Shown in pieces: positions 1 through 62,838 of a stretch of 62,838 nucleotides of DNA. The stretch lies in the IMG/VR virus record IMGVR_UViG_3300042444_000200, positions 1 to 62,838 of that record; one strand, 5' to 3'. The translations under genes were made by a program, and so were the position numbers. The notes beneath the pieces are model-generated. The model did not search any database. It worked only from the letters and a program-made list of their open reading frames with translations, and had not been told where the DNA came from. This DNA comes from a virus. Numbering within the stretch: the stretch's first letter is position 1; each line of letters opens with the position of its first letter.

Positions 1-633
1 GCGGGGTGGCTTCGGGAAGTTCGCGGGCAGTCGCTGCGCTACCGTGAACGTGCCTGTGGCGGTGACGGTGAGGGTCAGTTCTCCACGCAGTTGGATCATT
101 CCGTTGAGGACTCGGGCCTCGATGAGCCCAGAGCCCGCGACCCTCACGCATGGAGTCCAGTCGATGTCGGCCGGTACGGTCTTGCCGCCAGCCATCACAT
201 TGCGAACCTCGTCAATGACGCTCTTCCGCATCGCGGCGAGGGAGTCGTCGGAAAGGCGGAGCGTGGAGAGTTGACGGGTCGTGAGGTTGACGGTTGCCGG
301 TGACAACCACAGGTCGCCGTCCTTGAGGTCGCCAGCCGGAGCGGTGGGGCTCTCGTATACAGCCGGTCGCGCGCCGCCCGCGTCACCTGTTGCAGCGTTT
401 GCAACAAGTGCATCGACTTCCGCCTTCGAGTACAGCGTGGCGACCTGCCCATCGACATACGCCGTCGTGGCGTACGCCGAGAGATCGACCGTCTGAAGCC
501 CGCCGCCAGTCGGCAGGGCTGCAAGCAGCGTGTCGATCTCCGCGTCTGTGTAGTACCCGACCAGCCCCTTCGTGTAGGCCCACGAGGAGGTGGAGTCAGT
601 CCGCGTCGGTGGCTGGCGTTCTGGTGCTGGCAT
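1..633 (-). CDS. Tail-fibre-type protein, N-terminal part (continues at right end of window)
   Basis: The reading frame opens with ATG at the right edge of this interval and stays open to base 1. Joining the two window ends through their shared 14 bases continues it in frame to a TAG at 62675, giving about 260 residues. The part here has a fibre-like repeat style (segments resembling SKAEVDALV) and a block like KSVIDEVRNVMAGG followed by DIDWTPCVRV. That block is shared with the fibre genes at 983-2074 and 61300-62673, so the three appear paralogous over their C-terminal domains. Its start overlaps the stop of the upstream 116-residue gene by one base. The role as a fibre or receptor-binding subunit is inferred from context. 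Confidence 0.8.
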   Translation of the reverse strand, partial: MPAPERQPPTRTDSTSSWAYTKGLVGYYTDAEIDTLLAALPTGGGLQTVDLSAYATTAYVDGQVATLYSKAEVDALVANAATGDAGGARPAVYESPTAPAGDLKDGDLWLSPATVNLTTRQLSTLRLSDDSLAAMRKSVIDEVRNVMAGGKTVPADIDWTPCVRVAGSGLIEARVLNGMIQLRGELTLTVTATGTFTVAQRLPANFPKPPR

Positions 634-983
634 CAGGTTTCAACCAGTGGGATCAAATACTTCTTGCCGTTCACGACCACAGGGATGCCCCCAGTGATGA
701 GCGGCTGGTGGAAGGTCAGGCCGTCGGCCGAAAGGCCAATGGGCGTGCCATCTTCTTGTTCGAGGATCGGGTCGTCCGCAAAGGTGATCGGGTTGTCGGT
801 TGTGAACTCACCCGTGCCCGCTCCGGTTGAAGTCCCGGTGGGGTCGATCCAGATCGCGTCCACGCCCGGAGGTGGCGGCTCAACATCCGACACGAAGACC
901 TGCGGCTCCGACGAACCGCCGACGCCCGCAAGGGGAGCCCATGCGGTGCCGTTCCAGACGCGGAGTTCAACTGCGTCAGCCAT
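633..983 (-). CDS. Small fibre-associated protein, unknown
   Basis: A 116-residue protein starting MADAVELRVWNGTAWAPL. The opening ELRVWNGTAW resembles the starts of neighbouring tail proteins (KIFDGTAWVSI, KIYTGTGWQSL), a short beta element often seen at the N-terminus of phage fibre subunits. It contains a PPPPGVDAIWIDPTG segment also common in collagen-like fibre proteins. It sits between two fibre-type genes with one-base overlaps on both sides, so it is probably translated together with them. No enzymatic motif is visible. A structural role in the tail tip is inferred. Confidence 0.7.
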   Translation of the reverse strand: MADAVELRVWNGTAWAPLAGVGGSSEPQVFVSDVEPPPPGVDAIWIDPTGTSTGAGTGEFTTDNPITFADDPILEQEDGTPIGLSADGLTFHQPLITGGIPVVVNGKKYLIPLVET

Positions 984-2074
984 CAGCCAATCCTCACTGA
1001 CACATTGTCGAAGTAGATGGTGTCGCAGCCGGGAACCATGACGTTGATGAGACTGATCGCCGAACGGACTTCGCCTACGCCAATGACTGGAGCAGGGGCA
1101 CCCGGCGAGACGCGGCCCAAGAGGATCACGCGAGTGTCAGCCTTCGGGCGAGTGAATCCGGCGGGAAGTTCGAGGTAGGCAAACCCGCCAGCCGCGCTCG
1201 TTGTGGGGCTACCGGCGGGCATCAGGAACGAGCCCCTGAAGTAGAGGACGCCATTCAACTGAATGACCTCGACGGTCGAGGACTGCGGCTTGGGGTTGAT
1301 GAAGGACGTAATCGGACAGGGCGTCCAAGTCGTGATGTCCGGTGGCGGAACCACTCCACCGTTCAGCGTCTTGCGAATGTCGGGGAGAATGGCCGCTGCA
1401 ATGGCCGCAGTGTCAACGGCCTCGCCAGCGGGGAGTGCTGCGAGTTTGGCGTCGATCTCTGACTGCACTTGGGCGAGCGTGATCCCCTTGCTGGCCGGAG
1501 CACTGGCCGCGTCAACAGGCTTGGCCCAGATGGTCGGCAGGGCGGGATCGCCCGGAGGGGTCGGTGGAGCGGTGTCACTTACGATCACGGGCTCGGCGAA
1601 GTACCAGCCGCTCGCAGGGTCTAGGTCGGCGCGAAGGTAGCCCTGCTGCGTGGGCGTCGGAAGGACGTAGCCATCAACAGCCGCACGGCCGGGTTGGTTG
1701 CCGTAGTTGAGAGTGCCGAAATAGCCGTAGTCGGCCAGCACCCAGCCGTCACCGCCAATAGGATCGCCCACACCTGTACCGCCGGAGAGGTCTTGCAGGC
1801 GAACGCGAGTGAACGTGACGGGCGTGTCTTTGAACGCCGCCTTGAGAGACATTTCCTCCGACCACTGCTGGATCGGAAGGTTGGGCGAGGCGGTGAGGCC
1901 AGTGATCGGGCCAGTGGCAGTCGTGTCTACCGTGCCGCTCGGCATCGCGGCAGTGGCGAGATCGACGATGCTCTTGACGGTGACGCGCTGCGTGGTGGTG
2001 CCGTTCACGACCGGCACGATGCTGGTCGCTGCGGCTACCCCGTTCGGCAGTGCTGAGATTTTTACGTCGGCCAT
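983..2074 (-). CDS. Tail fibre protein
   Basis: A 363-residue protein beginning MADVKISALP. This N-terminal pattern (ISALPNG...VPVVNGTTTQRVTV) is widespread in phage tail fibre and tail-spike proteins as an attachment module. The middle is Pro/Thr-rich and the last third contains DIRKTLNGG...PPPDITTWTPC, which aligns by eye with the C-terminal domains of the genes at 633-1 and 61300-62673. The start ATG lies inside the stop codon of the preceding 50-residue gene. A receptor-contact role is inferred; the host ligand cannot be told from sequence. Confidence 0.75.
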   Translation of the reverse strand: MADVKISALPNGVAAATSIVPVVNGTTTQRVTVKSIVDLATAAMPSGTVDTTATGPITGLTASPNLPIQQWSEEMSLKAAFKDTPVTFTRVRLQDLSGGTGVGDPIGGDGWVLADYGYFGTLNYGNQPGRAAVDGYVLPTPTQQGYLRADLDPASGWYFAEPVIVSDTAPPTPPGDPALPTIWAKPVDAASAPASKGITLAQVQSEIDAKLAALPAGEAVDTAAIAAAILPDIRKTLNGGVVPPPDITTWTPCPITSFINPKPQSSTVEVIQLNGVLYFRGSFLMPAGSPTTSAAGGFAYLELPAGFTRPKADTRVILLGRVSPGAPAPVIGVGEVRSAISLINVMVPGCDTIYFDNVSVRIG

Positions 2075-2226
2075 CAGGGCGTTTCAGTGCGGAGTTTGTC
2101 GCTGCTCTCGGTATTGATGACGTCGCCGGTCTCGGCGAGGATGCGGTACGTTGCGGTTACTGGCGGGGGAGGGGCACCGGCCGACTCCGCGACAGGCGCA
2201 AGCCTGACGATGTTGTCTACGGCCAT
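2074..2226 (-). CDS. 50-residue small protein, fibre operon
   Basis: A short frame beginning MAVDNIVRLAPVAESAG and ending SSDKLRTETP. It exactly fills the space between the 106-residue gene upstream (3 bases away) and the fibre gene downstream (its TGA overlaps that ATG). The gapless fit, the translational-coupling overlap and codon use like the neighbours argue that it is real although it is very short. Composition is Ala/Pro/Thr-rich with no motif. It is probably a small virion or fibre-chaperone protein; the function is unknown. Confidence 0.6.
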   Translation of the reverse strand: MAVDNIVRLAPVAESAGAPPPPVTATYRILAETGDVINTESSDKLRTETP

Positions 2227-2229
2227 TGC

Positions 2230-2550
2230 CTATCCCTTCACGCAGATGAATCCCTCGATGTTCCCGGCCGCCCGGCCCACAACAAACTGAGCCCCGTAAA
2301 GCGCAGACGGCAGTTCGACCGCCTCGCCGGTTACGGCAACGGTCGTGACATCCACACCCTTTGAGTCCTTGAGCGGGACTGGCTCGACGTTGGCGTCGTG
2401 CGTGACGTACCACTGGATCGTTCCAGCGCCCGTCTTCACGATCAGCAGCCCGCCAGCCACAGCCGAGAACGGAATGCGGGGCCCGGTCGCTGCGTCTGCC
2501 GTCACCTTGAACGGTGCGGCGGAACCGACTCGGGAAATACTGGTAGCCAT
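2230..2550 (-). CDS. Small structural protein, unknown (106 aa)
   Basis: Starts MATSISRVGSAAPFKV behind a strong ribosome-binding site (AGGAGG about 6 bases before ATG). The protein is beta-rich and low in charge, with alternating hydrophobic residues (LLIVKTGAGTIQWYVTH, AQFVVGRAAGNIEGFICV), which is typical of small virion decoration or fibre-base proteins. It opens a run of closely packed fibre genes and has a CCATAAAC motif about 30 bases upstream of the ATG. It is therefore a likely first gene of a transcription unit. No known family was recognised. Confidence 0.7.
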   Translation of the reverse strand: MATSISRVGSAAPFKVTADAATGPRIPFSAVAGGLLIVKTGAGTIQWYVTHDANVEPVPLKDSKGVDVTTVAVTGEAVELPSALYGAQFVVGRAAGNIEGFICVKG

Positions 2551-2576
2551 GACTCCTCCTGCGGCGTGCGGTCACC

Positions 2577-2588
2577 CCGTTTATGGAG
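2577..2588 (-). promoter_or_regulatory. CCATAAAC motif copy (late-type site)
   Basis: Minus-strand CCATAAACGG in the gap between the 179-residue gene and the 106-residue gene, about 30 bases before the latter's ATG. One of 13 copies of a recurring GGCCATAAAC-type element. Promoter function is inferred from repeated placement upstream of genes. Confidence 0.5.
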
Positions 2589-2621
2589 GTTCAAGCCCGC
2601 TTTCCCGCATTTGCCGCAGGG

Positions 2622-3161
2622 CTACCCAGACTTCTTGGCCCAGTGGGGAGTGTGCCGGGACTTCACCGTCTCGACCGCGTCCCGGCGGGACATCTGCGGG
2701 TCTTTCCGCATGAGTTCACCAGCCATCTTGTTGACCAACTTGGGATTCAGCGGCACCCGCTTTGGAGGAGTCGGGGTTCCCTTGTGGGTCACGGCACCCT
2801 GCACATCGAGGTTCCTGTCCTTCGCCACCTTGAGAACATCTGCCGTCGAGTCCACCCACGCACGAGGGTCTTTGTGTCCGCGCTTGTCGGCAAGGCCGGA
2901 GCAGTAGAACTTCCCGACCGTGCTGATCCCGGCCGCCTTTGCCTCTGCAAGCATCCACTTCGCCTGCTTGGGGGGGAGTTTGTCGAGCCACTGCCCGTTG
3001 TACTTCCCCTCCATGAAGGTGCCGTCAAGGCCCCTTGTGCCGGGAGCCTGCTGAAGACTGCACATCATGGCGAACCTTTCGGTCTGGCCGTCTGCGATCA
3101 TCTTCGTGTAGTGGGCCTGAACCTCGTGGCTCGCGGCTGCTATTTCGTACGGCAGTTCCAT
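2622..3161 (-). CDS. Unknown protein (179 aa) downstream of portal
   Basis: Start chosen at MELPYEIAAASHEV because GGAGAAGACAA precedes this ATG; the frame extends further upstream, but without a good ribosome-binding site. The protein is mixed helical and rich in Lys/Arg. Notable segments are FYCSGLADKRGHKDPRAWVDS and DLDVQGAVTHKGTPTPPKRVP. Its 5' end overlaps the 3' end of the endonuclease VII-like gene by about 137 bases in another frame. I do not recognise the family. Position between portal and fibre genes suggests a virion or head-assembly accessory role. Confidence 0.65.
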   Translation of the reverse strand: MELPYEIAAASHEVQAHYTKMIADGQTERFAMMCSLQQAPGTRGLDGTFMEGKYNGQWLDKLPPKQAKWMLAEAKAAGISTVGKFYCSGLADKRGHKDPRAWVDSTADVLKVAKDRNLDVQGAVTHKGTPTPPKRVPLNPKLVNKMAGELMRKDPQMSRRDAVETVKSRHTPHWAKKSG

Positions 3162-3432
3162 TTGTCTTCTCCAAGTAGCACACGGCACGGCGCAACCTGT
3201 CGGCGTCGTCCCCAAGTTTCCCGATCCCAGAGTTGCACTGAAGGCACAGGAGCCCACGCACCGCCAACGTCAGATGGCTGTGATCTACGCAAGTCGGCTC
3301 CCTCTTGAGGCAGATAGGACACAGTCCGTCGCAGTCCGCGTACATCGCGTCGAACTGCTCGGGCGTGATTCCGTACCGCGTCTTGAGGTTGTGCTTGCGC
3401 TTACTGACCGGGTTGATCTTCCGGCGGGGCAT
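3025..3432 (-). CDS. Endonuclease VII-like HNH nuclease
   Basis: Begins MPRRKINPVSKRKHNLKTRYG and contains the signature of the recombination endonuclease VII family: YGITPEQFDAMYADCDGLC, C-x2-C zinc knuckle (CPIC), CVDHSH catalytic histidine block, RGLLCLQCNSGIG and a DADRLRRAVCYLE helix. Enzymes of this fold nick or resolve branched DNA, and free-standing copies in phage structural clusters often behave as homing endonucleases. The recognisable domain ends near residue 85. The last 45 or so residues overlap the downstream gene in a different frame and look like low-information sequence. The start overlaps the portal 3' end by about 30 bases. Confidence 0.8.
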   Translation of the reverse strand: MPRRKINPVSKRKHNLKTRYGITPEQFDAMYADCDGLCPICLKREPTCVDHSHLTLAVRGLLCLQCNSGIGKLGDDADRLRRAVCYLEKTNGTAVRNSSREPRGSGPLHEDDRRRPDRKVRHDVQSSAGSRHKGP

Positions 3433-5503
3433 CAGGAGGCCCTCCGCCGCCGGGCGCATCACCTTCGGGTGGAGGAGGCCCGTTTGGCGGCAGCATCGGC
3501 GGCGGCGGAGGGGGAGGAGGCAGCATGTACCCAGAGGCGTCGAGATCGAGGCTGTTGGCCCAGTCCGACATGAGTCGATTGAAGGGCTCGACGTTGCCCA
3601 TCCCGGTGGCGAGGCCGGACAGGATCGGCCCAAGCGTCTGGACGGCTTGCTGCATCTGGTCGATGCGAGTGTCTTTGTTTGGCTTGCGGGCAGAGCCGCT
3701 CTCGATGCGGTAGTCGAACTCCCGGCCGATCACGCCAACGTCCACGCCAGTGTTCGAGGAGAGGTGCAAGTCCCACGCCTGAGCCCCGAGAGGGCCAAGC
3801 ACTGGGGCAACGTCCTTAGCCTGTAGGAGCCAGCGGGCAGCGATGGCCTCCTTGCGGGCGATCACGCTCATCGCGTCTTCGAGTGCGTTCGCCATGTCGT
3901 CGGGCCGCACGCTCACGGCCTGACCCTTCACGTTGGCCTCTGTGGCACTTCTCATCTGCTGGCGTGAAATACCGTAAGTGAGTTCCGTGAGGCCGACTCG
4001 CTTGTCGAACATCTCCGCGACTGCGGCGACGATGTCCCACATGTCCCGCGTCACGCCGGGCTGCTGGAACACAGACACGATGTCGTTGACCGACTTCCCC
4101 ATCGACTCGGAAATCTCGATGATCTTGAAGCCGTTCTCTGACGGGGCGAGGATTTGATCCTTGATGTCTTGGTCAGCAGACTTCGACACGCCAATGAGGG
4201 TTTCGCAGGAGACTGCGATGCGCGTCGCAAGGAATGAGATCGCCCAGTTCAGGAAGCGAAGTTCGCCCACACCCGGCTTGATGTGGGACAGAGGCCACAG
4301 CGTGTTCGGCTTGCGGTGGAACGCGAGCGGTGTGAACGGCCAGCCGTTCGGCATCGACCAGAGCGGGATCGGCCACGAGGCGCGGGCACGGAGGTTACCC
4401 GGCAGGCCGTCCTGATCCGGCTGTTCCTGCATCGAGGCGGGCGGGACGTTGAGCGGGAAGTCAACGCCGGGCGCAACAACGAGATAGCAATAGTCGCCAA
4501 GAGGATCGAAAACACCGCGATCTTCCTTCTTTGTTCCCTTGAGCCGGTCACCAAATCCACACTTGCTCCACACCTTGAAGAACGTGCAGAGGTCGTTCGT
4601 CTTGCCGATCCTTCGCTGTGTCCTGAACCCGCGATCACTCTCGCGGCTCGTGGACTCATAGGACTCCAGATGACCCTTGAGGTCTTCCCGAGTCAGGCCA
4701 AACATGCGGGCCACTTGGTCAACCGGCAGCACGCATTTCTTGGCGCACCACTGGATTTCCTCGATGGTCTGGGCATCGGGGTCGAGGAACAGGTTGTCCA
4801 CGCTGTCGGCAAACGAGCCCACTACGAGGGTCGGCTCGGAAGGCGGGACATTGGGGAACTCGGTGGCTTCAGTCCACCACACCCCCATCCCCTTGATGAT
4901 GCCCTCGTCCACCACCAGCCGGGAGTGCGTCTTGAGGTCTAACTCGACGGGCGTGTAGTTGAGGTACGTCGAGAGCAACTCGGCGATGACGCCCTTACGG
5001 GAGTCAGCGTCACCGACCGCGTTAGAGGTTTCGATGTACTGCTGAACGCTTGGGTCTGGGATTGGCTGGCCCGTCATCGGGTCAACCTGATAGGCGTTCG
5101 GGTCTACGCCCACCATCTGCGGCGGGATCACCGGGTACTTGCGAGGAGTGACCGTCCGCACAGGGTTGCGGTTGTAGATCACCGCCCCCAGCAACTTGAC
5201 CGCCTCGAAGACCCGGTTCATGGTCATCCGAAAGGCGGGCGCAGGAGTCGGGCGGGACGCCAACGACTGCCCGCGATTGGGCGAGGAGCCCGTGAAGAAC
5301 CACGAGCCGCTGCCGTGCCCGTCAAAGAAGAGGGTCGCCTCTCTGGCGTCCGCATCAAAGATGGACTTGGCCTTGCGGGCGGACTCAATCTTCTTCAGCC
5401 ACGTTTCCGCAATCGGCCGAAGCGGATTGTCGGTGTGCAACTCCGGCTGCTTGGGCACAGCCGGTAGTTCGCCCGTGAAATCGACCGAAAGATCATCCGC
5501 CAT
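3401..5503 (-). CDS. Portal protein
   Basis: A 700-residue protein in the size range of podovirus portals. It forms the dodecameric ring at the capsid vertex through which DNA is packaged and ejected. Visible features are an N-terminal helical region (ETWLKKIESARKAKSIFDADAR), a long mixed core with FLDPDAQTIEEIQWCA, a Trp/Pro-rich SWPIPLWSMPNGWPF segment, the QQMRSATEANVKGQAVS region resembling the portal stem/crown helices, and a C-terminal tail of polyproline and Gly/Pro repeats. It lies just after the large terminase in transcription order, the standard packaging-module arrangement. A GGCCATAAAT motif sits 20 bases before the ATG. No frame damage is seen. Confidence 0.88.
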   Translation of the reverse strand: MADDLSVDFTGELPAVPKQPELHTDNPLRPIAETWLKKIESARKAKSIFDADAREATLFFDGHGSGSWFFTGSSPNRGQSLASRPTPAPAFRMTMNRVFEAVKLLGAVIYNRNPVRTVTPRKYPVIPPQMVGVDPNAYQVDPMTGQPIPDPSVQQYIETSNAVGDADSRKGVIAELLSTYLNYTPVELDLKTHSRLVVDEGIIKGMGVWWTEATEFPNVPPSEPTLVVGSFADSVDNLFLDPDAQTIEEIQWCAKKCVLPVDQVARMFGLTREDLKGHLESYESTSRESDRGFRTQRRIGKTNDLCTFFKVWSKCGFGDRLKGTKKEDRGVFDPLGDYCYLVVAPGVDFPLNVPPASMQEQPDQDGLPGNLRARASWPIPLWSMPNGWPFTPLAFHRKPNTLWPLSHIKPGVGELRFLNWAISFLATRIAVSCETLIGVSKSADQDIKDQILAPSENGFKIIEISESMGKSVNDIVSVFQQPGVTRDMWDIVAAVAEMFDKRVGLTELTYGISRQQMRSATEANVKGQAVSVRPDDMANALEDAMSVIARKEAIAARWLLQAKDVAPVLGPLGAQAWDLHLSSNTGVDVGVIGREFDYRIESGSARKPNKDTRIDQMQQAVQTLGPILSGLATGMGNVEPFNRLMSDWANSLDLDASGYMLPPPPPPPPMLPPNGPPPPEGDAPGGGGPPDAPPEDQPGQ

Positions 5504-5522
5504 TACTGGGCCTCCATGCCCG

Positions 5523-5532
5523 ATTTATGGCC
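5523..5532 (-). promoter_or_regulatory. GGCCATAAAT motif before portal
   Basis: Minus-strand GGCCATAAAT in the 41-base gap between the 110-residue gene and the portal gene, about 20 bases before the portal ATG. Member of the 13-copy motif set; its close distance to the ATG would suit a short-leader promoter. Confidence 0.55.
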
Positions 5533-5544
5533 TTTGCGGCAGCG

Positions 5545-5877
5545 TTACTTGCTGTCCTTGCGATCAAGGAGCCCCACGATGCGGGGCAGGAGGGACTTGA
5601 ACTTGCGGAGAGTCTCGGTCGTGGGGTGAAGTTCCCAAGCCCCAGCCTGCCGCCAGTCGGCGTTGTCCTGAAGTCCGGGATCGGACAGGTGCCGCACAGA
5701 CGGCTTCTCGACGAACCCCGCGTTCTCCGTGAACACAAGGCACGAGATCGTGTGCTTGCCCGGACGGCGAGAGACCCAACCCATGTTCGGGGACTGTGGG
5801 TTCTGAGGGTTCGAGTGGTAGAGGATCAGGTCGCCCAGAGAGATTTCGGGCGGGAGAAAGTCTTCAGAACCAGACAT
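5545..5877 (-). CDS. Unknown protein between terminase and portal (110 aa)
   Basis: Starts MSGSEDFLPPEISLGDLILYHSN and overlaps the 3' end of the large terminase gene by 14 bases, so it is probably translationally coupled to it. The protein carries a GDLILYH...MGWVSRRPGKHTISCLVF segment that looks like a small beta-barrel domain, followed by an amphipathic C-terminal helix (TETLRKFKSLLPRIVGLLDRK). I do not recognise a named family. The constant position between TerL and portal suggests a packaging or head-vertex accessory protein, but that is inference only. Confidence 0.7.
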   Translation of the reverse strand: MSGSEDFLPPEISLGDLILYHSNPQNPQSPNMGWVSRRPGKHTISCLVFTENAGFVEKPSVRHLSDPGLQDNADWRQAGAWELHPTTETLRKFKSLLPRIVGLLDRKDSK

Positions 5878-7594
5878 CTTGGGGGCTCTCCAGTAAGGAT
5901 GTGGACAGGTTGCTTTCGGGGCCGAGATACACGAACGGTGTTTTGTTCTTGCCGTTCCGTCGCTCCAGATACTCGATCATCCATTGCGGCATCCCGGCTG
6001 TCTCGTCTTTTTCTTTCTTGGGGATGGAATATCTGGGCTCGTGCGCGACGAGGTACTCCAAGCACTGGCAGGCGTGAACGTCACCCTTCGTGTTGGGAAC
6101 GTCCGTGACGATGGACATGCCGTTCTGGAGAACCACCTTGTTGCGGTAACGCTTGATCTCACGCTCAAGGTTTGGGCACGAGCCGCGAAGGACTCGAACC
6201 CTCGTCGTGCCATTCGGCCGGATGTGCATCCAGTTGCGGACGGCTGTAGTGCGGGCCGCTATGTCGTCACACCCAGCCACAAACGCAGCACCCGTCGTAC
6301 GGGATCGCACGTTTCGTTTGCGGAGTTGCTCGCAGTATTGCTCCACCACCTGCCGCCCGGAGCCAATGTCACGCAGCCTGCCGCCGTGCATGTCGATGAT
6401 GAACGTCTGGAACTGCGGCTCTGTCTCCATCGCCTGTGCGAACTTCTCCCCAAAAATCTGTGCGTTGCATTGGCGGATGTACAGTTCGCGGTAGATGAGA
6501 AGCATTTCGCCGTCCGGTGGAACGGCTGCGAAGAGGACTGCCGTGACTGCGTGACCCGGATCAATGGCAGCGAAGCGAGTCCATTCGTCCGGGATGGTGG
6601 ACTTATTGGGCAGCGACTCCCTGTCGTAGCCGTGAATACTCATGTGGAAGGTGGGGTAGACGAGGATCGAATCGGTGACGAACTCGCCTTCCGCACGCAT
6701 CCGAACTACGTCGTCGCCAAGAGCCGACCATCGCTCGATGTTCTTCCGCTTCTCTTCGTCGTCGATGTGCGGGTTGTCGAGGAACCGGAGCGTGAACTTC
6801 CTGATGATGGGGTTCTCTATCCCGGACTGCTCGGCCTGATCTGCACGCTCTGAGAGCCCCAGAAGGGCGTCGTTCTTGGAGTGCGGCATAGCCGACCAGC
6901 AGAAGCACCCCTTGCGGTCAGAGAGACGGGCCTGCATTTCAGGCACCCATTGCTCGTTTGAAACGTCCTCGTCGATGTGGCAACGATTGGTTTGAAACCC
7001 CTGCGGAGGATCGCCTTCGCTTGAGAAGAAGAGAACCTGCCAGCCGTTGTGGAGTTCCACCGAGTTGCAGTACCCGGCGGACTTCAGAACCCAACTGGTG
7101 TGCTTGACCAGTCGCGGCGGAATCAGGGGCGGTGCGGGCTTGGCGTCTGCCCTACGGTGAGCATCAGAGACAGGGTTGTAGGCCCGCCACTCGTTCGTCA
7201 CCTCGTCGCGGATGATCTTGAATGCCCCAGCCTTGAACAGAAGGGGGTACGCCACGAGACCAATGTGTTTCCAGTTGGCCCCTACGATGCAGACGATGCC
7301 GTCCTTCTCTGGGTACTTCCCGTGCGGGTCTTGCCCCGTCGCGGCCCTCGCGTCCTCCACGAACGTGGACAGACTCTTGCCGCTTCGGTTGCCACCAATG
7401 ACGAGGACTTCACTCGCCCGGCAGGCGTGCATCTCCTCCTGCTGCGGAGTAGGCCGATAGAGTTTCAGTGCCTCGATCCGCCGATCCGCCAACTCCGCGT
7501 GCAAGGCACGCATCTGCCCCATCTCGTACTGGGAGGTGGGTTTCGCTACCGATGGCAAGGGTGTCACCTGCGGCGGCTTCGCCTTCTTCGTCAT
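5864..7594 (-). CDS. terL: Terminase large subunit (packaging ATPase/nuclease)
   Basis: A 576-residue motor protein that cuts and packages concatemeric phage DNA into the prohead. The Walker A motif GGNRSGKS is at residues 67-74, and a Walker B-type CHIDED lies near residue 205. The C-terminal RNase H-like nuclease is seen as FAAIDPGHAVTAVLF (first Asp), FIIDMHGGRLRD (second Asp) and CDDIAARTTAV. The ATG follows GAGGGGAGAACGG, a strong ribosome-binding site, although the gene overlaps the upstream zinc-finger gene by about 185 bases. Length is normal for a large terminase. Confidence 0.93.
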   Translation of the reverse strand: MTKKAKPPQVTPLPSVAKPTSQYEMGQMRALHAELADRRIEALKLYRPTPQQEEMHACRASEVLVIGGNRSGKSLSTFVEDARAATGQDPHGKYPEKDGIVCIVGANWKHIGLVAYPLLFKAGAFKIIRDEVTNEWRAYNPVSDAHRRADAKPAPPLIPPRLVKHTSWVLKSAGYCNSVELHNGWQVLFFSSEGDPPQGFQTNRCHIDEDVSNEQWVPEMQARLSDRKGCFCWSAMPHSKNDALLGLSERADQAEQSGIENPIIRKFTLRFLDNPHIDDEEKRKNIERWSALGDDVVRMRAEGEFVTDSILVYPTFHMSIHGYDRESLPNKSTIPDEWTRFAAIDPGHAVTAVLFAAVPPDGEMLLIYRELYIRQCNAQIFGEKFAQAMETEPQFQTFIIDMHGGRLRDIGSGRQVVEQYCEQLRKRNVRSRTTGAAFVAGCDDIAARTTAVRNWMHIRPNGTTRVRVLRGSCPNLEREIKRYRNKVVLQNGMSIVTDVPNTKGDVHACQCLEYLVAHEPRYSIPKKEKDETAGMPQWMIEYLERRNGKNKTPFVYLGPESNLSTSLLESPQDVWF

Positions 7595-8096
7595 CTACCG
7601 TTCTCCCCTCAAGGATTGCGCGGCGGAACCGATCCTTCAGTTCCAAGTCCAGTTCCTCTTCCGACCAGAGCGTCAAAGGCTTCTGCGCCCCACCCTGATC
7701 GACGTTCTTCTGGACGAGCCGGACTACCATCTCCAGCATCTTGCCCCGCTGCGAGGAGCCCGGCTTGGAGTCAAAGTACTGCTTCACGAGCAGGGCAGAG
7801 AACCCAGAGGTTCCGCCCCAGTACGTCATGATCTGTTCGAGCAACTCCGCAGAGTGCGGGATGTTCGCCCCGCCACGCACGGCGTTTTCGAGAAGGGCGT
7901 CAACCGCCACCTTCTCCATCTTCTTCATCATCCCGGCGCGGCGAGCCTTGTCTTTCTGGACGGCATCTCGCCTGCGCTTGCCCACACAGCGGGCACACGC
8001 CACAGACAAAGACCCGTCCTTCGCGGGCGGAAAGTTGTCCACGCTCTCGGCGTAGATTTCGCCGCACTCTTGGCAGCACCGCTGACCCGGTTCCAT
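7410..8096 (-). CDS. Zinc-finger protein, possible small terminase subunit
   Basis: About 228 residues from an ATG preceded by GGAG; a TTG five codons upstream is an alternative start. The N-terminus has two Cys pairs (CCQEC and CARC, about 22 residues apart) forming a probable zinc finger. A basic region (GKRRRDAVQKDKARR) and a helical middle follow. It lies immediately upstream of terL and overlaps it by about 185 bases in another frame. Position suggests DNA recognition for packaging (small-terminase role), and zinc-binding terminase partners are known in some phages. No definite family match was made, and the overlapping C-terminus may be under little constraint. Confidence 0.6.
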   Translation of the reverse strand: MEPGQRCCQECGEIYAESVDNFPPAKDGSLSVACARCVGKRRRDAVQKDKARRAGMMKKMEKVAVDALLENAVRGGANIPHSAELLEQIMTYWGGTSGFSALLVKQYFDSKPGSSQRGKMLEMVVRLVQKNVDQGGAQKPLTLWSEEELDLELKDRFRRAILEGRTVDDEEGEAAAGDTLAIGSETHLPVRDGADACLARGVGGSADRGTETLSAYSAAGGDARLPGE

Positions 8097-8172
8097 GACA
8101 CTCTCCAAGAAACTGACCCGGCGGGCGTCCCCGCCGAGTCAGCCCCGAGACCCGGCACACGCCGGGATGTTC

Positions 8173-8703
8173 TCAGCCGATGAGTGACCGCAAGGGGGAC
8201 ACGCTGCCCCCGCCGATCTTCTGGCCGCCAGCGCCACGCATCGTCATGCTGACGCCGCCTGTTCCGCCCCCGCCATTGAGAGCCGACTGTGCATTGCTCA
8301 TCGCGCTCGCCACGCCGCTTGCCATCGTCTGGTTGGCCCAGTTCTTCGCGAAGGACTCCTTCTCGCGGAGGCGCATCTCGCGCTCGTACCGCTCCTTCTC
8401 TTCCTTGCGGCGGATGATCTCGTCGCGGCGGGCCTTCTCTGCCATTGCGGCTTGAGCGTTGTTCTGCGCCCGCATCGCCATCTCGTTCTCTGTGACCTGC
8501 GCCTGATTGCGAGCAACGTCACCAGCGGTCGCGAGCCGCTGCATCTCGCTCAACATGGACTGGTGCTGTCGGGGGCCGTCGCCGAGAGCCATTGCCCCAA
8601 ACACTGGGCGGCCCGCTCCGGCTTGGCCGTAGCCCACTCGGGCGGCGTACTCGCGGTACCGGCGGTCAGCCTCGTTCGCTTCGTTCCAGTGGTCGTGCTG
8701 CAC
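8173..8703 (-). CDS. Coiled-coil virion-type protein (176 aa)
   Basis: Likely GTG start preceded by AAGGGA. The N-terminus (QHDHWNEANEADRRYREYAAR) and middle are helical, with a strongly charged coiled coil (residues about 85-125, rich in Arg/Glu/Lys). The C-terminal third turns to Gly/Ser-rich low complexity with GGGGTGGVS. The style resembles the Gln/Ala-rich protein at 49616-50176, which lies among internal-virion proteins. It sits between the packaging genes and the capsid module. A minor head or ejection protein is the most likely role, by inference. Confidence 0.65.
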   Translation of the reverse strand: MQHDHWNEANEADRRYREYAARVGYGQAGAGRPVFGAMALGDGPRQHQSMLSEMQRLATAGDVARNQAQVTENEMAMRAQNNAQAAMAEKARRDEIIRRKEEKERYEREMRLREKESFAKNWANQTMASGVASAMSNAQSALNGGGGTGGVSMTMRGAGGQKIGGGSVSPLRSLIG

Positions 8704-8794
8704 TGTGGTATCCCTTGTTCAAAGAAACAGGCGGCGGGGCGGCCTCCTGCCATCCCGCCGCCCGCAAAGTCAGTCCGGGTTCACCAGACCGAGA

Positions 8795-9013
8795 TCACTT
8801 CTTGCCGTCCTCACCCCGAAGGGCGGACGCCTTCAACTCGAACTTGCGGGCGTAGAAGCGAGCGCGGGACTCCTTCTTCTTCTCCCTCATTTCCTGCTTG
8901 GCCTGCTTGATCTGGTGACCAAGTTCAGGACGGTCACGCGGGTCGTTGTTGTCAACGGCGAACGCGACGGGGGCACAGCCGAGCAGAATCACCGACAGGA
9001 TGGCGTTCTTCAT
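8795..9013 (-). CDS. Short exported protein or lipoprotein (72 aa)
   Basis: Begins MKNAILSVILLGCAPVAFAVD, a clear signal sequence. LLGC could serve as a lipobox, or VAFA|VD as a signal peptidase I site. The mature part is very charged and helical (GHQIKQAKQEMREKKKESRARF). GAGGTG stands just ahead of the ATG. A small exported, charged protein in a late operon could be a spanin-like or periplasmic assembly factor, but no partner spanin or endolysin was recognised, so this remains a guess. It lies upstream of the small-terminase candidate and downstream of the head genes. Confidence 0.62.
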   Translation of the reverse strand: MKNAILSVILLGCAPVAFAVDNNDPRDRPELGHQIKQAKQEMREKKKESRARFYARKFELKASALRGEDGKK

Positions 9014-9022
9014 TCAGTCACC

Positions 9023-9577
9023 TCACGGAGTGGTGGGGGTGGTGGCGTCGGGCGTCGTGACATCGGGGGTTGCTTCCTTCGTCTCGACGGAAGGAATCAC
9101 TTCCTCGACATCCTCTTCGGTGCCGTCCGGCAGGAGCCGGGTCACCGGAGCGGCCGTTCCGGTCGAGAAGGGAACCCGCTGCCGCTTGCCCGCAGCGTCC
9201 GTGTACGGGCCAGCAACCACGAGCCAGTAGATTTCGCCAGCGGGAACACCGCCGGTAGCGGTAGCGCCCGTGCCGACAACCTTCGGCAGGTACTCGTCCA
9301 CAATGCCCGTGTAGCCGTAGGCCGTCTGCGTGGAGCAGGGGGCAAGCGGAGTGGTTCCTGCCGCAGCCGTGTTCTTCACGGCAATGCAGGTCACGATCTC
9401 GTTCGACAGGACGCGGCCCGTAGCGGGGTTGACGTCCGTGAAGACCCGAGTCGTGCCGAGCGACGACAGACCCGCATCAGGCAGGTAAGCGCCAGTCGGG
9501 TTCTCAATCGGGTGCTTCCAGTTGACGCCGAGAACCTGACCCCGCGTGAACGGAGGATTGTGCTGATAGATCGACAT
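9023..9577 (-). CDS. Capsid-associated/decoration-type protein (184 aa)
   Basis: Start taken at MSIYQHNPPFTRGQVLG, the first ATG after the capsid gene's stop; the frame is open further upstream into the capsid gene but that part is an artefact of overlap. The protein is beta-rich and ends in a Thr/Pro/Asp repeat tail (ATPDVTTPDATTPTTP). It follows the major capsid gene directly, as head decoration or capsid-stabilising proteins commonly do. No firm family assignment was made. The Thr/Pro tail may be surface exposed on the capsid. Confidence 0.65.
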   Translation of the reverse strand: MSIYQHNPPFTRGQVLGVNWKHPIENPTGAYLPDAGLSSLGTTRVFTDVNPATGRVLSNEIVTCIAVKNTAAAGTTPLAPCSTQTAYGYTGIVDEYLPKVVGTGATATGGVPAGEIYWLVVAGPYTDAAGKRQRVPFSTGTAAPVTRLLPDGTEEDVEEVIPSVETKEATPDVTTPDATTPTTP

Positions 9578-9599
9578 GGAGCGATGTCCCTTTCTTTGG

Positions 9600-10721
9600 T
9601 CAGACGCCCTTTGCGTCCACAAGTTTGAAGAAGTTACGCGGGGAAACGAATCGGAGGTTGGCGAGTACCGACGCCACATAGCGATACGCCTGCGTATCGA
9701 CGTTGTAATCCGGGCCCTCCGCCGTGATCAGCGAGGACTCCATGCAGTGGAGGTACATGTTCCCGATGGAGAGGCCGTAGCCGCAGCCGGTCGGAACCGC
9801 GTACTCCGTCGAAACCTCGACGCCGTCCTGCTCGAACACATCGCTGAAGCCGTAAGACTTCAGGCCGTTCGTGCGGGTGACGATGACCTTCTCCTTCGCA
9901 TCGAGGCGGTTCATGTAGTCGATGTACATGCGACGGTCGAGGAGCACCATGTCGATGGCGGCCTCCTTCGTGTCGTTCCGTTTTGCCTGATGGATTCCTT
10001 CGCGCACAGCCTCGACGCACTGATCCTTCCAAGTGGCGGTGCCGCCCTTGAAGAAGTTCGAGGTGTAGTTCACGATGACCGGCGAGTAGTAGTCGTACTC
10101 GGGGTCGCACGCGCCGTTCGGCCAGACGCCTTCCAACTGCGAGCCCGCAGCGGCACCGAGTTCGGTCGAGAGACCGGCGTAGGTGTCCTTCGGGTAGCAG
10201 AACGGGTCAGCGGCCGACGCAGCCCGGCGAGCGCCGGTGTTGACGTTGATCGTGCCGTCGTACGAGAACATGGTGTCGAGGCCACTGAATCGCAGTTCGT
10301 TACCGACTGCGTCGCCGTCAACGTAGACTTCCTTGCTCAGGTGCTGCTCGACCGACTCCTGAATACGCGAGGCCATCTTGCCCGCAACGTCGATGAGGGC
10401 CTGCTGGCTGCGGTTCTCAAGCATCTCGCGCTTGTAGATGGCATCAGTGCATTGGTACCCGCGATAATCGAGTTTCGCGGTACGCCAGAGGTTCTGGCGG
10501 CTGAAGGTTCGAGCCGTCTCGCCGTTGTTCCCGGACACGGGCTGGTTGCGGAAGCGGACTTCCCAAGAAAATCCGCGACCTGCCTGATTCATCAGGACGT
10601 TGCCGCTGGCTTCGAGCGCGGCGAAGACGCGGAACTTCCGCATCGTCGCGATTTCCTCTTCGCGCAGGTAGTTCGTGATCGTCGTACCAATAGCGCGCGC
10701 CCAGTCAGTGGCCGTTGCCAT
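9600..10721 (-). CDS. Major capsid protein
   Basis: 373 residues, starting MATATDWARAIGTTITNYLREEEIATMRK behind AAGGAGAC. Size, position after a scaffold gene, and sequence texture fit an HK97-fold capsid subunit. It has an N-terminal helical arm, an E-loop-like stretch (GRGFSWEVRFRNQPVSGN), a long helix (LENRSQQALIDVAGKMASRIQESVEQHL), P-domain and A-domain loops, and a C-terminal beta segment (AYRYVASVLANLRFVSPRNFFKLV). No separate protease was recognised nearby. Hundreds of copies would form the shell. Confidence 0.85.
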   Translation of the reverse strand: MATATDWARAIGTTITNYLREEEIATMRKFRVFAALEASGNVLMNQAGRGFSWEVRFRNQPVSGNNGETARTFSRQNLWRTAKLDYRGYQCTDAIYKREMLENRSQQALIDVAGKMASRIQESVEQHLSKEVYVDGDAVGNELRFSGLDTMFSYDGTINVNTGARRAASAADPFCYPKDTYAGLSTELGAAAGSQLEGVWPNGACDPEYDYYSPVIVNYTSNFFKGGTATWKDQCVEAVREGIHQAKRNDTKEAAIDMVLLDRRMYIDYMNRLDAKEKVIVTRTNGLKSYGFSDVFEQDGVEVSTEYAVPTGCGYGLSIGNMYLHCMESSLITAEGPDYNVDTQAYRYVASVLANLRFVSPRNFFKLVDAKGV

Positions 10722-10742
10722 TCCGTGTCTCCTTGTTGCGGG

Positions 10743-11819
10743 CTACATGAGCCCTTCGTCGGACAGTTGTTGCTTGAGTCGGTCTTGGAACGAGAGCCCT
10801 TGTCGTGCCGCCTGCGGCGAGTTCGTCGCCACACCAGCACGGCTTGGTGCCCGAGAAGCCGCACGCCGCAGGTAGTCCATGTTCGATTCGGCTTGACTCA
10901 TCGCGGGCTGCGGGGCCGGTGCAACCGGCTGCTGCTTCACCGCTTCGAGTTGCTGCTCGAACTGACTACGCGAGGCTTGCTGAGACTGGGCCGTCCGCAC
11001 CTCAAGGAGAAGTTCGCGCTCTGTGTTGTTCAGAGCGTATTGCCATCTCGCTTGAGGGCTGGCGATTCCAAGACTCTTGGCTTCGTCGATGTATTTCTGG
11101 ACTATCTGTCCCTCGCGGCTTACATCGCCCGTCTCAGGATCGAACAGCCAATCGCGATTTTCTGCTTCGAGGGAGGCGACATAGTTCTGCCGAGAGACTT
11201 CCTCGAACTGCTGCCGCACGATGTTTTCAGCCTGACTGCGAGCCATTTGCTCAACCATCGGGCCGAGTGCGGTCTCTGGGTCAGTGAGGAACTTCTGTGC
11301 GAAGTCGGCCTTGTACTGGAGGAACTCCGTGAGGGTGTGCTTCGCGTCGAGCGGCGCATCGGGGTGGATGACCTCACGCCCCGACTCGTCTCGCACGAGG
11401 TACCGCTTGTAGGCGTCACGCACCTGCGGAGGGTTCCACCACTTCGCCTGCTCGGCTGCGGAAGGAGCCTGCGGAGCGGCCTGCTGCTGCTGCGGCTGGC
11501 GTAGGCTGGCCTGCCACTTCTCGAACTCCGGCCGGTTGGTCATGTACTCCTGCACCACAGGCATCGCCTGCCGGTACTGGGCCAGAGCCTTCGTTGCCGC
11601 CTGCTCCCGCTCCATTGCGACATAGAGCGACTGGGCAATCTCTCGGTCGCCCTTCCCGGTGAACTGCGGGAGTGACCGGAATGCCTCGTACACGCCGACG
11701 CTAGGCGGAGCAGTTGGCTCCGATGCGGGCTCCGGCGCGGACTGTTGAGGCGATTCGGTCTCGGGTGCCGCTTCTGGCGAGGAATCTACGACATCATCGA
11801 CAATGGCTTCGTCGCTCAT
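10743..11819 (-). CDS. Scaffolding protein
   Basis: 358 residues, very acidic at the N-terminus (MSDEAIVDDVVDSSPEAAPETES) and Gln/Ala/Glu-rich throughout with long predicted helices. The C-terminus is basic (RLKQQLSDEGLM preceded by RAASRAPSRAG). This is the composition of phage internal scaffolds, which direct capsid assembly and then leave. It lies immediately upstream of the major capsid gene in the same orientation, the conserved arrangement. The stop is 22 bases from the capsid start. It overlaps the preceding HNH gene by four bases (ATGA). Confidence 0.85.
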   Translation of the reverse strand: MSDEAIVDDVVDSSPEAAPETESPQQSAPEPASEPTAPPSVGVYEAFRSLPQFTGKGDREIAQSLYVAMEREQAATKALAQYRQAMPVVQEYMTNRPEFEKWQASLRQPQQQQAAPQAPSAAEQAKWWNPPQVRDAYKRYLVRDESGREVIHPDAPLDAKHTLTEFLQYKADFAQKFLTDPETALGPMVEQMARSQAENIVRQQFEEVSRQNYVASLEAENRDWLFDPETGDVSREGQIVQKYIDEAKSLGIASPQARWQYALNNTERELLLEVRTAQSQQASRSQFEQQLEAVKQQPVAPAPQPAMSQAESNMDYLRRAASRAPSRAGVATNSPQAARQGLSFQDRLKQQLSDEGLM

Positions 11820-12310
11820 ACCATCAACTCCTTTACTCGGGTTTCTTCAATCTCGATCTGACGGGCAAGTTCGGCCTCGTACGCGGCGGACGCTTCTTCG
11901 GGCGTGGCGTAGCAGCCGATAGTCCTGCCTTCCCCGCCCATGCGAGTTACCGCCGAATATGAGCGCCCGCTCGCTGCTTGGTTTACGCGAACTCCGCGAG
12001 GGAGCCCGTCTTTCCTTTGCATCGCGCGATTGAGGTTCTGCATCGACCGGGTTGCGAGTCGCAGGTTTTCTAGCCTGTTGTCGTTTGAATCGCGGTTGAT
12101 GTGGTCAATGGTCACGCTTCGGCCTTCGGGGAGTTCGCGCCCGGATAACCGCCAAATGAACCTGTGAAGCATCTCCGTCCTCTTGCCGACGGATCGCCCC
12201 TGTTCGTCAAAGAAGTGACCGCGACGCATCCATCGTCGGTTTCGCTTATTCAGGCACCACGAATACTTGTCAACTTCCGCCCGGAAGCACTCGTCAACGA
12301 TGTAGTTCAA
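11816..12310 (-). CDS. HNH endonuclease with AP2-type DNA-binding domain
   Basis: 164 residues from a TTG that overlaps the upstream TGA (TTGA coupling). The N-terminal half carries the HNH signature: MLHRFIWRLSG, then TIDHINRDSNDNRLENLRLAT. The C-terminal half (LPRGVRVNQAASGRSYSAVTRMGGEGRTIGCYATPEEASAAYEAE) is an AP2/ERF-type DNA-binding domain. This HNH-plus-AP2 combination is typical of free-standing homing endonucleases in phages. Here it is inserted between a CAP-domain gene and the scaffold gene, coupled to both. Probably selfish rather than needed for the virion. Confidence 0.88.
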   Translation of the reverse strand: MNYIVDECFRAEVDKYSWCLNKRNRRWMRRGHFFDEQGRSVGKRTEMLHRFIWRLSGRELPEGRSVTIDHINRDSNDNRLENLRLATRSMQNLNRAMQRKDGLPRGVRVNQAASGRSYSAVTRMGGEGRTIGCYATPEEASAAYEAELARQIEIEETRVKELMV

Positions 12311-12780
12311 CGGAACACCTGAGTTCCGTATGGAGACTTGCCGTTCAGGACGACCCCCACGCCGATCTCGGTGTAGGAGGGGTTGAGGATGTTGCGCCTG
12401 TGGCCCGAACTATTCATCCACGCCTTTACCTGCGCCTCCGGCGACGGGTAGCCGTAAATCACGTTCTCGCCGTACCCCATCCGACTGTGGTACATGCGAC
12501 GACTCTGAGCCTGCGTGCGAGACCAAGACCGTGCGTCTTCCATCATTTTCAGGGTGACGCGAAGCGGTCGGAGGCCGTGCGCCACACGCTCGCGATTGGT
12601 CAGGTCAACCACACGGTTTTCCCACTCTGAGCCGACGTACTGCTTTGTGCAGACGCCGCCGGAGCATTGGTTACGAACGAGACGATTCGGGGCTGGCTTG
12701 CACTGGCCGTCCTTGCACTGCTGACCAAACGCGGTCGCGCACAAGAGAGCCACGCAAGCCGCTGGGGCCAAGCGTGTCAT
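12307..12780 (-). CDS. Secreted CAP-domain (SCP/PR1-like) protein
   Basis: 157 residues with a signal peptide (MTRLAPAACVALLCATAFGQ), a Cys-containing linker (CKDGQCKPAPNRLVRNQCSGGVC) and a CAP superfamily domain of the bacterial YkwD type. Visible landmarks are LTNRERVAHGLRPL, YHSRMGYGENVIYGY and AWMNSSGHRRNILNPSYTEIGVGV. In CAP domains the two His and Glu line a cavity; activities assigned vary. A secreted CAP protein in a phage late operon is unusual, and a role at the envelope (release, superinfection or host surface change) is possible. A CCCCATAAC motif lies 48 bases upstream, back-to-back with another for the plus-strand gene. Confidence 0.82.
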   Translation of the reverse strand: MTRLAPAACVALLCATAFGQQCKDGQCKPAPNRLVRNQCSGGVCTKQYVGSEWENRVVDLTNRERVAHGLRPLRVTLKMMEDARSWSRTQAQSRRMYHSRMGYGENVIYGYPSPEAQVKAWMNSSGHRRNILNPSYTEIGVGVVLNGKSPYGTQVFR

Positions 12781-12827
12781 TGGTTCCTCGTCGGGGTGAG
12801 GAGAGGCGAGAGCGCCTCAGTGCCTTT

Positions 12828-12836
12828 GTTATGGGG
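12828..12836 (-). promoter_or_regulatory. CCCCATAAC motif, divergent pair (minus)
   Basis: Minus-strand CCCCATAAC 48 bases before the CAP gene ATG. It is paired with a plus-strand copy 19 bases away in the 105-base divergent gap, so each divergent gene has its own copy in the matching orientation. Confidence 0.6.
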
Positions 12837-12854
12837 AAACGCCTACGCATTTCG

Positions 12855-12863
12855 GCCATAACT
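12855..12863 (+). promoter_or_regulatory. GGCCATAAC motif, divergent pair (plus)
   Basis: Plus-strand GGCCATAAC ending 22 bases before the ATG of the 435-residue plus-strand gene. No sigma70-like -35 hexamer is seen at a normal distance upstream, which suggests a different sigma specificity. Confidence 0.6.
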
Positions 12864-12885
12864 CCCGCGTACCATCGAGGAATAC

Positions 12886-14193
12886 ATGGACTCCATTCGT
12901 CCGCCCGTCGGCCCGCCACGCACAGAGCAGAACCAGAGAGCACTGGCTGCGCTTCGTGCCGCAGCAGTACGCAACCTTCCGATGTTCGCCGACCACGACA
13001 AGGTGGCGGAGTCTCTTGTCCGCCACGCCGACGGCGCAGTGGTTGACCCGACAACCATCGAGGCCATGCAGGCCGGAATCGTCCGCAACGCACAGAACGC
13101 TCACGGCATCAACGAAGACACGCTGGCGGCTCGCCGGATGGCATCGCCAGTGGGCGACTACCTGCACAACATGCCGGGAATGGAACTCGGGGCTGGGGAT
13201 CAGAAGAACTACCGAGCCCTGCGGGACTCAAACCTGCTGAACGCAGCCCTCGACCTGCCGCCCGTGAAAGACATCGGCACCCTTCGCGAAGGGTATCCGT
13301 ACGGAGAGGCGGAACACGCGCCATCCTCGCCATCGTGGTTTTCCCCGATGACGTTCCTTGCGGGCCGGGACGTAGCAGAGCAGAAGAACAAGTACGACAA
13401 CCTCGACGGCGCAGTTCAGTCGTGGGAGCGGGGAGAGGCCGATCCGCAGAGGTGGGGCAACGTCATCGGCAGCAACTATCCGCAGCACGCATGGACGGGG
13501 AACGGCGGCTCGCTCGACAACATCACGAAGAACAACGGCGGAACGCTGTGGGGTGACCTGCTGGCATGGACGAATCGGTGGGATGAGGGTGGCAATCGGG
13601 CCATGCTCACCCCAGACAAGCCCGGCTACGTCGAGAACGCCCCAGACGCAGGCTCTGCGGGCATCAAGAAGTGGGCGACTGGTGCATGGCAAGGTGCCGA
13701 CGAAGAGCAGAAGCACCGCACGGTTCGTGGGCTTGTTGGTCGCGGCAGCCCGCTTCTTCCCGGAAACATGACTCCGGGAACACCGGAGGCCGACGCACAC
13801 ATCACCGCACTGAAGGGGCTGACTGACGCCACCGAGCGGCCGAGCGTTGACGAGCATGCCGCCGCACGCGGCGAGAAGATCGGCCACCTCACGAAGGCGT
13901 TCCGAGACAACCGCTTCGTGTGGGCAGACCCGTTCACGCTGGCGTCGCTTGGAGTCGGCGGCGCAGGAGCGCTGATGGGCAAAGGTGCGCTGAAAGCCCT
14001 TCTGGCCGCTGGCGGGCGAGAGGTGCTTCAGGAGGGCAGTCAGCCGCTGAACTACGTCGGCGTGGCGGCATCACTCATCAACGGGCCGCAGGAAGTGGAG
14101 ACCACGCCGGAAGAGTTCGCAGCCAAGAGGCAGGCGGCAGAGGCGGCATTCAAGCAAATACCGTCCGCGATCTCGAAGTACAGGAATCAGTGA
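12886..14193 (+). CDS. Unknown virion-type protein (435 aa)
   Basis: Begins MDSIRPPVGPPRTEQNQRAL behind CGAGGAATAC. The protein is hydrophilic, with many Asn/Asp/Gly loops and repeated short helices. Near the C-terminus is a small apolar segment (FTLASLGVGGAGALMGKGALKALLAAGG) that could insert in a membrane. The end is Lys/Arg/Glu-rich. In style it resembles the huge internal-virion proteins at 39.9-49.3 kb (for example DYLHNMPG, WGNVIGSNYPQH segments), so a DNA-ejection or internal-head role is plausible. It is one of two plus-strand genes within the late minus-strand block. Function unknown. Confidence 0.68.
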   Translation: MDSIRPPVGPPRTEQNQRALAALRAAAVRNLPMFADHDKVAESLVRHADGAVVDPTTIEAMQAGIVRNAQNAHGINEDTLAARRMASPVGDYLHNMPGMELGAGDQKNYRALRDSNLLNAALDLPPVKDIGTLREGYPYGEAEHAPSSPSWFSPMTFLAGRDVAEQKNKYDNLDGAVQSWERGEADPQRWGNVIGSNYPQHAWTGNGGSLDNITKNNGGTLWGDLLAWTNRWDEGGNRAMLTPDKPGYVENAPDAGSAGIKKWATGAWQGADEEQKHRTVRGLVGRGSPLLPGNMTPGTPEADAHITALKGLTDATERPSVDEHAAARGEKIGHLTKAFRDNRFVWADPFTLASLGVGGAGALMGKGALKALLAAGGREVLQEGSQPLNYVGVAASLINGPQEVETTPEEFAAKRQAAEAAFKQIPSAISKYRNQ

Positions 14194-14861
14194 TGCCCGA
14201 CTACACCGCATGGTCAAAGGCGTTCAGTGGCGGGAAGGCTGTTGAGTCTGCCAAGAAGTTGACGCCCCCGAAACTACCGCCGCCCGCAAGGAAGGTGACG
14301 CCCCCCACAGAGGGCCCGCCAGTTCCTTCGCCGCAGGTTGAGCGGTATGACGAAGCAATCAGGCGATCAGAGTCTCTCCCGCCACCGGCAGAGGGGCACG
14401 AGAGGGTGTATCGGGTCGGAGAGATTGCTACCAACTACAACCCGCCCGAGACGGTGAAACTCTACGGAAAGGACGTTCCGTACGAGGAGTACCAGAGACA
14501 TCGCGCCTCCGTGCTTGCCGGATCGGGAGCGAGAGACACAACTCCGCAGGGTGCGGCTGGCAGGTGGTTCGGCAATCGCCCGCAGGACATGGACTACTAC
14601 ATCGCAGACAACGCCCTGAACACGCCCGTCTACTACGCTGACGTTCCCGGCGACGTACTGCGTGACACAAACGTGAAGAACACGCCCTACGCCAGCAGCA
14701 GCCTGAACCACGACCGGGAGTTTGTGCTGCCTGACGAGTGGCTGCGTCGCTCGCAGCGGCTCATGTCTCTCGCAGCCCCGATCACGGCAGGAGCCCTCTA
14801 CGGACTCAACTCACAGGACAGACCTGTGCCGCAGAATCTCGGCAATCGCGTCTCGAACTAG
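14193..14861 (+). CDS. Unknown protein, possible ADP-ribosyltransferase-like fold (222 aa)
   Basis: Starts MPDYTAWSKAFSGG; its ATG overlaps the upstream TGA. After a Pro-rich linker comes HERVYRVGEIATN, then AAGRWFGNRPQDMDYYI, then NTPVYYADVPGDVL and DREFVLPDEW, in the order seen in many phage ADP-ribosyltransferase-like or RES-like domains (YRV with Arg, G-x-W-F loop, terminal E-F-V-L-P). That resemblance is by eye and the catalytic triad is not certain. The end is hydrophobic (LMSLAAPITAGALYGL). It may be a virion-carried effector or simply structural. Its last 50 bases overlap a convergent minus-strand gene. Confidence 0.6.
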   Translation: MPDYTAWSKAFSGGKAVESAKKLTPPKLPPPARKVTPPTEGPPVPSPQVERYDEAIRRSESLPPPAEGHERVYRVGEIATNYNPPETVKLYGKDVPYEEYQRHRASVLAGSGARDTTPQGAAGRWFGNRPQDMDYYIADNALNTPVYYADVPGDVLRDTNVKNTPYASSSLNHDREFVLPDEWLRRSQRLMSLAAPITAGALYGLNSQDRPVPQNLGNRVSN

Positions 14862-15128
14862 GCTCGCGTCCGCAGCCGGGAGCCGGACGGCAAGGGCATC
14901 GAGGTCGCTCACAACGTCATCCACCCCTGTCAGGGCGACATCGGGGGCGTCGTGAATCAGCAGGCGGTTCTTTTGGAGCCGCAGCAGCACGATGGACGAA
15001 TGGGCTTCTTCTAGCACCTCAACTGGGGCTGGAGCCTGCGACTCAATGTGGTGCAGAAGATCATCGAGAATGTCGGTCTTTGTGCGGGAGAATCCCCGCA
15101 TAAAACGCGACTGGGCCTTAGCAATCAC
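14811..15128 (-). CDS. Unknown helical protein (105 aa)
   Basis: GTG start overlapping the upstream stop (GTGA). The protein has a basic N-terminus (IAKAQSRFMRGFSRTKTDI) followed by three apparent helices with Leu/Val heptads and an acidic middle (DDVVSDLDALAVRL). It is last in the SSB operon. Its 3' end overlaps the end of the convergent 222-residue gene by about 50 bases. No family was recognised. It could be a small DNA-metabolism accessory, judged only from the operon. Confidence 0.6.
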   Translation of the reverse strand: MIAKAQSRFMRGFSRTKTDILDDLLHHIESQAPAPVEVLEEAHSSIVLLRLQKNRLLIHDAPDVALTGVDDVVSDLDALAVRLPAADASLVRDAIAEILRHRSVL

Positions 15129-15319
15129 TTCTGGGCTGCCTCCAGCATGGCAACCCTTGTTCGCAGTTCGCGAACTTCAGAATCGCAGTCGTTGAAGTCA
15201 GCCCGTGCGGTTTCGTACGCAACCTTTGCCCGAAGCCGACCGATTTCCACAAGGGCTTCGGCCAGTTCGTTTTGGGCGTGGGCGAGTTGCTTTGTCAGCA
15301 GTTCTGATTCCCCAGTCAT
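15125..15319 (-). CDS. Coiled-coil small protein (64 aa)
   Basis: Begins MTGESELLTKQLAHAQNELAEAL with GGAG about 10 bases ahead. Almost the whole length forms one heptad-repeat coiled coil (Leu/Val at a and d positions) ending MLEAAQK. Four-base overlap with the next gene implies coupled translation. It may be an oligomerisation partner or anti-repressor-like protein; nothing in the sequence decides this. Confidence 0.6.
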   Translation of the reverse strand: MTGESELLTKQLAHAQNELAEALVEIGRLRAKVAYETARADFNDCDSEVRELRTRVAMLEAAQK

Positions 15320-15403
15320 ATGTCAATCTGCTCCATTTTAGTAGTTTTGTGGATACGTTCCGGGCGTCGGTGAGGATGTCTGCTTTATCTGGCGGCACGG
15401 GCG

Positions 15404-15418
15404 TATACCTCCGGTATA
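15404..15418. promoter_or_regulatory. Inverted repeat TATACC-TCC-GGTATA, probable operator
   Basis: A perfect 6-base inverted repeat with a 3-base centre lies in the only real gap (15320-15433) of the SSB operon. Such a short-spaced, AT-richer palindrome in GC-rich DNA suggests a dimeric regulator site controlling the two downstream genes. No protein partner can be named. Confidence 0.4.
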
Positions 15419-15433
15419 TCGGTCACTAGCAAA

Positions 15434-15739
15434 TCACAGCCTCTCCAGCAGGGAGCGGAGCGTGGCGGAGCGATGTTCTGGCAAGCCGTAGTGTGCGAAC
15501 CAATGCAAAGCGGCCCGCTCCTCGTCGGTGAGCGTGAACGGCGTGAGGGAGCAGTACTGTGTTGTCTTGCCGACAACGTGCGGACACTGCACCGTTTCGC
15601 GGGCCTCTAGTGAACCGTTTCGCAGCCGCTCAATCTCGGCCGCCGCCTCATCCATGAGGTCGGAAGCCGGGACTGAGTCGGTTTCGATTGCCCAGCGACG
15701 AAGCCGGGTGACGATGTCTTTCACTTCTTCCACCACCAC
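15434..15739 (-). CDS. Unknown protein (101 aa)
   Basis: GTG start (VVVEEVKDIVTRLRRWAIETDSVP). The N-terminal part (DIVTRLRRWA...LMDEAAAEIERLR) matches a short helix-turn motif common in small phage early proteins of the 'AADEIERLR' type. The second half contains two Cys (CPHVVGKTTQYC) and an acidic TDEERAALHWFAHYGLPEHR helix. It overlaps the next gene upstream by about 19 bases. No enzymatic role is evident. Confidence 0.62.
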   Translation of the reverse strand: MVVEEVKDIVTRLRRWAIETDSVPASDLMDEAAAEIERLRNGSLEARETVQCPHVVGKTTQYCSLTPFTLTDEERAALHWFAHYGLPEHRSATLRSLLERL

Positions 15740-15969
15740 CAGCCCTTTTTCTCAGGCAACTTGGGAATCCAGACGGTCTTGCTGAACACCTCTGGGGCGG
15801 CTTCAGCGGCCTCGTCCATTTCCCACTCCTGCGGGTAGTGGCGAAGTGCGGTCTTTGCACGGGCTCGAATATCGGCCGGGATTTTCGGGGTGACGCTGGG
15901 GACGGTCAGGTCTTCCATCAACTGCCTCGCCCAAGTCACCGCCCGGTACCGCTCGTCTGGCATCGTCAT
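15721..15969 (-). CDS. BPSL0761-like small protein (82 aa)
   Basis: Opens MTMPDERYRAVTWARQLMEDL, with ARAKTALRHYPQEWEMDEAA in the middle. This is the pattern of the BPSL0761 family of small proteins found in phages and prophages (MTMPDERxRA...LRHYP), whose function is unknown. The end is Trp/Lys-rich (KKGWWWWKK). It sits two bases after the SSB gene, so the two are co-expressed. Confidence 0.7.
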   Translation of the reverse strand: MTMPDERYRAVTWARQLMEDLTVPSVTPKIPADIRARAKTALRHYPQEWEMDEAAEAAPEVFSKTVWIPKLPEKKGWWWWKK

Positions 15970-15971
15970 GT

Positions 15972-16331
15972 TTAGAACCCCACATCGCTGAAGGCATCGG
16001 ACTTTTCCGTCGCCTGATCCGACTTCCGTGCCGGGTCAAAAACGATGTTGTTGCACAGCACCTTGTAGGCAATGCCTGTGGTGCCGTCCCGCTTCTCGTA
16101 CTCCTCGATGGAGAACTTGCCTTCGACGAGGACGTACTTGCCCTTCTGCACCTTGTCCATCACCTCTTCGGCAAGGTCGTCAAAAGCCAGTACGTCGAAC
16201 CAGATGGTCTTTTTCTGGTCGTCCTTGCCCTCTGTGTGGGCCAGCGAGAAGGACGCCATCGCCTTGCCGCTCTTGGTCGTGCGCGACACGGGGTCTTTCC
16301 CCGCGTTTCCAGTGATCCGTAGTGAGTTCAT
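15972..16331 (-). CDS. ssb: Single-stranded DNA-binding protein
   Basis: 119 residues from MNSLRITGNAGKDPV; the open frame runs further upstream but this ATG fits the family start. The OB-fold core is clear: GNAGKDPVSRTTKSGKAMASF, WFDVLAFDDLAEEV and KGKYVLVEGKFSIEEYEKRDG. The C-terminus ends SDAFSDVGF, a version of the acidic SSB tip that recruits partner proteins. It coats single strands during replication and annealing and would work with the ERF-type protein and helicase elsewhere in this genome. First gene of its operon, divergent from the secreted PEP-like gene. Confidence 0.92.
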   Translation of the reverse strand: MNSLRITGNAGKDPVSRTTKSGKAMASFSLAHTEGKDDQKKTIWFDVLAFDDLAEEVMDKVQKGKYVLVEGKFSIEEYEKRDGTTGIAYKVLCNNIVFDPARKSDQATEKSDAFSDVGF

Positions 16332-16413
16332 GTCATGCCTCGTGAGTGAAAACCAACAACACAGCCAAGTATCCAGACGAACAGCCGACCTGTCCCCTGA
16401 CTTTTTCAGTAAA

Positions 16414-16421
16414 GCCATAAC
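16414..16421 (+). promoter_or_regulatory. GCCATAAC motif before secreted gene
   Basis: Plus-strand GCCATAACAGGGG 40 bases ahead of the ATG of the PEP-CTERM-like gene, preceded by an A/T-richer stretch (CTTTTTCAGTAAA). One of the recurring motif copies. Confidence 0.55.
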
Positions 16422-16461
16422 AGGGGTACCGAGTGCCCTTAGTCCAAACAAAAGGCACGTT

Positions 16462-17274
16462 ATGTTTCACGCCATCGCCAAGTTGATCTCGTTCTCTGCT
16501 GCCCTGACTCTCTCCGGCGCACTGGGTCTTGCTGCTGCACTGTTTGGCGTGGGGTACGCAAGTGCTGGCACGATCACTGGCACCTCCCAGACGTTCGACT
16601 CCGAGATTCGTCAGCGGCTGAGTGAGTACGAAGATTGGGGTGTCTGGAATGCAGGCACCCTGCAAGCCAACGTCACCAGCGGGGGTGGGCGGATCAACTA
16701 CTCCCTCACGGCCACTCCGTACGCCTCTCCGGCTACGCCACTGGCCCGTGATCCCGGCGTGGCGATCTTCAACACGGGGAACGGCTACTACGTCGGCGGG
16801 CTCTCCTACGTCACCAGCAGTGCCGAAGGGAAGGGCTTCACCTTGACCGTTCCTGCCCAGTACGCCAACGGGAGCCGCCTCGACCTGTGGCTGATGACCA
16901 ACGGGCCCGTTTCAGCCGACATCACCGCTTCCTCCCTCTCGGGGTCAGGGACTACGGTGAGCCTTTCTCCCTACCAGAACTACATCGTTTCCTTCATTTC
17001 CAGCGGACTTACCGAAGACCTTACGGTGAGCATGGTCGGTCGAGGGAACTTCAACAGCGCACAGGGGCAGATGTCCTTCGGGGCGGCTGCGCTTACGCCT
17101 GTTTCCGTACCGGAGCCAGACCTGTGGATACCGCTGCTCATGCTGCTCGGCGGCTTCATCGCCTACAAGATCGTCGAGGCCGTCTGGTGGTTCTATGACA
17201 CCGTGCGTCGGCTGGAAGATGAGTTCGCCCGCAAGGGTGAGTGGACTGACCTCGAAGACCGCTGGCTCCCGTAG
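16462..17274 (+). CDS. Secreted/membrane-anchored protein with PEP-CTERM-like tail
   Basis: 270 residues from ATG; a signal sequence (SFSAALTLSGALGLAAALFGVGYASA) leads a Ser/Thr/Gly-rich beta domain. Near residue 225 is VPEPDLWIPLLMLLGGFIAY, a VPEP motif followed by a transmembrane helix, as in PEP-CTERM sorting signals. Unlike standard PEP-CTERM proteins, the helix is followed by a 40-residue cytoplasmic tail (DTVRRLEDEFARKGEWTDLEDRW) rather than a short basic end. Alone between divergent units, it may be a lysogenic-conversion or host-surface protein. No catalytic motif is seen. Confidence 0.7.
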   Translation: MFHAIAKLISFSAALTLSGALGLAAALFGVGYASAGTITGTSQTFDSEIRQRLSEYEDWGVWNAGTLQANVTSGGGRINYSLTATPYASPATPLARDPGVAIFNTGNGYYVGGLSYVTSSAEGKGFTLTVPAQYANGSRLDLWLMTNGPVSADITASSLSGSGTTVSLSPYQNYIVSFISSGLTEDLTVSMVGRGNFNSAQGQMSFGAAALTPVSVPEPDLWIPLLMLLGGFIAYKIVEAVWWFYDTVRRLEDEFARKGEWTDLEDRWLP

Positions 17275-17395
17275 AACTTCGGATCGAGAGGGTAGCCACC
17301 GACCGCCAGTGGCGTGATTCAGTCCCTCCGATCTTTGGCCGACGCCTGACGCAGCCTGACAACGGCCGGGCGCAGGGGCGGAGTCGGCCTCTGGC

Positions 17396-17482
17396 TCACA
17401 CCGCCGGGCCATCCAAGAACTCCACCATCAGGCCCGTGTCGGCCTCTTCGTCGGCGTACCAGTCTTCGTCGTCCCATCCCAT
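17396..17482 (-). CDS. Possible acidic micro-protein (28 aa)
   Basis: A 28-codon frame beginning MGWDDEDWYADEEAD and ending in TGA. It is strongly acidic and Trp-rich, and a CCCCCATAAC motif ends 6 bases before its ATG, which would give an almost leaderless transcript. There is no ribosome-binding site. Codon content suits the phage, but at this length chance cannot be excluded. Confidence 0.3.
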   Translation of the reverse strand: MGWDDEDWYADEEADTGLMVEFLDGPAV

Positions 17483-17488
17483 GCAAGG

Positions 17489-17498
17489 GTTATGGGGG
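17489..17498 (-). promoter_or_regulatory. CCCCCATAAC motif
   Basis: Minus-strand copy of the recurring motif, directly before the 28-residue acidic frame. If used, transcription would run toward the convergent end of the secreted gene. Confidence 0.4.
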
Positions 17499-17511
17499 TG
17501 GGTGTCGAAAA

Positions 17512-17526
17512 CTGGAAAAAATCCAG
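17512..17526. repeat. Inverted repeat CTGGA-AAAAA-TCCAG
   Basis: A perfect 5-base inverted repeat around five A residues, in the regulatory gap and just ahead of TTATATATA. Could be a protein-binding site or part of an origin-like AT-rich element; small size keeps this tentative. Confidence 0.35.
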
Positions 17527-17669
17527 AAGGGGAACGTTATATATACGCGGGCGGGGGCGGGGGCCTGCGGGGGTGCGTCACACGCAAGTGCGGGCGGGCG
17601 AAGGGGATGCGTGTAGGCCAGAGGATCGCGGCCAGATGCAACCGAGTTGCATGTAGAATCCTTCAACTC

Positions 17670-17678
17670 ATTTATGGC
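17670..17678 (-). promoter_or_regulatory. GCCATAAAT motif
   Basis: Minus-strand GCCATAAAT inside the regulatory gap. The nearest minus-strand frame is the acidic micro-protein about 190 bases downstream. It may drive an unannotated RNA. Confidence 0.35.
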
Positions 17679-17782
17679 ATATCGTCCCCGCGAAACCTAC
17701 ATCATCCGCACAGGCTTCGCGCGCGCGTTCCGTTTCAGAACGACAAGCCGCAATATGCGTTTGGGCCTTGTTTTATAGGCGT

Positions 17783-17811
17783 TTGCAGCATGTTCGGCAG
17801 GGGCATTGTGT
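17783..17811 (+). promoter_or_regulatory. Early promoter module copy 1
   Basis: TTGCAG, 17 bases with TGTTCGGCAGG inside, then TTGTGT. The spacing and internal core match four other copies at 18.8, 20.6, 23.2 and 25.3 kb. It is followed by a GCCCCG/CGGGGC hairpin and, 72 bases on, the first plus-strand early gene. Confidence 0.68.
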
Positions 17812-17883
17812 CGGATCGACACTGCCGATGCTCGCCCCGTTCGGGGCAGTCGAGCGGTGCGACCGGCGACCGGAGTCTGCATC

Positions 17884-18237
17884 ATGGCCGCCAAGAAGAA
17901 GTCCGCCGCTGCCCCTGCCCTCGACATCAACGCCATCGTGGCGGCTGCTGTCGCTCAGGCTCTCGCGTCGGCCAACGTCGCCCCTGCGGGAACCGTCGCC
18001 ACCGCCGTCGTGGCGGAGCCCCCTGCGAAGCCCTCCGCGAGCAAGGGCTCGTACAACGCGGAAGGGTGGGACGGCAAGGGCGGCGAGTTGTGCATCACCG
18101 TGCGTCGTGGTAGCGGCAGGGGCATCACGTTCCTGACCGCTGCCCAAGTCGCGGAGTTGGAGTCGCCCGTGATCTCCGGGCTCGTGGCGTCGGTCGAGAA
18201 GGCGGCCGGTCGCAAGTTGGGTGCGAAGCGGAAGTAG
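17884..18237 (+). CDS. Basic-tailed unknown protein (117 aa)
   Basis: ATG chosen where GGAG precedes it (MAAKKKSAAAPALDINAIVAAAVAQALA). Lys-rich ends flank an Ala-rich helical region, and the second half has a compact domain (GGELCITVRRGSGRGITFLTAAQVAELESP). Lys/Ala-rich ends suggest nucleic-acid binding, in the manner of small nucleoid-like or phage early proteins. It is the only gene between promoter module 1 and a strong terminator, so it forms a monocistronic unit that is probably expressed early and strongly. Confidence 0.68.
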   Translation: MAAKKKSAAAPALDINAIVAAAVAQALASANVAPAGTVATAVVAEPPAKPSASKGSYNAEGWDGKGGELCITVRRGSGRGITFLTAAQVAELESPVISGLVASVEKAAGRKLGAKRK

Positions 18238-18267
18238 TCCGCACGCGGTTCCTGACGCATCCCCTGA

Positions 18268-18305
18268 CCCCCTGCTGGCCCTAGTGGCTGGCAGGGGGTT
18301 TTTTT
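18268..18305 (+). terminator. Intrinsic terminator after 117-aa gene
   Basis: CCCCCTGC ... GCAGGGGG stem with an inner GGCC/GGCT helix, followed by seven T. Ends the transcription unit of the first early gene, 30 bases past its stop. Confidence 0.88.
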
Positions 18306-18309
18306 GTAC

Positions 18310-18424
18310 GGCGGTAAAGGCCCCGCTTCGTGCGTGGAGCCTAACTGGTACTTGCCCGATGCTTCGGCCCTTGCGCAGGGGTCGCAAGCGTAAGGCGTGG
18401 GCGGGTTCGACTCCCGCTACCGTC
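18310..18424 (+). ncRNA. tRNA-like RNA between two terminators
   Basis: Ends GGCGGTA and TACCGTC can pair as a 7-base acceptor-like stem (one G-U). The 3' side is abutted without a gap by a perfect 5-base T-arm with loop TTCGACT (GCGGG/CCCGC). A CTTGCG/CGCAAG hairpin with a 7-base loop lies inside. The interior is about 84 bases, much longer than a normal tRNA, and that hairpin's loop lacks U33. No protein frame fits. It may be a tRNA mimic, a degenerate tRNA with an insertion, or a structured regulatory RNA. It lies exactly between two intrinsic terminators. Confidence 0.5.
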
Positions 18425-18437
18425 TCCCGCACACCTA

Positions 18438-18473
18438 CCCCGCTCCATCCCGACAAGGTGGAGCGGGGTTTTT
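18438..18473 (+). terminator. Intrinsic terminator after tRNA-like RNA
   Basis: CCCCGCTCCA / TGGAGCGGGG 10-base stem followed by five T, then GTTGGCCC, a tail shared with the terminator at 19246-19288. It isolates the tRNA-like element from the next gene. Confidence 0.88.
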
Positions 18474-18532
18474 GTTGGCCCATCGCACTGTGCGAAAGGC
18501 CGTGCCCTACGGTTTCACGCGGAGGATCAGCG

Positions 18533-18742
18533 ATGCCCGAATGGATTTCTTGCGGCGAACGGCTCCCCACCGACAGCACAACCGTGCTCGCGTTTGCGGC
18601 CGGTCAGTGCTACGCCATGCAGCACTACGCGGGCGACGACGACTACCCCGCTGAATGGGCCTGTGCGCAGGGCGACGGTTGGGGTGTGCCAAACCACCTC
18701 GTCACCCACTGGATGCCCATGCCCCAGCCCCCCGCAAAGTGA
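18533..18742 (+). CDS. DUF551-like small protein (69 aa)
   Basis: Starts MPEWISCGERLPTDSTTVLAF and ends VTHWMPMPQPP, both hallmarks of the DUF551 family (W-I-S-x-x-x-R-L-P ... V-T-H-W-M-P-L-P). These small beta proteins are frequent in phage early regions and have no assigned function. GGAGG sits 9 bases before the ATG. The gene is monocistronic, bounded by terminators on both sides. Confidence 0.82.
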   Translation: MPEWISCGERLPTDSTTVLAFAAGQCYAMQHYAGDDDYPAEWACAQGDGWGVPNHLVTHWMPMPQPPAK

Positions 18743-18772
18743 CAGGGGCACAACAACGCGACGCGGCAACAA

Positions 18773-18806
18773 CCCCCTCACTGGGCAACTGGTGAGGGGG
18801 TTTTTT
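18773..18806 (+). terminator. Intrinsic terminator after DUF551 gene
   Basis: CCCCCTCAC / GTGAGGGGG 9-base stem with a 10-base loop and six T. Directly upstream of promoter module copy 2. Confidence 0.9.
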
Positions 18807-18820
18807 GTTTCCCGCACTGG

Positions 18821-18849
18821 TTGCCGGTCGTTCGGCAGGTGCTATGTGG
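18821..18849 (+). promoter_or_regulatory. Early promoter module copy 2
   Basis: TTGCCG, 17-base spacer containing GTCGTTCGGCAGGTG, ATGTGG, then a GCGGCA/TGCCGC leader hairpin. Sits between a terminator and the ATG of the 107-residue gene, as expected of a promoter. Confidence 0.65.
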
Positions 18850-18899
18850 CGGCACGTTGCCGCTGCTGTTCGGTGCGTTTTCTTTCGGAGAGTTTCACC

Positions 18900-19223
18900 A
18901 TGCCCCGTTTCATCCCTTCCGTGATCGACGTTACCTATGACCTCGTTGACCTCATGCTCGACGAGGCCACCGGCTGCGACCGGCTGAACGATGAGTGCCG
19001 CGAGTGGCCCGACTACGCCGAAGACATCGACGGCATCGGGCGGTTCGCCGTGATCTACAACCTGCCGGGCAACCTGCCGGAGTGTGATCCGACGTACCAC
19101 GAGACGATGGATGAGGCGGAGCAGCGGCTCCGTGAACTCCGGGCGGAGGGCCGTGAACTGTACGGTCGCAACGATCCCTACGTCTACGAAATCGTGGACA
19201 TGAACGAGCGGACGTTCGCCTGA
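18900..19223 (+). CDS. Unknown acidic protein (107 aa)
   Basis: MPRFIPSVIDVTYDLVDLML follows GGAGAG. The protein is acidic, with a conserved-looking middle (GIGRFAVIYNLPGNLPECDPTYHE) and a helical C-terminus (MDEAEQRLRELRAEGRELYG). It forms a single-gene unit between promoter module 2 and a terminator. No family was recognised. Small acidic early proteins often inhibit host enzymes, but nothing here proves that. Confidence 0.65.
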   Translation: MPRFIPSVIDVTYDLVDLMLDEATGCDRLNDECREWPDYAEDIDGIGRFAVIYNLPGNLPECDPTYHETMDEAEQRLRELRAEGRELYGRNDPYVYEIVDMNERTFA

Positions 19224-19245
19224 CCCGCGACGCGGTGAAACCTAG

Positions 19246-19288
19246 CCCCCTGCTGGTAGCCGAAAGGCCACTGGCAGGGGGCTTTTTT
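19246..19288 (+). terminator. Intrinsic terminator after 107-aa gene
   Basis: GCCCCCTGC / GCAGGGGGC stem followed by six T and GTTGGCCC. The stem arms are the same as those of the terminator at 18268, a sign of duplication or recombination between early units. Confidence 0.87.
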
Positions 19289-19325
19289 GTTGGCCCGATT
19301 CATCCCCAAACCCGGAGACAAAGCG

Positions 19326-19865
19326 ATGGCAACCATGCAGATGGTCAGTGATTTCTGTGACAACTACGCGATTGAGGCTTACCTCGAATGCGACAACGAG
19401 GGGCGGCTTCGTGCGCCCATCACGGCACACACAATCGCAGCCCGATTTGGCGTGCTCGACAACTGCCCCGTGCGGTTCGTTGGCCGCGAGTTCGTTCACG
19501 AGTTGGGCCTTTACTACATGGCCGCGAGCATCGGGAACGGCGAGCGTGGCGTCCATGTGTGGATCGGACGGAAAGACCCGCTGGGAAGCACAGAAATCAA
19601 GGCCGTACCTCGATCCGCTCCGTACGTTGTCGGACTCCCCGAGAACCCCGCCGTTTTGCACGGCATCCCCGACCCCGACCGCGTCACCGCATGGGGTGCC
19701 GACGACTTCTGGGTACGCACCACCGACAGCATCGTCGCGGACGTAGCCAACCACCGGAAGATGCTCGACGAGAAGGTGAAGCGGCTCCGCAAGGAACTCA
19801 CCGACGCGGAGAAGGAACTCGATGTCTTTGTCAACTGGGTCTGCGGCACAGCCAACGGCGGCTGA
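19326..19865 (+). CDS. Unknown protein (179 aa)
   Basis: ATG after GGAGACAAAGCG (MATMQMVSDFCDNYAIEAYL). The N-terminal two thirds form a compact mixed domain (RFVGREFVHELGLYYMAASIGNGERGVHVW, GLPENPAVLHGIPDPDRV). The C-terminus is a coiled coil (KMLDEKVKRLRKELTDAEKELDVFV). It starts the region downstream of the 19246 terminator without a recognisable module promoter. Family unknown. Confidence 0.65.
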   Translation: MATMQMVSDFCDNYAIEAYLECDNEGRLRAPITAHTIAARFGVLDNCPVRFVGREFVHELGLYYMAASIGNGERGVHVWIGRKDPLGSTEIKAVPRSAPYVVGLPENPAVLHGIPDPDRVTAWGADDFWVRTTDSIVADVANHRKMLDEKVKRLRKELTDAEKELDVFVNWVCGTANGG

Positions 19866-19871
19866 CCCAAC

Positions 19872-19880
19872 CCCATAACC
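19872..19880 (+). promoter_or_regulatory. CCCATAACC motif
   Basis: Plus-strand CCCCATAACC immediately after the 179-residue gene and 24 bases before the next ATG. Motif copy on the early strand. Confidence 0.4.
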
Positions 19881-19904
19881 ACACATACGAAAGGAGAACC
19901 CGTA

Positions 19905-20351
19905 ATGTCCCGCACGTTTGCCCACCTGCCGTCCCGAATCCGTGAGGATCGCGGCCTGCACTACGACCCCGCTGGTACTGCCAACCTGCCCACTCACGGG
20001 CGGGCTGGCTACGTCCGCAGCATCGACCGGGCGGAGGGTGCCCGGCTCGTCACCTCAACCGCACGGGAAAGGCGTGCCCTGATCCACACCCTCACCACCA
20101 TCCGCAGTCTGCACGATGCGGAGGACAAGTTCGGCACGGGAGATAGGTGGTACGACCCGTGCGTGGTTGGGAGGCGGGTCATCTTCCGCTGCCTCGACAA
20201 GTGGGAGGAACTCGACCCTCGCACTCCAACCTACGACCCCACGCACGACGATGAGGCACAGGCTATCGCCGACCGGGAGTGGGAGGAGGAGGTGCGTGAT
20301 TGGTACGAGCGTCTCCCGGAACCGTGCCCCTGTTGTGGAAGGAGGGACTGA
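19905..20351 (+). CDS. Unknown protein with C-terminal zinc knuckle (148 aa)
   Basis: MSRTFAHLPSRIREDRGLHYD behind AAGGAGAACC. Basic and Arg-rich in the first half (ATARERRALIHTLTTIRSLHDAE), with an acidic middle, and ending PEPCPCCGRRD, a half zinc knuckle. It may bind nucleic acid. The stop is followed by the next gene after two bases. Function not recognised. Confidence 0.65.
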   Translation: MSRTFAHLPSRIREDRGLHYDPAGTANLPTHGRAGYVRSIDRAEGARLVTSTARERRALIHTLTTIRSLHDAEDKFGTGDRWYDPCVVGRRVIFRCLDKWEELDPRTPTYDPTHDDEAQAIADREWEEEVRDWYERLPEPCPCCGRRD

Positions 20352-20353
20352 AC

Positions 20354-20614
20354 ATGGACATCGACATCTCGGACGACCTGCAAGACCTGCTCGAAAGAAT
20401 GGAACTGGACGGGCGGTTCGACGACGCCGACACGATCACTCGTGCGGCCCTCGAAATCGCACGACTGAGGGGCGGGGATGATCCCGCGTTCAAGCCCACG
20501 CTCACTGCCCCCGAGAAGGAGGCAGTCAGTGAGGCGTGCGACGAGGGAAGGTGGTGGCCGAAGGACTACCACCACATCCACACGCTGCGAGAGTTGCTCG
20601 CGAGGATGAGTTGA
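20354..20614 (+). CDS. Unknown acidic protein (86 aa)
   Basis: MDIDISDDLQDLLERMELDGRFDDADTI opens an acidic, helical protein; the ATG follows GGAGGGACTGAAC. The middle KPTLTAPEKEAVSEACDEGRW resembles small phage proteins with a loose four-helix layout. It is probably coupled to the 148-residue gene and ends just before promoter module 3. Unknown function. Confidence 0.62.
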   Translation: MDIDISDDLQDLLERMELDGRFDDADTITRAALEIARLRGGDDPAFKPTLTAPEKEAVSEACDEGRWWPKDYHHIHTLRELLARMS

Positions 20615-20646
20615 TTCGCCCGTAACAACGGGCTTCGAGCGGGCGG

Positions 20647-20675
20647 TTGACGCTCGTTCGGCAGGTGATTTGTGA
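20647..20675 (+). promoter_or_regulatory. Early promoter module copy 3 (amidoligase)
   Basis: TTGACG, 17 bases with CTCGTTCGGCAGGTG, TTGTGA. This is the best match to a consensus -35 among the copies. It is followed by a GAGCCG...CGGCTC hairpin and then by an apparent terminator before the amidoligase ATG. Confidence 0.72.
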
Positions 20676-20713
20676 GCCGTGCTGCTCGTTGCAGTGCGGC
20701 TCGTTTCTTTCCG

Positions 20714-20740
20714 GGCCATGCCATTCGGCGTGGCCTTTTT
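20714..20740 (+). terminator. Terminator-like hairpin in amidoligase leader
   Basis: GGCCA-t-GCC / GGC-g-TGGCC stem with an ATTC loop, then five T. It lies between promoter module 3 and the gene it should serve, so it may act as an attenuator needing antitermination, or may insulate the gene from upstream read-through. Confidence 0.65.
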
Positions 20741-20764
20741 CGTTTCTTGAAAGGGGATCGCGAT

Positions 20765-22039
20765 ATGTCCGCACAGAAGTACGACGAGGCTGGGTTCGGC
20801 GAGGACGACGGCCTGCACCGTGACACGGGCACGATGTTCAACCCGGAGGGGTTCGACTGCGACGGGCGTGACGACGAGGGCTACGACGTAAATGGCTACA
20901 ACGAGTCGGGCTTCAACCGCGACGGCATCAACCGCCGAACCGGCAATGAGTTCGACATCTACGGTCACACGGAGGACGGCTCTCGCTACAACGAGGACGG
21001 CTACGACTGCAACGGGTACGACGAGGAGGGGTACAACGAGGAGGGGTACGACTCGGAGGGGTTCGATAGCGACGGCATCCACTGCGATACCGGCACTGAA
21101 TACAACGAGGACGGGTACGACGTTCACGGGAACGAGCAGGAGGCCGACGACGACGGGTTCGACGACGGGCTTCGGCCGTACGAGGAGTGCGTGATCGAGG
21201 CGACGGGCTGGCGTCACCCAACCGGGCGGCACGACACGCTGCTCGCCGGTCACGAGATCGAGATGTATTCCCGTGACTGCGACCTGACCGACGTTGCCAA
21301 CGTGGTGAATCAGTTGGCCCGTGCGTACCGCAAGCACGCCCCGACTGTGCTTGGAGGCTCGAAGTTCGGGCATTGTGCCATCGGCAAGCACGACGGTTCG
21401 CTTGGCGAGGACGGGCGGATCGGCGGGTTCGAGACTGTCACTGTCCCCCTCACTCGTGAGCAGACGTACGGAATCTTTGAGTCGTTCGATGTGCTGGGCG
21501 ACGGCGAGTGCAAGGCGTGGAGCATGGGCCCGGAGGTCGGGCACCACATCCACCTCAGTCTGTCCGCCATCTCGCCGCTCACGCTCGGAAAGATGGGCGT
21601 GTTCCTCAACGAGCCGGGCAATCGGCGGTTCATTGAGGCAGTGGCCCAGCGGGGTGCGATCTACAACGGGTTCGAGAACAACAAGAAACTCACGCACCCC
21701 AAGCCGTACGTGCGGCACAGCGTGATGAACGTGACGCCGCAGACAGTGGAGTTCCGCATGTTCAAGTCGAACCTGCGGTCGAGCGGCATCCTCAAGAACT
21801 ACGAGTTCGCCATCTCAACCGTGCGGTTCTGCCGTGAGGCAAGTGCTGCCGACCTGAACTTCACCCACTACCTGCGGTTCCTTGCAGCCCACCGCAAGGA
21901 GTTCCGGTACATGCACCAGTTCATGCTGCAAGCGAGCGGCGTAGTCAGCATCTACGACGGCCGCAAGTGGTGTGACGTTTACGCCTCGTTCGTTCCGCAG
22001 AACGGACGCCGTGCCAACAAGCCCGACCAAGCAGCCTAA
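20765..22039 (+). CDS. GS-like amidoligase with acidic repeat N-terminus
   Basis: 424 residues. Residues 1-135 are tandem five-residue repeats of the type D-x-E-G-Y / D-x-D-G-F, very rich in Asp, Gly, Tyr and Asn. From about 155 comes an Amidoligase_2-type domain (glutamine-synthetase-like carboxylate-amine ligase): GHEIEMY near 162, KHDGSL near 208, GFETVTVPL near 221, GHHIHLSL near 259 and VEFRMFKSNLRSS farther on. Such enzymes form amide bonds with ATP. The next gene is a glutamine amidotransferase, which could supply ammonia. The repeat tail may be its own substrate; that is a hypothesis. Driven by promoter module 3. Confidence 0.83.
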   Translation: MSAQKYDEAGFGEDDGLHRDTGTMFNPEGFDCDGRDDEGYDVNGYNESGFNRDGINRRTGNEFDIYGHTEDGSRYNEDGYDCNGYDEEGYNEEGYDSEGFDSDGIHCDTGTEYNEDGYDVHGNEQEADDDGFDDGLRPYEECVIEATGWRHPTGRHDTLLAGHEIEMYSRDCDLTDVANVVNQLARAYRKHAPTVLGGSKFGHCAIGKHDGSLGEDGRIGGFETVTVPLTREQTYGIFESFDVLGDGECKAWSMGPEVGHHIHLSLSAISPLTLGKMGVFLNEPGNRRFIEAVAQRGAIYNGFENNKKLTHPKPYVRHSVMNVTPQTVEFRMFKSNLRSSGILKNYEFAISTVRFCREASAADLNFTHYLRFLAAHRKEFRYMHQFMLQASGVVSIYDGRKWCDVYASFVPQNGRRANKPDQAA

Positions 22040-22068
22040 CCCACCCCACCACAAGGAGAACCAACCAC

Positions 22069-22875
22069 ATGTGCCTCGCAATCTACAAGCCTGCCACCAC
22101 CAAGCCCGACTGGGGTGCCTACCAAAACGGGATGGCCGAGAACCCAGATGGCTGGGGCTTTGCCGTGATCGACAACGGGGAACTGCTAACCGCCTGCGGA
22201 ATGGGCGGGTTCGCTGAGTTCCGCCACAACTTCGAGCCCTTCTCGCACTGCCAGTCCATCATCCACTTCCGATGGGCTACGCATGGCACGAAGGACGAGA
22301 CGAACTGCCACCCCTTCTTCGTCAAGGACTTGGCCGTGATTCACAACGGCATGATTCAGATCGACACGAAGTCTGACGAGGCACGCTCGGACACATGGCA
22401 CTTCGTCACGAAGGTCGTGGCCCCCATGTACGAGCGTGACAGGGACTTCTTCCTCCACGACGATGTCATGTTCAACATGGAGTTGGCCCACGCCACCAGC
22501 AAGTTCGTGTTCCTGCGGCAAGACGGAACCGTGTGCATCTGGAACGAGGCAGACGGGAAGAACACTGCCGATGGGCACTGGTATTCCAACGACGGGTACC
22601 TCCCGTCCCGCAAGTATTGGACGCAGCCCTCTTCCAAGAAGGCTGTTGCCAACTGCACCGTGTCAGTCCGCGATTCGTGGAGCATGACCGACGCGGAGGA
22701 CGAGGAGATGTACCGCAGGTGGAAGGAGGACGAGGGCTACGACTCATACGAGAGGGCGTACCACGAGAAGATGGAGCACGACCTCATGGCGTTCGGGTTC
22801 ACCCGCGACACGGTGGACGAGGTGTTCGGGCTGCTCGGCGGCTACGGATTGGAGGCACTGTTCGACGTACTCTGA
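22069..22875 (+). CDS. Class II glutamine amidotransferase
   Basis: 268 residues starting Met-Cys (MCLAIYKP), so Cys2 becomes the N-terminal nucleophile after Met removal. The class II (Ntn) signatures are all present: NPDGWGFAV, HFRWATHGTKDETNCHPF and LAVIHNGMI. This domain hydrolyses glutamine and channels ammonia to a partner. Here the partner is presumably the amidoligase 29 bases upstream, because no synthase domain is fused. The C-terminal 90 residues are helical and acidic and may dock the partner. AAGGAGAACC precedes the ATG. Confidence 0.88.
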   Translation: MCLAIYKPATTKPDWGAYQNGMAENPDGWGFAVIDNGELLTACGMGGFAEFRHNFEPFSHCQSIIHFRWATHGTKDETNCHPFFVKDLAVIHNGMIQIDTKSDEARSDTWHFVTKVVAPMYERDRDFFLHDDVMFNMELAHATSKFVFLRQDGTVCIWNEADGKNTADGHWYSNDGYLPSRKYWTQPSSKKAVANCTVSVRDSWSMTDAEDEEMYRRWKEDEGYDSYERAYHEKMEHDLMAFGFTRDTVDEVFGLLGGYGLEALFDVL

Positions 22876-22880
22876 CCCGA

Positions 22881-22897
22881 GAAAAAAGTCACGAGAC
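22881..22897 (+). repeat. GAAAAAAGTCACGNGAC repeat, copy 1
   Basis: A 17-base element just after the amidotransferase stop codon. An identical copy except for one base lies at 24665, also just after a stop codon. A TTATAC lies shortly downstream here. Unknown role; possibly a regulator site or processing signal. Confidence 0.5.
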
Positions 22898-22948
22898 TGC
22901 GGAAACACACGGCGTTATACAGGTAACCAATCGCATGGAGGCGTACGC

Positions 22949-23227
22949 ATGGAGTGGCAGGCGGGAGAATGGATACCGATGGAGCGGGTGTCTGCGATGA
23001 CCGAAGCGGGCGTGCCCGCATCGGAGTCCCTCCCCCTGCTGCTCGTGCTATCACGGGTCGAGAGGTTGATTGAGAAGGGCACCGACATGGATCGGGTTGA
23101 CCTCGTAATAGTTCGCACGTTCTTGCAGTCCTACATCACGGCGTTCACCGCCCGAATGGTGGACATGAGGAGGCTGGTCGAGGTACTCGCGGAGTCGCGG
23201 GTATCAACGGAACCATCTAACAACTAG
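22949..23227 (+). CDS. Unknown helical protein (92 aa)
   Basis: MEWQAGEWIPMERVSAMTEAG follows GGAGG by 7 bases. Helical, with a leucine-rich middle (ESLPLLLVLSRVERLIEKGTDMDRVDLVIVRTFLQ). It has no catalytic motif and is not obviously membrane-spanning. It ends just ahead of promoter module 4. It may belong to the amidoligase transcript; function unknown. Confidence 0.62.
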   Translation: MEWQAGEWIPMERVSAMTEAGVPASESLPLLLVLSRVERLIEKGTDMDRVDLVIVRTFLQSYITAFTARMVDMRRLVEVLAESRVSTEPSNN

Positions 23228-23243
23228 CCCTTCCCGCTTGGGG

Positions 23244-23272
23244 TTGAGGCTCGTTCGGCAGGTGGATTGTGT
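23244..23272 (+). promoter_or_regulatory. Early promoter module copy 4
   Basis: TTGAGG, 17-base spacer CTCGTTCGGCAGGTG plus two bases, TTGTGT, then a 10-base GC stem (23273-23295) directly at the expected transcript start, and the ATG of the 289-residue gene 48 bases after the -10. Confidence 0.7.
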
Positions 23273-23320
23273 GGGCTCGGCAGTGTGCCGGGCCCTTGTC
23301 ATTTCAACACGGAGGATCGA

Positions 23321-24190
23321 ATGAACATCCATGAAATCAGCACTGACCGGCAGGGTGGCGTCGTCTACTGGGACGCCAGCCCTGTGCGGAAAGCCGTACT
23401 CGACGGGGCGTACACCGAGTTCGGTCTGGCGAACCAACTACCCCGCCGCATGAAGCGGGCGACCGCACTGCGGATGGCGATGTCGGATTACATCGAGGCC
23501 AACCGGAACGGACGCAAGCGGACACGCATCGACCTCAACCCACTCGACCGCAGGGTGTGCGGGTTCGAGGCGGTGCTTCAGAACAAGGGCGACGAGCAGA
23601 ACCAGCACCAGTACCAGTTCACTGCGAAGGTGAACACGACCGACGAGTCCGTGCGTGTCACCTCCGGCGGCGTATCACTGGGGCAGCAGGCCGACGACGA
23701 CATGACCGCACGATACCAGCAGCACCTGCTCTGGTACTGCGGCTCGACGGTGGGTGCCCTGCTCAAGCGGGCTGTGCTGGAGTGGCGTGGCACCTCGCTC
23801 AAGGGCAGGGGTGGCGTGTACTTCCTGCCCGATGCAGCCATCGACAAGTACCGTGACCTCGACTCCCGGTTCACTGCGTCCGGTGCTGCCTGCCAGTTGC
23901 ATGTGATCCGCTTCCCCATCGGGAGGGACGATGCCACTACCCGCTCGGTTATCGGTGGGTTCCGGGATGAGGTGCGATCCCTCATCGAAGAACTCAACGG
24001 CGACCTGCTGGGTGACACCGAGATGCGGGAGCGTGGCGTATCCACCCGCATCACACGACTGACTGAGGCACGGGAGAAGATCGCCTTCTACTGTGACCTG
24101 TTCAGCGTGTCGCTCGACGACCTGCGTGAAGCGGTGGATACCACGACCACCGCAATCAAGATGGCCCGACTCACCCAAATCTCTGCGTGA
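23321..24190 (+). CDS. Unknown conserved-looking phage protein (289 aa)
   Basis: ATG behind GGAGGATCGA (MNIHEISTDRQGGVVYWDASP). Mixed alpha/beta; a GGVYFLPDAAIDKYRDLDSR segment resembles proteins often found next to MoxR-type ATPases in phage early regions, but I cannot name the family. A basic patch (NRNGRKRTRIDLN) and a helical C-terminus (ITRLTEAREKIAFYCDLFSVSLDDLREAV) are visible. It is led by promoter module 4 and followed by two short coupled genes. It could be an adaptor or substrate protein of the MoxR/VWA pair; this is only positional inference. Confidence 0.7.
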   Translation: MNIHEISTDRQGGVVYWDASPVRKAVLDGAYTEFGLANQLPRRMKRATALRMAMSDYIEANRNGRKRTRIDLNPLDRRVCGFEAVLQNKGDEQNQHQYQFTAKVNTTDESVRVTSGGVSLGQQADDDMTARYQQHLLWYCGSTVGALLKRAVLEWRGTSLKGRGGVYFLPDAAIDKYRDLDSRFTASGAACQLHVIRFPIGRDDATTRSVIGGFRDEVRSLIEELNGDLLGDTEMRERGVSTRITRLTEAREKIAFYCDLFSVSLDDLREAVDTTTTAIKMARLTQISA

Positions 24191-24201
24191 AAGGACACAC
24201 G

Positions 24202-24435
24202 ATGCCATACCACGACTCGGAATACCCAAGCATCCTGCGTGGCAGGAGCAAGCGGGAGTCGCAGCGATTGCTGGATGCGGCACCCGTGATGCTCGACGCC
24301 CTGCGGGAGGCACTAGACACCCTCGTGAATCTGTACGAGTACGCATATCCGGGAGACGAATCCGACAACGACGTCACCGACACCATCGACATGGTGATCG
24401 AGGCCATCGACAAAGCAGAAGGGAGCAAGGCATGA
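24202..24435 (+). CDS. Unknown small protein (77 aa)
   Basis: MPYHDSEYPSILRGRSKRESQRLLDAAP; helical, with a conserved-looking 'LLDAAPVMLDALREAL' stretch common to many small phage proteins of the 'APELLEALE' type. The end is acidic. It overlaps the next gene by four bases (ATGA). Function unknown, probably a small early accessory. Confidence 0.65.
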   Translation: MPYHDSEYPSILRGRSKRESQRLLDAAPVMLDALREALDTLVNLYEYAYPGDESDNDVTDTIDMVIEAIDKAEGSKA

Positions 24436-24650
24436 ACTCTTTCTGGTTCCACTTCAACAAGCCCCTGTCCCAAAGCAAGGGGCACCCCGTGATGACAGTC
24501 CACTACCGCAACGCCTGCATCCCGGTGCGGCACATCATCTGCAAGGTACCAACCAGCACCAGAGAAAGGAGACAGCAACCCCGCATGGTTATCGCCGGGC
24601 GTGGTGTGGTCAGGGTCGAGAACGACACTGCCACCATCACCGAAATCTGA
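24432..24650 (+). CDS. Unknown small beta protein (72 aa)
   Basis: MNSFWFHFNKPLSQSKGHPVMTVHY; aromatic and basic, predicted beta strands, one Cys pair (ACIPVRHIIC). It shares ATGA coupling with the upstream gene. The C-terminus MVIAGRGVVRVENDTATI looks like a beta hairpin. No family match was made. Confidence 0.62.
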   Translation: MNSFWFHFNKPLSQSKGHPVMTVHYRNACIPVRHIICKVPTSTRERRQQPRMVIAGRGVVRVENDTATITEI

Positions 24651-24664
24651 CGCACGTTTTCCTA

Positions 24665-24681
24665 GAAAAAAGTCACGCGAC
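24665..24681 (+). repeat. GAAAAAAGTCACGNGAC repeat, copy 2
   Basis: Second copy of the 17-base element, 15 bases after a stop codon. Followed by a CGCCAGC/GCTGGCG hairpin and the HTH gene. Confidence 0.5.
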
Positions 24682-24687
24682 CTAGCA

Positions 24688-24710
24688 GGACGCCAGCACT
24701 ACGCTGGCGT
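24688..24710 (+). terminator. Hairpin before HTH gene, possible weak terminator
   Basis: ACGCCAGC ACTAC GCTGGCGT stem with a short T-run beyond it. It may end the upstream transcript or shape the leader of the HTH gene. Confidence 0.45.
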
Positions 24711-24736
24711 TTCGCATTTCCCATTAGGAGTTTCCC

Positions 24737-25060
24737 ATGACCCACGCAGAATCCCGTGCCCGCCGTGCCCTTGTCCCCACCCTGTTCCGCAAGGGGGCCA
24801 CAGTCAAGGGCATCGCCCGCCAGTTGAAAGTCCACGAGTACTACGTCCAGTCCATCCTCCGGCAGGCTGGCGTTGATCCGACCGAGTACTCCACCCGTGC
24901 CCGGAACGCAGAGATCAGGCGGCTGCGGATGGAGGGCTGGAGCCCGAGCGTTCTGGCGGAGGAGTTCGGCCTGACTCAAGGCCGCATCTCCCAGATCACT
25001 GGCCCCGTCCGCAAGGCGGACATCCTCGCACACGCTGCGGCGGAAGGGCTGGTGGCCTGA
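24737..25060 (+). CDS. DNA-binding protein with two helix-turn-helix motifs (107 aa)
   Basis: MTHAESRARRALVPTLFRKGAT; the first HTH is GATVKGIARQLKVHEYYVQSILRQAG (residues 20-45) and the second is GWSPSVLAEEFGLTQGRISQITG (about 67-89). Both have the A-x-x-x-G-L/V turn. This is the layout of small transcription factors with tandem HTH (Mor/sigma-like). It is the best candidate regulator for the repeated early promoter core GTTCGGCAGG, but no direct link is seen. AGGAG stands before the ATG, and the TGATG overlap couples it to the next gene. Confidence 0.75.
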   Translation: MTHAESRARRALVPTLFRKGATVKGIARQLKVHEYYVQSILRQAGVDPTEYSTRARNAEIRRLRMEGWSPSVLAEEFGLTQGRISQITGPVRKADILAHAAAEGLVA

Positions 25061-25263
25061 TGCAAGCACCGAGACTGAGCGAGAAGGTGAGGCGTGGGCT
25101 ATGGCTCATCGTCGCACGCAGTGCAACGGTGTGGAGTTGGGAGCAGATCAGTTCCCAAGAAACACCGAGAGACCAGCGAGAGGAGAGGGAGTGCGTACTC
25201 GCAGCGGCGAGATACGCGGAGCACCACTGGAAGCAGGAGCCCCATGACGGGGAGGCAGCATGA
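25060..25263 (+). CDS. Unknown basic small protein (67 aa)
   Basis: ATG in the stop of the HTH gene (TGATG). MQAPRLSEKVRRGLWLIVARSATVWSW; the first half is basic and amphipathic, the second acidic (REERECVLAAARYAEHHW). It may form a helical hairpin. Its stop overlaps the start of a 24-codon hydrophobic frame. Function unknown. Confidence 0.55.
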   Translation: MQAPRLSEKVRRGLWLIVARSATVWSWEQISSQETPRDQREERECVLAAARYAEHHWKQEPHDGEAA

Positions 25264-25334
25264 ACGAGGACACGGTACTGATCATCGTCACGATCCTTCG
25301 CATCATCGCAGAGGTCATCTCCGCAGGTGGTTGA
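25260..25334 (+). CDS. Possible micro-membrane protein (24 aa)
   Basis: MNEDTVLIIVTILRIIAEVISAGG, coupled to the gene before it through ATGA. It is almost entirely hydrophobic, enough for one membrane helix. Its TGA overlaps the -35 of promoter module 5. GGGGAGG precedes it. Short length keeps confidence low, but tight coupling and a good ribosome-binding site support it. Confidence 0.45.
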   Translation: MNEDTVLIIVTILRIIAEVISAGG

Positions 25335-25359
25335 GGCTCGTTCGGCAGGTACATGGCGG
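25331..25359 (+). promoter_or_regulatory. Early promoter module copy 5 (MoxR unit)
   Basis: TTGAGG, 17 bases with CTCGTTCGGCAGGT, then a degenerate TGGCGG in the -10 place. A GCGGGGGC/GCCCCCGC hairpin follows (25356-25386). Weakest -10 of the five; may be a regulator site more than a promoter. Confidence 0.58.
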
Positions 25360-25411
25360 GGGCTAGTCACGTTGGCTGGCCCCCGCCTTTCATTCACACA
25401 AGGACTACGAC

Positions 25412-26548
25412 ATGACAAACGCATGGCTTGATCACAACGCCCCTTACTACTGTGCCCTTCAGGTTGTCCCCTCCCTTGCGGAAGGGTTCTGCGGCGAGGG
25501 CAAGACGCAGATCGCTGCCTCGTTGAGCAAGGCATTGAACCGCAGGTTCGTGCTGCTCATCGCCAGCCAGTGTGCCCCCGAAGATGTGGCTGGTATGCCA
25601 GCCCCCGACAACAAGTCGGGTGTCACCCGGATGCTACCCCCGTACTGGTACGAGGATGTCAAGGGGCCGGGCGGGTTCCTGTTCGCTGACGAGATGACCA
25701 CGCCAGTCCCTTCGGTGCGTGCCCCCTTCCTCTCCGTGTTCTCGGAGTTCAAGGTCGGCCAGTACCACATGCACCCCGACACCATCGTGTGCGGTGCGTT
25801 CAACCCGGCAGACCTCGCCCCCAACGGCAGTCCGCTGGAGCCAGCGATGGCGAACCGCTTCTTCCACCACAAGTGGCAGATGAACAAGGACGCTTGGCTC
25901 TCCGGCGTGTGCGACCCGGCGACGCCGCTGAACTGGAAGGCACCCGAGTTCCCCATCGTGCCGTCGAACTGGCAGGACTATCTCGGTATCTGGTCGCCGC
26001 TCGTTGGTGAGTTTCTCCGCTCACACGACGGGCTGTACACGCAGATGCCGAAGGACGGCGAACTCGCCTTCGCTTCCTATCGAACGTGGACGTACGCCAT
26101 CCGCTGCCTTGCCGCAGCAGAGGCGTCGGGCGCTGAGATGTACGAGAACAACAGCGTCGTCCGCAAGATGGTAGCCGGGTGCGTCGGGGTCAACGCAGCC
26201 CACCAGTTCTGTGAGTGGATGCGTACCCGGAACCTCGCCCGCATCGACGACCTGCTCGATGGCACGGCGGTGTTCAAGCACGACGACAACCGACCGGACA
26301 TCACGCTGTGCGTGGCTGCCGCAATCACCACTGCGGTCGGCCTGCCCAGCAAGTTCACGCCGGATCGGTGGGATCGTGCGGCTGCGATCATCGGCCAGAT
26401 CGGAACCGAGTGCAGTCCTGAGATTGCCCTCAAGCACAACAACAAACTCAAGCAGGCCGCCACTTCCAACGGCTACCGGCCGAAGGCTGCGGCACTCAAG
26501 CCCCTGCTTGACCTGATGGACACGGTCGATGCACTGCTCGCCAAGTAA
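25412..26548 (+). CDS. MoxR-type AAA+ ATPase
   Basis: 378 residues. Walker A GFCGEGKT at residues 25-32, Walker B FLFADE at 89-94 and a sensor-1-like CGAFNPAD near 129. AAA+ proteins of the MoxR branch work with VWA-domain partners to remodel or mature target complexes (RavA-ViaA is the known example). The partner here is the metallopeptidase/VWA protein three genes downstream. An N-terminal extension typical of host MoxR is lacking. The leader carries promoter module 5. Confidence 0.85.
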   Translation: MTNAWLDHNAPYYCALQVVPSLAEGFCGEGKTQIAASLSKALNRRFVLLIASQCAPEDVAGMPAPDNKSGVTRMLPPYWYEDVKGPGGFLFADEMTTPVPSVRAPFLSVFSEFKVGQYHMHPDTIVCGAFNPADLAPNGSPLEPAMANRFFHHKWQMNKDAWLSGVCDPATPLNWKAPEFPIVPSNWQDYLGIWSPLVGEFLRSHDGLYTQMPKDGELAFASYRTWTYAIRCLAAAEASGAEMYENNSVVRKMVAGCVGVNAAHQFCEWMRTRNLARIDDLLDGTAVFKHDDNRPDITLCVAAAITTAVGLPSKFTPDRWDRAAAIIGQIGTECSPEIALKHNNKLKQAATSNGYRPKAAALKPLLDLMDTVDALLAK

Positions 26549-26559
26549 CTAACCAACAC

Positions 26560-26598
26560 CCGCCCCGCCCCCTTGCACAACGCAGGGGGGCGGGCACA
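26560..26598 (+). repeat. GC-rich hairpin after MoxR gene
   Basis: CCCGCCCC...CCTTGC / GCAGGG...GGGCGGG, very stable, in the 62-base gap. It has no T-run, so it may attenuate or protect the transcript rather than terminate it. Confidence 0.45.
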
Positions 26599-26610
26599 GA
26601 AGGAGGGACA

Positions 26611-27132
26611 ATGGCTCTCAAGATCAACAACGTCTGGAAGAAATGGGGCGTCCGCCTATGGAGCCCATTCAAAAGCACATACACAACCTCATGCCGGAAG
26701 CGTACGTTCGAGCAGGCTGTGGAACTGGGGTACCAAGAGGTGGCGAAACTGCGGGAGGAGATTGCCCCGCATCCCCACCGATTCACGTTCAAGCCCGACG
26801 AGGTTCCGAACGTAGACGTAGGGTTCGTCACGGTTGACGTCGTGATGGAGTTGAAGGGCTCGGTCTGGATAGATCGGGGCCTTCGATTCACTCAGACTTC
26901 GCCAGCGGGGCTGCGATGTGCATACCACACCAGTAGAGGTGCTGACACGTTCGCATCCGCTGCACGCATCAAGCGTGGAGGCGAGGCGTACGTTTCACTC
27001 GACCCGTACCTGTACGACATGGGCACAAAGAGTCAGTCGCATTACCTCCGGCTGGCAGAGGCCCTCTCCCAAGCAGAAGAGTATCTCAAGGAGCATTCAG
27101 TTTTCTGGAACGCATTTCGACACACGGCATAG
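26611..27132 (+). CDS. Unknown protein in MoxR/VWA unit (173 aa)
   Basis: MALKINNVWKKWGVRLWSPFKSTY after GAAGGAGG. Basic N-terminus, a core with VDVGFVTVDVVMELKGSVWIDRG, and a helical end (YLRLAEALSQAEEYLKEHSVFWN). It lies between the MoxR ATPase and the VWA protein, a place where adaptor or target genes are found in such systems. Family not recognised. Confidence 0.65.
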   Translation: MALKINNVWKKWGVRLWSPFKSTYTTSCRKRTFEQAVELGYQEVAKLREEIAPHPHRFTFKPDEVPNVDVGFVTVDVVMELKGSVWIDRGLRFTQTSPAGLRCAYHTSRGADTFASAARIKRGGEAYVSLDPYLYDMGTKSQSHYLRLAEALSQAEEYLKEHSVFWNAFRHTA

Positions 27133-27142
27133 GAGGCCACCC

Positions 27143-27418
27143 ATGATTCGGACACCACACTTCACACTGACCGACGCACAACTCGACTCCCTCGTGGACG
27201 CCCTTGTCTACGCCCTCGATGACATCGGCGAGTACATCGACTACCTCCACAAGGAGTCACTCAAGGAAGATGCCAACGACGCAGACCTCGACGATGCAAT
27301 CATGTTTGCAGAAGAGGATCGCAGTCGGTGGACGTTCCTGCGTGACGAGTTGCAGGACATGATCGACGCACGACCCAAGTTGACAATCGTCAAGCCATTC
27401 AACCCGGAGCACAACTGA
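27143..27418 (+). CDS. Unknown acidic protein in MoxR/VWA unit (91 aa)
   Basis: MIRTPHFTLTDAQLDSLVDALVYALDDIGEYIDYL; AGGAGG ahead. A strongly acidic helical protein ending KPFNPEHN. Its TGA overlaps the ATG of the VWA gene (TGATG), showing coupled translation with it. Acidic charge could let it bind the ATPase or mimic a substrate. Unknown. Confidence 0.65.
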   Translation: MIRTPHFTLTDAQLDSLVDALVYALDDIGEYIDYLHKESLKEDANDADLDDAIMFAEEDRSRWTFLRDELQDMIDARPKLTIVKPFNPEHN

Positions 27419-28788
27419 TGAACTTCACAGAATCCCGCACGCGGATCGGCCAGTTCCGCGTCGCAGCAGGTGATGCCATGTCGTACATGGGCACCTACAT
27501 CTACGCCCTGATCCCGATTGAAAGACCGGGCATCGGCACGATGGCGGTTGACAAGTACGGCAGGCTGTACCACGACCCCGCCTACACCAACACAGTCTCG
27601 CTTGAGACCGGCATGTGGACGGTACTGCACGAGTCGCTTCACCTCGTGTTCGACCACGCTGGCATGGCAGAGCGGATCATTGGCAAGGCACCCACCAACG
27701 TGCAAGCAAACGCATGGAACTTTGCGTGCGACATGGTGGTCAACGAAATCCTCCGGCAGTACCTATCGCACGCACCGGAGGGGATCGTTACGGCTGGGCG
27801 GTTTGGCCTGCCGCCGAAGCGGACGGCTATCGAGTACTACCACATGCTGATGGACATCAACGACAACCAACAGAAGGAACAGGGCGATGACACGCAAGAC
27901 CAACAAGACGACGAGCAAGGCGAGCAGCAGGACGACGAGCAAGGCGACGGCGGCGAGGGAGACGAGAGCGAGGAGCCGGGCACTGAACGACCTAGCGATG
28001 AGGATGGGAGTGACGGCGGCGATCCTGATGCGGACGGCCCAAGCGATAGCGTGGGAGGCGAACCAGAACTCACCGACCACGAAGGCAAGGGCGGGTCGTG
28101 CAGCGACGGGCAACCCCGCGACTACGAACTCCCGGCCGACGACTCGTGGGAGGACAGGTCGTTCTCGATGACCGCCGACCTCGAAGCCAAGTGCGAGGAG
28201 ACTGGGTGGGGCAGCGTGCCCGGCGAACTGCGTGTCGCCCTCGATGCGAAGGTCAGGCCGCAGCCCGACCCCTTCGATGTCCTGCGTGCGGCGTGCTGCC
28301 GTGCGGTGGCATCGCCGGTCGGGTCGCCGGACTTTACCTACCGTCGCATGAGCAGGCGTCAGGTCGAGGATGCACCACGCCTGAAGGGTGTGATCAAGAC
28401 CACGCCCAGTGCCATCGTGGTACTGGATACCTCCGGCTCGATGACCAACCGCGAGACGCAGGACAAGGCCCTGACTGTGGTGGCCTCCGCCCTGCGGCGG
28501 CTGCGGTCAGTGAAGGTGATCTGCGGTGACACGCACATCGCCAGCAACAAGACCGTGACCAACCTCAAGCAGGTGGACTGGGCTGGCGGCGGCGGCACCA
28601 GCATGAGGCGAGTGTTGGAGGAGGCGGATCGGATCGAGAAGCCCGATGCCATCGTCCTCATCACGGACGGTTACACCGATTGGCCCGAGCGGCTGCGTGC
28701 TAGGCTGGTCGTTGCGTTGACTGAGGACAGGCCGACCCCATCGTGGGCGAAGTCGGTGCTGGTCAAGAAGAAGGAGGTGACACAGTGA
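27418..28788 (+). CDS. Metallopeptidase-like/VWA fusion protein
   Basis: 456 residues in three parts. An N-terminal zinc-peptidase-like domain (DUF2201-type) has HESLH at 71-75, followed by NFACDMVVNE, which supplies the usual Asp ligand. An acidic Gln/Asp/Glu/Gly linker covers 150-235. A C-terminal VWA-like domain has MIDAS DTSGS at 337-341, GGGGTSM and LITDGYTD. In host genomes such proteins pair with MoxR ATPases, as here. The reaction and target are unknown; it may cut or assemble a phage or host complex. Confidence 0.86.
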   Translation: MNFTESRTRIGQFRVAAGDAMSYMGTYIYALIPIERPGIGTMAVDKYGRLYHDPAYTNTVSLETGMWTVLHESLHLVFDHAGMAERIIGKAPTNVQANAWNFACDMVVNEILRQYLSHAPEGIVTAGRFGLPPKRTAIEYYHMLMDINDNQQKEQGDDTQDQQDDEQGEQQDDEQGDGGEGDESEEPGTERPSDEDGSDGGDPDADGPSDSVGGEPELTDHEGKGGSCSDGQPRDYELPADDSWEDRSFSMTADLEAKCEETGWGSVPGELRVALDAKVRPQPDPFDVLRAACCRAVASPVGSPDFTYRRMSRRQVEDAPRLKGVIKTTPSAIVVLDTSGSMTNRETQDKALTVVASALRRLRSVKVICGDTHIASNKTVTNLKQVDWAGGGGTSMRRVLEEADRIEKPDAIVLITDGYTDWPERLRARLVVALTEDRPTPSWAKSVLVKKKEVTQ

Positions 28789-28880
28789 CACCCATCCTGT
28801 CTATCGAGCAAGTCTTTCTTATCAACGTAGTCATTGTCTCTCTCCTGTTCTTTCTCATTCTGGATGGAGGTCGAGGTTGA
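28785..28880 (+). CDS. Possible membrane micro-protein (31 aa)
   Basis: GTG start overlapping the VWA stop (GTGA), with AAGGAGG 7 bases before it. The sequence (TPILSIEQVFLINVVIVSLLFFLILDGG) is a single membrane helix. Its stop overlaps the TTG start of the next gene (TTGA). Excellent ribosome-binding site and coupling on both sides make it likely despite its size. It might recruit the VWA complex to the membrane. Confidence 0.55.
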   Translation: MTPILSIEQVFLINVVIVSLLFFLILDGGRG

Positions 28881-29104
28881 ACCCCAAGAAACAACACATC
28901 GGAAAGGCGTACGGTTTCTGCGTCCTCTACCGACTGGACGGCGAGCGCGAGTGGACAGTCGATCACCACGAGGAACTGCAAGACCTGCCCGCTTACTACG
29001 AGATAGCCGAAGAGGCCATCGACAGGGTCGAGTACCTGCGGTCGGGCGGGGTGCAGGCACGGGTGGTTACCCTGCTTGCTGAGAGAGGGGAGGAGCCGAC
29101 ATGA
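28877..29104 (+). CDS. Unknown small protein (75 aa)
   Basis: TTG start coupled to the micro-protein; GGAGG 8 bases upstream. LNPKKQHIGKAYGFCVLYRLDG, a beta-like first half and helical end (EIAEEAIDRVEYLRSGGVQARVVTLL). Its ATGA overlap leads to the next gene. No family match. Confidence 0.6.
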   Translation: MNPKKQHIGKAYGFCVLYRLDGEREWTVDHHEELQDLPAYYEIAEEAIDRVEYLRSGGVQARVVTLLAERGEEPT

Positions 29105-29694
29105 CTGCGGCCATGCAACTGTGGAAGAACTTCTTCTTGGTCGGGTACTACAACCACCGTGCGGTAGCCCCGTGCCTGCTGCAAAAGCAACGCACTCCAG
29201 AGCGGGCGGTCGAGGCAGCGGAGCGGTACATCACTGACTCGTACCGGAAGCACAACTCGAATGCCAACGTGTACGGCGTGTACGTCAGTGCGTGCCCGGC
29301 ACAATGGCAGAAGGTTGGCGTGCAATGGGAGTCTGTGCTTGGCCCGCCCTTGTACAGCGACATGGACAGGCTGGCAGTGGGTGCCTCGAACTTTCTCTGG
29401 ACTCACGTTGCCGACAGGCGTGGGTTCCGGGAGGTCGAGTGCTACTCAAGGGAGCAGAAGGGTGAGGGCATACGCCCGCCACTCCTGTTCCCTCACCGCC
29501 TGATGCGGGTGCTGCATGTGCAGTGGAAGCATGGCAAAGACCTCTCGACCCTGTGGTCTCCGGCAGTGGAGGCCATTGCGTCGAGGCCAACCAAGTCGAA
29601 GCGGCTAGTGCTGGCACGAGATGCGTTCGTGGAACTGGCCGACCTGTGCAAAGAGCGTAACGCTTTCAACCTATCCTTCAGACACGGAGCGTGA
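29101..29694 (+). CDS. Unknown basic protein (197 aa)
   Basis: MTAAMQLWKNFFLVGYYNHRAVAP; mixed fold, rich in aromatic and basic residues, with ERAVEAAERYITDSYRKHN helical and VYGVYVSACPAQWQKVG. It ends LADLCKERNAFNLSF. It shares a four-base overlap with the gene before, and the recombinase follows by one base. Unknown; not similar to the other genes here. Confidence 0.62.
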   Translation: MTAAMQLWKNFFLVGYYNHRAVAPCLLQKQRTPERAVEAAERYITDSYRKHNSNANVYGVYVSACPAQWQKVGVQWESVLGPPLYSDMDRLAVGASNFLWTHVADRRGFREVECYSREQKGEGIRPPLLFPHRLMRVLHVQWKHGKDLSTLWSPAVEAIASRPTKSKRLVLARDAFVELADLCKERNAFNLSFRHGA

Positions 29695-29695
29695 C

Positions 29696-30517
29696 ATGGC
29701 AAAAGTCTACGGCTATGGGCGGCACAGCACCAACCACCAAGCCATCACGGAGGAGGTGCAACGGCAGCAGGTGGACGCCTACTGCAAGTACCAACTCCTC
29801 CCGAAGGGCGAGGAACTTGGCGACCCCTTCTGGTTCTACGATGCGGCAACGTCTGGCGGCAAGCCGCTGACTGAGCGGGAGCAGGGGCTGCGGATGTGGT
29901 GCGTGCTCCAGCCCGGTGACCACATCGTGGTTGCCAAGTTGGATCGTGCGTTTCGTTCGGTGATCGACGGCGTGAACTGCATCGAGATGCTCAAGGCAAA
30001 GGGCGTCCACCTACACATCCTCGACGTACACATCGACACCTCGTCTGCGATGGGGCAGTTCCATGTGACGATCATGCTGGCGTTCGCCCAACTCCAGCGG
30101 CAGTACATCTCCGACCGCACGAAGGAGGTGATGGCACGCAAGAAGGAGAGCGGCAAGTGGGTAGGCAACGGTGCCAACTCCGTGCCGTTCGGGTGGAAGA
30201 AGGCGGGCAAGCAGGGCTACCTCTTCAAGGACGAGGAGGAGCGGTCAAGGATCGAGCAGATACACCAGTGGCGGGAGGAGGGACTGAGCCTCTACTCCAT
30301 CTACTGCAAGGCGAACAGCAAGCAGTACCGCTGGGCACGGAAGGGCAGGTCGTGGGAACCCATGACCGTGAAGGCCGCACTCATTGCTCGGGATCGGGGG
30401 TATCCGAAGGTGATACCCAAGTCGCTTCTACGCACCCCCGTAGTTCACGGAGTGCCGCTTCCAGCCGACGCTGTAGCGTGCGAGGGTCTCGACCCTGCTC
30501 CCGTGCAATCTCCGTGA
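29696..30517 (+). CDS. Serine recombinase
   Basis: 273 residues. The resolvase/invertase catalytic domain is clear: YGYGRHSTNHQ with the nucleophile Ser11, GDHIVVAKLDRAFRSVIDG with the conserved Arg residues, and the long helix after it (MGQFHVTIMLAFAQLQRQYISDRTKE). A shortened Recombinase domain follows (VPFGWKKAGKQGYL). It is smaller than large serine integrases and lacks their Cys-rich and coiled-coil tail. It may invert or resolve phage DNA. The 3' end overlaps the convergent sigma gene by about 137 bases. Confidence 0.86.
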   Translation: MAKVYGYGRHSTNHQAITEEVQRQQVDAYCKYQLLPKGEELGDPFWFYDAATSGGKPLTEREQGLRMWCVLQPGDHIVVAKLDRAFRSVIDGVNCIEMLKAKGVHLHILDVHIDTSSAMGQFHVTIMLAFAQLQRQYISDRTKEVMARKKESGKWVGNGANSVPFGWKKAGKQGYLFKDEEERSRIEQIHQWREEGLSLYSIYCKANSKQYRWARKGRSWEPMTVKAALIARDRGYPKVIPKSLLRTPVVHGVPLPADAVACEGLDPAPVQSP

Positions 30518-30941
30518 CGCGACGGCCGATGACGATGGCCTGATGGATCAGGTCGCGGGCTGGTGGTTCGAGCCTGCTCATGCACTCTTGTGCTTCGCCG
30601 AAGTCGGGCATGGATGCCCGCTTGTCGGTGGCTGAAAGAGCGTGGCGGGGGGAGGAGTCCTCCCTCCGCCGCTGCTCCTTCATCGCCTCCTTCCGCAGTT
30701 CATTGCGGATGGCGACGGTGAAGTAGGTGGACATCTTGCTCTTGCGTTCGTCGAAACAGAACGACGCGAGGGTGATGGCGGTCATCGCTGCACCCGTGCT
30801 ATCTATCGAGCCCCTGTACTTACGCAGGCATGGGTGCCCACGCCAGAAGGCGGCAATCGCCTCCGGCATTATGGCAAGGGCTTGCTCGGCAACCTTCTGT
30901 TGCTCGGGCGTCAACTGTCTGACGAGCGGGGGCCTACTCAC
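30381..30941 (-). CDS. RNA polymerase sigma factor, phage-encoded
   Basis: 186 residues from a GTG overlapping the upstream TGA, with GGAGG five bases before. Region 2-like sequence: YRGSIDSTGAAMTAITLASFC, then FDERKSKMSTYFTVAIRNELRKE, matching the F-D-x-x-(R)-x-x-F-S-T-Y-x-x-x-x-I-R pattern of sigma. Region 4-like HTH at the end: LEPPARDLIHQAIVIGRR, then VTEIAREQGRDPRTLQRRLEAAL. It should steer host RNA polymerase to phage promoters; the repeated GGCCATAAAC motif is a plausible target. The family call is strong, the target is inferred. Confidence 0.82.
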   Translation of the reverse strand: MSRPPLVRQLTPEQQKVAEQALAIMPEAIAAFWRGHPCLRKYRGSIDSTGAAMTAITLASFCFDERKSKMSTYFTVAIRNELRKEAMKEQRRREDSSPRHALSATDKRASMPDFGEAQECMSRLEPPARDLIHQAIVIGRRVTEIAREQGRDPRTLQRRLEAALRELRGCVEATWVSPSDTPDPEQ

Positions 30942-31093
30942 AGAGACCTCCACTCGTGCATCTTCCAGTCACGCGCGCAATGCTTCTCGTGGCAGCGGTC
31001 GCAGTGGACTGGTTCACACAGCATCCCGCTGGGCGTGACCTTGACAGTCGCCTCCCGCATCCCGCATGACACGCACCCCTTACCGGCGGGCAC
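30938..31093 (-). CDS. Small zinc-binding protein (about 51 aa)
   Basis: Probable GTG start (VPAGKGCVSCGMREATVKV) overlapping the previous gene. Cys pairs CVSC and CEPVHCDRCHEKHC make a likely zinc ribbon. It couples to the sigma gene by GTGA, so it is possibly a sigma partner or anti-sigma-like factor. The frame is open upstream for 40 more codons, but that part overlaps the membrane protein gene. Start uncertain. Confidence 0.55.
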   Translation of the reverse strand: MPAGKGCVSCGMREATVKVTPSGMLCEPVHCDRCHEKHCARDWKMHEWRSL

Positions 31094-31451
31094 GCCATGC
31101 ACGGGCACGGTCAAGCATTCGACCGTACTTGCCACCCCCCGCTTCGCCGCCTTCGGCCGTGACTTCTTCGAGGGGTTCGTACTCGATGACCTCTTGGTCT
31201 TTCGGCTTCTCATCCGTGAGCCACCCGTAGGCGATGATGACGGCTGGTACTACGCCGAGTGCGAGTGCCGCCACCAACAGGAACCACACGTTCTTCCGGG
31301 CCCACTCGACCGAGACCTCCTGCTTCCGTGCAGGTGGCTCAACTGGGGCAGGGGCTGGGGCTGGCCTGTCGAACAGGCCGACCCTCACCTGCGGCGGGTC
31401 GAATGGGTGGTGGATAACACCGTCCCGACCGTCCTTACCGTCCGGCATCAT
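31080..31451 (-). CDS. Single-pass membrane protein (about 123 aa)
   Basis: Start set at the second ATG pair (MMPDGKDGRDGVIHH), with GGAGG close upstream; an ATG three codons earlier is possible. An N-terminal Pro-rich cytoplasmic part, a membrane helix (NVWFLLVAALALGVVPAVIIAYGW), then an acidic and finally a basic tail (YGRMLDRARAWRARR). It could be a small envelope or lysis-control protein, or hold the sigma/zinc partner at the membrane. Function unknown. Confidence 0.62.
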   Translation of the reverse strand: MMPDGKDGRDGVIHHPFDPPQVRVGLFDRPAPAPAPVEPPARKQEVSVEWARKNVWFLLVAALALGVVPAVIIAYGWLTDEKPKDQEVIEYEPLEEVTAEGGEAGGGKYGRMLDRARAWRARR

Positions 31452-31496
31452 AACCTCCATTGGCGTGCGAGGCTATACGTCCGTACACATTCCGAT

Positions 31497-31524
31497 CCCT
31501 AGCGCAACGTGCGTTACATTAGGG
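31497..31524. promoter_or_regulatory. Nested inverted repeat upstream of membrane/sigma operon
   Basis: CCCTA...TAGGG enclosing AACG-TG-CGTT, 35-70 bases before the membrane protein start, with TATAGC nearer the gene on the minus strand. A likely operator/promoter for the operon that ends with the sigma gene; the binder is unknown. Confidence 0.42.
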
Positions 31525-31586
31525 TTGAATGTGCGGGCGACTGGGGAAACGCACGCTGTCTCAGGGCTGACGCTCGGGGCTACCCA

Positions 31587-31596
31587 GTTTATGGCC
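31587..31596 (-). promoter_or_regulatory. GGCCATAAAC motif before membrane/sigma operon
   Basis: Minus-strand GGCCATAAAC right after a stop codon and about 135 bases before the membrane protein gene. If it is the sigma's target, the operon would be self-amplifying. Confidence 0.52.
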
Positions 31597-31961
31597 TATT
31601 GGCCCGCCAGAAGGCTCTGCGCCCGGAGGGGTGTGGCATACCGCCCTGATCCCGGATCGGCCGTCTCGCACGCACTGAGGAAGCGAGAGAGGGACTCCCT
31701 TGCTGGGCCCGGCCGGAGCCCCAACTCCTCGCAGCATTCCTCGAACGGCAGCAGCCCGCCACCCTCTAGCCACATCTCGGCAACCGCCCGCTGGCGGGCT
31801 ACCTCCCGGACGTAGGAGTTGTCAGCCACCGACCGCCGGAGTTCGTGCGTGTTCAGCACCGACCTGCCGTCCTCGCCCACCTCAGACAGGAGGCGGGCCG
31901 TGTGCTGGAGCATGGAACCACAGAGCAGGCGGTACGCCCCCTCGATCTCCTCGCCCGTCAG
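31596..31961 (-). CDS. Unknown helical regulator-like protein (about 121 aa)
   Basis: Likely starts at a CTG that overlaps the previous TGA (CTGA); no ATG fits. TGEEIEGAYRLLCGSMLQHTARLLSEV leads to a motif AVAEMWLEGGGLLPFEECCEELGL, which matches a group of small phage/prophage proteins with a helix-turn-helix-like 'F-E-x-V-C-E-x-L-G-L' end. DNA binding is plausible. The rest is Arg/Glu-rich. Start uncertain. Confidence 0.52.
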   Translation of the reverse strand: MTGEEIEGAYRLLCGSMLQHTARLLSEVGEDGRSVLNTHELRRSVADNSYVREVARQRAVAEMWLEGGGLLPFEECCEELGLRPGPARESLSRFLSACETADPGSGRYATPLRAQSLLAGQ

Positions 31962-32233
31962 TCCGGGTTCAGTTCTTGAGGTATCGTCGGGATGAAACAG
32001 ACGAGTTGTTCCGGGTGCAACTCCTCGCAGTCCTCTCCCCTCCAGTACCACTCCTCGTTCGACCTCGCCGTCCCCCGATCCAATACGCCCACAAACGCGG
32101 TCTGCGTCCTCCTGTCGAACACCAGATACTCGAAGCCGTTTCGCAGGTAAGCCTGCACTTTTCCTAGAACGTGCCATCGGTGACCCTCAATCTCTGCGTG
32201 ATAAAACTCTGGGGAATACATCTCCAACGCCAT
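31958..32233 (-). CDS. Unknown protein (91 aa)
   Basis: MALEMYSPEFYHAEIEGHRWHVLGKVQAYL; an alpha/beta small domain with FEYLVFDRRTQTAFVGVLDRG and an acidic end (CEELHPEQLVCFIPT). It is coupled to the next gene by the CTGA overlap and lies three bases after the diphosphohydrolase-like gene. Family unknown. Confidence 0.62.
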   Translation of the reverse strand: MALEMYSPEFYHAEIEGHRWHVLGKVQAYLRNGFEYLVFDRRTQTAFVGVLDRGTARSNEEWYWRGEDCEELHPEQLVCFIPTIPQELNPD

Positions 32234-32236
32234 CGC

Positions 32237-32596
32237 TCACTCCTGTCGTGGTGGTGGTAGACATCCGGGCAGACGCTCGTGCCCCGCATTCAGTTCAGGA
32301 TATGCCTCCTGTGACTGACATGCAAACAATGCGTTCCAAGCCATGTGACCAAGATGGTCATCACTGCGGTCGCCAGATAAGTAGGCGTAGGCATGGGCAA
32401 TCGCGTGGTTCAGGTACACATGGACGGGCAGGCCCCGCTCGTGATTGAACGCACCGTACTTTTCAACACCCACTGCCGCTGCCTCCGCACAACGCCGCAA
32501 CCCTACGGGCGAGAGCAAGTCCCACCTCGCACCGAGTGCCGTCCTCTTGGCACCCGTCTCGTACACCTCTGTCTCACCGTGAACTGTGCTTTCCAT
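32237..32596 (-). CDS. dATP/dGTP diphosphohydrolase-like protein (DUF5664)
   Basis: 119 residues. LGARWDLLSPVGLRRCAEAAAVGVEKYG, VYLNHAIAHAYAYLSGDRSDDHLGHMAWNALF match the DUF5664 family annotated as dATP/dGTP diphosphohydrolase domain proteins, with the helix-E-x-x-x-x-x-x-H-x-x-x-A pattern of all-alpha NTP pyrophosphatases. It would shape deoxynucleotide pools during replication. No PurZ-like gene for modified adenine was found. Next to DNA nucleases in the same operon. Confidence 0.72.
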   Translation of the reverse strand: MESTVHGETEVYETGAKRTALGARWDLLSPVGLRRCAEAAAVGVEKYGAFNHERGLPVHVYLNHAIAHAYAYLSGDRSDDHLGHMAWNALFACQSQEAYPELNAGHERLPGCLPPPRQE

Positions 32597-32607
32597 GTCA
32601 ACACTCC

Positions 32608-33087
32608 TCAGTTTGCCATCGAACCTAGACTCATCTTCAACTCCGAGAGAGGACGCAGTGCAGACTTGGGCACGAAGTAAGCGGGCTCATAGCCCCCGTG
32701 ATTCTTCAGCCACTGCTCCTGCCTGCCGTCCTCACACATGATCCAGCCATGTACCTGAAAGTCTGGGGCCTCGCCCGTCACAAGGACGTACGGCCTGCCA
32801 GCCGGGTCATCCTTGCGGATGATCAAGTCCCAGTCGTGGTTGCTGCGGGTGCGAACCTCGACGCCAGCAACATCGGACTTCCCCTTGAAGGTGTTGATGT
32901 CGGCCGTCCAGTACACACCCATGCACTTGGCGTACGCCATCTCACCGCAGGCACCCAAGATGTGGGCATCCCACGACGAGCCAGCGTCGAACCTACGCTT
33001 GCGGTTGTCGGCCATAGCGTGGACGTTGCGAAGGACACCCTCCTCCGCACCACGCCTGACCTCGTGCCAGTCGAGAGTCACTCGCAT
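32608..33087 (-). CDS. PD-(D/E)XK-like nuclease (159 aa)
   Basis: MRVTLDWHEVRRGAEEGVLRN; GACGEMAYAKCMGVYW then DINTFKGKSDVAGVEVRTRSNHDWDLIIRKDD gives the fold order E...D...(E)-V-R-T with a following hydrophobic strand (PYVLVTGEAP). It is similar to small phage nucleases of this superfamily, though the usual Lys of the E-x-K is Arg. It overlaps the Hjc-like gene by 10 bases. The role in recombination or host DNA cutting is not proved. Confidence 0.62.
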   Translation of the reverse strand: MRVTLDWHEVRRGAEEGVLRNVHAMADNRKRRFDAGSSWDAHILGACGEMAYAKCMGVYWTADINTFKGKSDVAGVEVRTRSNHDWDLIIRKDDPAGRPYVLVTGEAPDFQVHGWIMCEDGRQEQWLKNHGGYEPAYFVPKSALRPLSELKMSLGSMAN

Positions 33088-33419
33088 CTGCCGCCCTCCT
33101 TCACTGTGCGAACCAGTTGGTGCAGGTCATCGAGCCGCACGGTCAGGAGCCAGTCAGCCCCGTTCTTCCGGTGGCACACGACGGGCAACTTCTTCTGGGG
33201 CGAGGCGTCGCTCACTGCCTGATCCATGACAGCGTGGATGTTCAGCCGCTGGCACCGCTTGCTCTCAACGAACAGGCCGGGCAACTCCGACACCTCAACG
33301 TCACTGTCTCCGGCGGCACCGCAGAACTGCTGCGTCCTGCGAGATGAGTAGCCCATGTCGCGGAACTTCTCTGCCAGTTCACGCTCACCGGCAGCACCTT
33401 TGGCACGGCTATTGGTCAC
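33078..33419 (-). CDS. Holliday junction resolvase (Hjc-like)
   Basis: 113 residues from a GTG within the end of the upstream HNH gene. KGAAGERELAEKFRDMGY (Glu of the fold), GDSDVEVSELPGLFVESKRCQRLN (D...E-x-K core) and QAVSDAS...KLPVVCHRKNGADWLLTV are the order seen in archaeal Hjc-type and phage resolvases. It would cut four-way junctions made by the annealing protein. Good conservation of active residues. Confidence 0.82.
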   Translation of the reverse strand: MTNSRAKGAAGERELAEKFRDMGYSSRRTQQFCGAAGDSDVEVSELPGLFVESKRCQRLNIHAVMDQAVSDASPQKKLPVVCHRKNGADWLLTVRLDDLHQLVRTVKEGGRCE

Positions 33420-33774
33420 GGTTGGCGGCCCTCTCTTCTTCAGCCCAGTCGGGGATGCTGAACACAAGGTCGGGAAACGAGCGTCGATGTCGTAGTCCAG
33501 CAAGGTAATCAAGATCGACCTCGCCATCCTCCTGACGCTTCGCCTCCAATATAACACCCATGTCAATCGACTTTCTTTCTCCTCCACTGTGATACCCGTA
33601 GTGACAATCACGGCACAGAAGGATGAGGTTCCGATTGTCATGCGGGTTCTTGCCACGCCGACCTTGAATGTGATGGAGTTCGAGCGTCTTGCCCGGCCTG
33701 AACTTCCTCCAGTGGCACACGGCACATCGGTCGTGCGACTCCGCGTACCCCGAGAGGTCAGCGTTCTTCTTCAT
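33409..33774 (-). CDS. HNH endonuclease (121 aa)
   Basis: Short HNH domain: DRCAVCHWRKFRPGKTLELHHIQGRRG, then PHDNRNLILLCRDCHYGYHSGG, with both zinc Cys pairs (C-x2-C) and the H-H-I catalytic site. MKKNADLSGYAESH at the start. It lies between resolvase and secreted peptidase-like genes with overlaps, so it may be a domesticated nuclease of the replication unit rather than a homing intruder. Confidence 0.85.
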   Translation of the reverse strand: MKKNADLSGYAESHDRCAVCHWRKFRPGKTLELHHIQGRRGKNPHDNRNLILLCRDCHYGYHSGGERKSIDMGVILEAKRQEDGEVDLDYLAGLRHRRSFPDLVFSIPDWAEEERAANRDQ

Positions 33775-34450
33775 TGTTCACCTTCAGGAGGACACAGTCC
33801 TTCACGATGGGCAGCGAGTCGAAGTCCTCCGCGATGTAGCGGCACCGCTCAAGCAGCACCCCGTAGAACTCCACGAGTTGACCAACGGGGTACTCGTCGC
33901 CCTCCCTGCGGCACACCTCGTCCACCATGTAGGCGGAGTACACGGCGAGTTCGCCCATGAACTCCTCCGTCTCACGCCGCCTCGTCCAGTTCAACTCCTG
34001 CCGCACCATCGCACCGTGCTGGTACGCGATCAGTTCATCGAACAGGTACAGCGGGTACGAACCCCAGTCCTTCTTCGAGTCCACGAGGTAGGTCTTGAAC
34101 GTCTTGCCACGCATTGCCGCCGGGATGGTCGCAGCCACATGGTCGAGCGTCGTCTTCTCGGTCAGCGGCACACGCCATGCCTCACCCTCAAGGGTGTAGA
34201 AGGCACGGTGCTTCGTGCCCGACAGGCGGGAGTTCACGAAGTGACTGGCCTCGTGAGCCCAAGTGATGGGGCACTCATCGAAGCGGGCTTCGGTGGCGTC
34301 CTTCTCGGGGAGACGGGCGAGCACATCCCGGAGCGTCTCCGGCATGCCGCCCTCAATCTTCCTGATCGGCGTCGCCTCGATGTACAGAATCTCCCCTGCC
34401 TGTACGGCAATGGGGAGCAACGCAATAGCCGCAGTCACAAGTCGTTTCAT
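33758..34450 (-). CDS. Secreted HExxH protein, putative zinc metallopeptidase (230 aa)
   Basis: Signal peptide MKRLVTAAIALLPIAVQAG. In the mature part ITWAHEASHFVNSRLSG has the H-E-x-x-H zinc motif, and a later YLFDELIAYQHGAMV gives a Glu that could be the third ligand (gluzincin type). The rest is helical. A secreted peptidase amid DNA-metabolism genes is odd. It may act on the periplasm or another protein on release. It is not a known endolysin family. Confidence 0.65.
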   Translation of the reverse strand: MKRLVTAAIALLPIAVQAGEILYIEATPIRKIEGGMPETLRDVLARLPEKDATEARFDECPITWAHEASHFVNSRLSGTKHRAFYTLEGEAWRVPLTEKTTLDHVAATIPAAMRGKTFKTYLVDSKKDWGSYPLYLFDELIAYQHGAMVRQELNWTRRRETEEFMGELAVYSAYMVDEVCRREGDEYPVGQLVEFYGVLLERCRYIAEDFDSLPIVKDCVLLKVNNEEER

Positions 34451-34601
34451 TTCGCACTTCCTTTTGCTGGGATTGGAGGCCAGCCTTGACCTCCGCTAAC
34501 TCTTTCATGGCCCTAGCCAACTGGGCTTCGAGCCACGCCATACGCATTTCTGCGTAGCGGACGTACTTCTCATCAGCGACCTGCTGTTTGTCTTCGCTCA
34601 T
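34353..34601 (-). CDS. Short coiled-coil protein (82 aa), overlapping
   Basis: MSEDKQQVADEKYVRYAEMRMAWLEAQLARAMKELAEVKAG starts 29 bases inside the helicase end. The first 45 residues form a coiled coil, and the rest reads in another frame over the signal peptide of the peptidase gene, with two Cys. A frame this long could be real only in its first half. Low-to-middling support. Confidence 0.48.
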   Translation of the reverse strand: MSEDKQQVADEKYVRYAEMRMAWLEAQLARAMKELAEVKAGLQSQQKEVRNETTCDCGYCVAPHCRTGRGDSVHRGDADQED

Positions 34602-36150
34602 TTGCCACCCTGTTGAGTTCGCGTTTCACCGCCTCCACCAGCCACTCATTGCCGGGCCTCTTGCTCGCCCCCTTGATCCAGCCCTTGAGGTAGTCGGCCG
34701 GGATCATGCGGATCGGGATTCCCTTATAGGGCCCCCAGATCATGCGGGCCTCTCGCCTCTTGGGGATGTCGCTCGTGCCCTTCTTGAAGGCGTCCACCCA
34801 CTGGCTGTCCACCTCCGCACGGAACACCAGCGGGCGGCGGCGTGCCAGTTCTTCCTGACGGTGGATCACTGCTGCCTGCCGCTCCTGCTCCATCTCGGCA
34901 GCGACGGCTGCGTCCACATCCTCCATCGTGACCGGCTCGCCCCTGTCGATCATGTCCTCGACGTACGCCTTACGCTTCTTGGTGGGCGGCACGAACACAT
35001 CGACGGCACTGCAAATGCAGTGGCACTTGCTGGCGTCGGTGTAGTCGTACACATCGCAGTTGGGCTTGGCGTCGTTGCGGATCGCAAGGCGGCGGCTGTA
35101 GTCGCTCGGTGCATCCTTGAACACATCGTTGGACGAGGGCCGGGCACCACGCCCCAGCATCTGGATGTACTTGGGCAGGCTCTTGGTTGGGCGAAGGTTG
35201 TGAATCTCGCCTACCTGTGGGCTGTCCCAGCCGGTAGTAAGGCAGCCCACGTTCACGATCAGTTCGGCGTCGCCCTCCTCGAAGCGGGCCAACTGCTCGA
35301 CCCGCTTCTCCTTCGGCATCTCGCTGTCAACGACGGCACACTGGATGCCGTGCCGGTTCTCAAGGATGTCCTGCATGGCCCGTGCATTGCGGATGCCGGT
35401 CGTGAACACCACGCCCTTCCGCTTGTGGTTGGCGGCGATCATGGCCGTCTGCTCCAGCATCACGCCCTCCTCGCCCATGATCCTGTCGAGTTCCTCAACG
35501 CTGAAGTCGTGGGCACCCGTGCTACCGAAGCGACTCATGTCGAGTTTCTTCAGCACGATGCGTCGGATGTTGAACGGAACCAGCCACCCCCACTCGATGC
35601 CCTGCCTCATTCCGATTGACACTGGGTGGCAGTCGTACTGGTGCAGCGGCGACACGCCGGTCGTGCGGTAGTGGGGGGTGGCTGACATGCCGATGATCTT
35701 CGTGCCCGCTGCCTTGAAGGCGGCGACCAACTCAGCCTGACGGGGGCCAAGCGAAGCGTGTGCTTCGTCGATGATCAGCAACTCCGTCTTGCCCAAGAAC
35801 CTCTCGTACCTGTTGTTCGAGATGAGGCTCGCCAGTGACGCCACCGTGACCGGGCACTCAGGGTCTGCCATCAGCGGGCCCTGTTCGATCTCCGGGACGT
35901 ACCGGCGATACCTCTTGACGGTGGACACCACCTGCCCGACTGTTGCGTCGTACGGCGTGGAGATGAGCACCTTGTCAAACTGCTCCGAGAGGGCGGCGGC
36001 TATCGCCGTCTTGCCCATACCCGTCGCCACCTCGATGAACGCACTCTGCCGAGAGCGGAGCGCGTTCATGCCACCGTCTACGGAGTGCTGCTGGTAATCA
36101 CGCAGCAGCATCTTCCGCTCGGATGGCTTGTCAAACAGGGAGAGAGTCAT
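34573..36150 (-). CDS. SF2 DEAD/DEAH-box helicase
   Basis: 525 residues. LRDYQQHSVDGGMNALRSRQSAF (Q-motif-like), VATGMGKTA (Walker A, 41-49), LLIIDEAHASLG (DEAH at 127-130), ISMSATP-like GMSATPHY, VVFTTGIRNARAM, TTGWDSP and MLGRGARPS (motif VI) place it with UvsW/RecG-like phage helicases. It would unwind recombination intermediates along with SSB, ERF and resolvase. It overlaps the next gene by four bases. A CxC pair (KCHCIC) inserted near the end is unusual. Confidence 0.9.
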   Translation of the reverse strand: MTLSLFDKPSERKMLLRDYQQHSVDGGMNALRSRQSAFIEVATGMGKTAIAAALSEQFDKVLISTPYDATVGQVVSTVKRYRRYVPEIEQGPLMADPECPVTVASLASLISNNRYERFLGKTELLIIDEAHASLGPRQAELVAAFKAAGTKIIGMSATPHYRTTGVSPLHQYDCHPVSIGMRQGIEWGWLVPFNIRRIVLKKLDMSRFGSTGAHDFSVEELDRIMGEEGVMLEQTAMIAANHKRKGVVFTTGIRNARAMQDILENRHGIQCAVVDSEMPKEKRVEQLARFEEGDAELIVNVGCLTTGWDSPQVGEIHNLRPTKSLPKYIQMLGRGARPSSNDVFKDAPSDYSRRLAIRNDAKPNCDVYDYTDASKCHCICSAVDVFVPPTKKRKAYVEDMIDRGEPVTMEDVDAAVAAEMEQERQAAVIHRQEELARRRPLVFRAEVDSQWVDAFKKGTSDIPKRREARMIWGPYKGIPIRMIPADYLKGWIKGASKRPGNEWLVEAVKRELNRVANERRQTAGR

Positions 36151-36467
36151 GCTACGGCACCCCCGTAGGAGACCCGCGACCGGAGGCGTGGGCTGTAACT
36201 ACCCACCCACCTGCGGGCTGCTTCCTCCGGCGTCCACGCCGCCTTGATCTCCTCCGCCCTCTGACGAATCTCCTCCGGTGTCGGATCGACCTTCCGCTGG
36301 AGCCTTCGGTCTTCGGGCTCGACGCCTTCTTCGCGTTCCATTCTCCGCCGGAACGGGTACAGGGTGATCCCGCTCAGGCTCGTCGCCACCTCCGGTGACA
36401 CTCCCTCCATCACCAACCTCCTTGCTTGCTGGTACCGAATCTCGTAGTTCGCTGGTCGCCCCTTCAT
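36147..36467 (-). CDS. Unknown protein with helix-turn-helix-like start (106 aa)
   Basis: MKGRPANYEIRYQQARRLVMEGVSPEVATSLSG behind a perfect AAGGAGG. Basic, with a likely N-terminal DNA-binding helix-turn-helix, and then Arg/Glu-rich (EEIRQRAEEIKAAWTPEEAARRW). It shares 269 bases with the gene at 36199-36642 in another frame. Probably a regulator or helicase partner. Confidence 0.65.
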   Translation of the reverse strand: MKGRPANYEIRYQQARRLVMEGVSPEVATSLSGITLYPFRRRMEREEGVEPEDRRLQRKVDPTPEEIRQRAEEIKAAWTPEEAARRWVGSYSPRLRSRVSYGGAVA

Positions 36468-36642
36468 CTGTCGCCTCCTTGAAGAAATCGTTGAACGTCA
36501 CCATCGCCTGCAACGCCCTCACCTCCGTAATGAGGAGAGGCACCCATGCCCGTGTGATCTGCACCGTCAGCGTGGGATTCAGAACCACCTCGTCGCTCGC
36601 GGCCCATTCATCGAGCCGCTTCAAGTCGCTCTCTTGGATCAC
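36199..36642 (-). CDS. Unknown protein overlapping the HTH-like gene (147 aa)
   Basis: GTG start coupled to the ERF gene stop (GTGA). The first 65 residues (IQESDLKRLDEWAASDEVVLNPTLTVQ, then WVPLLITEVRALQAM) look like a normal globular domain. The rest is Gly/Arg/Pro-rich, overlapping the next gene for 269 bases in another frame. The overlap may mean a real dual-coding stretch or a frameshift between the two genes. Confidence 0.55.
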   Translation of the reverse strand: MIQESDLKRLDEWAASDEVVLNPTLTVQITRAWVPLLITEVRALQAMVTFNDFFKEATDEGATSELRDSVPASKEVGDGGSVTGGGDEPERDHPVPVPAENGTRRRRRARRPKAPAEGRSDTGGDSSEGGGDQGGVDAGGSSPQVGG

Positions 36643-37328
36643 GCTTTTGACTCCGTGTTGGGCGGGGTCTTGGCCCGCAACTTCTCACGCTCCTTCTTCA
36701 GCAACTCCATCTGGCTCTCGGTCATCTCGCCGCTGCCGACACGCATGGCGACGCGGGCAATGACCTCGTCGCGTTCCTGCTCCGTCGAGACGGCCTTCAA
36801 CTTCTTGAGTGCCATCTCCTCCAGCCGGAAGGACTGGGCAGACGAGGTCTTCGTCGCCTCTGTCGCAGCCACGCCGTCGTCATCGTTCTCCGCTGCGATG
36901 CCGCAGAGGCAGGCGATGTGGAGACGACGCATGTAGGTGCAGTAGGCGAGGTACGCCTGCGGCTTCATCGGGTCGGCAGCGATGCGGCTGACCGACCGGG
37001 TGAACTGGCCCGACTTGTGACCCAGCGTCGTGACGAGGAACTCCTCCTCGCCCACGATCTGCGTCGTGCTCTTGAGAGCCAGCCCGTGAGCACTGTTGAT
37101 CGGACGAACGGCATCGAGCAGGGCATCGACGGTGGCGTACATCCCGAATGCACCCTTCGCATTCTTGAGTACGGCCGGGTACTCGCCCTGCGCCTTCGCA
37201 AGGTCTTCGTACAGCAGTTCAGTGGTCTCCGACTCGTTCGCATATGGATCGAACGGACGGTGGCGAATCGGCTTGTTGGTCGGCACGAACATTGGGGTTT
37301 GCATTTCTGCGTCCTTTGGGGTTTCCAT
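36639..37328 (-). CDS. ERF-family single-strand annealing protein
   Basis: Start at METPKDAEMQTPMFVP; an upstream open frame is rejected because it lies inside the nuclease gene. 229 residues. AFGMYATVDALLDAVRPINSAHGLALKSTT and TTLGHKSGQFTRSVSRI...PQAYLAYCTYMRRLHIACLCGI match the ERF (essential recombination function) family. It anneals single strands for phage recombination with SSB and the nuclease directly upstream. The C-terminus is Lys/Glu-rich. Typical size. Confidence 0.86.
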   Translation of the reverse strand: METPKDAEMQTPMFVPTNKPIRHRPFDPYANESETTELLYEDLAKAQGEYPAVLKNAKGAFGMYATVDALLDAVRPINSAHGLALKSTTQIVGEEEFLVTTLGHKSGQFTRSVSRIAADPMKPQAYLAYCTYMRRLHIACLCGIAAENDDDGVAATEATKTSSAQSFRLEEMALKKLKAVSTEQERDEVIARVAMRVGSGEMTESQMELLKKEREKLRAKTPPNTESKA

Positions 37329-37333
37329 TCCTC

Positions 37334-38326
37334 TCACTCCTCGTCGCCGTAAACGTGCGGCGGCATGTACAGTTCGGTGATCGCTCCGTACGAAGACGGC
37401 ACCCACGAATCGAGTGCCATGCGGTCTTCGTATTCCTCGATGAGCCGGTCGAGTTTCCGCTGGCCCATCAGCACGAAGCGGCGGGGCAGCGTCACGCAAT
37501 GCACCTCGCACTCGCCCACCGTGCTGGCGACAACGAAGGTCATGGGCTCGTCGGAGAAGCCAGCGAGAGAAGCACCCTCGCGGTAAACGGCGGCTTGCAA
37601 TCCGTAGCCGTACTCACGGCACGAATGCCACCACTGCTTCAGCGGGAACTGGTCGCGGGTGGTCTTGAAGTCGATGAGCCTGCCGTCTTCGAGGACGGCG
37701 TCGGGGCGGCAGCGAAGGCCGGTGCCGGTGCCACGCTTCCAGATGATCGAGATTTCCTTCTCGGCCACCTGCTCCCACAACTCGACGAAGGCACGGTTCG
37801 CCATCGCCTGCTTGTGCTGGGCACGGAGTGTCTCTTCGTCGGACGGGGTGACGAGGATCGCGTCAGGCCCCTGCTCCTTGACCCAATCTTGGGCATCCTG
37901 CTTTGTGGAAAGCCCGCCGGAGCCAGTGCAGAACTTGGCAGGAACCCGCTTGGCTACGTCCCAGAAAACGGACGGCCCGATCTCCCAGAAGGAGTGGAAC
38001 TTTGTTCCGTATTGAGTCGCCTCTGTCCCGGCGTGAGACTTGTGGCGAAGGACATGGTGCCGGTGGAACTGGGCAGGGCTCTTGCCCAATACCCGCAGGC
38101 TCGATGTCGAGAGTTCTGGTCGGGCGTGGTAGGCGGCGTTCGCCTCACCTCGCACGACTGCCACGAGAGTCGCGGCAGGGCATCCCTCAAAAGTCGGGGC
38201 GATCGGATTCGAACCGACGACCTCTACGTCCCGAACGTAGTCGTCGATGCCCTGCGTGAGTGGATCTGTCGTGGCGAGGAGGTTCTTCGTCATGTCAGTC
38301 TCAGTGCTTGCGTCTTCTGCTGTCAT
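37334..38326 (-). CDS. PD-(D/E)XK exonuclease, Cas4/RecB-like
   Basis: 330 residues if read from the ATG. Core: YHARPELSTSSLRVLGKSPAQFH (typical N-terminus of RecB/exonuclease VIII-like nucleases), YGTKFHSFWE, GLRCRPDAVLEDGRLIDFKTTRD (D...D-F-K-T) and WWHSCREYGYGLQAAVYREG. It makes 3' single strands for the ERF protein next to it. The first 50 residues are coded by the tRNA-Pro-like attachment site (VEVVGSNPIAPTF), so a GTG near VVRGEANAAYH may be the true start. Confidence 0.82.
   Translation of the reverse strand: MTAEDASTETDMTKNLLATTDPLTQGIDDYVRDVEVVGSNPIAPTFEGCPAATLVAVVRGEANAAYHARPELSTSSLRVLGKSPAQFHRHHVLRHKSHAGTEATQYGTKFHSFWEIGPSVFWDVAKRVPAKFCTGSGGLSTKQDAQDWVKEQGPDAILVTPSDEETLRAQHKQAMANRAFVELWEQVAEKEISIIWKRGTGTGLRCRPDAVLEDGRLIDFKTTRDQFPLKQWWHSCREYGYGLQAAVYREGASLAGFSDEPMTFVVASTVGECEVHCVTLPRRFVLMGQRKLDRLIEEYEDRMALDSWVPSSYGAITELYMPPHVYGDEE
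38193..38240 (-). other. Probable attP: 3' half of tRNA-Pro(CGG)
   Basis: On the minus strand: anticodon arm CTACG-TTCGGGA-CGTAG (anticodon CGG), variable AGGTC, T-arm GTCGG-TTCGAAT-CCGAT, acceptor 3' CGCCCCG and discriminator A. No 5' half (CGGGGCG) precedes it, so it is not a gene. Phages that integrate in tRNA genes carry just such a 3' half, which restores the tRNA on integration. The tyrosine integrase starts about 145 bases away. Confidence 0.85.
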
Positions 38327-38384
38327 CGGTATCTTTGCTGAACCCGGTACGGGGGTAGTGTACAGCGGTTCAGTAGGGTCGTCA

Positions 38385-39218
38385 ATGATAGGGTTAGCGG
38401 AAAGGTATTTGATGGGGAGGGATGTCTCGCGTGGTCACGCGGGCAACATCAGGCGAGCGGCTGCTCGGATGTACGCGGCAGGCATCACGCCTGACAACAT
38501 CGACGGGCAACTGGTCACCACTTGGCTCTCCTCCTTGAGGGCTACGCTGTCGGCAAGAAGCGTTTCGAGTGAACGCAACCTTGCACTCACATTGTGGAAG
38601 TATGGCTACGACGAAGACCTTGTCAAGAATCCGGTTCGCGGAGTTCAGAAGATCAAGGTGCCTCGCCGTGTCACTCGTGCCTTCACACGCCATCAGTGTA
38701 CGGATGCTGTCAAGCAGATTTCTTCTTCGGACTTTGGGAAGTTCAGGAAGAGTGGATGCCCGAAGTCTCTATGGCTAGAGGCTTGGTATCGGACTGCATA
38801 TGAGACCGGCATCAGATTCACCGACCTCTATATGCTGCGGCACGATTCTTTAGTGGACGGCGGCATCGCCATCGTCGCCAGCAAGACCAACGGCATCGTC
38901 ATCAAGCGGATCACCGCCGAGACGCAGGGCCTGCTCGACCGTCTTATAGAGATGTCACCGGACGGCACCGTCTTCAGTTGGGCTGTCTCTAGGCGTTGGG
39001 CCTTTGCCAACATCAAGGCAGCGTTCAAGGCAATCGGTCTGGATACTGGGCGTACCCAGTGGCTTCGTAGGTCTGGCGCTACGCACGCAGAAATGGCACA
39101 GCCCGGAAGTGCGGCACGTTATCTTTGCCACGCGACGCCGGGACTGGCCGAGCGCCACTATTTGGATCACACGCAACTTTTGGGACAGGCACCCGCTCCC
39201 CCTCCGCTCGATCAGTAG
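38385..39218 (+). CDS. int: Tyrosine integrase
   Basis: About 277 residues from MIGLAERYLMGRDVS; earlier in-frame ATGs at 38247 and 38292 overlap the nuclease gene. It has an N-terminal SAM-like domain (SRGHAGNIRRAAARMYAAGI, then LSARSVSSERNLALTLW). Catalytic parts: TAYETGIRFTDLYMLRHD (Arg I), SKTNG (Lys), LRRSGATHAEMA (Arg II, His replaced by Gln in the first position), LCHATPGLAERHYLD (His and nucleophile Tyr). It recombines attP with host tRNA-Pro. Confidence 0.88.
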   Translation: MIGLAERYLMGRDVSRGHAGNIRRAAARMYAAGITPDNIDGQLVTTWLSSLRATLSARSVSSERNLALTLWKYGYDEDLVKNPVRGVQKIKVPRRVTRAFTRHQCTDAVKQISSSDFGKFRKSGCPKSLWLEAWYRTAYETGIRFTDLYMLRHDSLVDGGIAIVASKTNGIVIKRITAETQGLLDRLIEMSPDGTVFSWAVSRRWAFANIKAAFKAIGLDTGRTQWLRRSGATHAEMAQPGSAARYLCHATPGLAERHYLDHTQLLGQAPAPPPLDQ

Positions 39219-39655
39219 AAGAAAGTCGCTGGCCTGAAAGTGGGAGTGGGCGTAGATTCAGTTCTGTGCCGATACGACTGAAGGGTCGGCATGAGAGCGG
39301 AGTCTCCTTCAGCGGAGCCCGTCCCGATCAAAAGGGGCGGGAGTGGTGGTGGTGCCACAAACGACTCCAACGCTAGCCCGCAGACCAATGGCGTAAGTGG
39401 CAGGGGGTGCGAGCCCCGAAAGAAGTGGTCAGCCTCCTGCCCCGTCACGCAGGAGGTCGCACTAAAACCGACCCGGCTCCAACGATTCAGAGCAAGGCGG
39501 CGTGCGTAGAGGGGTCGGCGTCGGATCGCCCATCTATGGGAACCGACGGTGGCTCTTTCCCTGCGCACGTCTCCCAACCACTCACCGTACGATTCAGTTG
39601 CGTCAGTTTGAGTTTGAGTACAGAAAGAAGCGCACGCTTTATAGAGGGGCATGTC
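39219..39655. other. Intergenic region with hairpins, no clear gene
   Basis: Holds CCCGTCCC/GGGGCGGG (39318-39341) and CCTCCTGC/GCAGGAGG (39433-39456). TTGAGT ... TTATAG (19-base spacing) lies before the next gene. A minus-strand open frame of 146 codons is Pro/Ser-rich and lacks a ribosome-binding site. Could give a structured RNA or terminate the integrase transcript. Confidence 0.45.
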
Positions 39656-39901
39656 ATGGATTCTTCTGACCAGTCCGAAGCAAGGTTCGTCTACCGGCCG
39701 TCAAGCAGGGTTGCCCATGTGTGGGTGGGCGAAGACACGGCCTGCCGGATGTGGTCAACGGGCGGGCTACGCCAGCACAAGTTCGTGTTCGCCGAAGACG
39801 CTGGCGGCAGGGAGACCTGCAACAACTGCAAGAACTGCGCATGTGAATCGGACGAGTCGGAGAGGATGTCTCACCTCCGCTCGATACTCACCTGCCCATG
39901 A
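39656..39901 (+). CDS. Unknown small Cys-rich protein (81 aa)
   Basis: MDSSDQSEARFVYRPSSRVAHVWVGEDTACRMW; the second of two nearby ATGs, preceded by GAGGGGC. A CNNCKNCACE cluster suggests metal binding. Alone and convergent with the 1124-residue gene (14-base overlap). Next to int, so it may be expressed from the prophage. Function unknown. Confidence 0.6.
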   Translation: MDSSDQSEARFVYRPSSRVAHVWVGEDTACRMWSTGGLRQHKFVFAEDAGGRETCNNCKNCACESDESERMSHLRSILTCP

Positions 39902-42900
39902 GCCCTAGTTGCTCACGCCGCTTCTTCGCCTCGCGGCTGTCCTTCCCGAGCCGCCGGTTGAGTTCGTACACCTGACGCAACTCTGGCGAGAGCGTGAGGA
40001 GTTCGTCCTCCGCGATGCTGACCGAGTCGTACGATCTGGTGTGGCCCTTCAGCAGTTCCCTAGCCTGACGCTGGGCATCTCTCGCTGCGTCCTCTGGCGT
40101 GGCCGTCTTGACTTGCAGGCCGGTGGTCGCACTGAGGAAAGCCCTAGCAGCCCTCTCTTCGGGCGAGGCACCGCTTCGCGTGTCGGTCATTTGCGTGACG
40201 ATCTTGCCCAGACCAAGCGGCAGGGCAGGTGCCACGAAGCGGCTCGCCATGTTGATCGCGTCTGGGGCCTGCGCTTCATCGTCTCCGGTTGCAGACTGGA
40301 TGAGTCGGTCGAGGGTAGTCGGCACCTCGTTGATTCTCTTCCCGGAGAACAGGTCGTTGCCGGAGAGCAACTCGATAGACGCCTTCGGGATCGGGGCGAG
40401 TTTCGACCCGTAGCCCTGAAGCGTGGCAATGAGGCTCTCGTACGGATCGACCCAGCCGTTCGCATCCTTCTTGATCTTGCCCGCGTTGATCGCGTTGATG
40501 CCGGGAAACTCGATGTTGGTGAGGAAGTTGTTGTCGCCAAGCGGGATGTACGGCGGGAGCCTGCGGATGTGCTCCGGCAGGTACGGATCGCCCTGCTCTG
40601 ACGGGTCGCTGGATCGAGCCAGCATCCGAATCATCTGACCTGTCCGGCCGCCCGGCCTGCGAACGAGGTCATCTACCGTGCGACCAATGCTGCGGCTCTC
40701 GTAGGTGTAGAAGGGCACGAGGTAGTCGCGTAGAGACTTCTCCACTGTGGTCAGTTGGGAGTAGTCAACGTGCTGCCGCTTCACAAGACGAGCCGCTTCG
40801 AGCGGGTCGATGTTCTGGCGAAGAAGCCCCATGTACCCGGTGAGTCGGGTGAAGGTGTCGGACTTGTCGCCAGCGACCTCCGCCGCACGATAGAGCGGGT
40901 TGCGCGTCTTCAGTGCGTCCTGTCCCCACGCTTTGGTGGCTGGGTCATACACGCCACGAATGGAGAGCAGGTCGCTCCACTGCGATGCAGGGTTGTAGAT
41001 GTTCTCCTGCACGCTTCCCGGCATGAGGGTCTTCACAGCCTCGCCGGTGCGGTCTCCGATTTCCGTGCCAAGCGTGCCCATCCCCTGAAGGACACGGGAC
41101 TCGCCGATGTCCAGCATGAACGCCTTCAGGCGGTCTGCCTCTGGCAGTTTCTTGTAGCGGGGAATGTCGGCCAGTCGGCTCGCAAACGCACGGTAGTTGT
41201 CCTTCACGCCGTGCATCAGCGTGGATGCGTCTGCCATTCCCGGAAGGGTGGAGTTGCCAGCGAGGATGAAGTTGCCGATTGCGCTGGAGTACAAGTCGCG
41301 GGTCAGTCGAGAACCAGAGAGTAAGGCGTTCGCCTTGAACAAGTTGTTGTACGACTTGATGTACTTGGCAATCGTGCTCTGCGCCTGCGGGCTCTTGTAG
41401 GCGTCGGCCATCCGGCTGATGTTGTCGATCACATCGCGTGACACGGACTGGTTTGCCAGTTCGTCTGTCGTCACGCCCATCCGCTTCGCCAACTCGTCCA
41501 TCGCTCCCGGCTCAAGGCCGAGCCGAGTGGTCAGTGCTTCGCCGACAGAGATGTGACCGCCACCCGGAACGTGGGTGTACGGCATGTCCCGCACCTGCCC
41601 CTGTACGGAGTCGAGCAGTGCGTCCACCATGCCGTGCTTGCGTCCGCGACCCTGCATGTACTGGGCCACGCTCTCAAGCGGGTGCGTTCCGAAGATGGCC
41701 TTCGGCCCATCGAGCCGGTTGAGCATGCGCGTCAGGCCGAGCGCATTGTCCATGCTGTACTCAGGGGCACCGGCAGGCACCGCACCATTGACGATGCCGT
41801 AGATTTGCTGCGCCACCTCGTCGTCGGTCGCCAGTCCTACGCCGTCCGCCCCAACGCCACTAAGCGTACGCCCCTTGCCAGCGAAGCGTGCGTCGGCAGA
41901 CAGTTCCTGAAGTTGGGCAAGGCCACCGGGCAACTTGTTGTAGTCGGCCCGGTGAAGCATGTCGCCCGTCTCTGGGTCGAACACGCGACGAGAGCCGCCC
42001 TCGTTGTAGCCGGGAATGTTCTCCTTGTAGGGCAGGTAGCCGACACCGTACGGGTGTTCGAGTTCAGCAGACGGTACGCCGAGCCGCTTGCCATCGGCAA
42101 GAATCTCCTGCCGGATGTTGCCCCACTCATCGACCGCCTTCTTCACGGCAGGGGCGTTGCCCATCAGGGTGCGATCTGCACTGGTGGCAATGCGTGCGGC
42201 GGGCGTGTCCTCCATCAACCGCCCCATCGCCTCGCCGATCTCTGTGGTGTGCAGGTTGGTCGGCGACATGGTGGCGTCGAAGCCAATGCGGTCTACGAAC
42301 TCACGCCCTGCCTTTGCCTCGCCGATGTCGCCGTATGCGTTCGCCTTCTTGGCAATGGCCTGACTCAGGGCGTCTGTCTGACCGCTCACCGACTTGTCTG
42401 TCAGTGCTGCGTAGCCCCTTCCGACAGGGTTCCAGCGGAGGTATGAGCCAGCCCTGTCCATTGCGTCGCCAAGAGCGGCCCCACCCGGAACGTCGAAGGC
42501 CCCGAAGTTCGTGGACGAGAGGGGCATGGCAAGGCCGAAGTTCCGGCCCAGCGTGTCGTCGAGCAGGTCGTTCGGGATCGCAGCACCACGCGGCAGGTCG
42601 AGCGCACCTCGAACCTTTTCCAGCATGGCGGGATCGCTGCCGATCACATCGCCTAGCCGCGAGTTCCGTAGCGAATCTCGTGCCCCGACAAGCGGCCTGC
42701 CGTAATGCTCCGCGTATTTCGCTGCCGCCTCAAGTGCGGCTTGATCGGTTGAGACATCGGCCCCCATGTCCGAGAGCGTTCGTTTTGCATACGACGGCAG
42801 GTCGAGCGGCGCGCCGGAGGCCAGCGCCCGAGAGGCGTCGTCGGATAGCGAGCGGCTTGCGTAACGTGCCGCATCGTCCAGTAGGCCAGCAGACTTGAGG

Positions 42901-43259
42901 GCACGGCCGGATTTGGTCAGGGCACTCATCGGCCCCGTAAGCAGGGACAACGGGTCGGTCGCAACCTCTGTCGCCAGCCCGCCCCAGAAGTCAACGTATC
43001 CGTTGCCGGTTGAGAGCCCGGCGTTCGTCAGGAGGTCTCGCCCCGACACGCGGTCGTCGGTCAGCGGGTCGTTCCACTGGCCGTCCTGTGCGTAGTCGAT
43101 GCCCGACCTGACGTACGCGGCGGGGGTGTCGAGTGCCCACCCCAAGTCCGATACGAAGTTCAGGCCACGCTTAGAAAGCGACCACAGAAGCGAGTCGCGA
43201 TCCTGATCGCTGATGTAGGTGGCTTCCTGACCGCCGCCTGTGGGGCCGCTGCGAAACAT
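39888..43259 (-). CDS. Giant internal virion/ejection-type protein (1123 aa)
   Basis: Begins MFRSGPTGGGQEATYISDQDRDSLL; a TTG one codon earlier is less likely. Long helical stretches with scattered small hydrophobic parts (LATEVATDPLSLLTGPMSALTKSG), KRVNEVPTTLDRLIQ-type linkers, and a C-terminus rich in Arg/Lys/Leu (ELNRRLGKDSREAKKRREQLGL). No enzymatic motif is evident. In podoviruses such proteins lie inside the capsid and are ejected with DNA. It is the last gene of the late block. Confidence 0.72.
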   Translation of the reverse strand: MFRSGPTGGGQEATYISDQDRDSLLWSLSKRGLNFVSDLGWALDTPAAYVRSGIDYAQDGQWNDPLTDDRVSGRDLLTNAGLSTGNGYVDFWGGLATEVATDPLSLLTGPMSALTKSGRALKSAGLLDDAARYASRSLSDDASRALASGAPLDLPSYAKRTLSDMGADVSTDQAALEAAAKYAEHYGRPLVGARDSLRNSRLGDVIGSDPAMLEKVRGALDLPRGAAIPNDLLDDTLGRNFGLAMPLSSTNFGAFDVPGGAALGDAMDRAGSYLRWNPVGRGYAALTDKSVSGQTDALSQAIAKKANAYGDIGEAKAGREFVDRIGFDATMSPTNLHTTEIGEAMGRLMEDTPAARIATSADRTLMGNAPAVKKAVDEWGNIRQEILADGKRLGVPSAELEHPYGVGYLPYKENIPGYNEGGSRRVFDPETGDMLHRADYNKLPGGLAQLQELSADARFAGKGRTLSGVGADGVGLATDDEVAQQIYGIVNGAVPAGAPEYSMDNALGLTRMLNRLDGPKAIFGTHPLESVAQYMQGRGRKHGMVDALLDSVQGQVRDMPYTHVPGGGHISVGEALTTRLGLEPGAMDELAKRMGVTTDELANQSVSRDVIDNISRMADAYKSPQAQSTIAKYIKSYNNLFKANALLSGSRLTRDLYSSAIGNFILAGNSTLPGMADASTLMHGVKDNYRAFASRLADIPRYKKLPEADRLKAFMLDIGESRVLQGMGTLGTEIGDRTGEAVKTLMPGSVQENIYNPASQWSDLLSIRGVYDPATKAWGQDALKTRNPLYRAAEVAGDKSDTFTRLTGYMGLLRQNIDPLEAARLVKRQHVDYSQLTTVEKSLRDYLVPFYTYESRSIGRTVDDLVRRPGGRTGQMIRMLARSSDPSEQGDPYLPEHIRRLPPYIPLGDNNFLTNIEFPGINAINAGKIKKDANGWVDPYESLIATLQGYGSKLAPIPKASIELLSGNDLFSGKRINEVPTTLDRLIQSATGDDEAQAPDAINMASRFVAPALPLGLGKIVTQMTDTRSGASPEERAARAFLSATTGLQVKTATPEDAARDAQRQARELLKGHTRSYDSVSIAEDELLTLSPELRQVYELNRRLGKDSREAKKRREQLGLMGR

Positions 43260-43267
43260 CAAGCCCC

Positions 43268-45592
43268 CTATGCCGTGAAGGCGTGCGCTTCGTTTACGCC
43301 AAGACTCGCACTTGGGTTCTTGCCGTTAGGATCGCCGACCAGCGTGGCCCGGCGTGCCTTGTAGACGTCGTAGAACTTGGACAGTTTTTCCTGTAGCCCC
43401 TGCGGGTTGTCGCCGTCGTAGTGCTGCAAGATGCCTTCGATGAAACTGGCCTTGTCCATCATCGCGTACGACTGATCCTTGAGTTGGGTCAGCGCAGCCT
43501 GCTCAAGGTACCGCCAGTCACCCTGACGCATGTACGCCGGGCCAGCCGAAAGCCGCTGGGCAACGTGCGTTCGGGCAAATCGGTTGAACGCCGACTTCTT
43601 TTCTTCTCGCTGGGCGTTGTCGAGGTGGCCCATGCCACTGAGTTTGGCCTCGAAGTCCCGCTCCATGTCCTGAAGTGTCGGGCCTTCCTTTGCCAGCGGC
43701 GCGTTCATGATGGGGGTCATCAAGTCCGCCTCTTGCTGTGCTGGCAGGGCCCCCTTTGCTGCGTCCCTCGCTGCGCCTTCCTCTTGCAGAACAAGCCTTC
43801 GATTGTCGTTGAGAAGTGTTGCCCGCTTGAACTCAAGGTCTTGCTTGCGTTCTTCGGCGGCGATCTTCTCCTTTAGGTTTCCGGCCCTCTCGTGAGCAGC
43901 GATTTCCTTGTCAACGATTGTCATCTTGGCGTCGATTTCAGCGAGGGCGATTTCTCGCTGCTTGTCAGCAAGTTCTCCTCGCTGCGCTCTGTCCGCTGCG
44001 GCGTTGTTTGCGTCTGCGTCGTTGCGCTCCCGAGCAACCTGCCGGTCGGCCTCTCTCTGGACTCCCATCGCCTGCTGCTCTAGAACGCCACCTGCCGCAT
44101 TGACCACGTTCGCGCCCAGCGCCGGGTTACGGTGGTTGGCACCGCCCATCATCATGTTCTTGAAGAAGGCGTCGTTCTGGGCGGAAGCGTTCTGGGCAAC
44201 GAGGCCCTCGTGCATCTTGATGGCGGAGTCAGCGTGCTCCTTCATGGCCTCGCCCTGTGCGATCAATGCCCTGCCACGCATCCGATCTTCAGCCTGCGGG
44301 GAGGACATGAGAGCGTTGCCCTGACCGATCATCTCCGCAGCCCGGCCGCTCTGTAGTCGAGCCCGTGCGTGCCCGTACGACAGGCCCTCGTTACGGGCCA
44401 TGTTCTGCGTGCCGACATGGTCGCGGTAGTTGGCCTGCGTGTGAACACGCTGCTGGTCGTGGGCCTCGCGTCGCATTCGTCCGCGCTCAAGCGCAGGCAT
44501 GTCAGCCCACTCGTCAGGCGAGAGGCGACCGTCGCCGTTCTTGTCGTGCTCAGTACCGGCAACTGCCTTGTCGAAGAAGACTCGCGTGTTCGGGTGGATG
44601 CCACGAAGGTCTGCCATTGAGCGACGGCGATCCATCTCGGCCTTCATTGCCTGCTTCTTTGGATCGACCTCTGGCTTTGGGGCGTCCGGCTCCATCTGTG
44701 CGGCTGCTGGCCGCACGGGCACGGGCGGCATCTCTGCGTTCGGCTTGGCTTCTGCTACTGCTGGAGGGGCGGGAAGTGCACCACGCTGCGGGGCTGGCTT
44801 TTCGTCCGCCTTCTTCGGCATCTCGCGTACAACGGCCGGGCGATTGTTTTGGCGGTCAAACTCCGCTTGATCTTCCACAGAAAGCGGGTGCGGCCCTGCT
44901 GCTCGGCGGTCAACTTCAGCCTGCTCGTCGGAAGACAGGCCGGTTTCCCTGCGACCCCAACTGTCTGTATCAAGCAGTCCGGGTGGCGATGCACCCCTTC
45001 CTGCGTTTGACGGGAGTGTGCCACCCTTGACAAATCTGTACGCCTGCGCCACCGACCCTTCGCCGTCTTCTTTTTCTTTCGACGAGTGGTCAGATACCCA
45101 CTGCTCGTTTAGTAGTCGCGGGACTGTTGGGAATGGATTGTCGCTGGCGTCTCTGGCAAGACCTTCTGCGTGGTGGTCGATGATGTCAGGGCGCACGCCA
45201 CCCGCATATGGTCGATCCGGGTAAGTGAGCGGCGCACGGTTGAGGTCAGACTGCGACGGCCTGTTGGCAAGCGATGGGAGTCCTGTGGCAGCACGATGCT
45301 CTCCAATGAGTTCTTGCATCTTGGGCGGCACAATGGTCGCGTACCGGCGATGCTCTGCGCCAATCTGGGCCGGAGGCGAGTCGCTGCGAGGGATCAGGGC
45401 ATCTGCAATCTGGTTCGCGGACGGAACCGCCACGCCGTTGCTGTCTACGGGCGGGCCCCACGAGACAACAGCCGGGCCTCCGGGAGGGGCAAACCCAACG
45501 CGGGCAATGCTGTCGCGCTCCCGCTGCTCGCGAGCCTCGCGAATCAAATCGTGCGACAAGCCGCCGGAGTATGCGGAAGAAGAAAGGGGCAT
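43268..45592 (-). CDS. Large coiled-coil internal virion protein (774 aa)
   Basis: MPLSSSAYSGGLSHDLIREAREQRERDS. First third is Pro-rich, followed by a long coiled coil (about 480-600, Ala/Glu/Lys/Arg) and a helical tail (FIEGILQHYDGDNPQGLQEKLSKFYDVY). A short EF-hand-like DKNGDGRLSPDEWADM near 365 suggests calcium binding. Probably a core or ejection protein with its two large neighbours. Confidence 0.72.
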   Translation of the reverse strand: MPLSSSAYSGGLSHDLIREAREQRERDSIARVGFAPPGGPAVVSWGPPVDSNGVAVPSANQIADALIPRSDSPPAQIGAEHRRYATIVPPKMQELIGEHRAATGLPSLANRPSQSDLNRAPLTYPDRPYAGGVRPDIIDHHAEGLARDASDNPFPTVPRLLNEQWVSDHSSKEKEDGEGSVAQAYRFVKGGTLPSNAGRGASPPGLLDTDSWGRRETGLSSDEQAEVDRRAAGPHPLSVEDQAEFDRQNNRPAVVREMPKKADEKPAPQRGALPAPPAVAEAKPNAEMPPVPVRPAAAQMEPDAPKPEVDPKKQAMKAEMDRRRSMADLRGIHPNTRVFFDKAVAGTEHDKNGDGRLSPDEWADMPALERGRMRREAHDQQRVHTQANYRDHVGTQNMARNEGLSYGHARARLQSGRAAEMIGQGNALMSSPQAEDRMRGRALIAQGEAMKEHADSAIKMHEGLVAQNASAQNDAFFKNMMMGGANHRNPALGANVVNAAGGVLEQQAMGVQREADRQVARERNDADANNAAADRAQRGELADKQREIALAEIDAKMTIVDKEIAAHERAGNLKEKIAAEERKQDLEFKRATLLNDNRRLVLQEEGAARDAAKGALPAQQEADLMTPIMNAPLAKEGPTLQDMERDFEAKLSGMGHLDNAQREEKKSAFNRFARTHVAQRLSAGPAYMRQGDWRYLEQAALTQLKDQSYAMMDKASFIEGILQHYDGDNPQGLQEKLSKFYDVYKARRATLVGDPNGKNPSASLGVNEAHAFTA

Positions 45593-45601
45593 CGTGTCCT
45601 C

Positions 45602-48600
45602 TCAATACGCTGGGCCGTACTGCCCGTACCCGTACATGCGGGCGGCAGAGACCGACTTGAGCACGCGGGACAGTCGCTCGACCTCGTCTGGGCCCATGCC
45701 CTCGCCAGCCCCGTTTGCTGCTCTGTTTATGGCCTGTTCCCCATCCGCACCGCCAAGTTGAGGTGCGGCCGCTGCGGCTTCCTCGCCAAAAACAGATTCG
45801 CCGTAATCGGCTTCGGGCGAGCCGCCAGCCGCTGCGGGCTCGCTCTCCTGTGGTGCCGGTGCCGGTGCTGGGGCTTGGCGGCGGGGCGGAACGTCTTGGC
45901 TGGAGTCCCCAAACACCGCGTCGTTGTAGGAAGAGGGCTCTGTCTTGGCATCCCTCTCGCCGAGAACCATGCCAGCGATTGGCGGCACGGCGGCGATGCC
46001 AGCGATCCTTGCGACATTCCCCCACCGCTTGTCCTTTGGCCCAATGATCCGGTCGATCAGGGTAGGGCCCGGAGGCGGCTCCGGGAGGTTGGGGTCAAAT
46101 GTGACCACATCCTCATCTGTCGTGGGCAATCTTGCAGTGTTGCCGTCCTCGTCTACATACGGCTTCATCCAGTCGGCGTCTTCTTTGAACTTTGGTTCGT
46201 CGCTGACCTGCCGGGCGCGGACTGACGGAATATGGGTCGTGCTGGCGGCTGGGGCTGGCGGCGGCACGGGCTTCGACTCTTTCGTGCCGTCTACGACGCG
46301 AGGCTTCCCGTTAGACGAAGTGACCACGCCCTCTGGGGCGGGCTTTGCGGCAGTCGAACTGCTCACCCCCGACATCCGGCCCGTGCCGGGAGTCAACTTG
46401 GCCGGGCCCTTCGGAGGCGGCGTCACCTCAGTCGTCAGTTCGCCAGCCGAGTCTTTCATGTGATCCGGGATCGGCGGGAAGACCTCGCCGTCTTCGCCGG
46501 GCACGTTGTCGCCCTCGACAACATCGCCGGGCTTTCTTCGCTGCCTGATCGTCGTGCCAATGGGCGGCTTCGCTGGGGCCTCAAACGTGGTCGGGCCATT
46601 GGTCTTTCGGAGTTCGGCACCCTTTGCGTCAATCGCGTCAAACAGTTCGAGGTCTGACAGTCCCTCGTGCGGTACGCCCCACTGCTCTGCGAGGTTTCGC
46701 ATCTGCTCGACGGGCGGTGCGTTGGCCGGAAGCGTGCGCGGGGCAGGCGTCGCAGCGGTCGCGGCGGGCTTCGCAACCTCTTCGGCGGGCTTCGCGGCTG
46801 CCTCGCTGGCGGCGGCTCGTGCGTTCGCTTGCTCCTGCGTCTGCTTCGCTACCTCCAGAGACTCCTTCTGTGCGGTCTCGAAACTTGACGCCGGGTTCGT
46901 CATGTCGATGGACTTCGGCGCGGCCGCGTTGGGCACCCACTTCTTGCCGACCAACTTGCCGTCTGCGTCAACGGCCTCTTGGCCGAACTGCTTGACGGCA
47001 GCGTCAACGCCCTTCTTCTTGATGAACCCCGTGATCTCGGAGTCGCCGGTCATGGCTGCGGGAACGGCCGTGAGATTGTCGGCGGCTGCGGGCGTCGGAG
47101 CAGGGGCCGGAGCAACCTCTGCCTGCGGGGCCGGTGCCTCGACCACAGCCTTCTTCCGCGAGCGGGGAGGCTTCGCCGCAGGAGTCGGCACGCCACCTTC
47201 AGGTACTTCTGCCAGCGGCCCGGCTGCTGGTGCCGGAGTGGCGGGGGTCTTTGCTTTCTCGGGGCTCGGGAACCACTTGTCCCAGTAGTCGTTCACCGCC
47301 CTGTCGCTGCCAGTGTTCATCGACTCGGTGAGGGCCTTAGCAAACGCATCGTTTCGTGCGATGTCGTCGGCCGACTCCGAGCGAGTCACGAGTTCGCCGG
47401 TCTGAAGATTCTTCTGAAGAGGGGTCGTTCGCTTGGCGTCTGGGCCGCGAACATTGTCCGGCACCGGCGGCAGTCGGCTGGCGTCTTGGGATGTGCCGGG
47501 AGAAACAATCCCCGCAGGGTCTGTCTCTGTCATCGCCGGAGCGTCGCTTGCTGGCCGCGCTCCGCCTGTTGCTGGGCCGACGCCCAACTTTCTTGCATCT
47601 GTGCCAAGAGTTGTCCGCAGTTCACGCAGTGCCTTGTCAGTAGCCTTGCTCGCGGCAACGCGGTCATCAAGCGAGCCAGCCGCTGGCGTTGCTCCTCCGG
47701 CGACGCGCCCTTCTTTGCGGATGGCGGCATCCAGCGTGCGGGACATCTCCGGCGTCCACTGGAGATTGGGCAGGCCCTGAGACTTGCGGTACTTGTTGAT
47801 GTAGGTCTCGACTCGGGCAATCGCCGACTGGACGCTAAACCAGTTTGTGTTCTCCTCAAGCCGCGACGCCATTTCCAGCATCGTGCGGAACGCCTCTTGC
47901 GGGTACTTGAGGCTTCCGTCTGCTGCGTCTTCGGTCAAGACCTGATGCGTGACGGGGAGTCGCCCGCGCTGGTCGGCCGCGACGAGTCGGCCAATGCGGC
48001 TTGAGCCCCGACCGCTTTGTGAAGAGAACCCCGACTGCGTTTGGCCTTCGACGAGGTTGCCGTCCTTGTCAACGACCTCGCTGCCCTTCGTGGCGGTGCC
48101 GCCACCCTCGCCCATAGCAATCCCGCGATTGTAGTCTGCTGTCGAAAGGTCGTACGGCTCCATGTCAAAGCCCGGCCTCAGCCGGTACAGACTCTTCGAG
48201 CCATTCTCCAAAACGTCCTGCTTGCGCATGGACTGGCTGCTTTGCCAAGACCGAGCCCGCTCCATGAGTTCCTTCGTGGGAGCGCCATCTCCGCCTTCGC
48301 TGCGCATCCGGTCGGCAACCTTGTGTGCAATCTCCTGCTGCTGGGTGATGATCGAAAGACGCTGCAACTTCGCCTCTTCGGGCGACATGTCCTCAAGTTG
48401 GCGTAGCGTCTGGATTTCTTCGGCAGTGAATAGGCCGCCGTGCGAAATCGGGTCAGACATGATGTTGTGGGCATCGTCCGGCGAAGCCTCTATCGCTGAA
48501 TCAAGTCGCACCTTGCTTTCCGACAGGGCGTGATTGAGGAGGTCTTCGAGGTCGGAGGTCTTCTGTCCGTCGCGAGGCAGGTTTCCGGTTGAAGCAAGCG

Positions 48601-49273
48601 CCTTGCGGATGTCGCCGGGCAACTCTCCCTTGTTGAGGCGGCTCTTTTCCGGCTCGTTCACATCGACGTACTTGCGCTGCTCGTATTCGGGGGTGGAGTA
48701 GTCCACCTTCTCGCGAGATCCATCTGCTCGAACGTGCTCGGTCGTGATCTTCGGCGACGCCTGCCGCTTGCGATTGCCAACGCCCGCTGGAGATGGCTCG
48801 CCAATCTGCGGATCATCCTTGCCGAGTTGCAAAACATCACTGCCGGGCTCGCCGTCGTCCAACTTATCGACTGGGACTTCCACGCCTTTCTTGGCCTTGC
48901 GGACTGCCTCGAACTCCGCCGCCCACTTCGCGTTCTCGCTGGCGGCGTTCTCGACGATACCCTTCTGGATTTCAGGCTTGAGGGATCGGAAGGCTTCCTG
49001 CCCCGCCAGCGTGTGCAGGTCGTTGCGGAGAGCACGCACCCGTGCGGCAGAGTCGCCCATGTTGGCTGTGTCAACTGCCTGCTCAAGAGCCTGCGTGCGA
49101 ACGGCAGGCTCTGCGGCGGCTTTCGCCTTGCCTGCGCTTGGGTTCACTTCGAGTTCGAGCGCAGACTTCGGAACAATGCGCGTTGGCTTTGTCGGCTTCT
49201 TGCCGGAACGCGCAGCGTTGATACCCCGAAGGGCCTTCTCGGCAGAGGTAAGGTTCGAGAACTTGTCAGCCAT
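45602..49273 (-). CDS. Giant Pro/Ala-rich virion protein (1223 aa)
   Basis: MADKFSNLTSAEKALRGINAARSGKKPTK; basic start, helical N-terminal half (DVLENGSKSLYRLRPGF, LRQLEDMSPEEAKLQRLSI), long Pro/Ala/Glu disordered region (about 650-1070), and an acidic end. Similar composition to its neighbours suggests a shared internal complex. A GGCCATAAAC motif lies in its last 45 codons, 133 bases before the next gene. No catalytic site visible. Confidence 0.7.
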   Translation of the reverse strand: MADKFSNLTSAEKALRGINAARSGKKPTKPTRIVPKSALELEVNPSAGKAKAAAEPAVRTQALEQAVDTANMGDSAARVRALRNDLHTLAGQEAFRSLKPEIQKGIVENAASENAKWAAEFEAVRKAKKGVEVPVDKLDDGEPGSDVLQLGKDDPQIGEPSPAGVGNRKRQASPKITTEHVRADGSREKVDYSTPEYEQRKYVDVNEPEKSRLNKGELPGDIRKALASTGNLPRDGQKTSDLEDLLNHALSESKVRLDSAIEASPDDAHNIMSDPISHGGLFTAEEIQTLRQLEDMSPEEAKLQRLSIITQQQEIAHKVADRMRSEGGDGAPTKELMERARSWQSSQSMRKQDVLENGSKSLYRLRPGFDMEPYDLSTADYNRGIAMGEGGGTATKGSEVVDKDGNLVEGQTQSGFSSQSGRGSSRIGRLVAADQRGRLPVTHQVLTEDAADGSLKYPQEAFRTMLEMASRLEENTNWFSVQSAIARVETYINKYRKSQGLPNLQWTPEMSRTLDAAIRKEGRVAGGATPAAGSLDDRVAASKATDKALRELRTTLGTDARKLGVGPATGGARPASDAPAMTETDPAGIVSPGTSQDASRLPPVPDNVRGPDAKRTTPLQKNLQTGELVTRSESADDIARNDAFAKALTESMNTGSDRAVNDYWDKWFPSPEKAKTPATPAPAAGPLAEVPEGGVPTPAAKPPRSRKKAVVEAPAPQAEVAPAPAPTPAAADNLTAVPAAMTGDSEITGFIKKKGVDAAVKQFGQEAVDADGKLVGKKWVPNAAAPKSIDMTNPASSFETAQKESLEVAKQTQEQANARAAASEAAAKPAEEVAKPAATAATPAPRTLPANAPPVEQMRNLAEQWGVPHEGLSDLELFDAIDAKGAELRKTNGPTTFEAPAKPPIGTTIRQRRKPGDVVEGDNVPGEDGEVFPPIPDHMKDSAGELTTEVTPPPKGPAKLTPGTGRMSGVSSSTAAKPAPEGVVTSSNGKPRVVDGTKESKPVPPPAPAASTTHIPSVRARQVSDEPKFKEDADWMKPYVDEDGNTARLPTTDEDVVTFDPNLPEPPPGPTLIDRIIGPKDKRWGNVARIAGIAAVPPIAGMVLGERDAKTEPSSYNDAVFGDSSQDVPPRRQAPAPAPAPQESEPAAAGGSPEADYGESVFGEEAAAAAPQLGGADGEQAINRAANGAGEGMGPDEVERLSRVLKSVSAARMYGYGQYGPAY
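45725..45734 (-). promoter_or_regulatory. GGCCATAAAC motif inside coding sequence
   Basis: Within the 1223-residue gene, coding Ala-Ile-Asn with the ATA codon, which looks infrequent in this GC-rich genome. It is 133 bases before the ATG of the 774-residue gene, so it may be an internal promoter. Confidence 0.5.
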
Positions 49274-49276
49274 TCG

Positions 49277-49606
49277 TCACTTCTTCTTCTTGAATGGGAA
49301 CGGCTTCTTGCCCTTCTTGAACTTGCTCTTGTCAGGGTCAGCCTTGCTGTCCTTCTTCTTGTCTGCCTCTTCGTGCATCTTGTCGCGGAGTTCGGACGGC
49401 AGTTCTGCCTCGTCGGACGGATCGTCCTTGTGCGGCTTCTTGCCGTGACGCTCTGCCATCAGGTCGGCAGTGTCCTCGTTCTCTGCGTCTTCCTCTTCGC
49501 GAGCCTTGTCGCGATTCGCCTTCTTGTTGTCGTCGCTCTTGAGCAGGGCCTGCTTGAGCAAACGCTTGAGGGCGGTTGGCTTGATGTCGTCGAGGTCAAA
49601 CTCCAT
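49277..49606 (-). CDS. Highly charged small protein (109 aa)
   Basis: MEFDLDDIKPTALKRLLKQALLKSDDNKK; Lys, Asp and Glu exceed half of the residues. It ends FKKGKKPFPFKKKK. Disordered except the first helix; it could condense DNA or act as an assembly aid in the head. A CCATAAAC motif is 61 bases upstream. Stop followed by three bases to the next gene. Confidence 0.65.
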   Translation of the reverse strand: MEFDLDDIKPTALKRLLKQALLKSDDNKKANRDKAREEEDAENEDTADLMAERHGKKPHKDDPSDEAELPSELRDKMHEEADKKKDSKADPDKSKFKKGKKPFPFKKKK

Positions 49607-49615
49607 GTCTCTCTC

Positions 49616-50176
49616 CTATCCAAGTAGTCGTCGAAGAATGTCGAGTTGCGCCTTCTGTCGTGCCGCGTTTATGGTTGCGCCAGCCTGCTGTCCTGCAAAG
49701 CCCTTCGCCCAGTTGGCTTGGTCAAACATGTGCTGCAAGACGCCCATCTGCTGGGCCTCCTGCTCGCGTCCAAACTGGAAAGCAAGGCGAGCCTGAGCGT
49801 TGTTCATTTGGTCTTGGGCCTGAATGCCAGCAGAGTCTGCGCGGCCTTGCGCGAGCGCCTGCTGCTGCCCGACCTGTGCGAAGTAGTCCGTCCCCCTTGA
49901 GGAACTGATGCCATTGCGAGCCATCTGCTTCTGGAAGATTCGAGGATCGCCCATCATCTGGGCCTGCCCCATGCGGTTGTTCACCGCAGTCTGGGTCGAG
50001 TTGGCGGAGATGTAGTTCGGCTCCTGCCAAGTTGACTGAGACGAAATGTTTGTTCCGCCGTTGAGGCCACCAAGAGCGCTTCCGCCCTTTGGCATTGACT
50101 TTGGTGCGGCCGGAGCGGGGTTTGGCCCAGCACTGCCGGGAGCCAAAAGCACAGGCGGCGACGATCCGGGATTCAT
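49616..50176 (-). CDS. Gln/Ala-rich virion-type protein (about 186 aa)
   Basis: MNPGSSPPVLLAPGSAGPNPAP from ATG; GTG codons a few residues earlier overlap the upstream stop. Pro/Gly-rich start, then Gln/Ala-rich helix (AQVGQQQALAQGRADSAGIQAQ, FQFGREQEAQQMG). Resembles the 176-residue protein near terL and the 190-residue neighbour. Likely a minor ejection protein. Confidence 0.65.
   Translation of the reverse strand: MNPGSSPPVLLAPGSAGPNPAPAAPKSMPKGGSALGGLNGGTNISSQSTWQEPNYISANSTQTAVNNRMGQAQMMGDPRIFQKQMARNGISSSRGTDYFAQVGQQQALAQGRADSAGIQAQDQMNNAQARLAFQFGREQEAQQMGVLQHMFDQANWAKGFAGQQAGATINAARQKAQLDILRRLLG
49667..49675 (-). promoter_or_regulatory. ACCATAAAC motif inside coding sequence
   Basis: In the coding end of the Gln/Ala-rich gene (again coding Thr-Ile-Asn with ATA), 61 bases before the charged 109-residue gene. 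Confidence 0.42.
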
Positions 50177-50181
50177 GGAGA

Positions 50182-50754
50182 TCACTTGAACCACCCCCCC
50201 ATTCCAGATATTCCGCGAATGCCTGCGGCGGCAATGCCGGAAGCAAAGCCAATGTTGTTTGCCTCGATCTGGGCGGCGAGTCCCTGCTGCGAGACGCTTC
50301 GGTCGGCCATGTCGCCGTAAATCTTCGCGAGATTCCCTAGACCCGAGAGAGAAGACTCCGACCGCTTGGCCTGCTGCGCCATCTGCATTTGCTGGTTCTG
50401 GGCGTCAATGCCGCGACCGATCTGGGCCGCGTCGTTCAAAGACGTTGAGCGAGCGAGGGCGGCAATGTTTGGGTCAGACGGATTGCCGGTGTTGAGCAGT
50501 CCAGAAAGAACTCCGCCCTTGCCGATGCCTGCCCCGACGTTGATGCCAGACTGGTAGTTGACGGCAGTGGGTGATGGCTGTGAACCGGCGGACGGGGTGC
50601 TTGGAGATGCCTTCGGTGCCTGCGGCTGTGCCCCCCGTCGCGGCTGCGACATGGCATGCTGGACGTTTGCGTTGTGGCGCGCAATCATCCCGTCGTTGGA
50701 CAACTGGCCCATCAGTCCATAGACGCGCTTATTGTCGGGGCTCATGCCTGCCAT
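50182..50754 (-). CDS. Small virion-type protein (190 aa)
   Basis: MAGMSPDNKRVYGLMGQLSNDGMIARHNANVQHAM; GGAG eight bases before. Ser/Pro linker, Gly-rich part (GINVGAGIGKGGVLSGLL), Gln-rich helix and Gly/Ile-rich C-terminus (IGFASGIAAAGIRGISGMGG) that may insert in a membrane. The motif GGCCATAAAC stands 17 bases upstream. Probably an ejection or tail-needle-like part. Confidence 0.66.
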   Translation of the reverse strand: MAGMSPDNKRVYGLMGQLSNDGMIARHNANVQHAMSQPRRGAQPQAPKASPSTPSAGSQPSPTAVNYQSGINVGAGIGKGGVLSGLLNTGNPSDPNIAALARSTSLNDAAQIGRGIDAQNQQMQMAQQAKRSESSLSGLGNLAKIYGDMADRSVSQQGLAAQIEANNIGFASGIAAAGIRGISGMGGWFK

Positions 50755-50757
50755 AGG

Positions 50758-50796
50758 GTTTCTCCGACAGGTTTATGGCCTGATCGCGGGAGAAAC
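50758..50796 (-). promoter_or_regulatory. GGCCATAAAC motif inside an inverted repeat
   Basis: Motif at 50771-50780 lies between GTTTCTCC and GGAGAAAC arms (8-base inverted repeat), and an inner CAGG/CCTG pair brackets the motif itself. Intergenic, 17 bases before the 190-residue gene. Arms may bind a regulator. Confidence 0.55.
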
Positions 50797-50802
50797 AGGC
50801 AC

Positions 50803-51258
50803 CTACGGCAGGGCTTCCGGCCACTTTGCGGCCCGAGCGATAGCCAGCCGGATCAGCGTTTTCCCGGCCAGTTCGACGTACGGGAGTTTCCTCTTGGCGG
50901 CCTCCTCGCCCAGCCAAGTGGAGATCAGTTCCACGTTGTCGCGGCACCACTGGAGGCCCTTCAAATCCATCTCTCGGGCTCTGGCGTTGCACTTACAGGT
51001 GGGCGATGAGGTTATGCCTATCCGCTTCAGCATTCCCTTCATCGCCGTCCCTGCGCCACGAGGAGGCGGGGGCTTGGGTGGGCCGTAGACCTCCGGCTTG
51101 GCAGCCTTCGCCGGGCGGGGCTTCGGGTAGGCCGAGTGCTTCTCGTCAATCGTCCACTCGTCCCCCTGCTTGGAGACGACGCATGGCATGACGTCGGAGA
51201 CTTTGTACCCGCGCTCGGCACAGCGGGCGAACAAGTGCTTCTTGTGACAGGTGATCAT
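50803..51258 (-). CDS. Unknown protein beside Cys-repeat gene (151 aa)
   Basis: MITCHKKHLFARCAERGYKVSDVMPCVVSKQGDEW. Pro/Lys-rich linker, then GITSSPTCKCNARAREMDLKGLQWC with three Cys, then a helical end (WLGEEAAKRKLPYVELAGKTLIRLAIARA). Such proteins often sit beside Cys-rich phage proteins. Coupled to it (ATGA). May help fold or process it. Confidence 0.65.
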   Translation of the reverse strand: MITCHKKHLFARCAERGYKVSDVMPCVVSKQGDEWTIDEKHSAYPKPRPAKAAKPEVYGPPKPPPPRGAGTAMKGMLKRIGITSSPTCKCNARAREMDLKGLQWCRDNVELISTWLGEEAAKRKLPYVELAGKTLIRLAIARAAKWPEALP

Positions 51259-53627
51259 GGGAGTGGGTTCTCCGCGACTCGGGGTATGCAGGTGGGGCGT
51301 CCGAATCGCAGAGGCGCTGTCGGCGGTTCGGCAGCGGGTGCTGGGCCGGTAGTGCAGGCGGCCCCCAAGTTGCTGCCTTGACTATCACTGTTTGCGAAAG
51401 CCATCACGTTCGGGGCCTCCTCCCACTCCTTCTTTCGGCAGTTGAGCGCGAACATGCGATACCGAAAACGAGTCACAGTGGAGAAGCCTATACAGCACTC
51501 ACTGTTCGCCTCACTGTTGGTCTCGGAAACATAATCAGACCAGCCGGTTAAGCGAGCACCTTTGGCGCGAAGATCATCCAGCGGGGAGCAGTCGTTATTT
51601 TCGCAGAAGTAGTCCAGCGTACCCCCCTGCTCCACTCTATCGAAAGTGTAGTAGTCCGACTCGAATCCATTGAGAGGGCTGGGGCCACAGTGGGTAGGGG
51701 CGTCCGGTCGCTGCTGGCCGCAGGGGACGCCGTTTGCCACGCAGTATGTCCCGCCGATCCCCGCGCAGTCGCACCCGCAGGTCGTGTCGAACGCCTCGCC
51801 CGGCTCGTAGAACGTACCGCCCCACTCCTTGCACTGCTTGCGAGAGACGTACGACAGGCCGTACTCGGTGCAGCACCCGCCGATGCAGAGTTCGACGCAC
51901 TGGCCGTTACAGCATTCGCCCGTTGCAACGAGGGAGGTCTCCGTTCCGGGCCGACCATCCTCCCAGCATTGGTTGGTTCCGGGTTTCGGAACCTGCCCAT
52001 CTTGGCAGCAGCCATGACCCTCGAAGTATGTGTCAGGTGCGTCGCAGCCGCAGTCCGAATCGACCACGCACTCCGGTTTCACGCAGTTGCCGCCACAGGT
52101 GTCTTCGTCGTACGGGCCGTTGTCGTCGGGCACGCACTGGTCGTCAACGCAGGCGTACTTCTTGGGCTTGTCGCAGTTGCCGCCGCAGTCGTCTGTGTCG
52201 TACTCGCCGTCGGGGTCTTGGACGCAGGTCTTCGTGCCGTCCCCGTTGTCTTGGCAGGTGTACGCCTCCTTGCAATCTTCGGGGGCACCATCGAGGCAGG
52301 CGTCTTCGCTGTCGTACGGGCCAGAGTCGCCCGACTCGCACGCATCAGGGGCGGTGCAGTACCAGTACACCTTCGCACACGCCGCCTCCTTGCACGCCAC
52401 ATCGTCGTCGTACGGCCCGCCCTTCTCCTCCGTGCCAGCAGGGCAGTTGCCCTTGTAGCAGTTGCGTTCGCCGTTGCTGTCCTCGCAGCAGTAGTACTTC
52501 TCGCACTCGGGTTCGCAGAGGTCTTTCGTGTCGTATGGCCCGCCAACCTCGTTCTCCCCGTAGTACTCGCACTCGTCATCTCGGCAGGTCTTGTTGCCGT
52601 CGCTGTCTTCGCAGCAGTAGTACTTGACGCCGCAGTCTGTGGAGCACTCGCGGGGCGTGGAGTACGGCCCGCCAGCCTCTGTCTGGTCGGGAGGGCACCC
52701 GTACTTGTAGCAGTCCTTGTCGCCGGAGGCGTCCTCGCAGCAGAAGTACACAGGATCGGGCGGGCACTCGCCGTCGCAGTCGGGCGTCTCGTACTGGTTG
52801 AGAATCAGGGAGGGGTCGATGGCGTCGCTGAACGCCACGCACTCGTAGCCATCGACGGGGTACGGAGTCTTCTGGGCGCAGACGTAGTAGACGGGGCACT
52901 GACTATCACAGTCGGTCTCGTCGGTGTACACGCCGACCGTAGTCGTGCCGTTCGGGCAGCGGCCGGGATGGCACGACCGCTCGCCAGTGGCGTCTTGGCA
53001 GCAGTAGTAGAGCGTCTTGCAGTCGTCCGCGCACTCGATGTCGTCGATGTACGGCCCGCCAACTTGGTTCTCGCCGTAGAACTCGCAGCCCTCCTGTCGG
53101 CAGGTCTTTACGCCATCGGCGTCCTCGCAGCAGTAGTACTGCGTGTCTTTGCAGTTGTCCTTGCAGACTTGCAGGTCGGTGTACGGCCCGGTCGGGTCTT
53201 CTGTACAGTCGTATGTGTCAGTGTTGCATTTGTAGTGCGTCACCTTGCACTTGTCGTCGCACTCTTCTGGCGTGTCGTAGACCCCGTACTGAACGTAGCC
53301 AACACCGCACGGAGTGGAGTAGCAGTCCCGGTCGTCAGGGTCGCTGGCTGGCCCGCAGCAGTAGTACTTGTCGGGCGTGCAAACCGCAGCACACTCGGCA
53401 AGGTTCTCGTAGGGCCCGGCCGGGTCTGGCACGCAAGTGTACGAAGAGGTGTCGCACGAGTACCGCTTGCACTTTTCGTTGCACTCTTTCTCGGAGGTGT
53501 ACGGCCCGGAGGGGTCTTGCGTGCAGTCCTGCGTGGCGGGGTTGCACAACCACTTCGTGCAGCAGCACGAGGCGACGAACCCGGCAGCCCGGCGCAGCAG
53601 CCCACTGGCGTTGCGTGCAAGGGGCAT
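51255..53627 (-). CDS. Cysteine-rich tandem-repeat virion protein (790 aa)
   Basis: About thirteen imperfect repeats of 35-45 residues run from residue 20 to 560. Each has Y-Y-C-C-x-D-x-x-G, C-x3-C, a G-P-Y (or GVY) signature and a terminal C-x3-C pair. Over 80 Cys and many Asp/Glu. The last 200 residues are a different Cys-containing domain with SDYVSETNSEANS. No signal sequence. Looks like a disulphide- or metal-crosslinked stalk, perhaps a tail spike exposed outside the cell. I know no close phage family. Confidence 0.75.
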   Translation of the reverse strand: MPLARNASGLLRRAAGFVASCCCTKWLCNPATQDCTQDPSGPYTSEKECNEKCKRYSCDTSSYTCVPDPAGPYENLAECAAVCTPDKYYCCGPASDPDDRDCYSTPCGVGYVQYGVYDTPEECDDKCKVTHYKCNTDTYDCTEDPTGPYTDLQVCKDNCKDTQYYCCEDADGVKTCRQEGCEFYGENQVGGPYIDDIECADDCKTLYYCCQDATGERSCHPGRCPNGTTTVGVYTDETDCDSQCPVYYVCAQKTPYPVDGYECVAFSDAIDPSLILNQYETPDCDGECPPDPVYFCCEDASGDKDCYKYGCPPDQTEAGGPYSTPRECSTDCGVKYYCCEDSDGNKTCRDDECEYYGENEVGGPYDTKDLCEPECEKYYCCEDSNGERNCYKGNCPAGTEEKGGPYDDDVACKEAACAKVYWYCTAPDACESGDSGPYDSEDACLDGAPEDCKEAYTCQDNGDGTKTCVQDPDGEYDTDDCGGNCDKPKKYACVDDQCVPDDNGPYDEDTCGGNCVKPECVVDSDCGCDAPDTYFEGHGCCQDGQVPKPGTNQCWEDGRPGTETSLVATGECCNGQCVELCIGGCCTEYGLSYVSRKQCKEWGGTFYEPGEAFDTTCGCDCAGIGGTYCVANGVPCGQQRPDAPTHCGPSPLNGFESDYYTFDRVEQGGTLDYFCENNDCSPLDDLRAKGARLTGWSDYVSETNSEANSECCIGFSTVTRFRYRMFALNCRKKEWEEAPNVMAFANSDSQGSNLGAACTTGPAPAAEPPTAPLRFGRPTCIPRVAENPLP

Positions 53628-53629
53628 GG

Positions 53630-54427
53630 CTACACCGTGCAGTCGGTTACGGGGATGTCAATCGGCCCGGCAGATTCTGCGGGCGAGCCAAGCACATAGC
53701 GGCTCTCCCGCTTGAAGGTGAGCGCGCCGCTGCTGTCTAGGACGTCGTAGACGTACTCCATCTGCTCAAGCGGAATCGAATCATCGACCTCTGCGCCCAA
53801 GCCAAAGCCGAACATCGTGCGCTTTCGCAGCGTGAGACGCTCGCCATCGATAGAGATGCCGGTGATGACTTCGATGGTTTCGCCCTTCGGCTTGATGGTG
53901 AACTCAAGGCCGTTCCGATCCACCCCAAAGACCTTCTCGTTACTGCTCTTGACGTTGAGCCTGCGGCCTCGAAGGGTATTGCTCTCGAACGTGGCAACCT
54001 CGCCGTTGCCCCCGCTGCCGTTGAGCGAGACTCGCGGGCCATCGACTCGAATGAACGGGCCAGCCGAAATGGAAAAGGAGTTGCGGTAGACGTTGGTGTT
54101 CGTCGGCTGGAAGGGCTCGCGGAGGGGGCGATCCTCTGTCTCTGGAGCGGGAGGTCGGCGGTCGTCCTCTGCACGCTTCTCCTCCTGTGGCGGCCGGATG
54201 CGTGGCATCTCGCCGCTGATCTGCTCTAGGTTGGGGAAGCGGTACTTGCGGAGTTCCGGCGTGACGAACTTGAAGTCGGGCGGCGTCGCGTCAACGGACA
54301 CGGGGCCGCGATGGATGAGTGCTTGTGAGCAGTTGCCAATCGCTGACATGGCACTGTTGGCTGCCAGCGGGTTGATCCCGCCGTCGATGAGTGCCTGCTC
54401 TAGGCGAACCGCCTGCTTGGTAAGCAT
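53630..54427 (-). CDS. Unknown tail/virion protein (265 aa)
   Basis: MLTKQAVRLEQALIDGGINPLAANSAMSAIGN; Pro/Arg-rich middle (EKRAEDDRRPPAPETEDRPL), then beta-rich repeats with GDGERLTLRKRTMFGFG-like strands. It shares a style with baseplate or tail-hub accessory proteins. Precedes the Cys-repeat gene by two bases. Function unknown. Confidence 0.65.
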   Translation of the reverse strand: MLTKQAVRLEQALIDGGINPLAANSAMSAIGNCSQALIHRGPVSVDATPPDFKFVTPELRKYRFPNLEQISGEMPRIRPPQEEKRAEDDRRPPAPETEDRPLREPFQPTNTNVYRNSFSISAGPFIRVDGPRVSLNGSGGNGEVATFESNTLRGRRLNVKSSNEKVFGVDRNGLEFTIKPKGETIEVITGISIDGERLTLRKRTMFGFGLGAEVDDSIPLEQMEYVYDVLDSSGALTFKRESRYVLGSPAESAGPIDIPVTDCTV

Positions 54428-54428
54428 G

Positions 54429-57425
54429 TCAGGCTCCCGGCGTTCCGAAGACGTCTACCGAGTGAATCTCGATGGGCCCGGTCGTAGAACGCTCCGCCGA
54501 CAGTTCGATGGCTACATGGCGGTCGTTGCCCTGTATGTCATCGACGGTGTGCGAAGAGAACAGAGCACGACACACGCCGGTAGAGATGCGGTCGGGCAGC
54601 AGGCCAGCGTCCATGTCGAGCGTTACGCACGGCTCTTGCGTCTGGTACACGACGCCCGTACCGCGATCTCTCGCCGCCACATTGACTCGCGGATGAGGCG
54701 AGTTGTTGTAGTACATACGGAGTTTCATCAGGCTCGGGCCAGCGGTAGGGGTGAACAGCAGGCCGACGTTGCGGTTCTTGTCCGCCATCTCCACAGGCAG
54801 GGAGTCGTGCGGGTACTCCATGTTCCCTGACTTGAACCAGCACGGGATCGGGGCGGAGTTGTTGTCCCCAACCGTGCAGGTGGCCGTTGCCCGCACGCCA
54901 CCGGCAGGCGGAGGGTCAATGCTTACGCTTGCCGTTGTGTAGCCGTAGCCGCCGTACCGCAGGTACACGCCAAGCAGCGTGCCGTCGCCAGAGATGGCGG
55001 CTTCGGCCACAGCCCCATCGCCGTTGCCGGAGATAGTCACTTGTGGCGTCTTGGTGTAGCCCTTGCCGGGATTCGTAAGCGTGATGGTTTGGATCGAGTC
55101 GTACTCAACGTCTGTGTCGCCAGAGTTGACCTCGTACAACTTCCCTTCCGGCCCTCCGTAGAGGCAGCGACTCACGCCCGCTGCGTCCCGAACAGTGGCG
55201 GAGCCCACGAGCGCGGCCGGGTACCGCTCCTCCCACCACCCCTGCGCGTCGAACGAGAAGCAGAGCATCCGGGTGGGGTACTTGCCGGGCCCATCCCCCT
55301 TGAACCGCACAGCCACGCGGAGGCAACGTGTCTTGCGGTCGGCCGTCACGGAGAACCAATCGTCCTGTGCGAAGTCGATCTTGTCGTCGAACAGGCTGCG
55401 GATACCGAGCGATAGCGGCTGGACTTGCCCGCTCGCATCCATCGCGTACACCCCCTGCGTGTCCATGCAGTAGACGAGACCCTCGAACTCATCCCAGCAC
55501 CGCTGATTCAAGCACCCGCGATAGGCGGCAATCTGGACGTTGGCGTCGATGATGGGCTGGGAGACGTAAGACAGTCGGTAAGAATGCCGCGTCTGCATCA
55601 CCCCCAGTGAGGAGCCGTACGGAATCAGTGCCGTGATGTGGTCGTGGCCTTTGACGTTCGTCTGGATGTTGATCTGGTTGATGTCAGGGCAGGACTCGGG
55701 CTCGTTGTACTCTGAGAACTTGAGCCGGTTCGGACTGTTGCCGCCCGTGTCTACAGCCATCCACAGGCGGTCTTGAAACATCACCGCCACCGTCTTGTTC
55801 TTCGGCGGCACGCCAAATCGGTTGGCGTTGAGTTCGCCGTTCGGCAGTAGGACGGGCATGGCGGCGTAACCGGCCCGGTCGTAGTCGGTGAGTTGCTGGT
55901 CGGAGAGTTTGTCGGTGAATGAGGTCACGCCGCTGGCTACGCGATAGACCGTGTACGCCTGATCGCTCGTAGTGCGCCAGAGTTCGACCTTGAGTGGTCG
56001 TTGCGTGGCACTCGCTGGCGGCGGTGCAGCCACGACCCATGTCAACTTCTCGGCCCCCTCTCCAGTGTCGATGGTCGTTACGGGGGAGAGGCTGGAGCAG
56101 ATAGGCCCGCCACGATCCTCTGGGGTGTCGTCAACGTAGCGGTAGTAGCAGTCGTACTTGCCTCGAATGTGAGGTCGGATAATGGCGACCGCTTTCGCAC
56201 CGCCGACGGGCACGCTGAGTTTCGGAGGGGAGGCGTACGAGCCACCCTTGAGGACGCTGACGCTCTCGATCTTGCCGTCCTTGATCTTGGTTTCGAGAAC
56301 CGCGCCGTAGCCGCTGGCGTCGTCTACCTGAATGAAGGGCGGAATAGTGAACCCAGTGCCACCATCGTCTACCTTGACGCTCTTGATCGCGTAGGTGGGG
56401 GCAGTGTCATCTCCAGCCCCAATGGTGGACTCGTTGGAGTAGAAGGCGATCCGCAGCGCAGAGGAGCCGCCACACTCGCCGGGCTTGTCGCCAGCAGCCA
56501 GCCTGCCCGGAGCGTGTATCTCGTACGCAACGTCCTTGTCGTACGGGCCTCCGCCGTCGGTGCCCCGTATGCCACTGGCACCGTAGCCCGGAATGAATAT
56601 AGAGCGTCCGCTACTGAGAATCTCGACGCTGATCGGCGATCCTGCGGGGTAAAGTGCCGTGACGCCGGGCGGATACCCCGCCGGGCCGTCAACGGATCGC
56701 GTTCCGAAAGTGAGCAGCACCACCGCAGCGGAAGTGCTACCGGCAACCTTCACGACAAACTGGATTTCAGACCCCCGATACCCAGCGTAGTACCAGACAC
56801 TCCCGTTCATGTCGGCGTAGTCCACCCAACTGTTTTGGATAATGTTCCCCATGCCGGGAACAAGGAGTTGATTCCCAACCCCGCTCGTGATCACCGCAGG
56901 CAGGCAGACGTACGGGGATGGCCTCGACACGACGCGGTACTTGCCGATGGCCTTCGGGTCGGAGGCTGGAGTGGTCGGGCCGGTCGGGTCAGGCGTGTCG
57001 CCGTCCAGTACTGCCGTGAGCGCGCCGAACTTGGAGTGCTGGTCTCCCAGTATCACGGTCGGCGTGGACTCATAGCCCTCGCCGTACTCCAGCATGGAGA
57101 AGTCGCCCACCGCGTTGCCGGTGAGGAAGGCGCGGGCCTTCGCAACCTTGTCGGGACTGCCGCCGTCTATCGTCACCTTCGGGGCAGAGGTGTAGTAGTT
57201 GCCGCCTTCGACGACGTCGATGCGGGCGACGTAACTCTTCGGTGTGCCGGATGGCGTGACCGACGGCTTCGAAGTGGGGGCGTCGATACCCATGTCAACC
57301 GCCTCCGCATTCGTCAGGTCAATGCGTGACGGGCGGATGCCGTTGCCCTGAAACAGGTAGCCGTATTTGTTCGGGCCTACCGCCAGCGTAGCCGGAGTGC
57401 TCTTTGCGATGGTACGGAGAAGCAT
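54429..57425 (-). CDS. Large tail protein (998 aa)
   Basis: MLLRTIAKSTPATLAVGPNKYGYLFQGNGIRPS. Beta-rich with repeated G-x-G-Y/F-T-x-x-P-x-V-x-I motifs (YTKTPQVTISGNGDGAVAEA, GGTGFTIPPFIQVDDASGYG). This pattern is known from phage tail stalk and receptor proteins. It follows the small 91-residue gene, in place for a tail tubular B-like nozzle or a spike. Sits at the centre of the tail cluster. Confidence 0.75.
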   Translation of the reverse strand: MLLRTIAKSTPATLAVGPNKYGYLFQGNGIRPSRIDLTNAEAVDMGIDAPTSKPSVTPSGTPKSYVARIDVVEGGNYYTSAPKVTIDGGSPDKVAKARAFLTGNAVGDFSMLEYGEGYESTPTVILGDQHSKFGALTAVLDGDTPDPTGPTTPASDPKAIGKYRVVSRPSPYVCLPAVITSGVGNQLLVPGMGNIIQNSWVDYADMNGSVWYYAGYRGSEIQFVVKVAGSTSAAVVLLTFGTRSVDGPAGYPPGVTALYPAGSPISVEILSSGRSIFIPGYGASGIRGTDGGGPYDKDVAYEIHAPGRLAAGDKPGECGGSSALRIAFYSNESTIGAGDDTAPTYAIKSVKVDDGGTGFTIPPFIQVDDASGYGAVLETKIKDGKIESVSVLKGGSYASPPKLSVPVGGAKAVAIIRPHIRGKYDCYYRYVDDTPEDRGGPICSSLSPVTTIDTGEGAEKLTWVVAAPPPASATQRPLKVELWRTTSDQAYTVYRVASGVTSFTDKLSDQQLTDYDRAGYAAMPVLLPNGELNANRFGVPPKNKTVAVMFQDRLWMAVDTGGNSPNRLKFSEYNEPESCPDINQINIQTNVKGHDHITALIPYGSSLGVMQTRHSYRLSYVSQPIIDANVQIAAYRGCLNQRCWDEFEGLVYCMDTQGVYAMDASGQVQPLSLGIRSLFDDKIDFAQDDWFSVTADRKTRCLRVAVRFKGDGPGKYPTRMLCFSFDAQGWWEERYPAALVGSATVRDAAGVSRCLYGGPEGKLYEVNSGDTDVEYDSIQTITLTNPGKGYTKTPQVTISGNGDGAVAEAAISGDGTLLGVYLRYGGYGYTTASVSIDPPPAGGVRATATCTVGDNNSAPIPCWFKSGNMEYPHDSLPVEMADKNRNVGLLFTPTAGPSLMKLRMYYNNSPHPRVNVAARDRGTGVVYQTQEPCVTLDMDAGLLPDRISTGVCRALFSSHTVDDIQGNDRHVAIELSAERSTTGPIEIHSVDVFGTPGA

Positions 57426-57435
57426 CGCATCCTCG

Positions 57436-57711
57436 TTACGTTACGGCCGGAAGGAGGTACAGATTGCCGCTGACGTCCAGCGTCAGGACGGTGTCGGGCT
57501 TGCCGACGCCACCGGAGATCACCCACATCTGCTCGACCAAGTCTGCGCCGCCAGCGTTGCCGGGATCGCCCATCAGCCGCATGCCGCCGCGACTGGTGAG
57601 TTGGCCGGGCTTCGTGATCATGAAGTTGACTTGCTGCTGCGCACCGCCGGGAGGAATGCTGTAACTCGATGCTTGGGTTACAAGCCCGCCCCATTTTTGG
57701 ATTCGGAGCAC
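57436..57711 (-). CDS. Small tail protein (91 aa)
   Basis: GTG start (LRIQKWGGLVTQASSYSIPPGGAQQQVNF) directly after the adaptor gene. KPGQLTSRGGMRLMGD and VDLVEQMW-like segments match the N-terminus of nozzle-type tail proteins (the first strands of tail tubular protein B), so it may be a split domain of the 998-residue protein downstream. Confidence 0.6.
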   Translation of the reverse strand: MLRIQKWGGLVTQASSYSIPPGGAQQQVNFMITKPGQLTSRGGMRLMGDPGNAGGADLVEQMWVISGGVGKPDTVLTLDVSGNLYLLPAVT

Positions 57712-57714
57712 AGT

Positions 57715-58671
57715 TTACGCCCCCTGATCTGGGCCCATCTGCGTGTACGATCCAGCGTACGCAGTGTTTGCGGCGTCAGGGATGCGGTCGTATGGAGCGC
57801 GACGGCCAGAGAGCGGCGTGACCGTGTCATTTTCCATCGCGATCTTCAGGTCTCGCTGATACAGGCCGAGAGCAGCGTTGACATCCTTGCCCATGAGTCT
57901 CGCAGCCCACAGTTCCGCGCCTGTCAGGATCGCCGTGAACATGCCGGGAGAGACGTCAAGGTAGTCGCTGATGACGTAGCGAGTCTGGTCGGTGACCGTG
58001 CCCGCGCTCGTATCGAGCGTCAGGGACGAACCGCTTGCCCGCGTCTTGATCCTGTGCTGCGAGACGTACGGGTAGAAGCCCGAGAGCGGCTCTGGGTAGT
58101 TGCTCGGGGTGCCGATTCGCAGGATGGCACCAACGCTGCGAGCCGGGAAGTTGGTGCTGACGCCAGTGACAGTCGTGCCAGCGGCGGTGATAAAACCTGT
58201 GCGGCAGGAAGTCTCGTAGCCCAGAAGGGTCAGCGGCTTCGGGGCCCGCCGGTAGGTGTACCGGATGACCGTTCCTGCGGGGAGCCTGCCAGCAATCTTC
58301 AACTCCCAGCGGTCGAAGTCGATGGCGTCGGTGGACTTGCAGACCGTGTAATACACAGCCTCGCCGAGCGTGATGTTGTTCTGCTCTAGCCGCAGCCACT
58401 CGGCTGGCGTGATGTAAGAAGTGACGGTCGTGCGGTCAGGCAGCACGAGGGCGTCAATGTTCTTCACTTCCTCTGGGAGGACGTATGTGTTGTCGTTGGC
58501 GAGGGTCGTGATGCTGCCCTCTGACACGAGCCACAGCCAGTCGCGGGCGTACACGACGTCCCGGTAGGCGTGGTGGACGGCCGCACGAAGGACGCGGTGC
58601 TCTTGGTCTTGCGATCCGCCGCCGACCGTCTGCATCAGATACTCGACCACATCATGTGCTGTCTGGTACAT
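57715..58671 (-). CDS. Head-to-tail adaptor/tail tubular A-like protein (318 aa)
   Basis: MYQTAHDVVEYLMQTVGGGSQDQEHRVLRAAVHHAYRDVVYARDWLWL: the helical start with W-x-W is typical of podoviral adaptor proteins (tail tubular A), followed by beta domain (YVLPEEVKNIDALVLPD) and a C-terminal helix (LWAARLMGKDVNAALGLYQRDLKIAMEND). It joins portal to the tail nozzle. A GGCCATAAAC motif is 100 bases upstream. Confidence 0.78.
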   Translation of the reverse strand: MYQTAHDVVEYLMQTVGGGSQDQEHRVLRAAVHHAYRDVVYARDWLWLVSEGSITTLANDNTYVLPEEVKNIDALVLPDRTTVTSYITPAEWLRLEQNNITLGEAVYYTVCKSTDAIDFDRWELKIAGRLPAGTVIRYTYRRAPKPLTLLGYETSCRTGFITAAGTTVTGVSTNFPARSVGAILRIGTPSNYPEPLSGFYPYVSQHRIKTRASGSSLTLDTSAGTVTDQTRYVISDYLDVSPGMFTAILTGAELWAARLMGKDVNAALGLYQRDLKIAMENDTVTPLSGRRAPYDRIPDAANTAYAGSYTQMGPDQGA

Positions 58672-58677
58672 GTCGCC

Positions 58678-59313
58678 TCACCTCGCTCCTTTTCGGATGT
58701 TGTCTGAGCCCCACATCGGCTGGAGATTCGTGTAGTGACACGCCCGCCGGATGGCCTCTTCGTCCGTGTGGTTTATGGCCGATAGCGGCGAAATGTGGTC
58801 AATGTGCCACTTCCCCTGACCGACCCCCCAGTTCTCCCAAGTCATGCCCGGCTGGAACTGGGACTCGATGTGCAGCCGTAGTTCCTCGACCGTGCATCCC
58901 AAGTGCCGGACGGCGGAGGTGTCGTGCAGTTTTCCCCTCACGCACTGGTACAGGCGGCTCCGCAGCCGCTTGGGCATGATGTAGTTGGGCTTGTCTTTGT
59001 TGGCTTCGTAGTACCGCCGGGCGCGTGCGTTGTCCCGCTCGCGCTGCGCGGGGCTCCGCTTCTCCCAGCGAGCCTTTGCGTTGGCAGCCTCCCTCTCGGG
59101 ATTGGCGGCCCGCGCCGCCCGCTTGCGGGCCGCTGCCTGCTCCCGGTTGGCGGCGTACCACGCCCGCTGGCTTGCGGCCAACTCCTCACGGCGAGTCGCA
59201 CTCCGCTCGCGCCTCCGGGTCTTCCGGTGTTCCGCCACCTCTGGGTTGGCAGCAAGGTAGGCGGCTTGGTACTCCGGCGTCTGGGAAGGGTACTTGCCCC
59301 AGTTGCTAGGCAT
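58678..59313 (-). CDS. HNH endonuclease with Arg/Ala-rich N-terminus (about 211 aa)
   Basis: MPSNWGKYPSQTPEYQAAYLAANPEV from ATG (a GTG seven codons up is possible). Long Arg/Ala helix (30-110), then KWHIDHISPLSAINHTDEEAIRRACHYTNLQPMWGSDN, the HNH signature. Probably another homing endonuclease, between fibre and adaptor genes. Confidence 0.82.
   Translation of the reverse strand: MPSNWGKYPSQTPEYQAAYLAANPEVAEHRKTRRRERSATRREELAASQRAWYAANREQAAARKRAARAANPEREAANAKARWEKRSPAQRERDNARARRYYEANKDKPNYIMPKRLRSRLYQCVRGKLHDTSAVRHLGCTVEELRLHIESQFQPGMTWENWGVGQGKWHIDHISPLSAINHTDEEAIRRACHYTNLQPMWGSDNIRKGAR
58771..58780 (-). promoter_or_regulatory. GGCCATAAAC motif inside HNH gene
   Basis: In the coding end of the HNH gene (Ala-Ile-Asn with ATA), 100 bases before the adaptor gene ATG. 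Again an apparent promoter for a structural unit placed within the gene ahead. Confidence 0.5.
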
Positions 59314-59345
59314 GTCCGATTGCGTCGTGGGCACAGTAGTGCATG

Positions 59346-59849
59346 TCAGTTCACCTTGCTCCGTAGGTCTGCCAGTTCTTTGTTCAGTCCGTTGATCTGG
59401 GCTTGAAGGCCGCTGACCGCCAGCGTCATCGCATTCTTCGTGTCCATCACCATCTGCCCCATCGAGGCGAAGTTGGAGTCGGCCCGGTGTTCCGCCGCTG
59501 CCACCCTCTCGGCCACGACGGGCGGTGAGGTGGGGAGCAACTTCAGTGCGGCGACCTCCTCCACTACGGCGTCCACCTTCACAGATAGTTCAGCCACAGG
59601 GGACAGCACGGGGGACGGGGGTGCGGCTTCTTGTTGCCGAGCGGCTTTCTCCACCCATCGCCGCCTCGCGTCTGCGATGTCTTGATCTGTAAACTTCGCA
59701 GAAACGAAGTCCCGCACCTCTTGCGGGGCTTCTTTGAGCCGGTCACTGAAAATCGGCAGCGACCTACGGACGGCGGTTCCGTTCGCGCCATCCCGCCAAA
59801 TCACAAACTGTCCTCCTGCCGACAGGCAGCAAGTCGCATCATTCGACAT
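59346..59849 (-). CDS. Coiled-coil tail-associated protein (167 aa)
   Basis: MSNDATCCLSAGGQFVIWRDGANGTAVRRSLPIF; a beta-like start and a long coiled coil from 90 to 165 (VKVDAVVEEVAALKLLP..., LQAQINGLNKELADLRSKVN). It may trimerise as a fibre shaft or chaperone. Between fibre genes and HNH. Confidence 0.65.
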   Translation of the reverse strand: MSNDATCCLSAGGQFVIWRDGANGTAVRRSLPIFSDRLKEAPQEVRDFVSAKFTDQDIADARRRWVEKAARQQEAAPPSPVLSPVAELSVKVDAVVEEVAALKLLPTSPPVVAERVAAAEHRADSNFASMGQMVMDTKNAMTLAVSGLQAQINGLNKELADLRSKVN

Positions 59850-59860
59850 AGATCAAGACC

Positions 59861-60391
59861 TCACGGATTCGCGAGAACAGTAACGGATATGCGCAGCCAG
59901 CCGTCTTTTAACTCCGACCATTGAATCGCACCCGGAAAGTTGCCCGGCTGGGCGAATGTGACTGTGTTCGGCTTGGTGAGAAAAAGGCACTCGTCGTCCC
60001 AAAACAGCGTCATTATGTCGCTTGTCGCAAGCGCGGTACCTTCAGCGGTTGCGCCCCCCCAGCCAAACCATTCGACATAAGGCAGCCCCATCCGCACCGG
60101 GCCGGTAAGTGCGCCCTGCTCGGCGAGTTCTTGCTTGTCGATTAGCACCGCCATCACGAGCGTGGTCATCCGCCCTACTGTGAAGTAGCACGCGGTACCA
60201 GCGGTCGGCGTAAGGACTTGTGCGTCGTTTGTGAGGAAGAATGTTGAGAACTCTTCGTACCCAAGAAAGCGCACGAGGCCGTCCGACCCGATATCGAGCA
60301 GGTTGCCCGCGTCAGCACTGACCGCAGACGGGCCGGGTGGCCCCTTGAGGGACTGCCAGCCGGTTCCGGTGTATATCTTCGCGTCCTTCAT
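59861..60391 (-). CDS. Tail fibre-like protein with short collagen start (176 aa)
   Basis: MKDAKIYTGTGWQSLKGPPGPSAVSADAGN: the start K-I-Y-x-G-T-x-W plus GPPGPS is shared by the next two genes. The rest is a beta domain with Trp/Phe (LPYVEWFGWGGATAEG, LRISVTVLANP). Likely a fibre tip. Confidence 0.68.
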   Translation of the reverse strand: MKDAKIYTGTGWQSLKGPPGPSAVSADAGNLLDIGSDGLVRFLGYEEFSTFFLTNDAQVLTPTAGTACYFTVGRMTTLVMAVLIDKQELAEQGALTGPVRMGLPYVEWFGWGGATAEGTALATSDIMTLFWDDECLFLTKPNTVTFAQPGNFPGAIQWSELKDGWLRISVTVLANP

Positions 60392-60399
60392 GTGCGCTC

Positions 60400-61092
60400 C
60401 TACGGCTCCAGCCAGAAGTCCCCAACCGCTGCGGTAGCGGGCTGGGTGGCGGAGACGGTCACAGCGACCGAGCGGCCGTCAGCACCGTCACTGCCCGGCT
60501 GGCCGTCCGCACCGGGAGCACCATCGTTGCCGGGATCGCCCTTGTCGCCCTTCTCGCCAGCCGCAGCAGCGGCACCGTCTTCACCCTTGTCGCCCTTGTC
60601 GCCCTTCACAGCGAGGGGAGCCCACGCCGTCGTGTCGGTGATGTCCTCGTCGCCGAACCCAGCGATCATTATGTAGGTGGTGCCTTGATAGGTCACCACA
60701 TCGTTGACGGCATAGGAACTGCCGTCCCACTCACCCTTGAATGTGAAGCCAACGCCATCGGCACCCGGAGCCCCGTCAGCACCCGGCTGGCCGTCTTGGC
60801 CCGGAGCACCATCGGCCCCGTCCGCACCCTTCGGGCCGCGAACGCCACCGACGTTGTTCCACTCCGTACCCGTCCACACGAGGCCGTCGCCAGCGTTCGT
60901 GCCAGCAGGGAATCCGGCAGGGACGGGATCGGGAACGATCCACATGTCGCCAACGTCAGGCGTGGCGGCTGGGGGATACCCGGCAGCAGTGCCCTTGATG
61001 TCTACGCCCGAGCCGTCCTTGCCGTCCGCGCCCGGAGGCCCGACGATGGAAACCCACGCTGTGCCGTCAAATATCTTTACGTCCTTCGCCAT
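60400..61092 (-). CDS. Collagen-like fibre protein (230 aa)
   Basis: MAKDVKIFDGTAWVSIVGPPGADGKDGSG; G-x-y repeats in three blocks (residues 17-28, 85-111, 164-208) separated by beta modules. GVRGPKGADGADGAPG and GDKGDKGEDG are clear. Collagen-like triplets in phage form thin trimeric shafts. Ends VSATQPATAAVGDFWLEP, a common carboxy cap. Confidence 0.8.
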   Translation of the reverse strand: MAKDVKIFDGTAWVSIVGPPGADGKDGSGVDIKGTAAGYPPAATPDVGDMWIVPDPVPAGFPAGTNAGDGLVWTGTEWNNVGGVRGPKGADGADGAPGQDGQPGADGAPGADGVGFTFKGEWDGSSYAVNDVVTYQGTTYIMIAGFGDEDITDTTAWAPLAVKGDKGDKGEDGAAAAAGEKGDKGDPGNDGAPGADGQPGSDGADGRSVAVTVSATQPATAAVGDFWLEP

Positions 61093-61100
61093 CGCTCACC

Positions 61101-61298
61101 TCAAGGGGTTGTAGAAATCCAAACATCGCCCGCCTTCGCCGCTGCGGGCTGGGTGTCTTGCACATTCACGGCGACCGACTCGCCTGCATCGCCTTTATCG
61201 CCCTTGTCGCCTTTGGGGCCGGGCGTGCCTCCACCGCTCCCAGTGCTTATGGGCTTCCACGAGTCGGTATCGACGTCAAAGTAGTAAATGGTTGCCAT
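61101..61298 (-). CDS. Short collagen-like protein (65 aa)
   Basis: MATIYYFDVDTDSWKPISTGSGGGTPGPKGDKGDKGDAG then VNVQDTQPAAAKAGDVWISTTP, the same cap as the 230-residue protein but much shorter. It seems a reduced duplicate, coupled with the fibre gene before it. Confidence 0.7.
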   Translation of the reverse strand: MATIYYFDVDTDSWKPISTGSGGGTPGPKGDKGDKGDAGESVAVNVQDTQPAAAKAGDVWISTTP

Positions 61299-61299
61299 G

Positions 61300-62673
61300 T
61301 CAGTACGCCGCCTTCCAGCGGATGCCCGAGAAGTTCGCCTCGTTCGACCGCGCGCCGGGACTACATGAGATGTCGCGGTTCTTGCTGCTCACCGAGCAGA
61401 AGCCGTAGGTCACGGCAGTGCCGACGAGCCTCATCGCCAGCGGGTAACTCGCGTCCACTTCGGCAACAGGGAACTGCGGAGGAAGCCGCAGGGGAACCCA
61501 CGAACCGCTGCCCGCGCCGAATGACAGAGTCCCCTTGAGTTCGATGAAGCCCCCAATCATCCTCGCCTGAATCTCGGTAGAAACAGACTCCCTCGCCCCA
61601 TCCATACGAACCATCCACGTCCAGTCAATGTCGGGCGGCGGCATCTTCGTGCCCCCGACCAGCATCAACTTCACCTCGTCAAGCACGGACTTCTTGAAGT
61701 CGGCCAACGCTGGATTGTTGATCGACGGTGAGCCGAGCGGGTTGATCGCAGCCAGCAGGTCGTCGATCTGCTTGCGCGAGTACAGCATCAACGCCATCTG
61801 GTTGTCGAAGTCAACCTTGCTGAACGCTTGGTCGATCCGCATGAAGCGGTCGTCGGTCTGCTTCTGCGTGTAGACGTCGGCCGCAAAGGCGTACTGGCCC
61901 AAGTCCACAATCGTGAGGAACTTCGAGTCGCACTCAACCTTTGTGTAGGTCGTGGCCTTCGGTGCGTACCGTGCGTCCGCATCCACGAGCGTGACGTACG
62001 GGGCGAGGTCAACGACCGGAGCGGCCTTGCTTTCCAGCGTCTCGATGCGGGGCAGCAGGGCGTTTAGCGGTTCGAGGTCAGACTTGTAGACGAGGAACTC
62101 GTTGTCCGCGCCGACGTTCAGAACGAGCCGGTTGCCGTAGCCCTCACTCGTGTCGATGTACCCGAGAGCGACAGATGGCAGCAACGTGTCGCCAAAACCG
62201 TAAGCCTGCGACACGACGGTCTTGGTGATGAGGGACTGCTGCTTGTCCTGCTTGGCGGCGTATCGGTCATCTGACTCGACGCGGGTGTAGATCGAGTCGA
62301 ACACCGCCTGCAACTGCGTGGTGATGAGCGTCGTGGTCGAGAGCGGGGCGAACTTACCGTCTACTTCCACCTTCGTGTAGGTGACGGCTTGGTCGGCCTT
62401 GAGGTCGATCCTCACCTGCAACTGCCGTGCGGTCTCGGTGACGGCGAACAGGACTTGGTTCTGCACGGCATCGAGGTCGAGGGCACCCTCATCACGGCAC
62501 ACCTTGATCGCGGCGTCAGTCTCTGGCTTGGTGTAGTACACCGACAGGTCTGTGGCCGGGATGGCCGCAATGGCGGCATCGACGTACTCGGTCTTGGCGT
62601 AGTCCTCAAGACCAGCCGGTGACGCGACTACCTCTTCCCACTTCCCGTTGCTGTAGACGTTGAGAGTTTTCAT
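61300..62673 (-). CDS. Tail fibre protein (457 aa)
   Basis: MKTLNVYSNGKWEEVVASPAGLEDYAKTEYVDAAIAAI. Repeated Y-A/T-K-x-E-V/T-D-x-x-F segments (TYTKVEVDGKFAPLST, YTKVECDSKFLTI) form a typical fibre shaft of helical-beta repeats. C-terminal domain KKSVLDEVKLMLVGGTKMPPPDIDWTWMVR is shared with two other genes. Main adhesion candidate. Confidence 0.82.
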   Translation of the reverse strand: MKTLNVYSNGKWEEVVASPAGLEDYAKTEYVDAAIAAIPATDLSVYYTKPETDAAIKVCRDEGALDLDAVQNQVLFAVTETARQLQVRIDLKADQAVTYTKVEVDGKFAPLSTTTLITTQLQAVFDSIYTRVESDDRYAAKQDKQQSLITKTVVSQAYGFGDTLLPSVALGYIDTSEGYGNRLVLNVGADNEFLVYKSDLEPLNALLPRIETLESKAAPVVDLAPYVTLVDADARYAPKATTYTKVECDSKFLTIVDLGQYAFAADVYTQKQTDDRFMRIDQAFSKVDFDNQMALMLYSRKQIDDLLAAINPLGSPSINNPALADFKKSVLDEVKLMLVGGTKMPPPDIDWTWMVRMDGARESVSTEIQARMIGGFIELKGTLSFGAGSGSWVPLRLPPQFPVAEVDASYPLAMRLVGTAVTYGFCSVSSKNRDISCSPGARSNEANFSGIRWKAAY

Positions 62674-62674
62674 G

Positions 62675-62838
62675 CTAATAGGCGTAGGCTTGAGCCCCCG
62701 TCAGTTCGGTACCGGTGATCTTGCCGTCCCCGACCACGCCGACGCCGCCGTCCGCGTAGAACCGAACGAACACGCGGCGGTAAGACACGCCAGTGTCGTA
62801 GCCGAATGCCACGACGGTTTGGTCGCGGGGTGGCTTCG
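62675..62838 (-). CDS. Tail-fibre-type protein, C-terminal part (continues from left end of window)
   Basis: This is the C-terminal 50 or so codons of the gene that begins at 633 on the left side. It reads in frame through the 14-base terminal redundancy and ends in ...TGAQAYAY with a TAG stop. The segment contains VVAFGYDTGVSYRRV and a Gly/Val-rich stretch typical of a beta-structured fibre tip. On its own it has no start codon, which is why the gene looks broken in a linear view. The next gene on the same strand starts one base downstream of its stop, consistent with tight packing of fibre genes. Confidence 0.78.
   Translation of the reverse strand, partial: KPPRDQTVVAFGYDTGVSYRRVFVRFYADGGVGVVGDGKITGTELTGAQAYAY

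Follow-up and report, generated by a model that had tools for sequence, protein, structure and literature searches.

Phages are already known to carry both kinds of gene pair that meet in the locus analyzed here. Amidoligase–glutamine amidotransferase pairs are a described type (PMC10580990, PMC3890496, and PMC10945688, in the portions available), as is a MoxR-family ATPase encoded with a metallopeptidase–vWA protein (PMC7824862, likewise in part). Adjacent Amidoligase_2 and class II glutamine amidotransferase (GATase II) genes occur in the Methylophilales phage MEP402 (gp06-gp07), ctgrD200, the mycobacteriophage Marvin (gp105-gp106), and LUZ24-like phages, and such pairs are annotated in StenR_269 and RHph_I3_11. 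A MoxR gene followed by an HExxH–VWA gene is found in jumbo phages (PMC7824862, available portion), RM378 (p138-p139), N4 (gp24-gp25), and PHROGs 1297/1314. The actinobacterial plasmids pREL1 and pCBMA213_1 also encode adjacent MoxR and DUF2201 homologues. RavA–ViaA and NorQ–NorD likewise couple a MoxR ATPase to a VWA partner, the ViaA-type partner being one without a metallopeptidase domain.

The stretch of DNA examined, hereafter the window, is a 62,838-nucleotide IMG/VR phage record (IMGVR_UViG_3300042444_000200) in which genes of both types lie within 8 kb on one strand, all with open frames. An amidoligase (AL), an amidotransferase (GA), a MoxR ATPase (MX), and a metallopeptidase-like VWA protein (VW) had been proposed by a sequence-only reading; open frames, motifs, and profile or fold matches confirm these four families at the following positions.

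20633..20736, + strand: repeat module (promoter-like box and terminator-like hairpins) before AL-GA
20765..22039, + strand: AL, predicted GS-fold amidoligase (conserved residues, fold matches, profile matches of relatives)
22069..22875, + strand: GA, stand-alone class II glutamine amidotransferase with Cys2 (motifs, GlmS match)
23230..23295, + strand: repeat module before DUF6744
23321..24190, + strand: DUF6744 protein, putative third member of the MoxR–VWA unit (profile, neighborhood with MX)
24432..24650, + strand: 72-aa protein (56-66% identity in most of 24 matched loci)
25317..25387, + strand: repeat module before MX
25412..26548, + strand: MX, MoxR-family AAA+ ATPase (PHROG, residues, fold)
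27418..28788, + strand: VW, DUF2201_N metallopeptidase-like domain plus VWA-like domain (Pfam, motifs)
29621..30517, + strand: serine recombinase (integrase/invertase-like), adjoining the island

No tRNA was predicted in the window by ARAGORN and no Rfam family matched it. PADLOC models, run against 10 island proteins at E 0.01, returned no match to known or candidate anti-phage defense systems.

The AL frame begins with GTG at 20672, although the ATG at 20765 is the likelier start. Its first ~130 residues form an acidic region with YDxxGYNxxGF repeats, which distinguishes AL from described phage amidoligases. Profile searches supported the sequence-only assignments in part: VW matched both of its Pfam domains and PF12224 (Amidoligase_2) matched 6 of 16 aligned AL-set proteins (best E 2.5e-7), but Pfam named no family for the window AL itself. 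Within the AL set, conservation is complete or almost complete at G162, E164, E166, K208, D210, E223, H261, H263, N322, E329, and R331. Phage Amidoligase_2–GATase II pairs share the conserved residues of AL-GA (PMC3890496 and PMC10580990, available portions), at low sequence identity (21-24% for AL and 26-33% for GA, first four of each set); in StenR_269 and RHph_I3_11, our profiles reached GA, not AL. For the AlphaFold2 model of AL (mean pLDDT 77), the top Foldseek matches were glutamine-synthetase-superfamily chains, with 5dm3 (E 3.7e-4) the sole match below 0.001, and a second structure comparison retrieved YbdK (Z 10.8) and plant glutamate-cysteine ligase (Z 10.4). This fold is nearest to carboxylate-amine ligases and distant from housekeeping glutamine synthetase. 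By its modeled superfamily fold, rather than by a profile match of the window protein, AL is a divergent Amidoligase_2 relative with predicted ligase activity.

GA displays Cys2, HFRWATHG, HNG, and Asp108, and Cys2, N93, G94, and D108 are invariant across 13 proteins; the Cys2, HNG, and Asp residues presumably have the roles of their GlmS counterparts. The protein matches the GlmS sequence at E 2.3e-7 and Pfam GATase_6 (PF13522) at E 0.0011 (19.5 bits, under the 27-bit cut-off). A GS-fold AL next to a Cys2 class II GA supports the earlier suggestion that the two may form amides. What sets this pair apart from described phage pairs is that it adjoins a MoxR unit.

MX matches PHROG 1297, annotated "ATPase" (E 4e-34), while the Pfam AAA models gave only E 0.017 and 0.062. 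It has the residues that we take to be Walker A/B and sensor positions (G25, G28, G30, K31, T32, D93, E94, N131, and R224), and its top Foldseek matches were NorQ and RavA (best E 1.3e-3, from a weak model with pLDDT 61). In VW, PF13203 and PF09967 both exceed Pfam cut-offs, the HExxHxxxxH motif comprises H71, E72, H75, and H80, and D337, S339, S341, T394, and D417 form a MIDAS-like set. These folds and domains support the proposed MoxR/VWA remodeling pair. The DUF2201_N metallopeptidase-like domain at VW residues 19-325 distinguishes VW from the partners in RavA–ViaA and NorQ–NorD and speaks against counting MX-VW as RavA–ViaA. The VW profile reached the pREL1 and pCBMA213_1 proteins at E 1e-41 and 3e-42, and the MX profile at E 6e-47 and 8e-48, and tblastn placed MX on a Rhodococcus plasmid at E 9e-24; N4 gp25 was matched by motif, not by the VW profile. 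Single-protein scans of viral contigs with VW and with GA found no relative, nor did tblastn of VW or DUF6744 in the phage collection.

Between GA and MX lies a gene that the sequence-only reading had passed over. Its first listed start is TTG 23267, and its product scores 26.8 bits against DUF6744 (PF20529, cut-off 27); 10 of 13 proteins in the corresponding set match PF20529 at E 0.01 or better. By HMM, 36 of the 45 viral contigs that could be tested encode DUF6744 together with MX; profile comparison (hhalign probability 76-90) adds L134, L138, and L145, and no DUF6744 match appeared in those loci among L002-L150 that lack MX. The upstream DUF6744 gene separates MX-VW from described phage MoxR–metallopeptidase–vWA pairs, and DUF6744 was absent beside MX in N4, RM378, phage G, PA5oct, MT835968, L144, and L146-L149. 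It was equally absent from the MX loci of pREL1 and pCBMA213_1 (14 neighboring proteins checked); actinobacterial plasmids were rejected as a source of the DUF6744-MX-VW triad, only the MX-VW pair being found there. Gene neighborhood, the single line of evidence here, makes DUF6744 the predicted partner of MX-VW. Our literature search found no paper naming the family. On chromosomes, DUF6744 was detected in 8 of 392 planctomycete genomes (E 0.001; four over the cut-off) and in none of 14 control genomes. Our own profile confirmed DUF6744 in seven of nine retrieved neighborhoods; in three of these seven it adjoins a gene for an AAA ATPase of another Pfam family (PF00004) and in one a VWA protein gene. 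DUF6744 may therefore partner other ATPases, although these chromosomal matches are weak and possibly due to chance. The host of the window phage may belong to the Planctomycetes.

The similar promoter-like modules noted earlier correspond to a 42-nt repeat with five copies at at least 60% identity in the window, including further copies at 17769 and 18807 that precede other genes of the region. Its 15-base core occurs four times with at most two mismatches, against 0.28 expected. Apart from one chance-like partial match in L236, searches of the relatives did not turn up the exact core. Both gene sets are probably co-expressed, because the same promoter-like leader precedes AL, DUF6744, and MX.

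The sequence-only reading had doubted its own proposal should no other genome keep the four genes together; that doubt falls away because 18 other viral contigs encode AL, GA, MX, and VW in the same order, spanning 4.8-9.3 kb. L098 also has all four, with the halves at opposite contig ends, and across all these contigs order and strand are always the same. The four-gene neighborhood is common where main-clade MX-VW occurs. Each pair is itself tightly linked: AL is present in 59 of 60 GATase loci (L033-L092), and MX in 53 of 58 VW loci, with the remaining five cut within 0.7 kb of VW. The two pairs, however, are separable. Neither MX nor VW occurs in any of those 60 GATase loci, MX occurs in none of 30 GATase records, and 16 records of at least 45 kb hold MX-VW without AL or GA, among them G012 and G014, in which the head protein is 82% identical and the order DUF6744-MX-VW-integrase is kept. 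Among records whose major head protein is related (230 found, 80 kept), a sample of 21 contained six with MX-VW and two with AL-GA. AL and GA occurred in the same two records (Fisher p 0.005) and MX and VW in the same six (Fisher p 1.8e-5). The records examined are fragments by IMG/VR class, and absences are possibly false. The site of AL-GA also varies, being upstream of DUF6744 in the window and between DUF6744 and MX in L028.

The trees were inferred quickly, SH-aLRT being their only support measure, and the window sits on a long branch. In the GA tree, it joins the core four-gene set (SH-aLRT 98), and holding the core together with L028 was not rejected (p-AU 0.16). In the MX+VW tree, the window instead pairs with L129 and L132 (support 98), and its grouping with the core, in a test that took in L101 and L106 (both inside the core), was rejected (p-AU 5e-127; 2e-5 once two long rows were dropped). 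Over the 38 labeled rows of the MX tree, in which L099 and L101 were scored AL-GA-negative from partial records, just four changes account for the AL-GA state; co-inheritance is therefore clustered, a point, like the frequent four-gene neighborhood, against separate modules. That the four genes form one system is not supported: the pairs are separable in whole records, their trees conflict, and the AL-GA position varies.

The likely interpretation, in our judgment, is that the window carries a cargo island beside a serine integrase in a ~60 kb phage lineage, with two separately inherited accessory modules acting independently. Because AL-GA and MX-VW come and go separately, the sets appear to be neighboring cargo rather than one machine. 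We give little credence to a joint system in which AL-GA amide-marks a target that the DUF6744–MoxR–metallopeptidase/VWA unit then recognizes and remodels. The constant order and strand in the 18 other contigs, one leader repeat before AL, DUF6744, and MX, and the combination at two separate places in the MX tree (main clade and window) speak for it; yet many records hold one set without the other, none of the 21 head-protein relatives has both (Fisher p 1.0, small sample), the GA and MX+VW trees conflict, and the repeat stands before further genes in this part of the window as well. Equally doubtful is the variant in which such a system was put together more than once, with host-target amidation licensing or blocking extraction and cleavage by the triad. 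The literature search bore out the earlier impression that no described phage system joins all four: it found no joining paper. PMC7824862 mentions MoxR, amidoligase, and phage together, and its available portion treats MoxR–vWA and cites amidoligase work separately.

Single-module functions were also weighed. A role of the MoxR–metallopeptidase/VWA pair in the assembly or processing of phage particles was proposed for jumbo phages by analogy with an archaeal-virus MoxR–vWA pair (PMC7824862, available portion), and the peptidase motif in VW would suit such a role. We regard this as improbable here, as 15 of the 21 head-protein relatives lack an MX match (nine records of at least 57 kb and six fragments below 50 kb) and the set lies on the + strand, whereas the head, tail-like, helicase, and recombination genes identified in the window lie on the - strand. 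A contribution of AL-GA to host nitrogen use, as the available part of PMC10945688 proposes for a planctomycete phage carrying amidoligase, glutamine amidotransferase, glutathione synthase, and gamma-glutamylcyclotransferase genes, is unlikely, though somewhat less so: neither a cyclotransferase nor a glutathione synthase came to notice next to AL-GA, without a dedicated search, and the AL fold is remote from housekeeping glutamine synthetase.

Under the favored reading of two independent modules, GA would free ammonia from glutamine through its N-terminal cysteine and hand it to AL, an ATP-dependent ligase by its predicted fold, which would convert a target carboxylate to an amide; a host envelope peptide or protein is a candidate target. 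In the other module, an MX hexamer together with the VWA domain of VW would pull on or remodel a host target. Cleavage of that target by the HExxHxxxxH domain may follow, and DUF6744 is a putative adaptor, inhibitor, or substrate of MX-VW.

This analysis divides a cluster of four genes, hitherto unexplained, into two modules that can be tested and brings out DUF6744 as a recurring, undescribed partner for the phage MoxR–metallopeptidase/VWA machine. In this lineage, the result argues against a required particle-building role. To our knowledge, few phages of Planctomycetes have been characterized; if the planctomycete link holds, the island would offer a new view of the cargo that such phages carry.

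On its plus strand, between 20.7 and 28.8 kb, the 62,838-base IMG/VR viral record encodes an amidoligase (AL), a glutamine amidotransferase (GA), a DUF6744 protein, a MoxR ATPase (MX) and a metallopeptidase-like VWA protein (VW), with small genes in between.

Features of the window (ORFs with Pfam/PHROG annotation; repeats from a repeat search)
17769-17810, 18807-18848, 20633-20674, 23230-23271 and 25317-25358, plus strand: five copies of a 42-nt repeat
20765-22039, plus strand: AL
22069-22875, plus strand: GA, stand-alone class II
23321-24190, plus strand: DUF6744 protein
25412-26548, plus strand: MX, MoxR-family AAA+ ATPase
27418-28788, plus strand: VW, DUF2201 metallopeptidase-like and VWA protein
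29621-30517: serine integrase
30381-30953: phage-encoded sigma-70-like factor, beside the integrase and kept in many relatives

Profile searches confirmed the peptidase/VWA protein of the sequence-only reading, with both DUF2201_N and DUF2201 in VW above their Pfam cut-offs. The amidoligase profile was recovered in part: the window AL has no Pfam match itself, but 6 of the 16 proteins in the aligned AL set match Amidoligase_2. Given these matches, conserved residues, and a predicted structure that best matches glutamine synthetases, GmaS, Dop, PafA, and YbdK, we place AL among the amidoligases. Its N-terminus (20765-21160) carries acidic YDxxGYNxxGFDxxGI repeats, modeled as a ladder of short strands; they are present in several relatives and, in the alignment, much shorter in three four-gene contigs (L015, L016, L025). 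GA comprises 268 residues with no second domain recognized, and MX is a divergent MoxR protein. PHROG 1314, N4 gp25, and RM378 p139 are annotated as HNH endonucleases; the window member has DUF2201 metallopeptidase and VWA domains, and the endonuclease label is probably wrong.

The co-occurrence of the four families is real and more conserved than could be known from the window itself. Viral contigs were scanned with a GATase alignment (80 loci kept out of 357 relatives) and with a VW alignment (58 loci). By tblastn and profiles, all four genes are present in L013-L025, L028, and L029, and the order AL-GA-MX-VW is held on a single strand in 18 contigs besides the window, spanning 4,810-9,271 bases (median 8,257), a count that includes at least three pairs with identical MX (L018/L019, L022/L023, L028/L029). 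A nineteenth contig, L098, has the AL-GA and MX-VW halves at opposite ends, as expected of a circularly permuted contig.

The two pairs also occur apart. MX adjoins VW in 53 of the 58 VW loci, the locus breaking off next to VW in the other five, and AL accompanies GA in 59 of the 60 loci L033-L092, none of which contained MX or VW by profile search. In whole-record searches of 27 records, the six with AL were also the six with GA, and neither gene was found in 21 of the 25 records picked for MX-VW; 16 of these 21, including three with identical MX (L134, L135, L138), are at least 45 kb. No MX was detected in 30 GATase records, and the same profile matched 7 of 22 records in a head-protein sample with its control. 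That sample, collected by similarity of the major head protein (80 kept of 230 relatives), was not picked by the four genes; 21 longer records, three of which (G012, G018, G026) had come in through VW or GA too, were searched with all four profiles alongside a control, L020, in which all four match. MX and VW occur in the same six, AL and GA in the same two, and neither set in 13 (six of them fragments under 50 kb); none has both. Fisher tests gave p = 1.8e-5 for MX-VW, 0.005 for AL-GA, and 1.0 between the sets. One head-protein relative (L026/G026, 14507-17740) has two tandem amidoligase frames adjoining one GATase, with no MX. A 72-aa protein of no known family (24432-24650) is matched in 24 loci, mostly at 56-66% identity and once at 40%, and its homologues extend to loci that carry just one module.

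In the GA tree, the window lies inside a supported group (SH-aLRT 98) with contigs of the core, the main four-gene clade. Grouping it with that clade in the MX+VW tree is rejected (p-AU 5e-127, or 2e-5 when two long rows are removed), and in the MX tree it pairs with L129 and L132, whose whole records hold no AL-GA. The conflict between the GA and MX+VW trees thus indicates that AL-GA and MX-VW of the window differ in history. Presence of AL-GA requires at least four changes on the MX tree, against a shuffled mean of ~13, with none of 500 shuffles as low. Two records with head proteins 82% identical to that of the window (G012, G014) keep DUF6744-MX-VW-integrase and lack AL-GA; in L028, AL-GA is placed between DUF6744 and MX. 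We read the region as one island upstream of the integrase that gains and loses cargo. What argues most strongly for a functional link among all four genes is that they meet in many contigs and at two places on the MX tree, which leaves such a link a slim chance. With the sets separable in records, never together among the 21 head-protein relatives searched, and conflicting in their trees, the single four-gene system proposed by the sequence-only reading is unlikely.

That reading did not name DUF6744, which by gene neighborhood is the missed partner of MX. The window protein scores 26.8 bits against a DUF6744 cut-off of 27 bits. A profile built from it detects a homologue upstream of MX, on the same strand, in 52 of the 66 loci that could be tested, counting the window, or, per contig, in 36 of 45 testable viral contigs with MX. 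Profile comparison, which left out L135, adds a remote homologue in the corresponding position in three of nine contigs otherwise without one (L134, L138, L145). Of nine loci with weak DUF6744 matches in planctomycete genomes, three (on chromosomes L264, L265, and L266) have a gene for a different AAA ATPase (PF00004) next to the match, and one has a VWA protein nearby. In two plasmids, from Rhodococcus and Mycolicibacterium (L269, L270), MoxR and DUF2201 genes sit side by side, and after them come a small protein, a 365-395 aa protein, and an AAA ATPase. The natural guess is that DUF6744 serves an ATPase as its adaptor, inhibitor, or substrate. We found no published literature naming it; AL-GA and MX-VW are of kinds known in phages, and as far as our searches reach the DUF6744 triad is a new form of the latter.

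Similar modules do precede both units, as first proposed: the core of most 42-nt repeat copies resembles GTTGA(g/c)GCTCGTTCGGCAGGT, and the exact 15-mer GCTCGTTCGGCAGGT is common to the copies before AL, DUF6744, and MX. Each of these three has a terminator-like hairpin on its 3' side (13 sites in the whole scan versus 8.8 expected). A sigma-70 scan did not recognize the repeats as promoters. Together, repeat and hairpin could form a shared promoter with attenuator, which the phage sigma-70-like factor might drive. Because other copies precede other genes, the repeats do not imply one function and instead suggest joint control of the island.

Planctomycetota are a lead only as to the host. The one head-protein relative from a scan of bacterial and archaeal genomes, 62% identical, comes from a Pirellulaceae MAG, where it sits on a contig of 55 kb, and the best NCBIfam model for the sigma factor is a Rhodopirellula/Verrucomicrobium family, far below cut-off. 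None of the five families appeared in the 19 kb inspected of that contig, and the whole MAG gave weak MX matches only.

As to action, Cys2 of GA would hydrolyze glutamine and ammonia would pass to AL, which would form an amide on a carboxylate in an ATP-driven step; MX-VW would remodel a target, possibly with cleavage. For such amidoligase pairs, other authors have suggested an envelope change against superinfection, cited for phiEco32 (PMC10580990, PMC11318856), or a part in nitrogen metabolism (PMC10945688); the present data favor neither. For the jumbo-phage MoxR/metallopeptidase-vWA pair, virion assembly has been proposed (PMC7824862). However, MX is absent from 15 of the 21 head-protein relatives, nine of these in records of at least 57 kb, which speaks against MX-VW being required in particle assembly in this lineage. 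We prefer, by inference, a host-directed action.

Follow-up and report, generated by a model that had tools for sequence, protein, structure and literature searches.

A gene whose product carries 93 cysteines, set among the tail genes of a phage, raises the question of what such a protein does for the virus that encodes it. The window, by which we mean the whole 62,838-base stretch of DNA analysed, is an IMG/VR virus record, and a sequence-only reading had singled out this product as a virion rod held by disulphides or metal. Receptor-binding proteins determine the host range of phages and are hard to spot in uncultured viruses. In our judgement the gene probably, though by no means certainly, encodes a modular, disulfide-stabilised adhesin by which a short-tailed phage binds its receptor, with a stalk of cysteine beads carrying an exchangeable tip.

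The gene and its product

The gene lies exactly where the sequence-only reading had placed it, on the minus strand, and its product is 790 residues long with a net charge of about -88; the 93 cysteines (11.8%) exceed the 80 that had been claimed as a minimum. As had also been proposed, no signal peptide is apparent on inspection: the sole hydrophobic stretch is broken by R12-R13, a position at which homologues retain K or R. Its parts are as follows.

51255-53627, minus strand: cysteine-rich bead-repeat protein, candidate tail receptor-binding protein, defined by its open reading frame, its composition and its orthologues L002 and L003
53556-53627, minus strand: N-terminal segment MPLARNASGLLRRAAGFVASCCCT, residues 1-24, candidate docking segment with a putative function
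52080-53558, minus strand: array of 13 cysteine units, residues 24-516, for which the AlphaFold2 model covers residues 55-244
51276-52079, minus strand: divergent C-terminal third, residues 517-784, candidate binding tip, delimited by identity in blocks
51258-51269, minus strand: C-terminal tetrapeptide NPLP, conserved in about 20 cysteine-rich proteins

Cysteine pattern and predicted fold of the repeat units

Thirteen repeats with GPY turns had been proposed, and thirteen units are indeed found in residues 24-516: seven short units with four cysteines and six long units with six, the latter starting with YYCC or similar. Twelve of the units close with GPY, GVY or GEY and one with NQY, and in nearly all of them this G-x-Y closing is followed by C-x3-C. 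The motif [YF]-x5-C-x3-C occurs eight times, against a mean of 0.9 and a maximum of 7 in 5,000 residue shuffles. All 67 of the 67 alignable cysteines in the repeat region are invariant in two orthologues, as compared with 308 of 445 other columns, which indicates that the cysteine pattern of the repeats is under selection.

AlphaFold2 modelling of window residues 55-244, aligned with relatives, predicted the tested units confidently (mean pLDDT 87.5), each as a beta-hairpin, a strand at the GPY and a helix carrying the C-x3-C. The arrangement of the units relative to each other was not predicted with comparable confidence (pTM 0.43); the proposed rod is thus not borne out, and "string of beads" is the safer and better-fitting description. 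A fold search with the bead array returned nothing at E values up to 0.001 in the PDB or among viral models, the best viral match being an uncharacterised Harvfovirus fragment (E 0.0014).

A cysteine-rich slot among the tail genes

The location in a tail cluster holds, given that nozzle-like and adaptor-like genes lie upstream, both with weak family matches. The immediate neighbourhood is listed below.

50803-51258, minus strand: companion gene of 151 residues with a C-terminal CNARA domain (TCKCNARAREMD); its start overlaps the stop of the cysteine-rich gene
53630-54427, minus strand: 265-residue gene that marks the slot; the N terminus ALGNCxQxLxHRGPV is conserved and the remainder variable
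54429-57425, minus strand: 998-residue nozzle/stabilisation-like tail gene, with weak matches
57715-58671, minus strand: 318-residue adaptor-like tail gene, with a weak PHROG tail match (E 0.003) and conserved in relatives

The weak matches of the 998-residue product are to an Arthrobacter phage minor tail protein, to PHROG virion/tail families and to 9nwi_Y (E 0.0049). An ORF at 58678-59334 on the minus strand, HNH-endonuclease-like by inspection, separates tail genes and could have been inserted as a mobile element. Elsewhere in the window, a match to a serine recombinase/invertase-type integrase (29621-30517, plus strand; PHROG 95 and 125) suggests that the phage could be temperate or could carry out DNA inversion. 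Downstream of the cysteine-rich gene, six consecutive genes at 39888-50754 on the minus strand (190, 192, 109, 1223, 774 and 1124 residues) encode zero cysteines; the large ones occupy the position of internal virion proteins, and their lack of cysteine makes the enrichment specific to the gene at 51255-53627.

More divergent phages were recruited via the nozzle-like gene and the 265-residue gene. The slot that follows these two genes is cysteine-rich in the window and in all divergent relatives with contig coverage, its products containing 252 residues and 11 cysteines in L012, about 155 and 17 in L014, 177 and 15 in L019, 282 and 43 in L023, 399 and 39 in L025, 407 and 40 in L026, 411 and 40 in L028, 410 and 38 in L033, and 413 and 40 in L015. 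These amount to about nine independent cases, since L019 and L020 are near-duplicates, as are L028 to L030 and L036. N-termini resembling MPLARNASGLLRRAAGFVASCCCT, with the pattern xGxLLxxxGxLxxxCCC, recur in slot proteins of diverse phages, and the slot remains fixed between tail and internal virion genes despite great divergence. In a protein that is presumably part of the virion, the N-terminal segment would dock onto the tail.

Divergence of the tip and a lectin domain in the same slot

A search of viral contigs with the cysteine-rich protein as query, the route to metagenome homologues envisaged in the sequence-only reading, recovered two relatives, L002 (698 residues, 85 cysteines) and L003 (745 residues, 87 cysteines). 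Identity to these two is 98 and 91% for the 265-residue gene and 95 and 94% for the companion, but 69 and 80% for the cysteine-rich protein; across most of the length of its C-terminal third it stands at about 26-50% in 60-column blocks, between flanking genes at 91-98%. A 134-residue slot protein of L083 shows homology to part of the L002 tip (53% over 76 residues), which points to module exchange. The number of units also varies, with 13 in the window and 14 in each relative, as L003 has one added short unit and L002 an added degenerate one close to where its array ends. The earlier expectation of a variable repeat count is thereby upheld, but the host-range effect attached to it is more plausibly assigned to the divergent, exchanged C-terminal third, the likelier determinant. 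On this comparison with two close orthologues, the C-terminal third would serve as an exchangeable binding tip.

GPY-bearing units resembling those of the window stand between other modules at L048, L050, L051, L087, L088, L090 and L118. A second module shared by the slot proteins at these loci, KPIRVQIWxP ... RVIKxDSxWRG ... FEVxVLxPC, is a candidate binding domain.

Slot proteins of the L025 clade begin with a cysteine-rich part, continue with a beta domain and end in a helical domain. Comparison of the beta-domain profile with the PDB gave the PA-I galactophilic lectin 6ygq (E 0.0017), PllA 5odu (E 0.0018) and LecA (E 0.018). The AlphaFold2 model of the L037 protein has a mean pLDDT of 76, with many of the lectin strands near 90, and a fold search with it returned EclA, PllA and LecA as the eight best PDB matches (E 9e-5 to 2e-3, probability 1.00); in Pfam, the lectin domain of the L025/L037 clade falls below the cut-off. 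The 790-residue window protein yielded no LecA/PA-IL domain, either as a PF07828 match or as a LecA fold, and no lectin or other binding domain was detected in it; the lectin clade and the window protein are homologous by slot and companion, not by sequence over their full length. No other observation speaks as strongly for a receptor role of the slot as the LecA-type domain of these same-slot relatives, and a sugar-binding domain at this place in some relatives makes an unusual host-attachment protein probable.

There is a minor chance that the protein is instead a structural part of the virion without a receptor role, such as a disulfide-rich protein of the collar, the decoration or the tail tip, which would keep the particle stable once the host has lysed. 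Its position in the tail cluster and its invariant cysteines would suit this, and Agrobacterium phage Milano offers a precedent for a tail hardened by disulfide networks (PMC10811340). The lectin domain of the same-slot relatives argues against it, however, as do the mosaic modules and the strong divergence of the C-terminal third between conserved flanks.

The companion gene and the NPLP terminus

The domain of the companion is named CNARA in this analysis. In the L025 clade it is the helical domain at the C terminus, with the consensus GPGTELKxLLxxxGIxASPTCSCNARAxxMD, and there it has a hydrophobic C-terminal helix. CNARA is fused to the cysteine-rich protein in L015, L025, L026, L028 and L033 and forms a separate overlapping gene in the window. 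With the L025-clade alignment as query, 80 viral loci were recovered, and in most of the loci examined a cysteine-rich protein directly precedes the CNARA gene. In 33 of 37 loci in which CNARA is not joined to the cysteine-rich part, the richest ORF immediately upstream reaches at least 4% cysteine (median 9.2%), a count biased upward by the choice of the most cysteine-rich neighbour and including the window and a few close relatives. Only 13% of plus-strand ORFs in those loci reach at least 4%, a contrast that is still large when one of the 37, L096, is recognised as a glycosyltransferase fusion. The largest of the cysteine-rich products, at L055:3438-8657 (1,740 residues, 241 cysteines) and L062:3443-8656 (1,738 residues, 235 cysteines), are encoded directly after a collagen-like tail fibre gene on contigs of 194-200 kb. 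The L055 product is a counterpart of the window protein by position, and its place after such a gene favours the receptor-binding reading.

Fusions of CNARA to glycosyltransferase-like sequences adjoin cysteine-rich genes at L096:7183-9258, L110:8035-9282, L113:8023-9234 and L100:8899-10704, the call being based on family evidence for L096 and on inspection for L110, L113 and L100. These fusions could hint at glycosylation of the adhesin.

The loci together contain 4,920 non-redundant ORFs with a length of 80 residues or more. NPLP or NPAP is the C terminus of 22 of them, each with at least 11 cysteines. The proteins that share the NPLP terminus, which include those of L055, L062, L064, L066, L083, L088, L092 and L118, otherwise differ, and all four codons vary synonymously. 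There is no overlap with a following start in L055, L062, L092 or the gene for the 391-residue protein of L064. The synonymous variation and these non-overlapping cases led us to reject NPLP as a by-product of an overlapping next start; the peptide, and not only the DNA, is conserved. We would guess that the companion recognises it. The overlapping CNARA gene would encode a partner specific to the cysteine-rich protein, which might be another component of the tail or might assist in assembly.

The glycosyltransferase fusions at other loci and the hydrophobic helix of the L025-clade CNARA domain could also be accommodated by a non-virion accessory protein, encoded among the late genes, that is located on the infected cell or is released at lysis, in superinfection exclusion, aggregation or interaction with competitors or predators. 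We consider this improbable, as neither the window protein nor most of its homologues have an apparent signal peptide and the slot keeps its place between tail and internal virion genes even in highly divergent phages.

State of the cysteines

Neither CxxC knuckles nor paired Cys/His ligands of the kind expected in a zinc-binding cysteine array were found in residues 1-516, which contain 0 CxxC and 2 histidines; the spacings are CC, C-x3-C and C-x4-C, within hairpin-helix units. The invariance of the 67 cysteines, the lack of CxxC and the near absence of histidine make disulfides more likely than zinc, judged from the sequence, so that of the two cross-links first proposed, disulphides or metal, the former is favoured and the latter is not. 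A metal-binding, zinc-type array in place of a disulfide protein is very improbable, for although the protein is acidic and is produced in the cytoplasm, in which thiols remain reduced, the spacings and the dearth of CxxC and histidine just described speak against it.

For the receptor-binding protein that we favour, thirteen beads, each a beta-hairpin and helix with two or three disulfides, would form a stable, probably flexible stalk. As no signal peptide is apparent, the disulfides could form only in an oxidising host or else during or after lysis, and oxidation during or after lysis is the most likely course. This raises the question of how a protein apparently produced in the cytoplasm acquires dozens of correct disulfides.

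Distribution and relation to known systems

Searches with the cysteine-rich protein gave no match in Pfam, PHROGs, NCBIfam or the PDB, and no known toxin family, the alternative named in the sequence-only reading, was matched. No relatives were found in 50,697 cultured-phage records; tblastn of the phage collection found nothing with this protein and three other slot proteins or with an adaptor-like relative, the L103 companion had no match in phage or plasmid collections, and scans of genome contigs found no cellular or prophage relatives. A scan for a YCCED-type DNA pattern gave five loci, of which the one examined resembled chance. No description of a cysteine-bead protein family was found in the open-licence literature, outside which most subscription journals lie.

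A broader proposal, which we put forward as possible but rather doubtful, is that these proteins constitute a widespread, undescribed class of adhesins in uncultured phages. Its members would be strings of disulfide mini-domains, between about 130 and 1,740 residues long and with as many as 241 cysteines, oxidised after lysis and bearing swappable tips, lectins included, and an NPLP tag; a tag-recognising CNARA companion would assemble, cap or, when fused to a glycosyltransferase, modify the adhesin. If this is right, an adhesin could be recognised in many metagenomic phages that have none annotated by a cysteine-rich gene, frequently with a terminal NPLP, that stands before a CNARA gene. What is new about these proteins is how they are built and how widely they occur, without annotation, among uncultured phages; their general function is not new.

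Several known proteins resemble parts of this system. The bead unit shares with Kunitz/BPTI domains a hairpin followed by a helix, and its end, [FY]-x5-C-x3-C, has the spacing of F45, C51 and C55 in BPTI numbering; the short unit differs in being about half as long, with four cysteines. Membership of the Kunitz/BPTI family was rejected in view of the absence of a Pfam match at E values up to 1 and of a significant fold match, and no Kunitz structures were among the 50 fold matches listed for the beads. Among the fold matches, the topology closest to one bead is that of MbtH-like proteins (about 39 residues at 1.5-1.7 Å), a match that is not significant (E about 1), to proteins that are not disulfide proteins and come from an unrelated context. 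The L025-clade domain resembles the galactophilic lectins LecA, PA-IL, PllA and EclA (Pfam PF07828) in its predicted fold and in its sequence profile, the GDN-x-G end included, but is embedded between a cysteine-rich half and the CNARA domain. The tail of Agrobacterium phage Milano contains extensive disulfides that join subunits of conventional sheath, tube and baseplate proteins (PMC10811340), whereas the cysteines of the window protein lie inside a repeat protein of a new kind. With phage tail fibres and receptor-binding proteins, the window protein shares its position, a conserved N terminus and an exchangeable C-terminal tip; in place of their beta-helix, collagen or coiled-coil shaft, its stalk is a chain of cysteine mini-domains.
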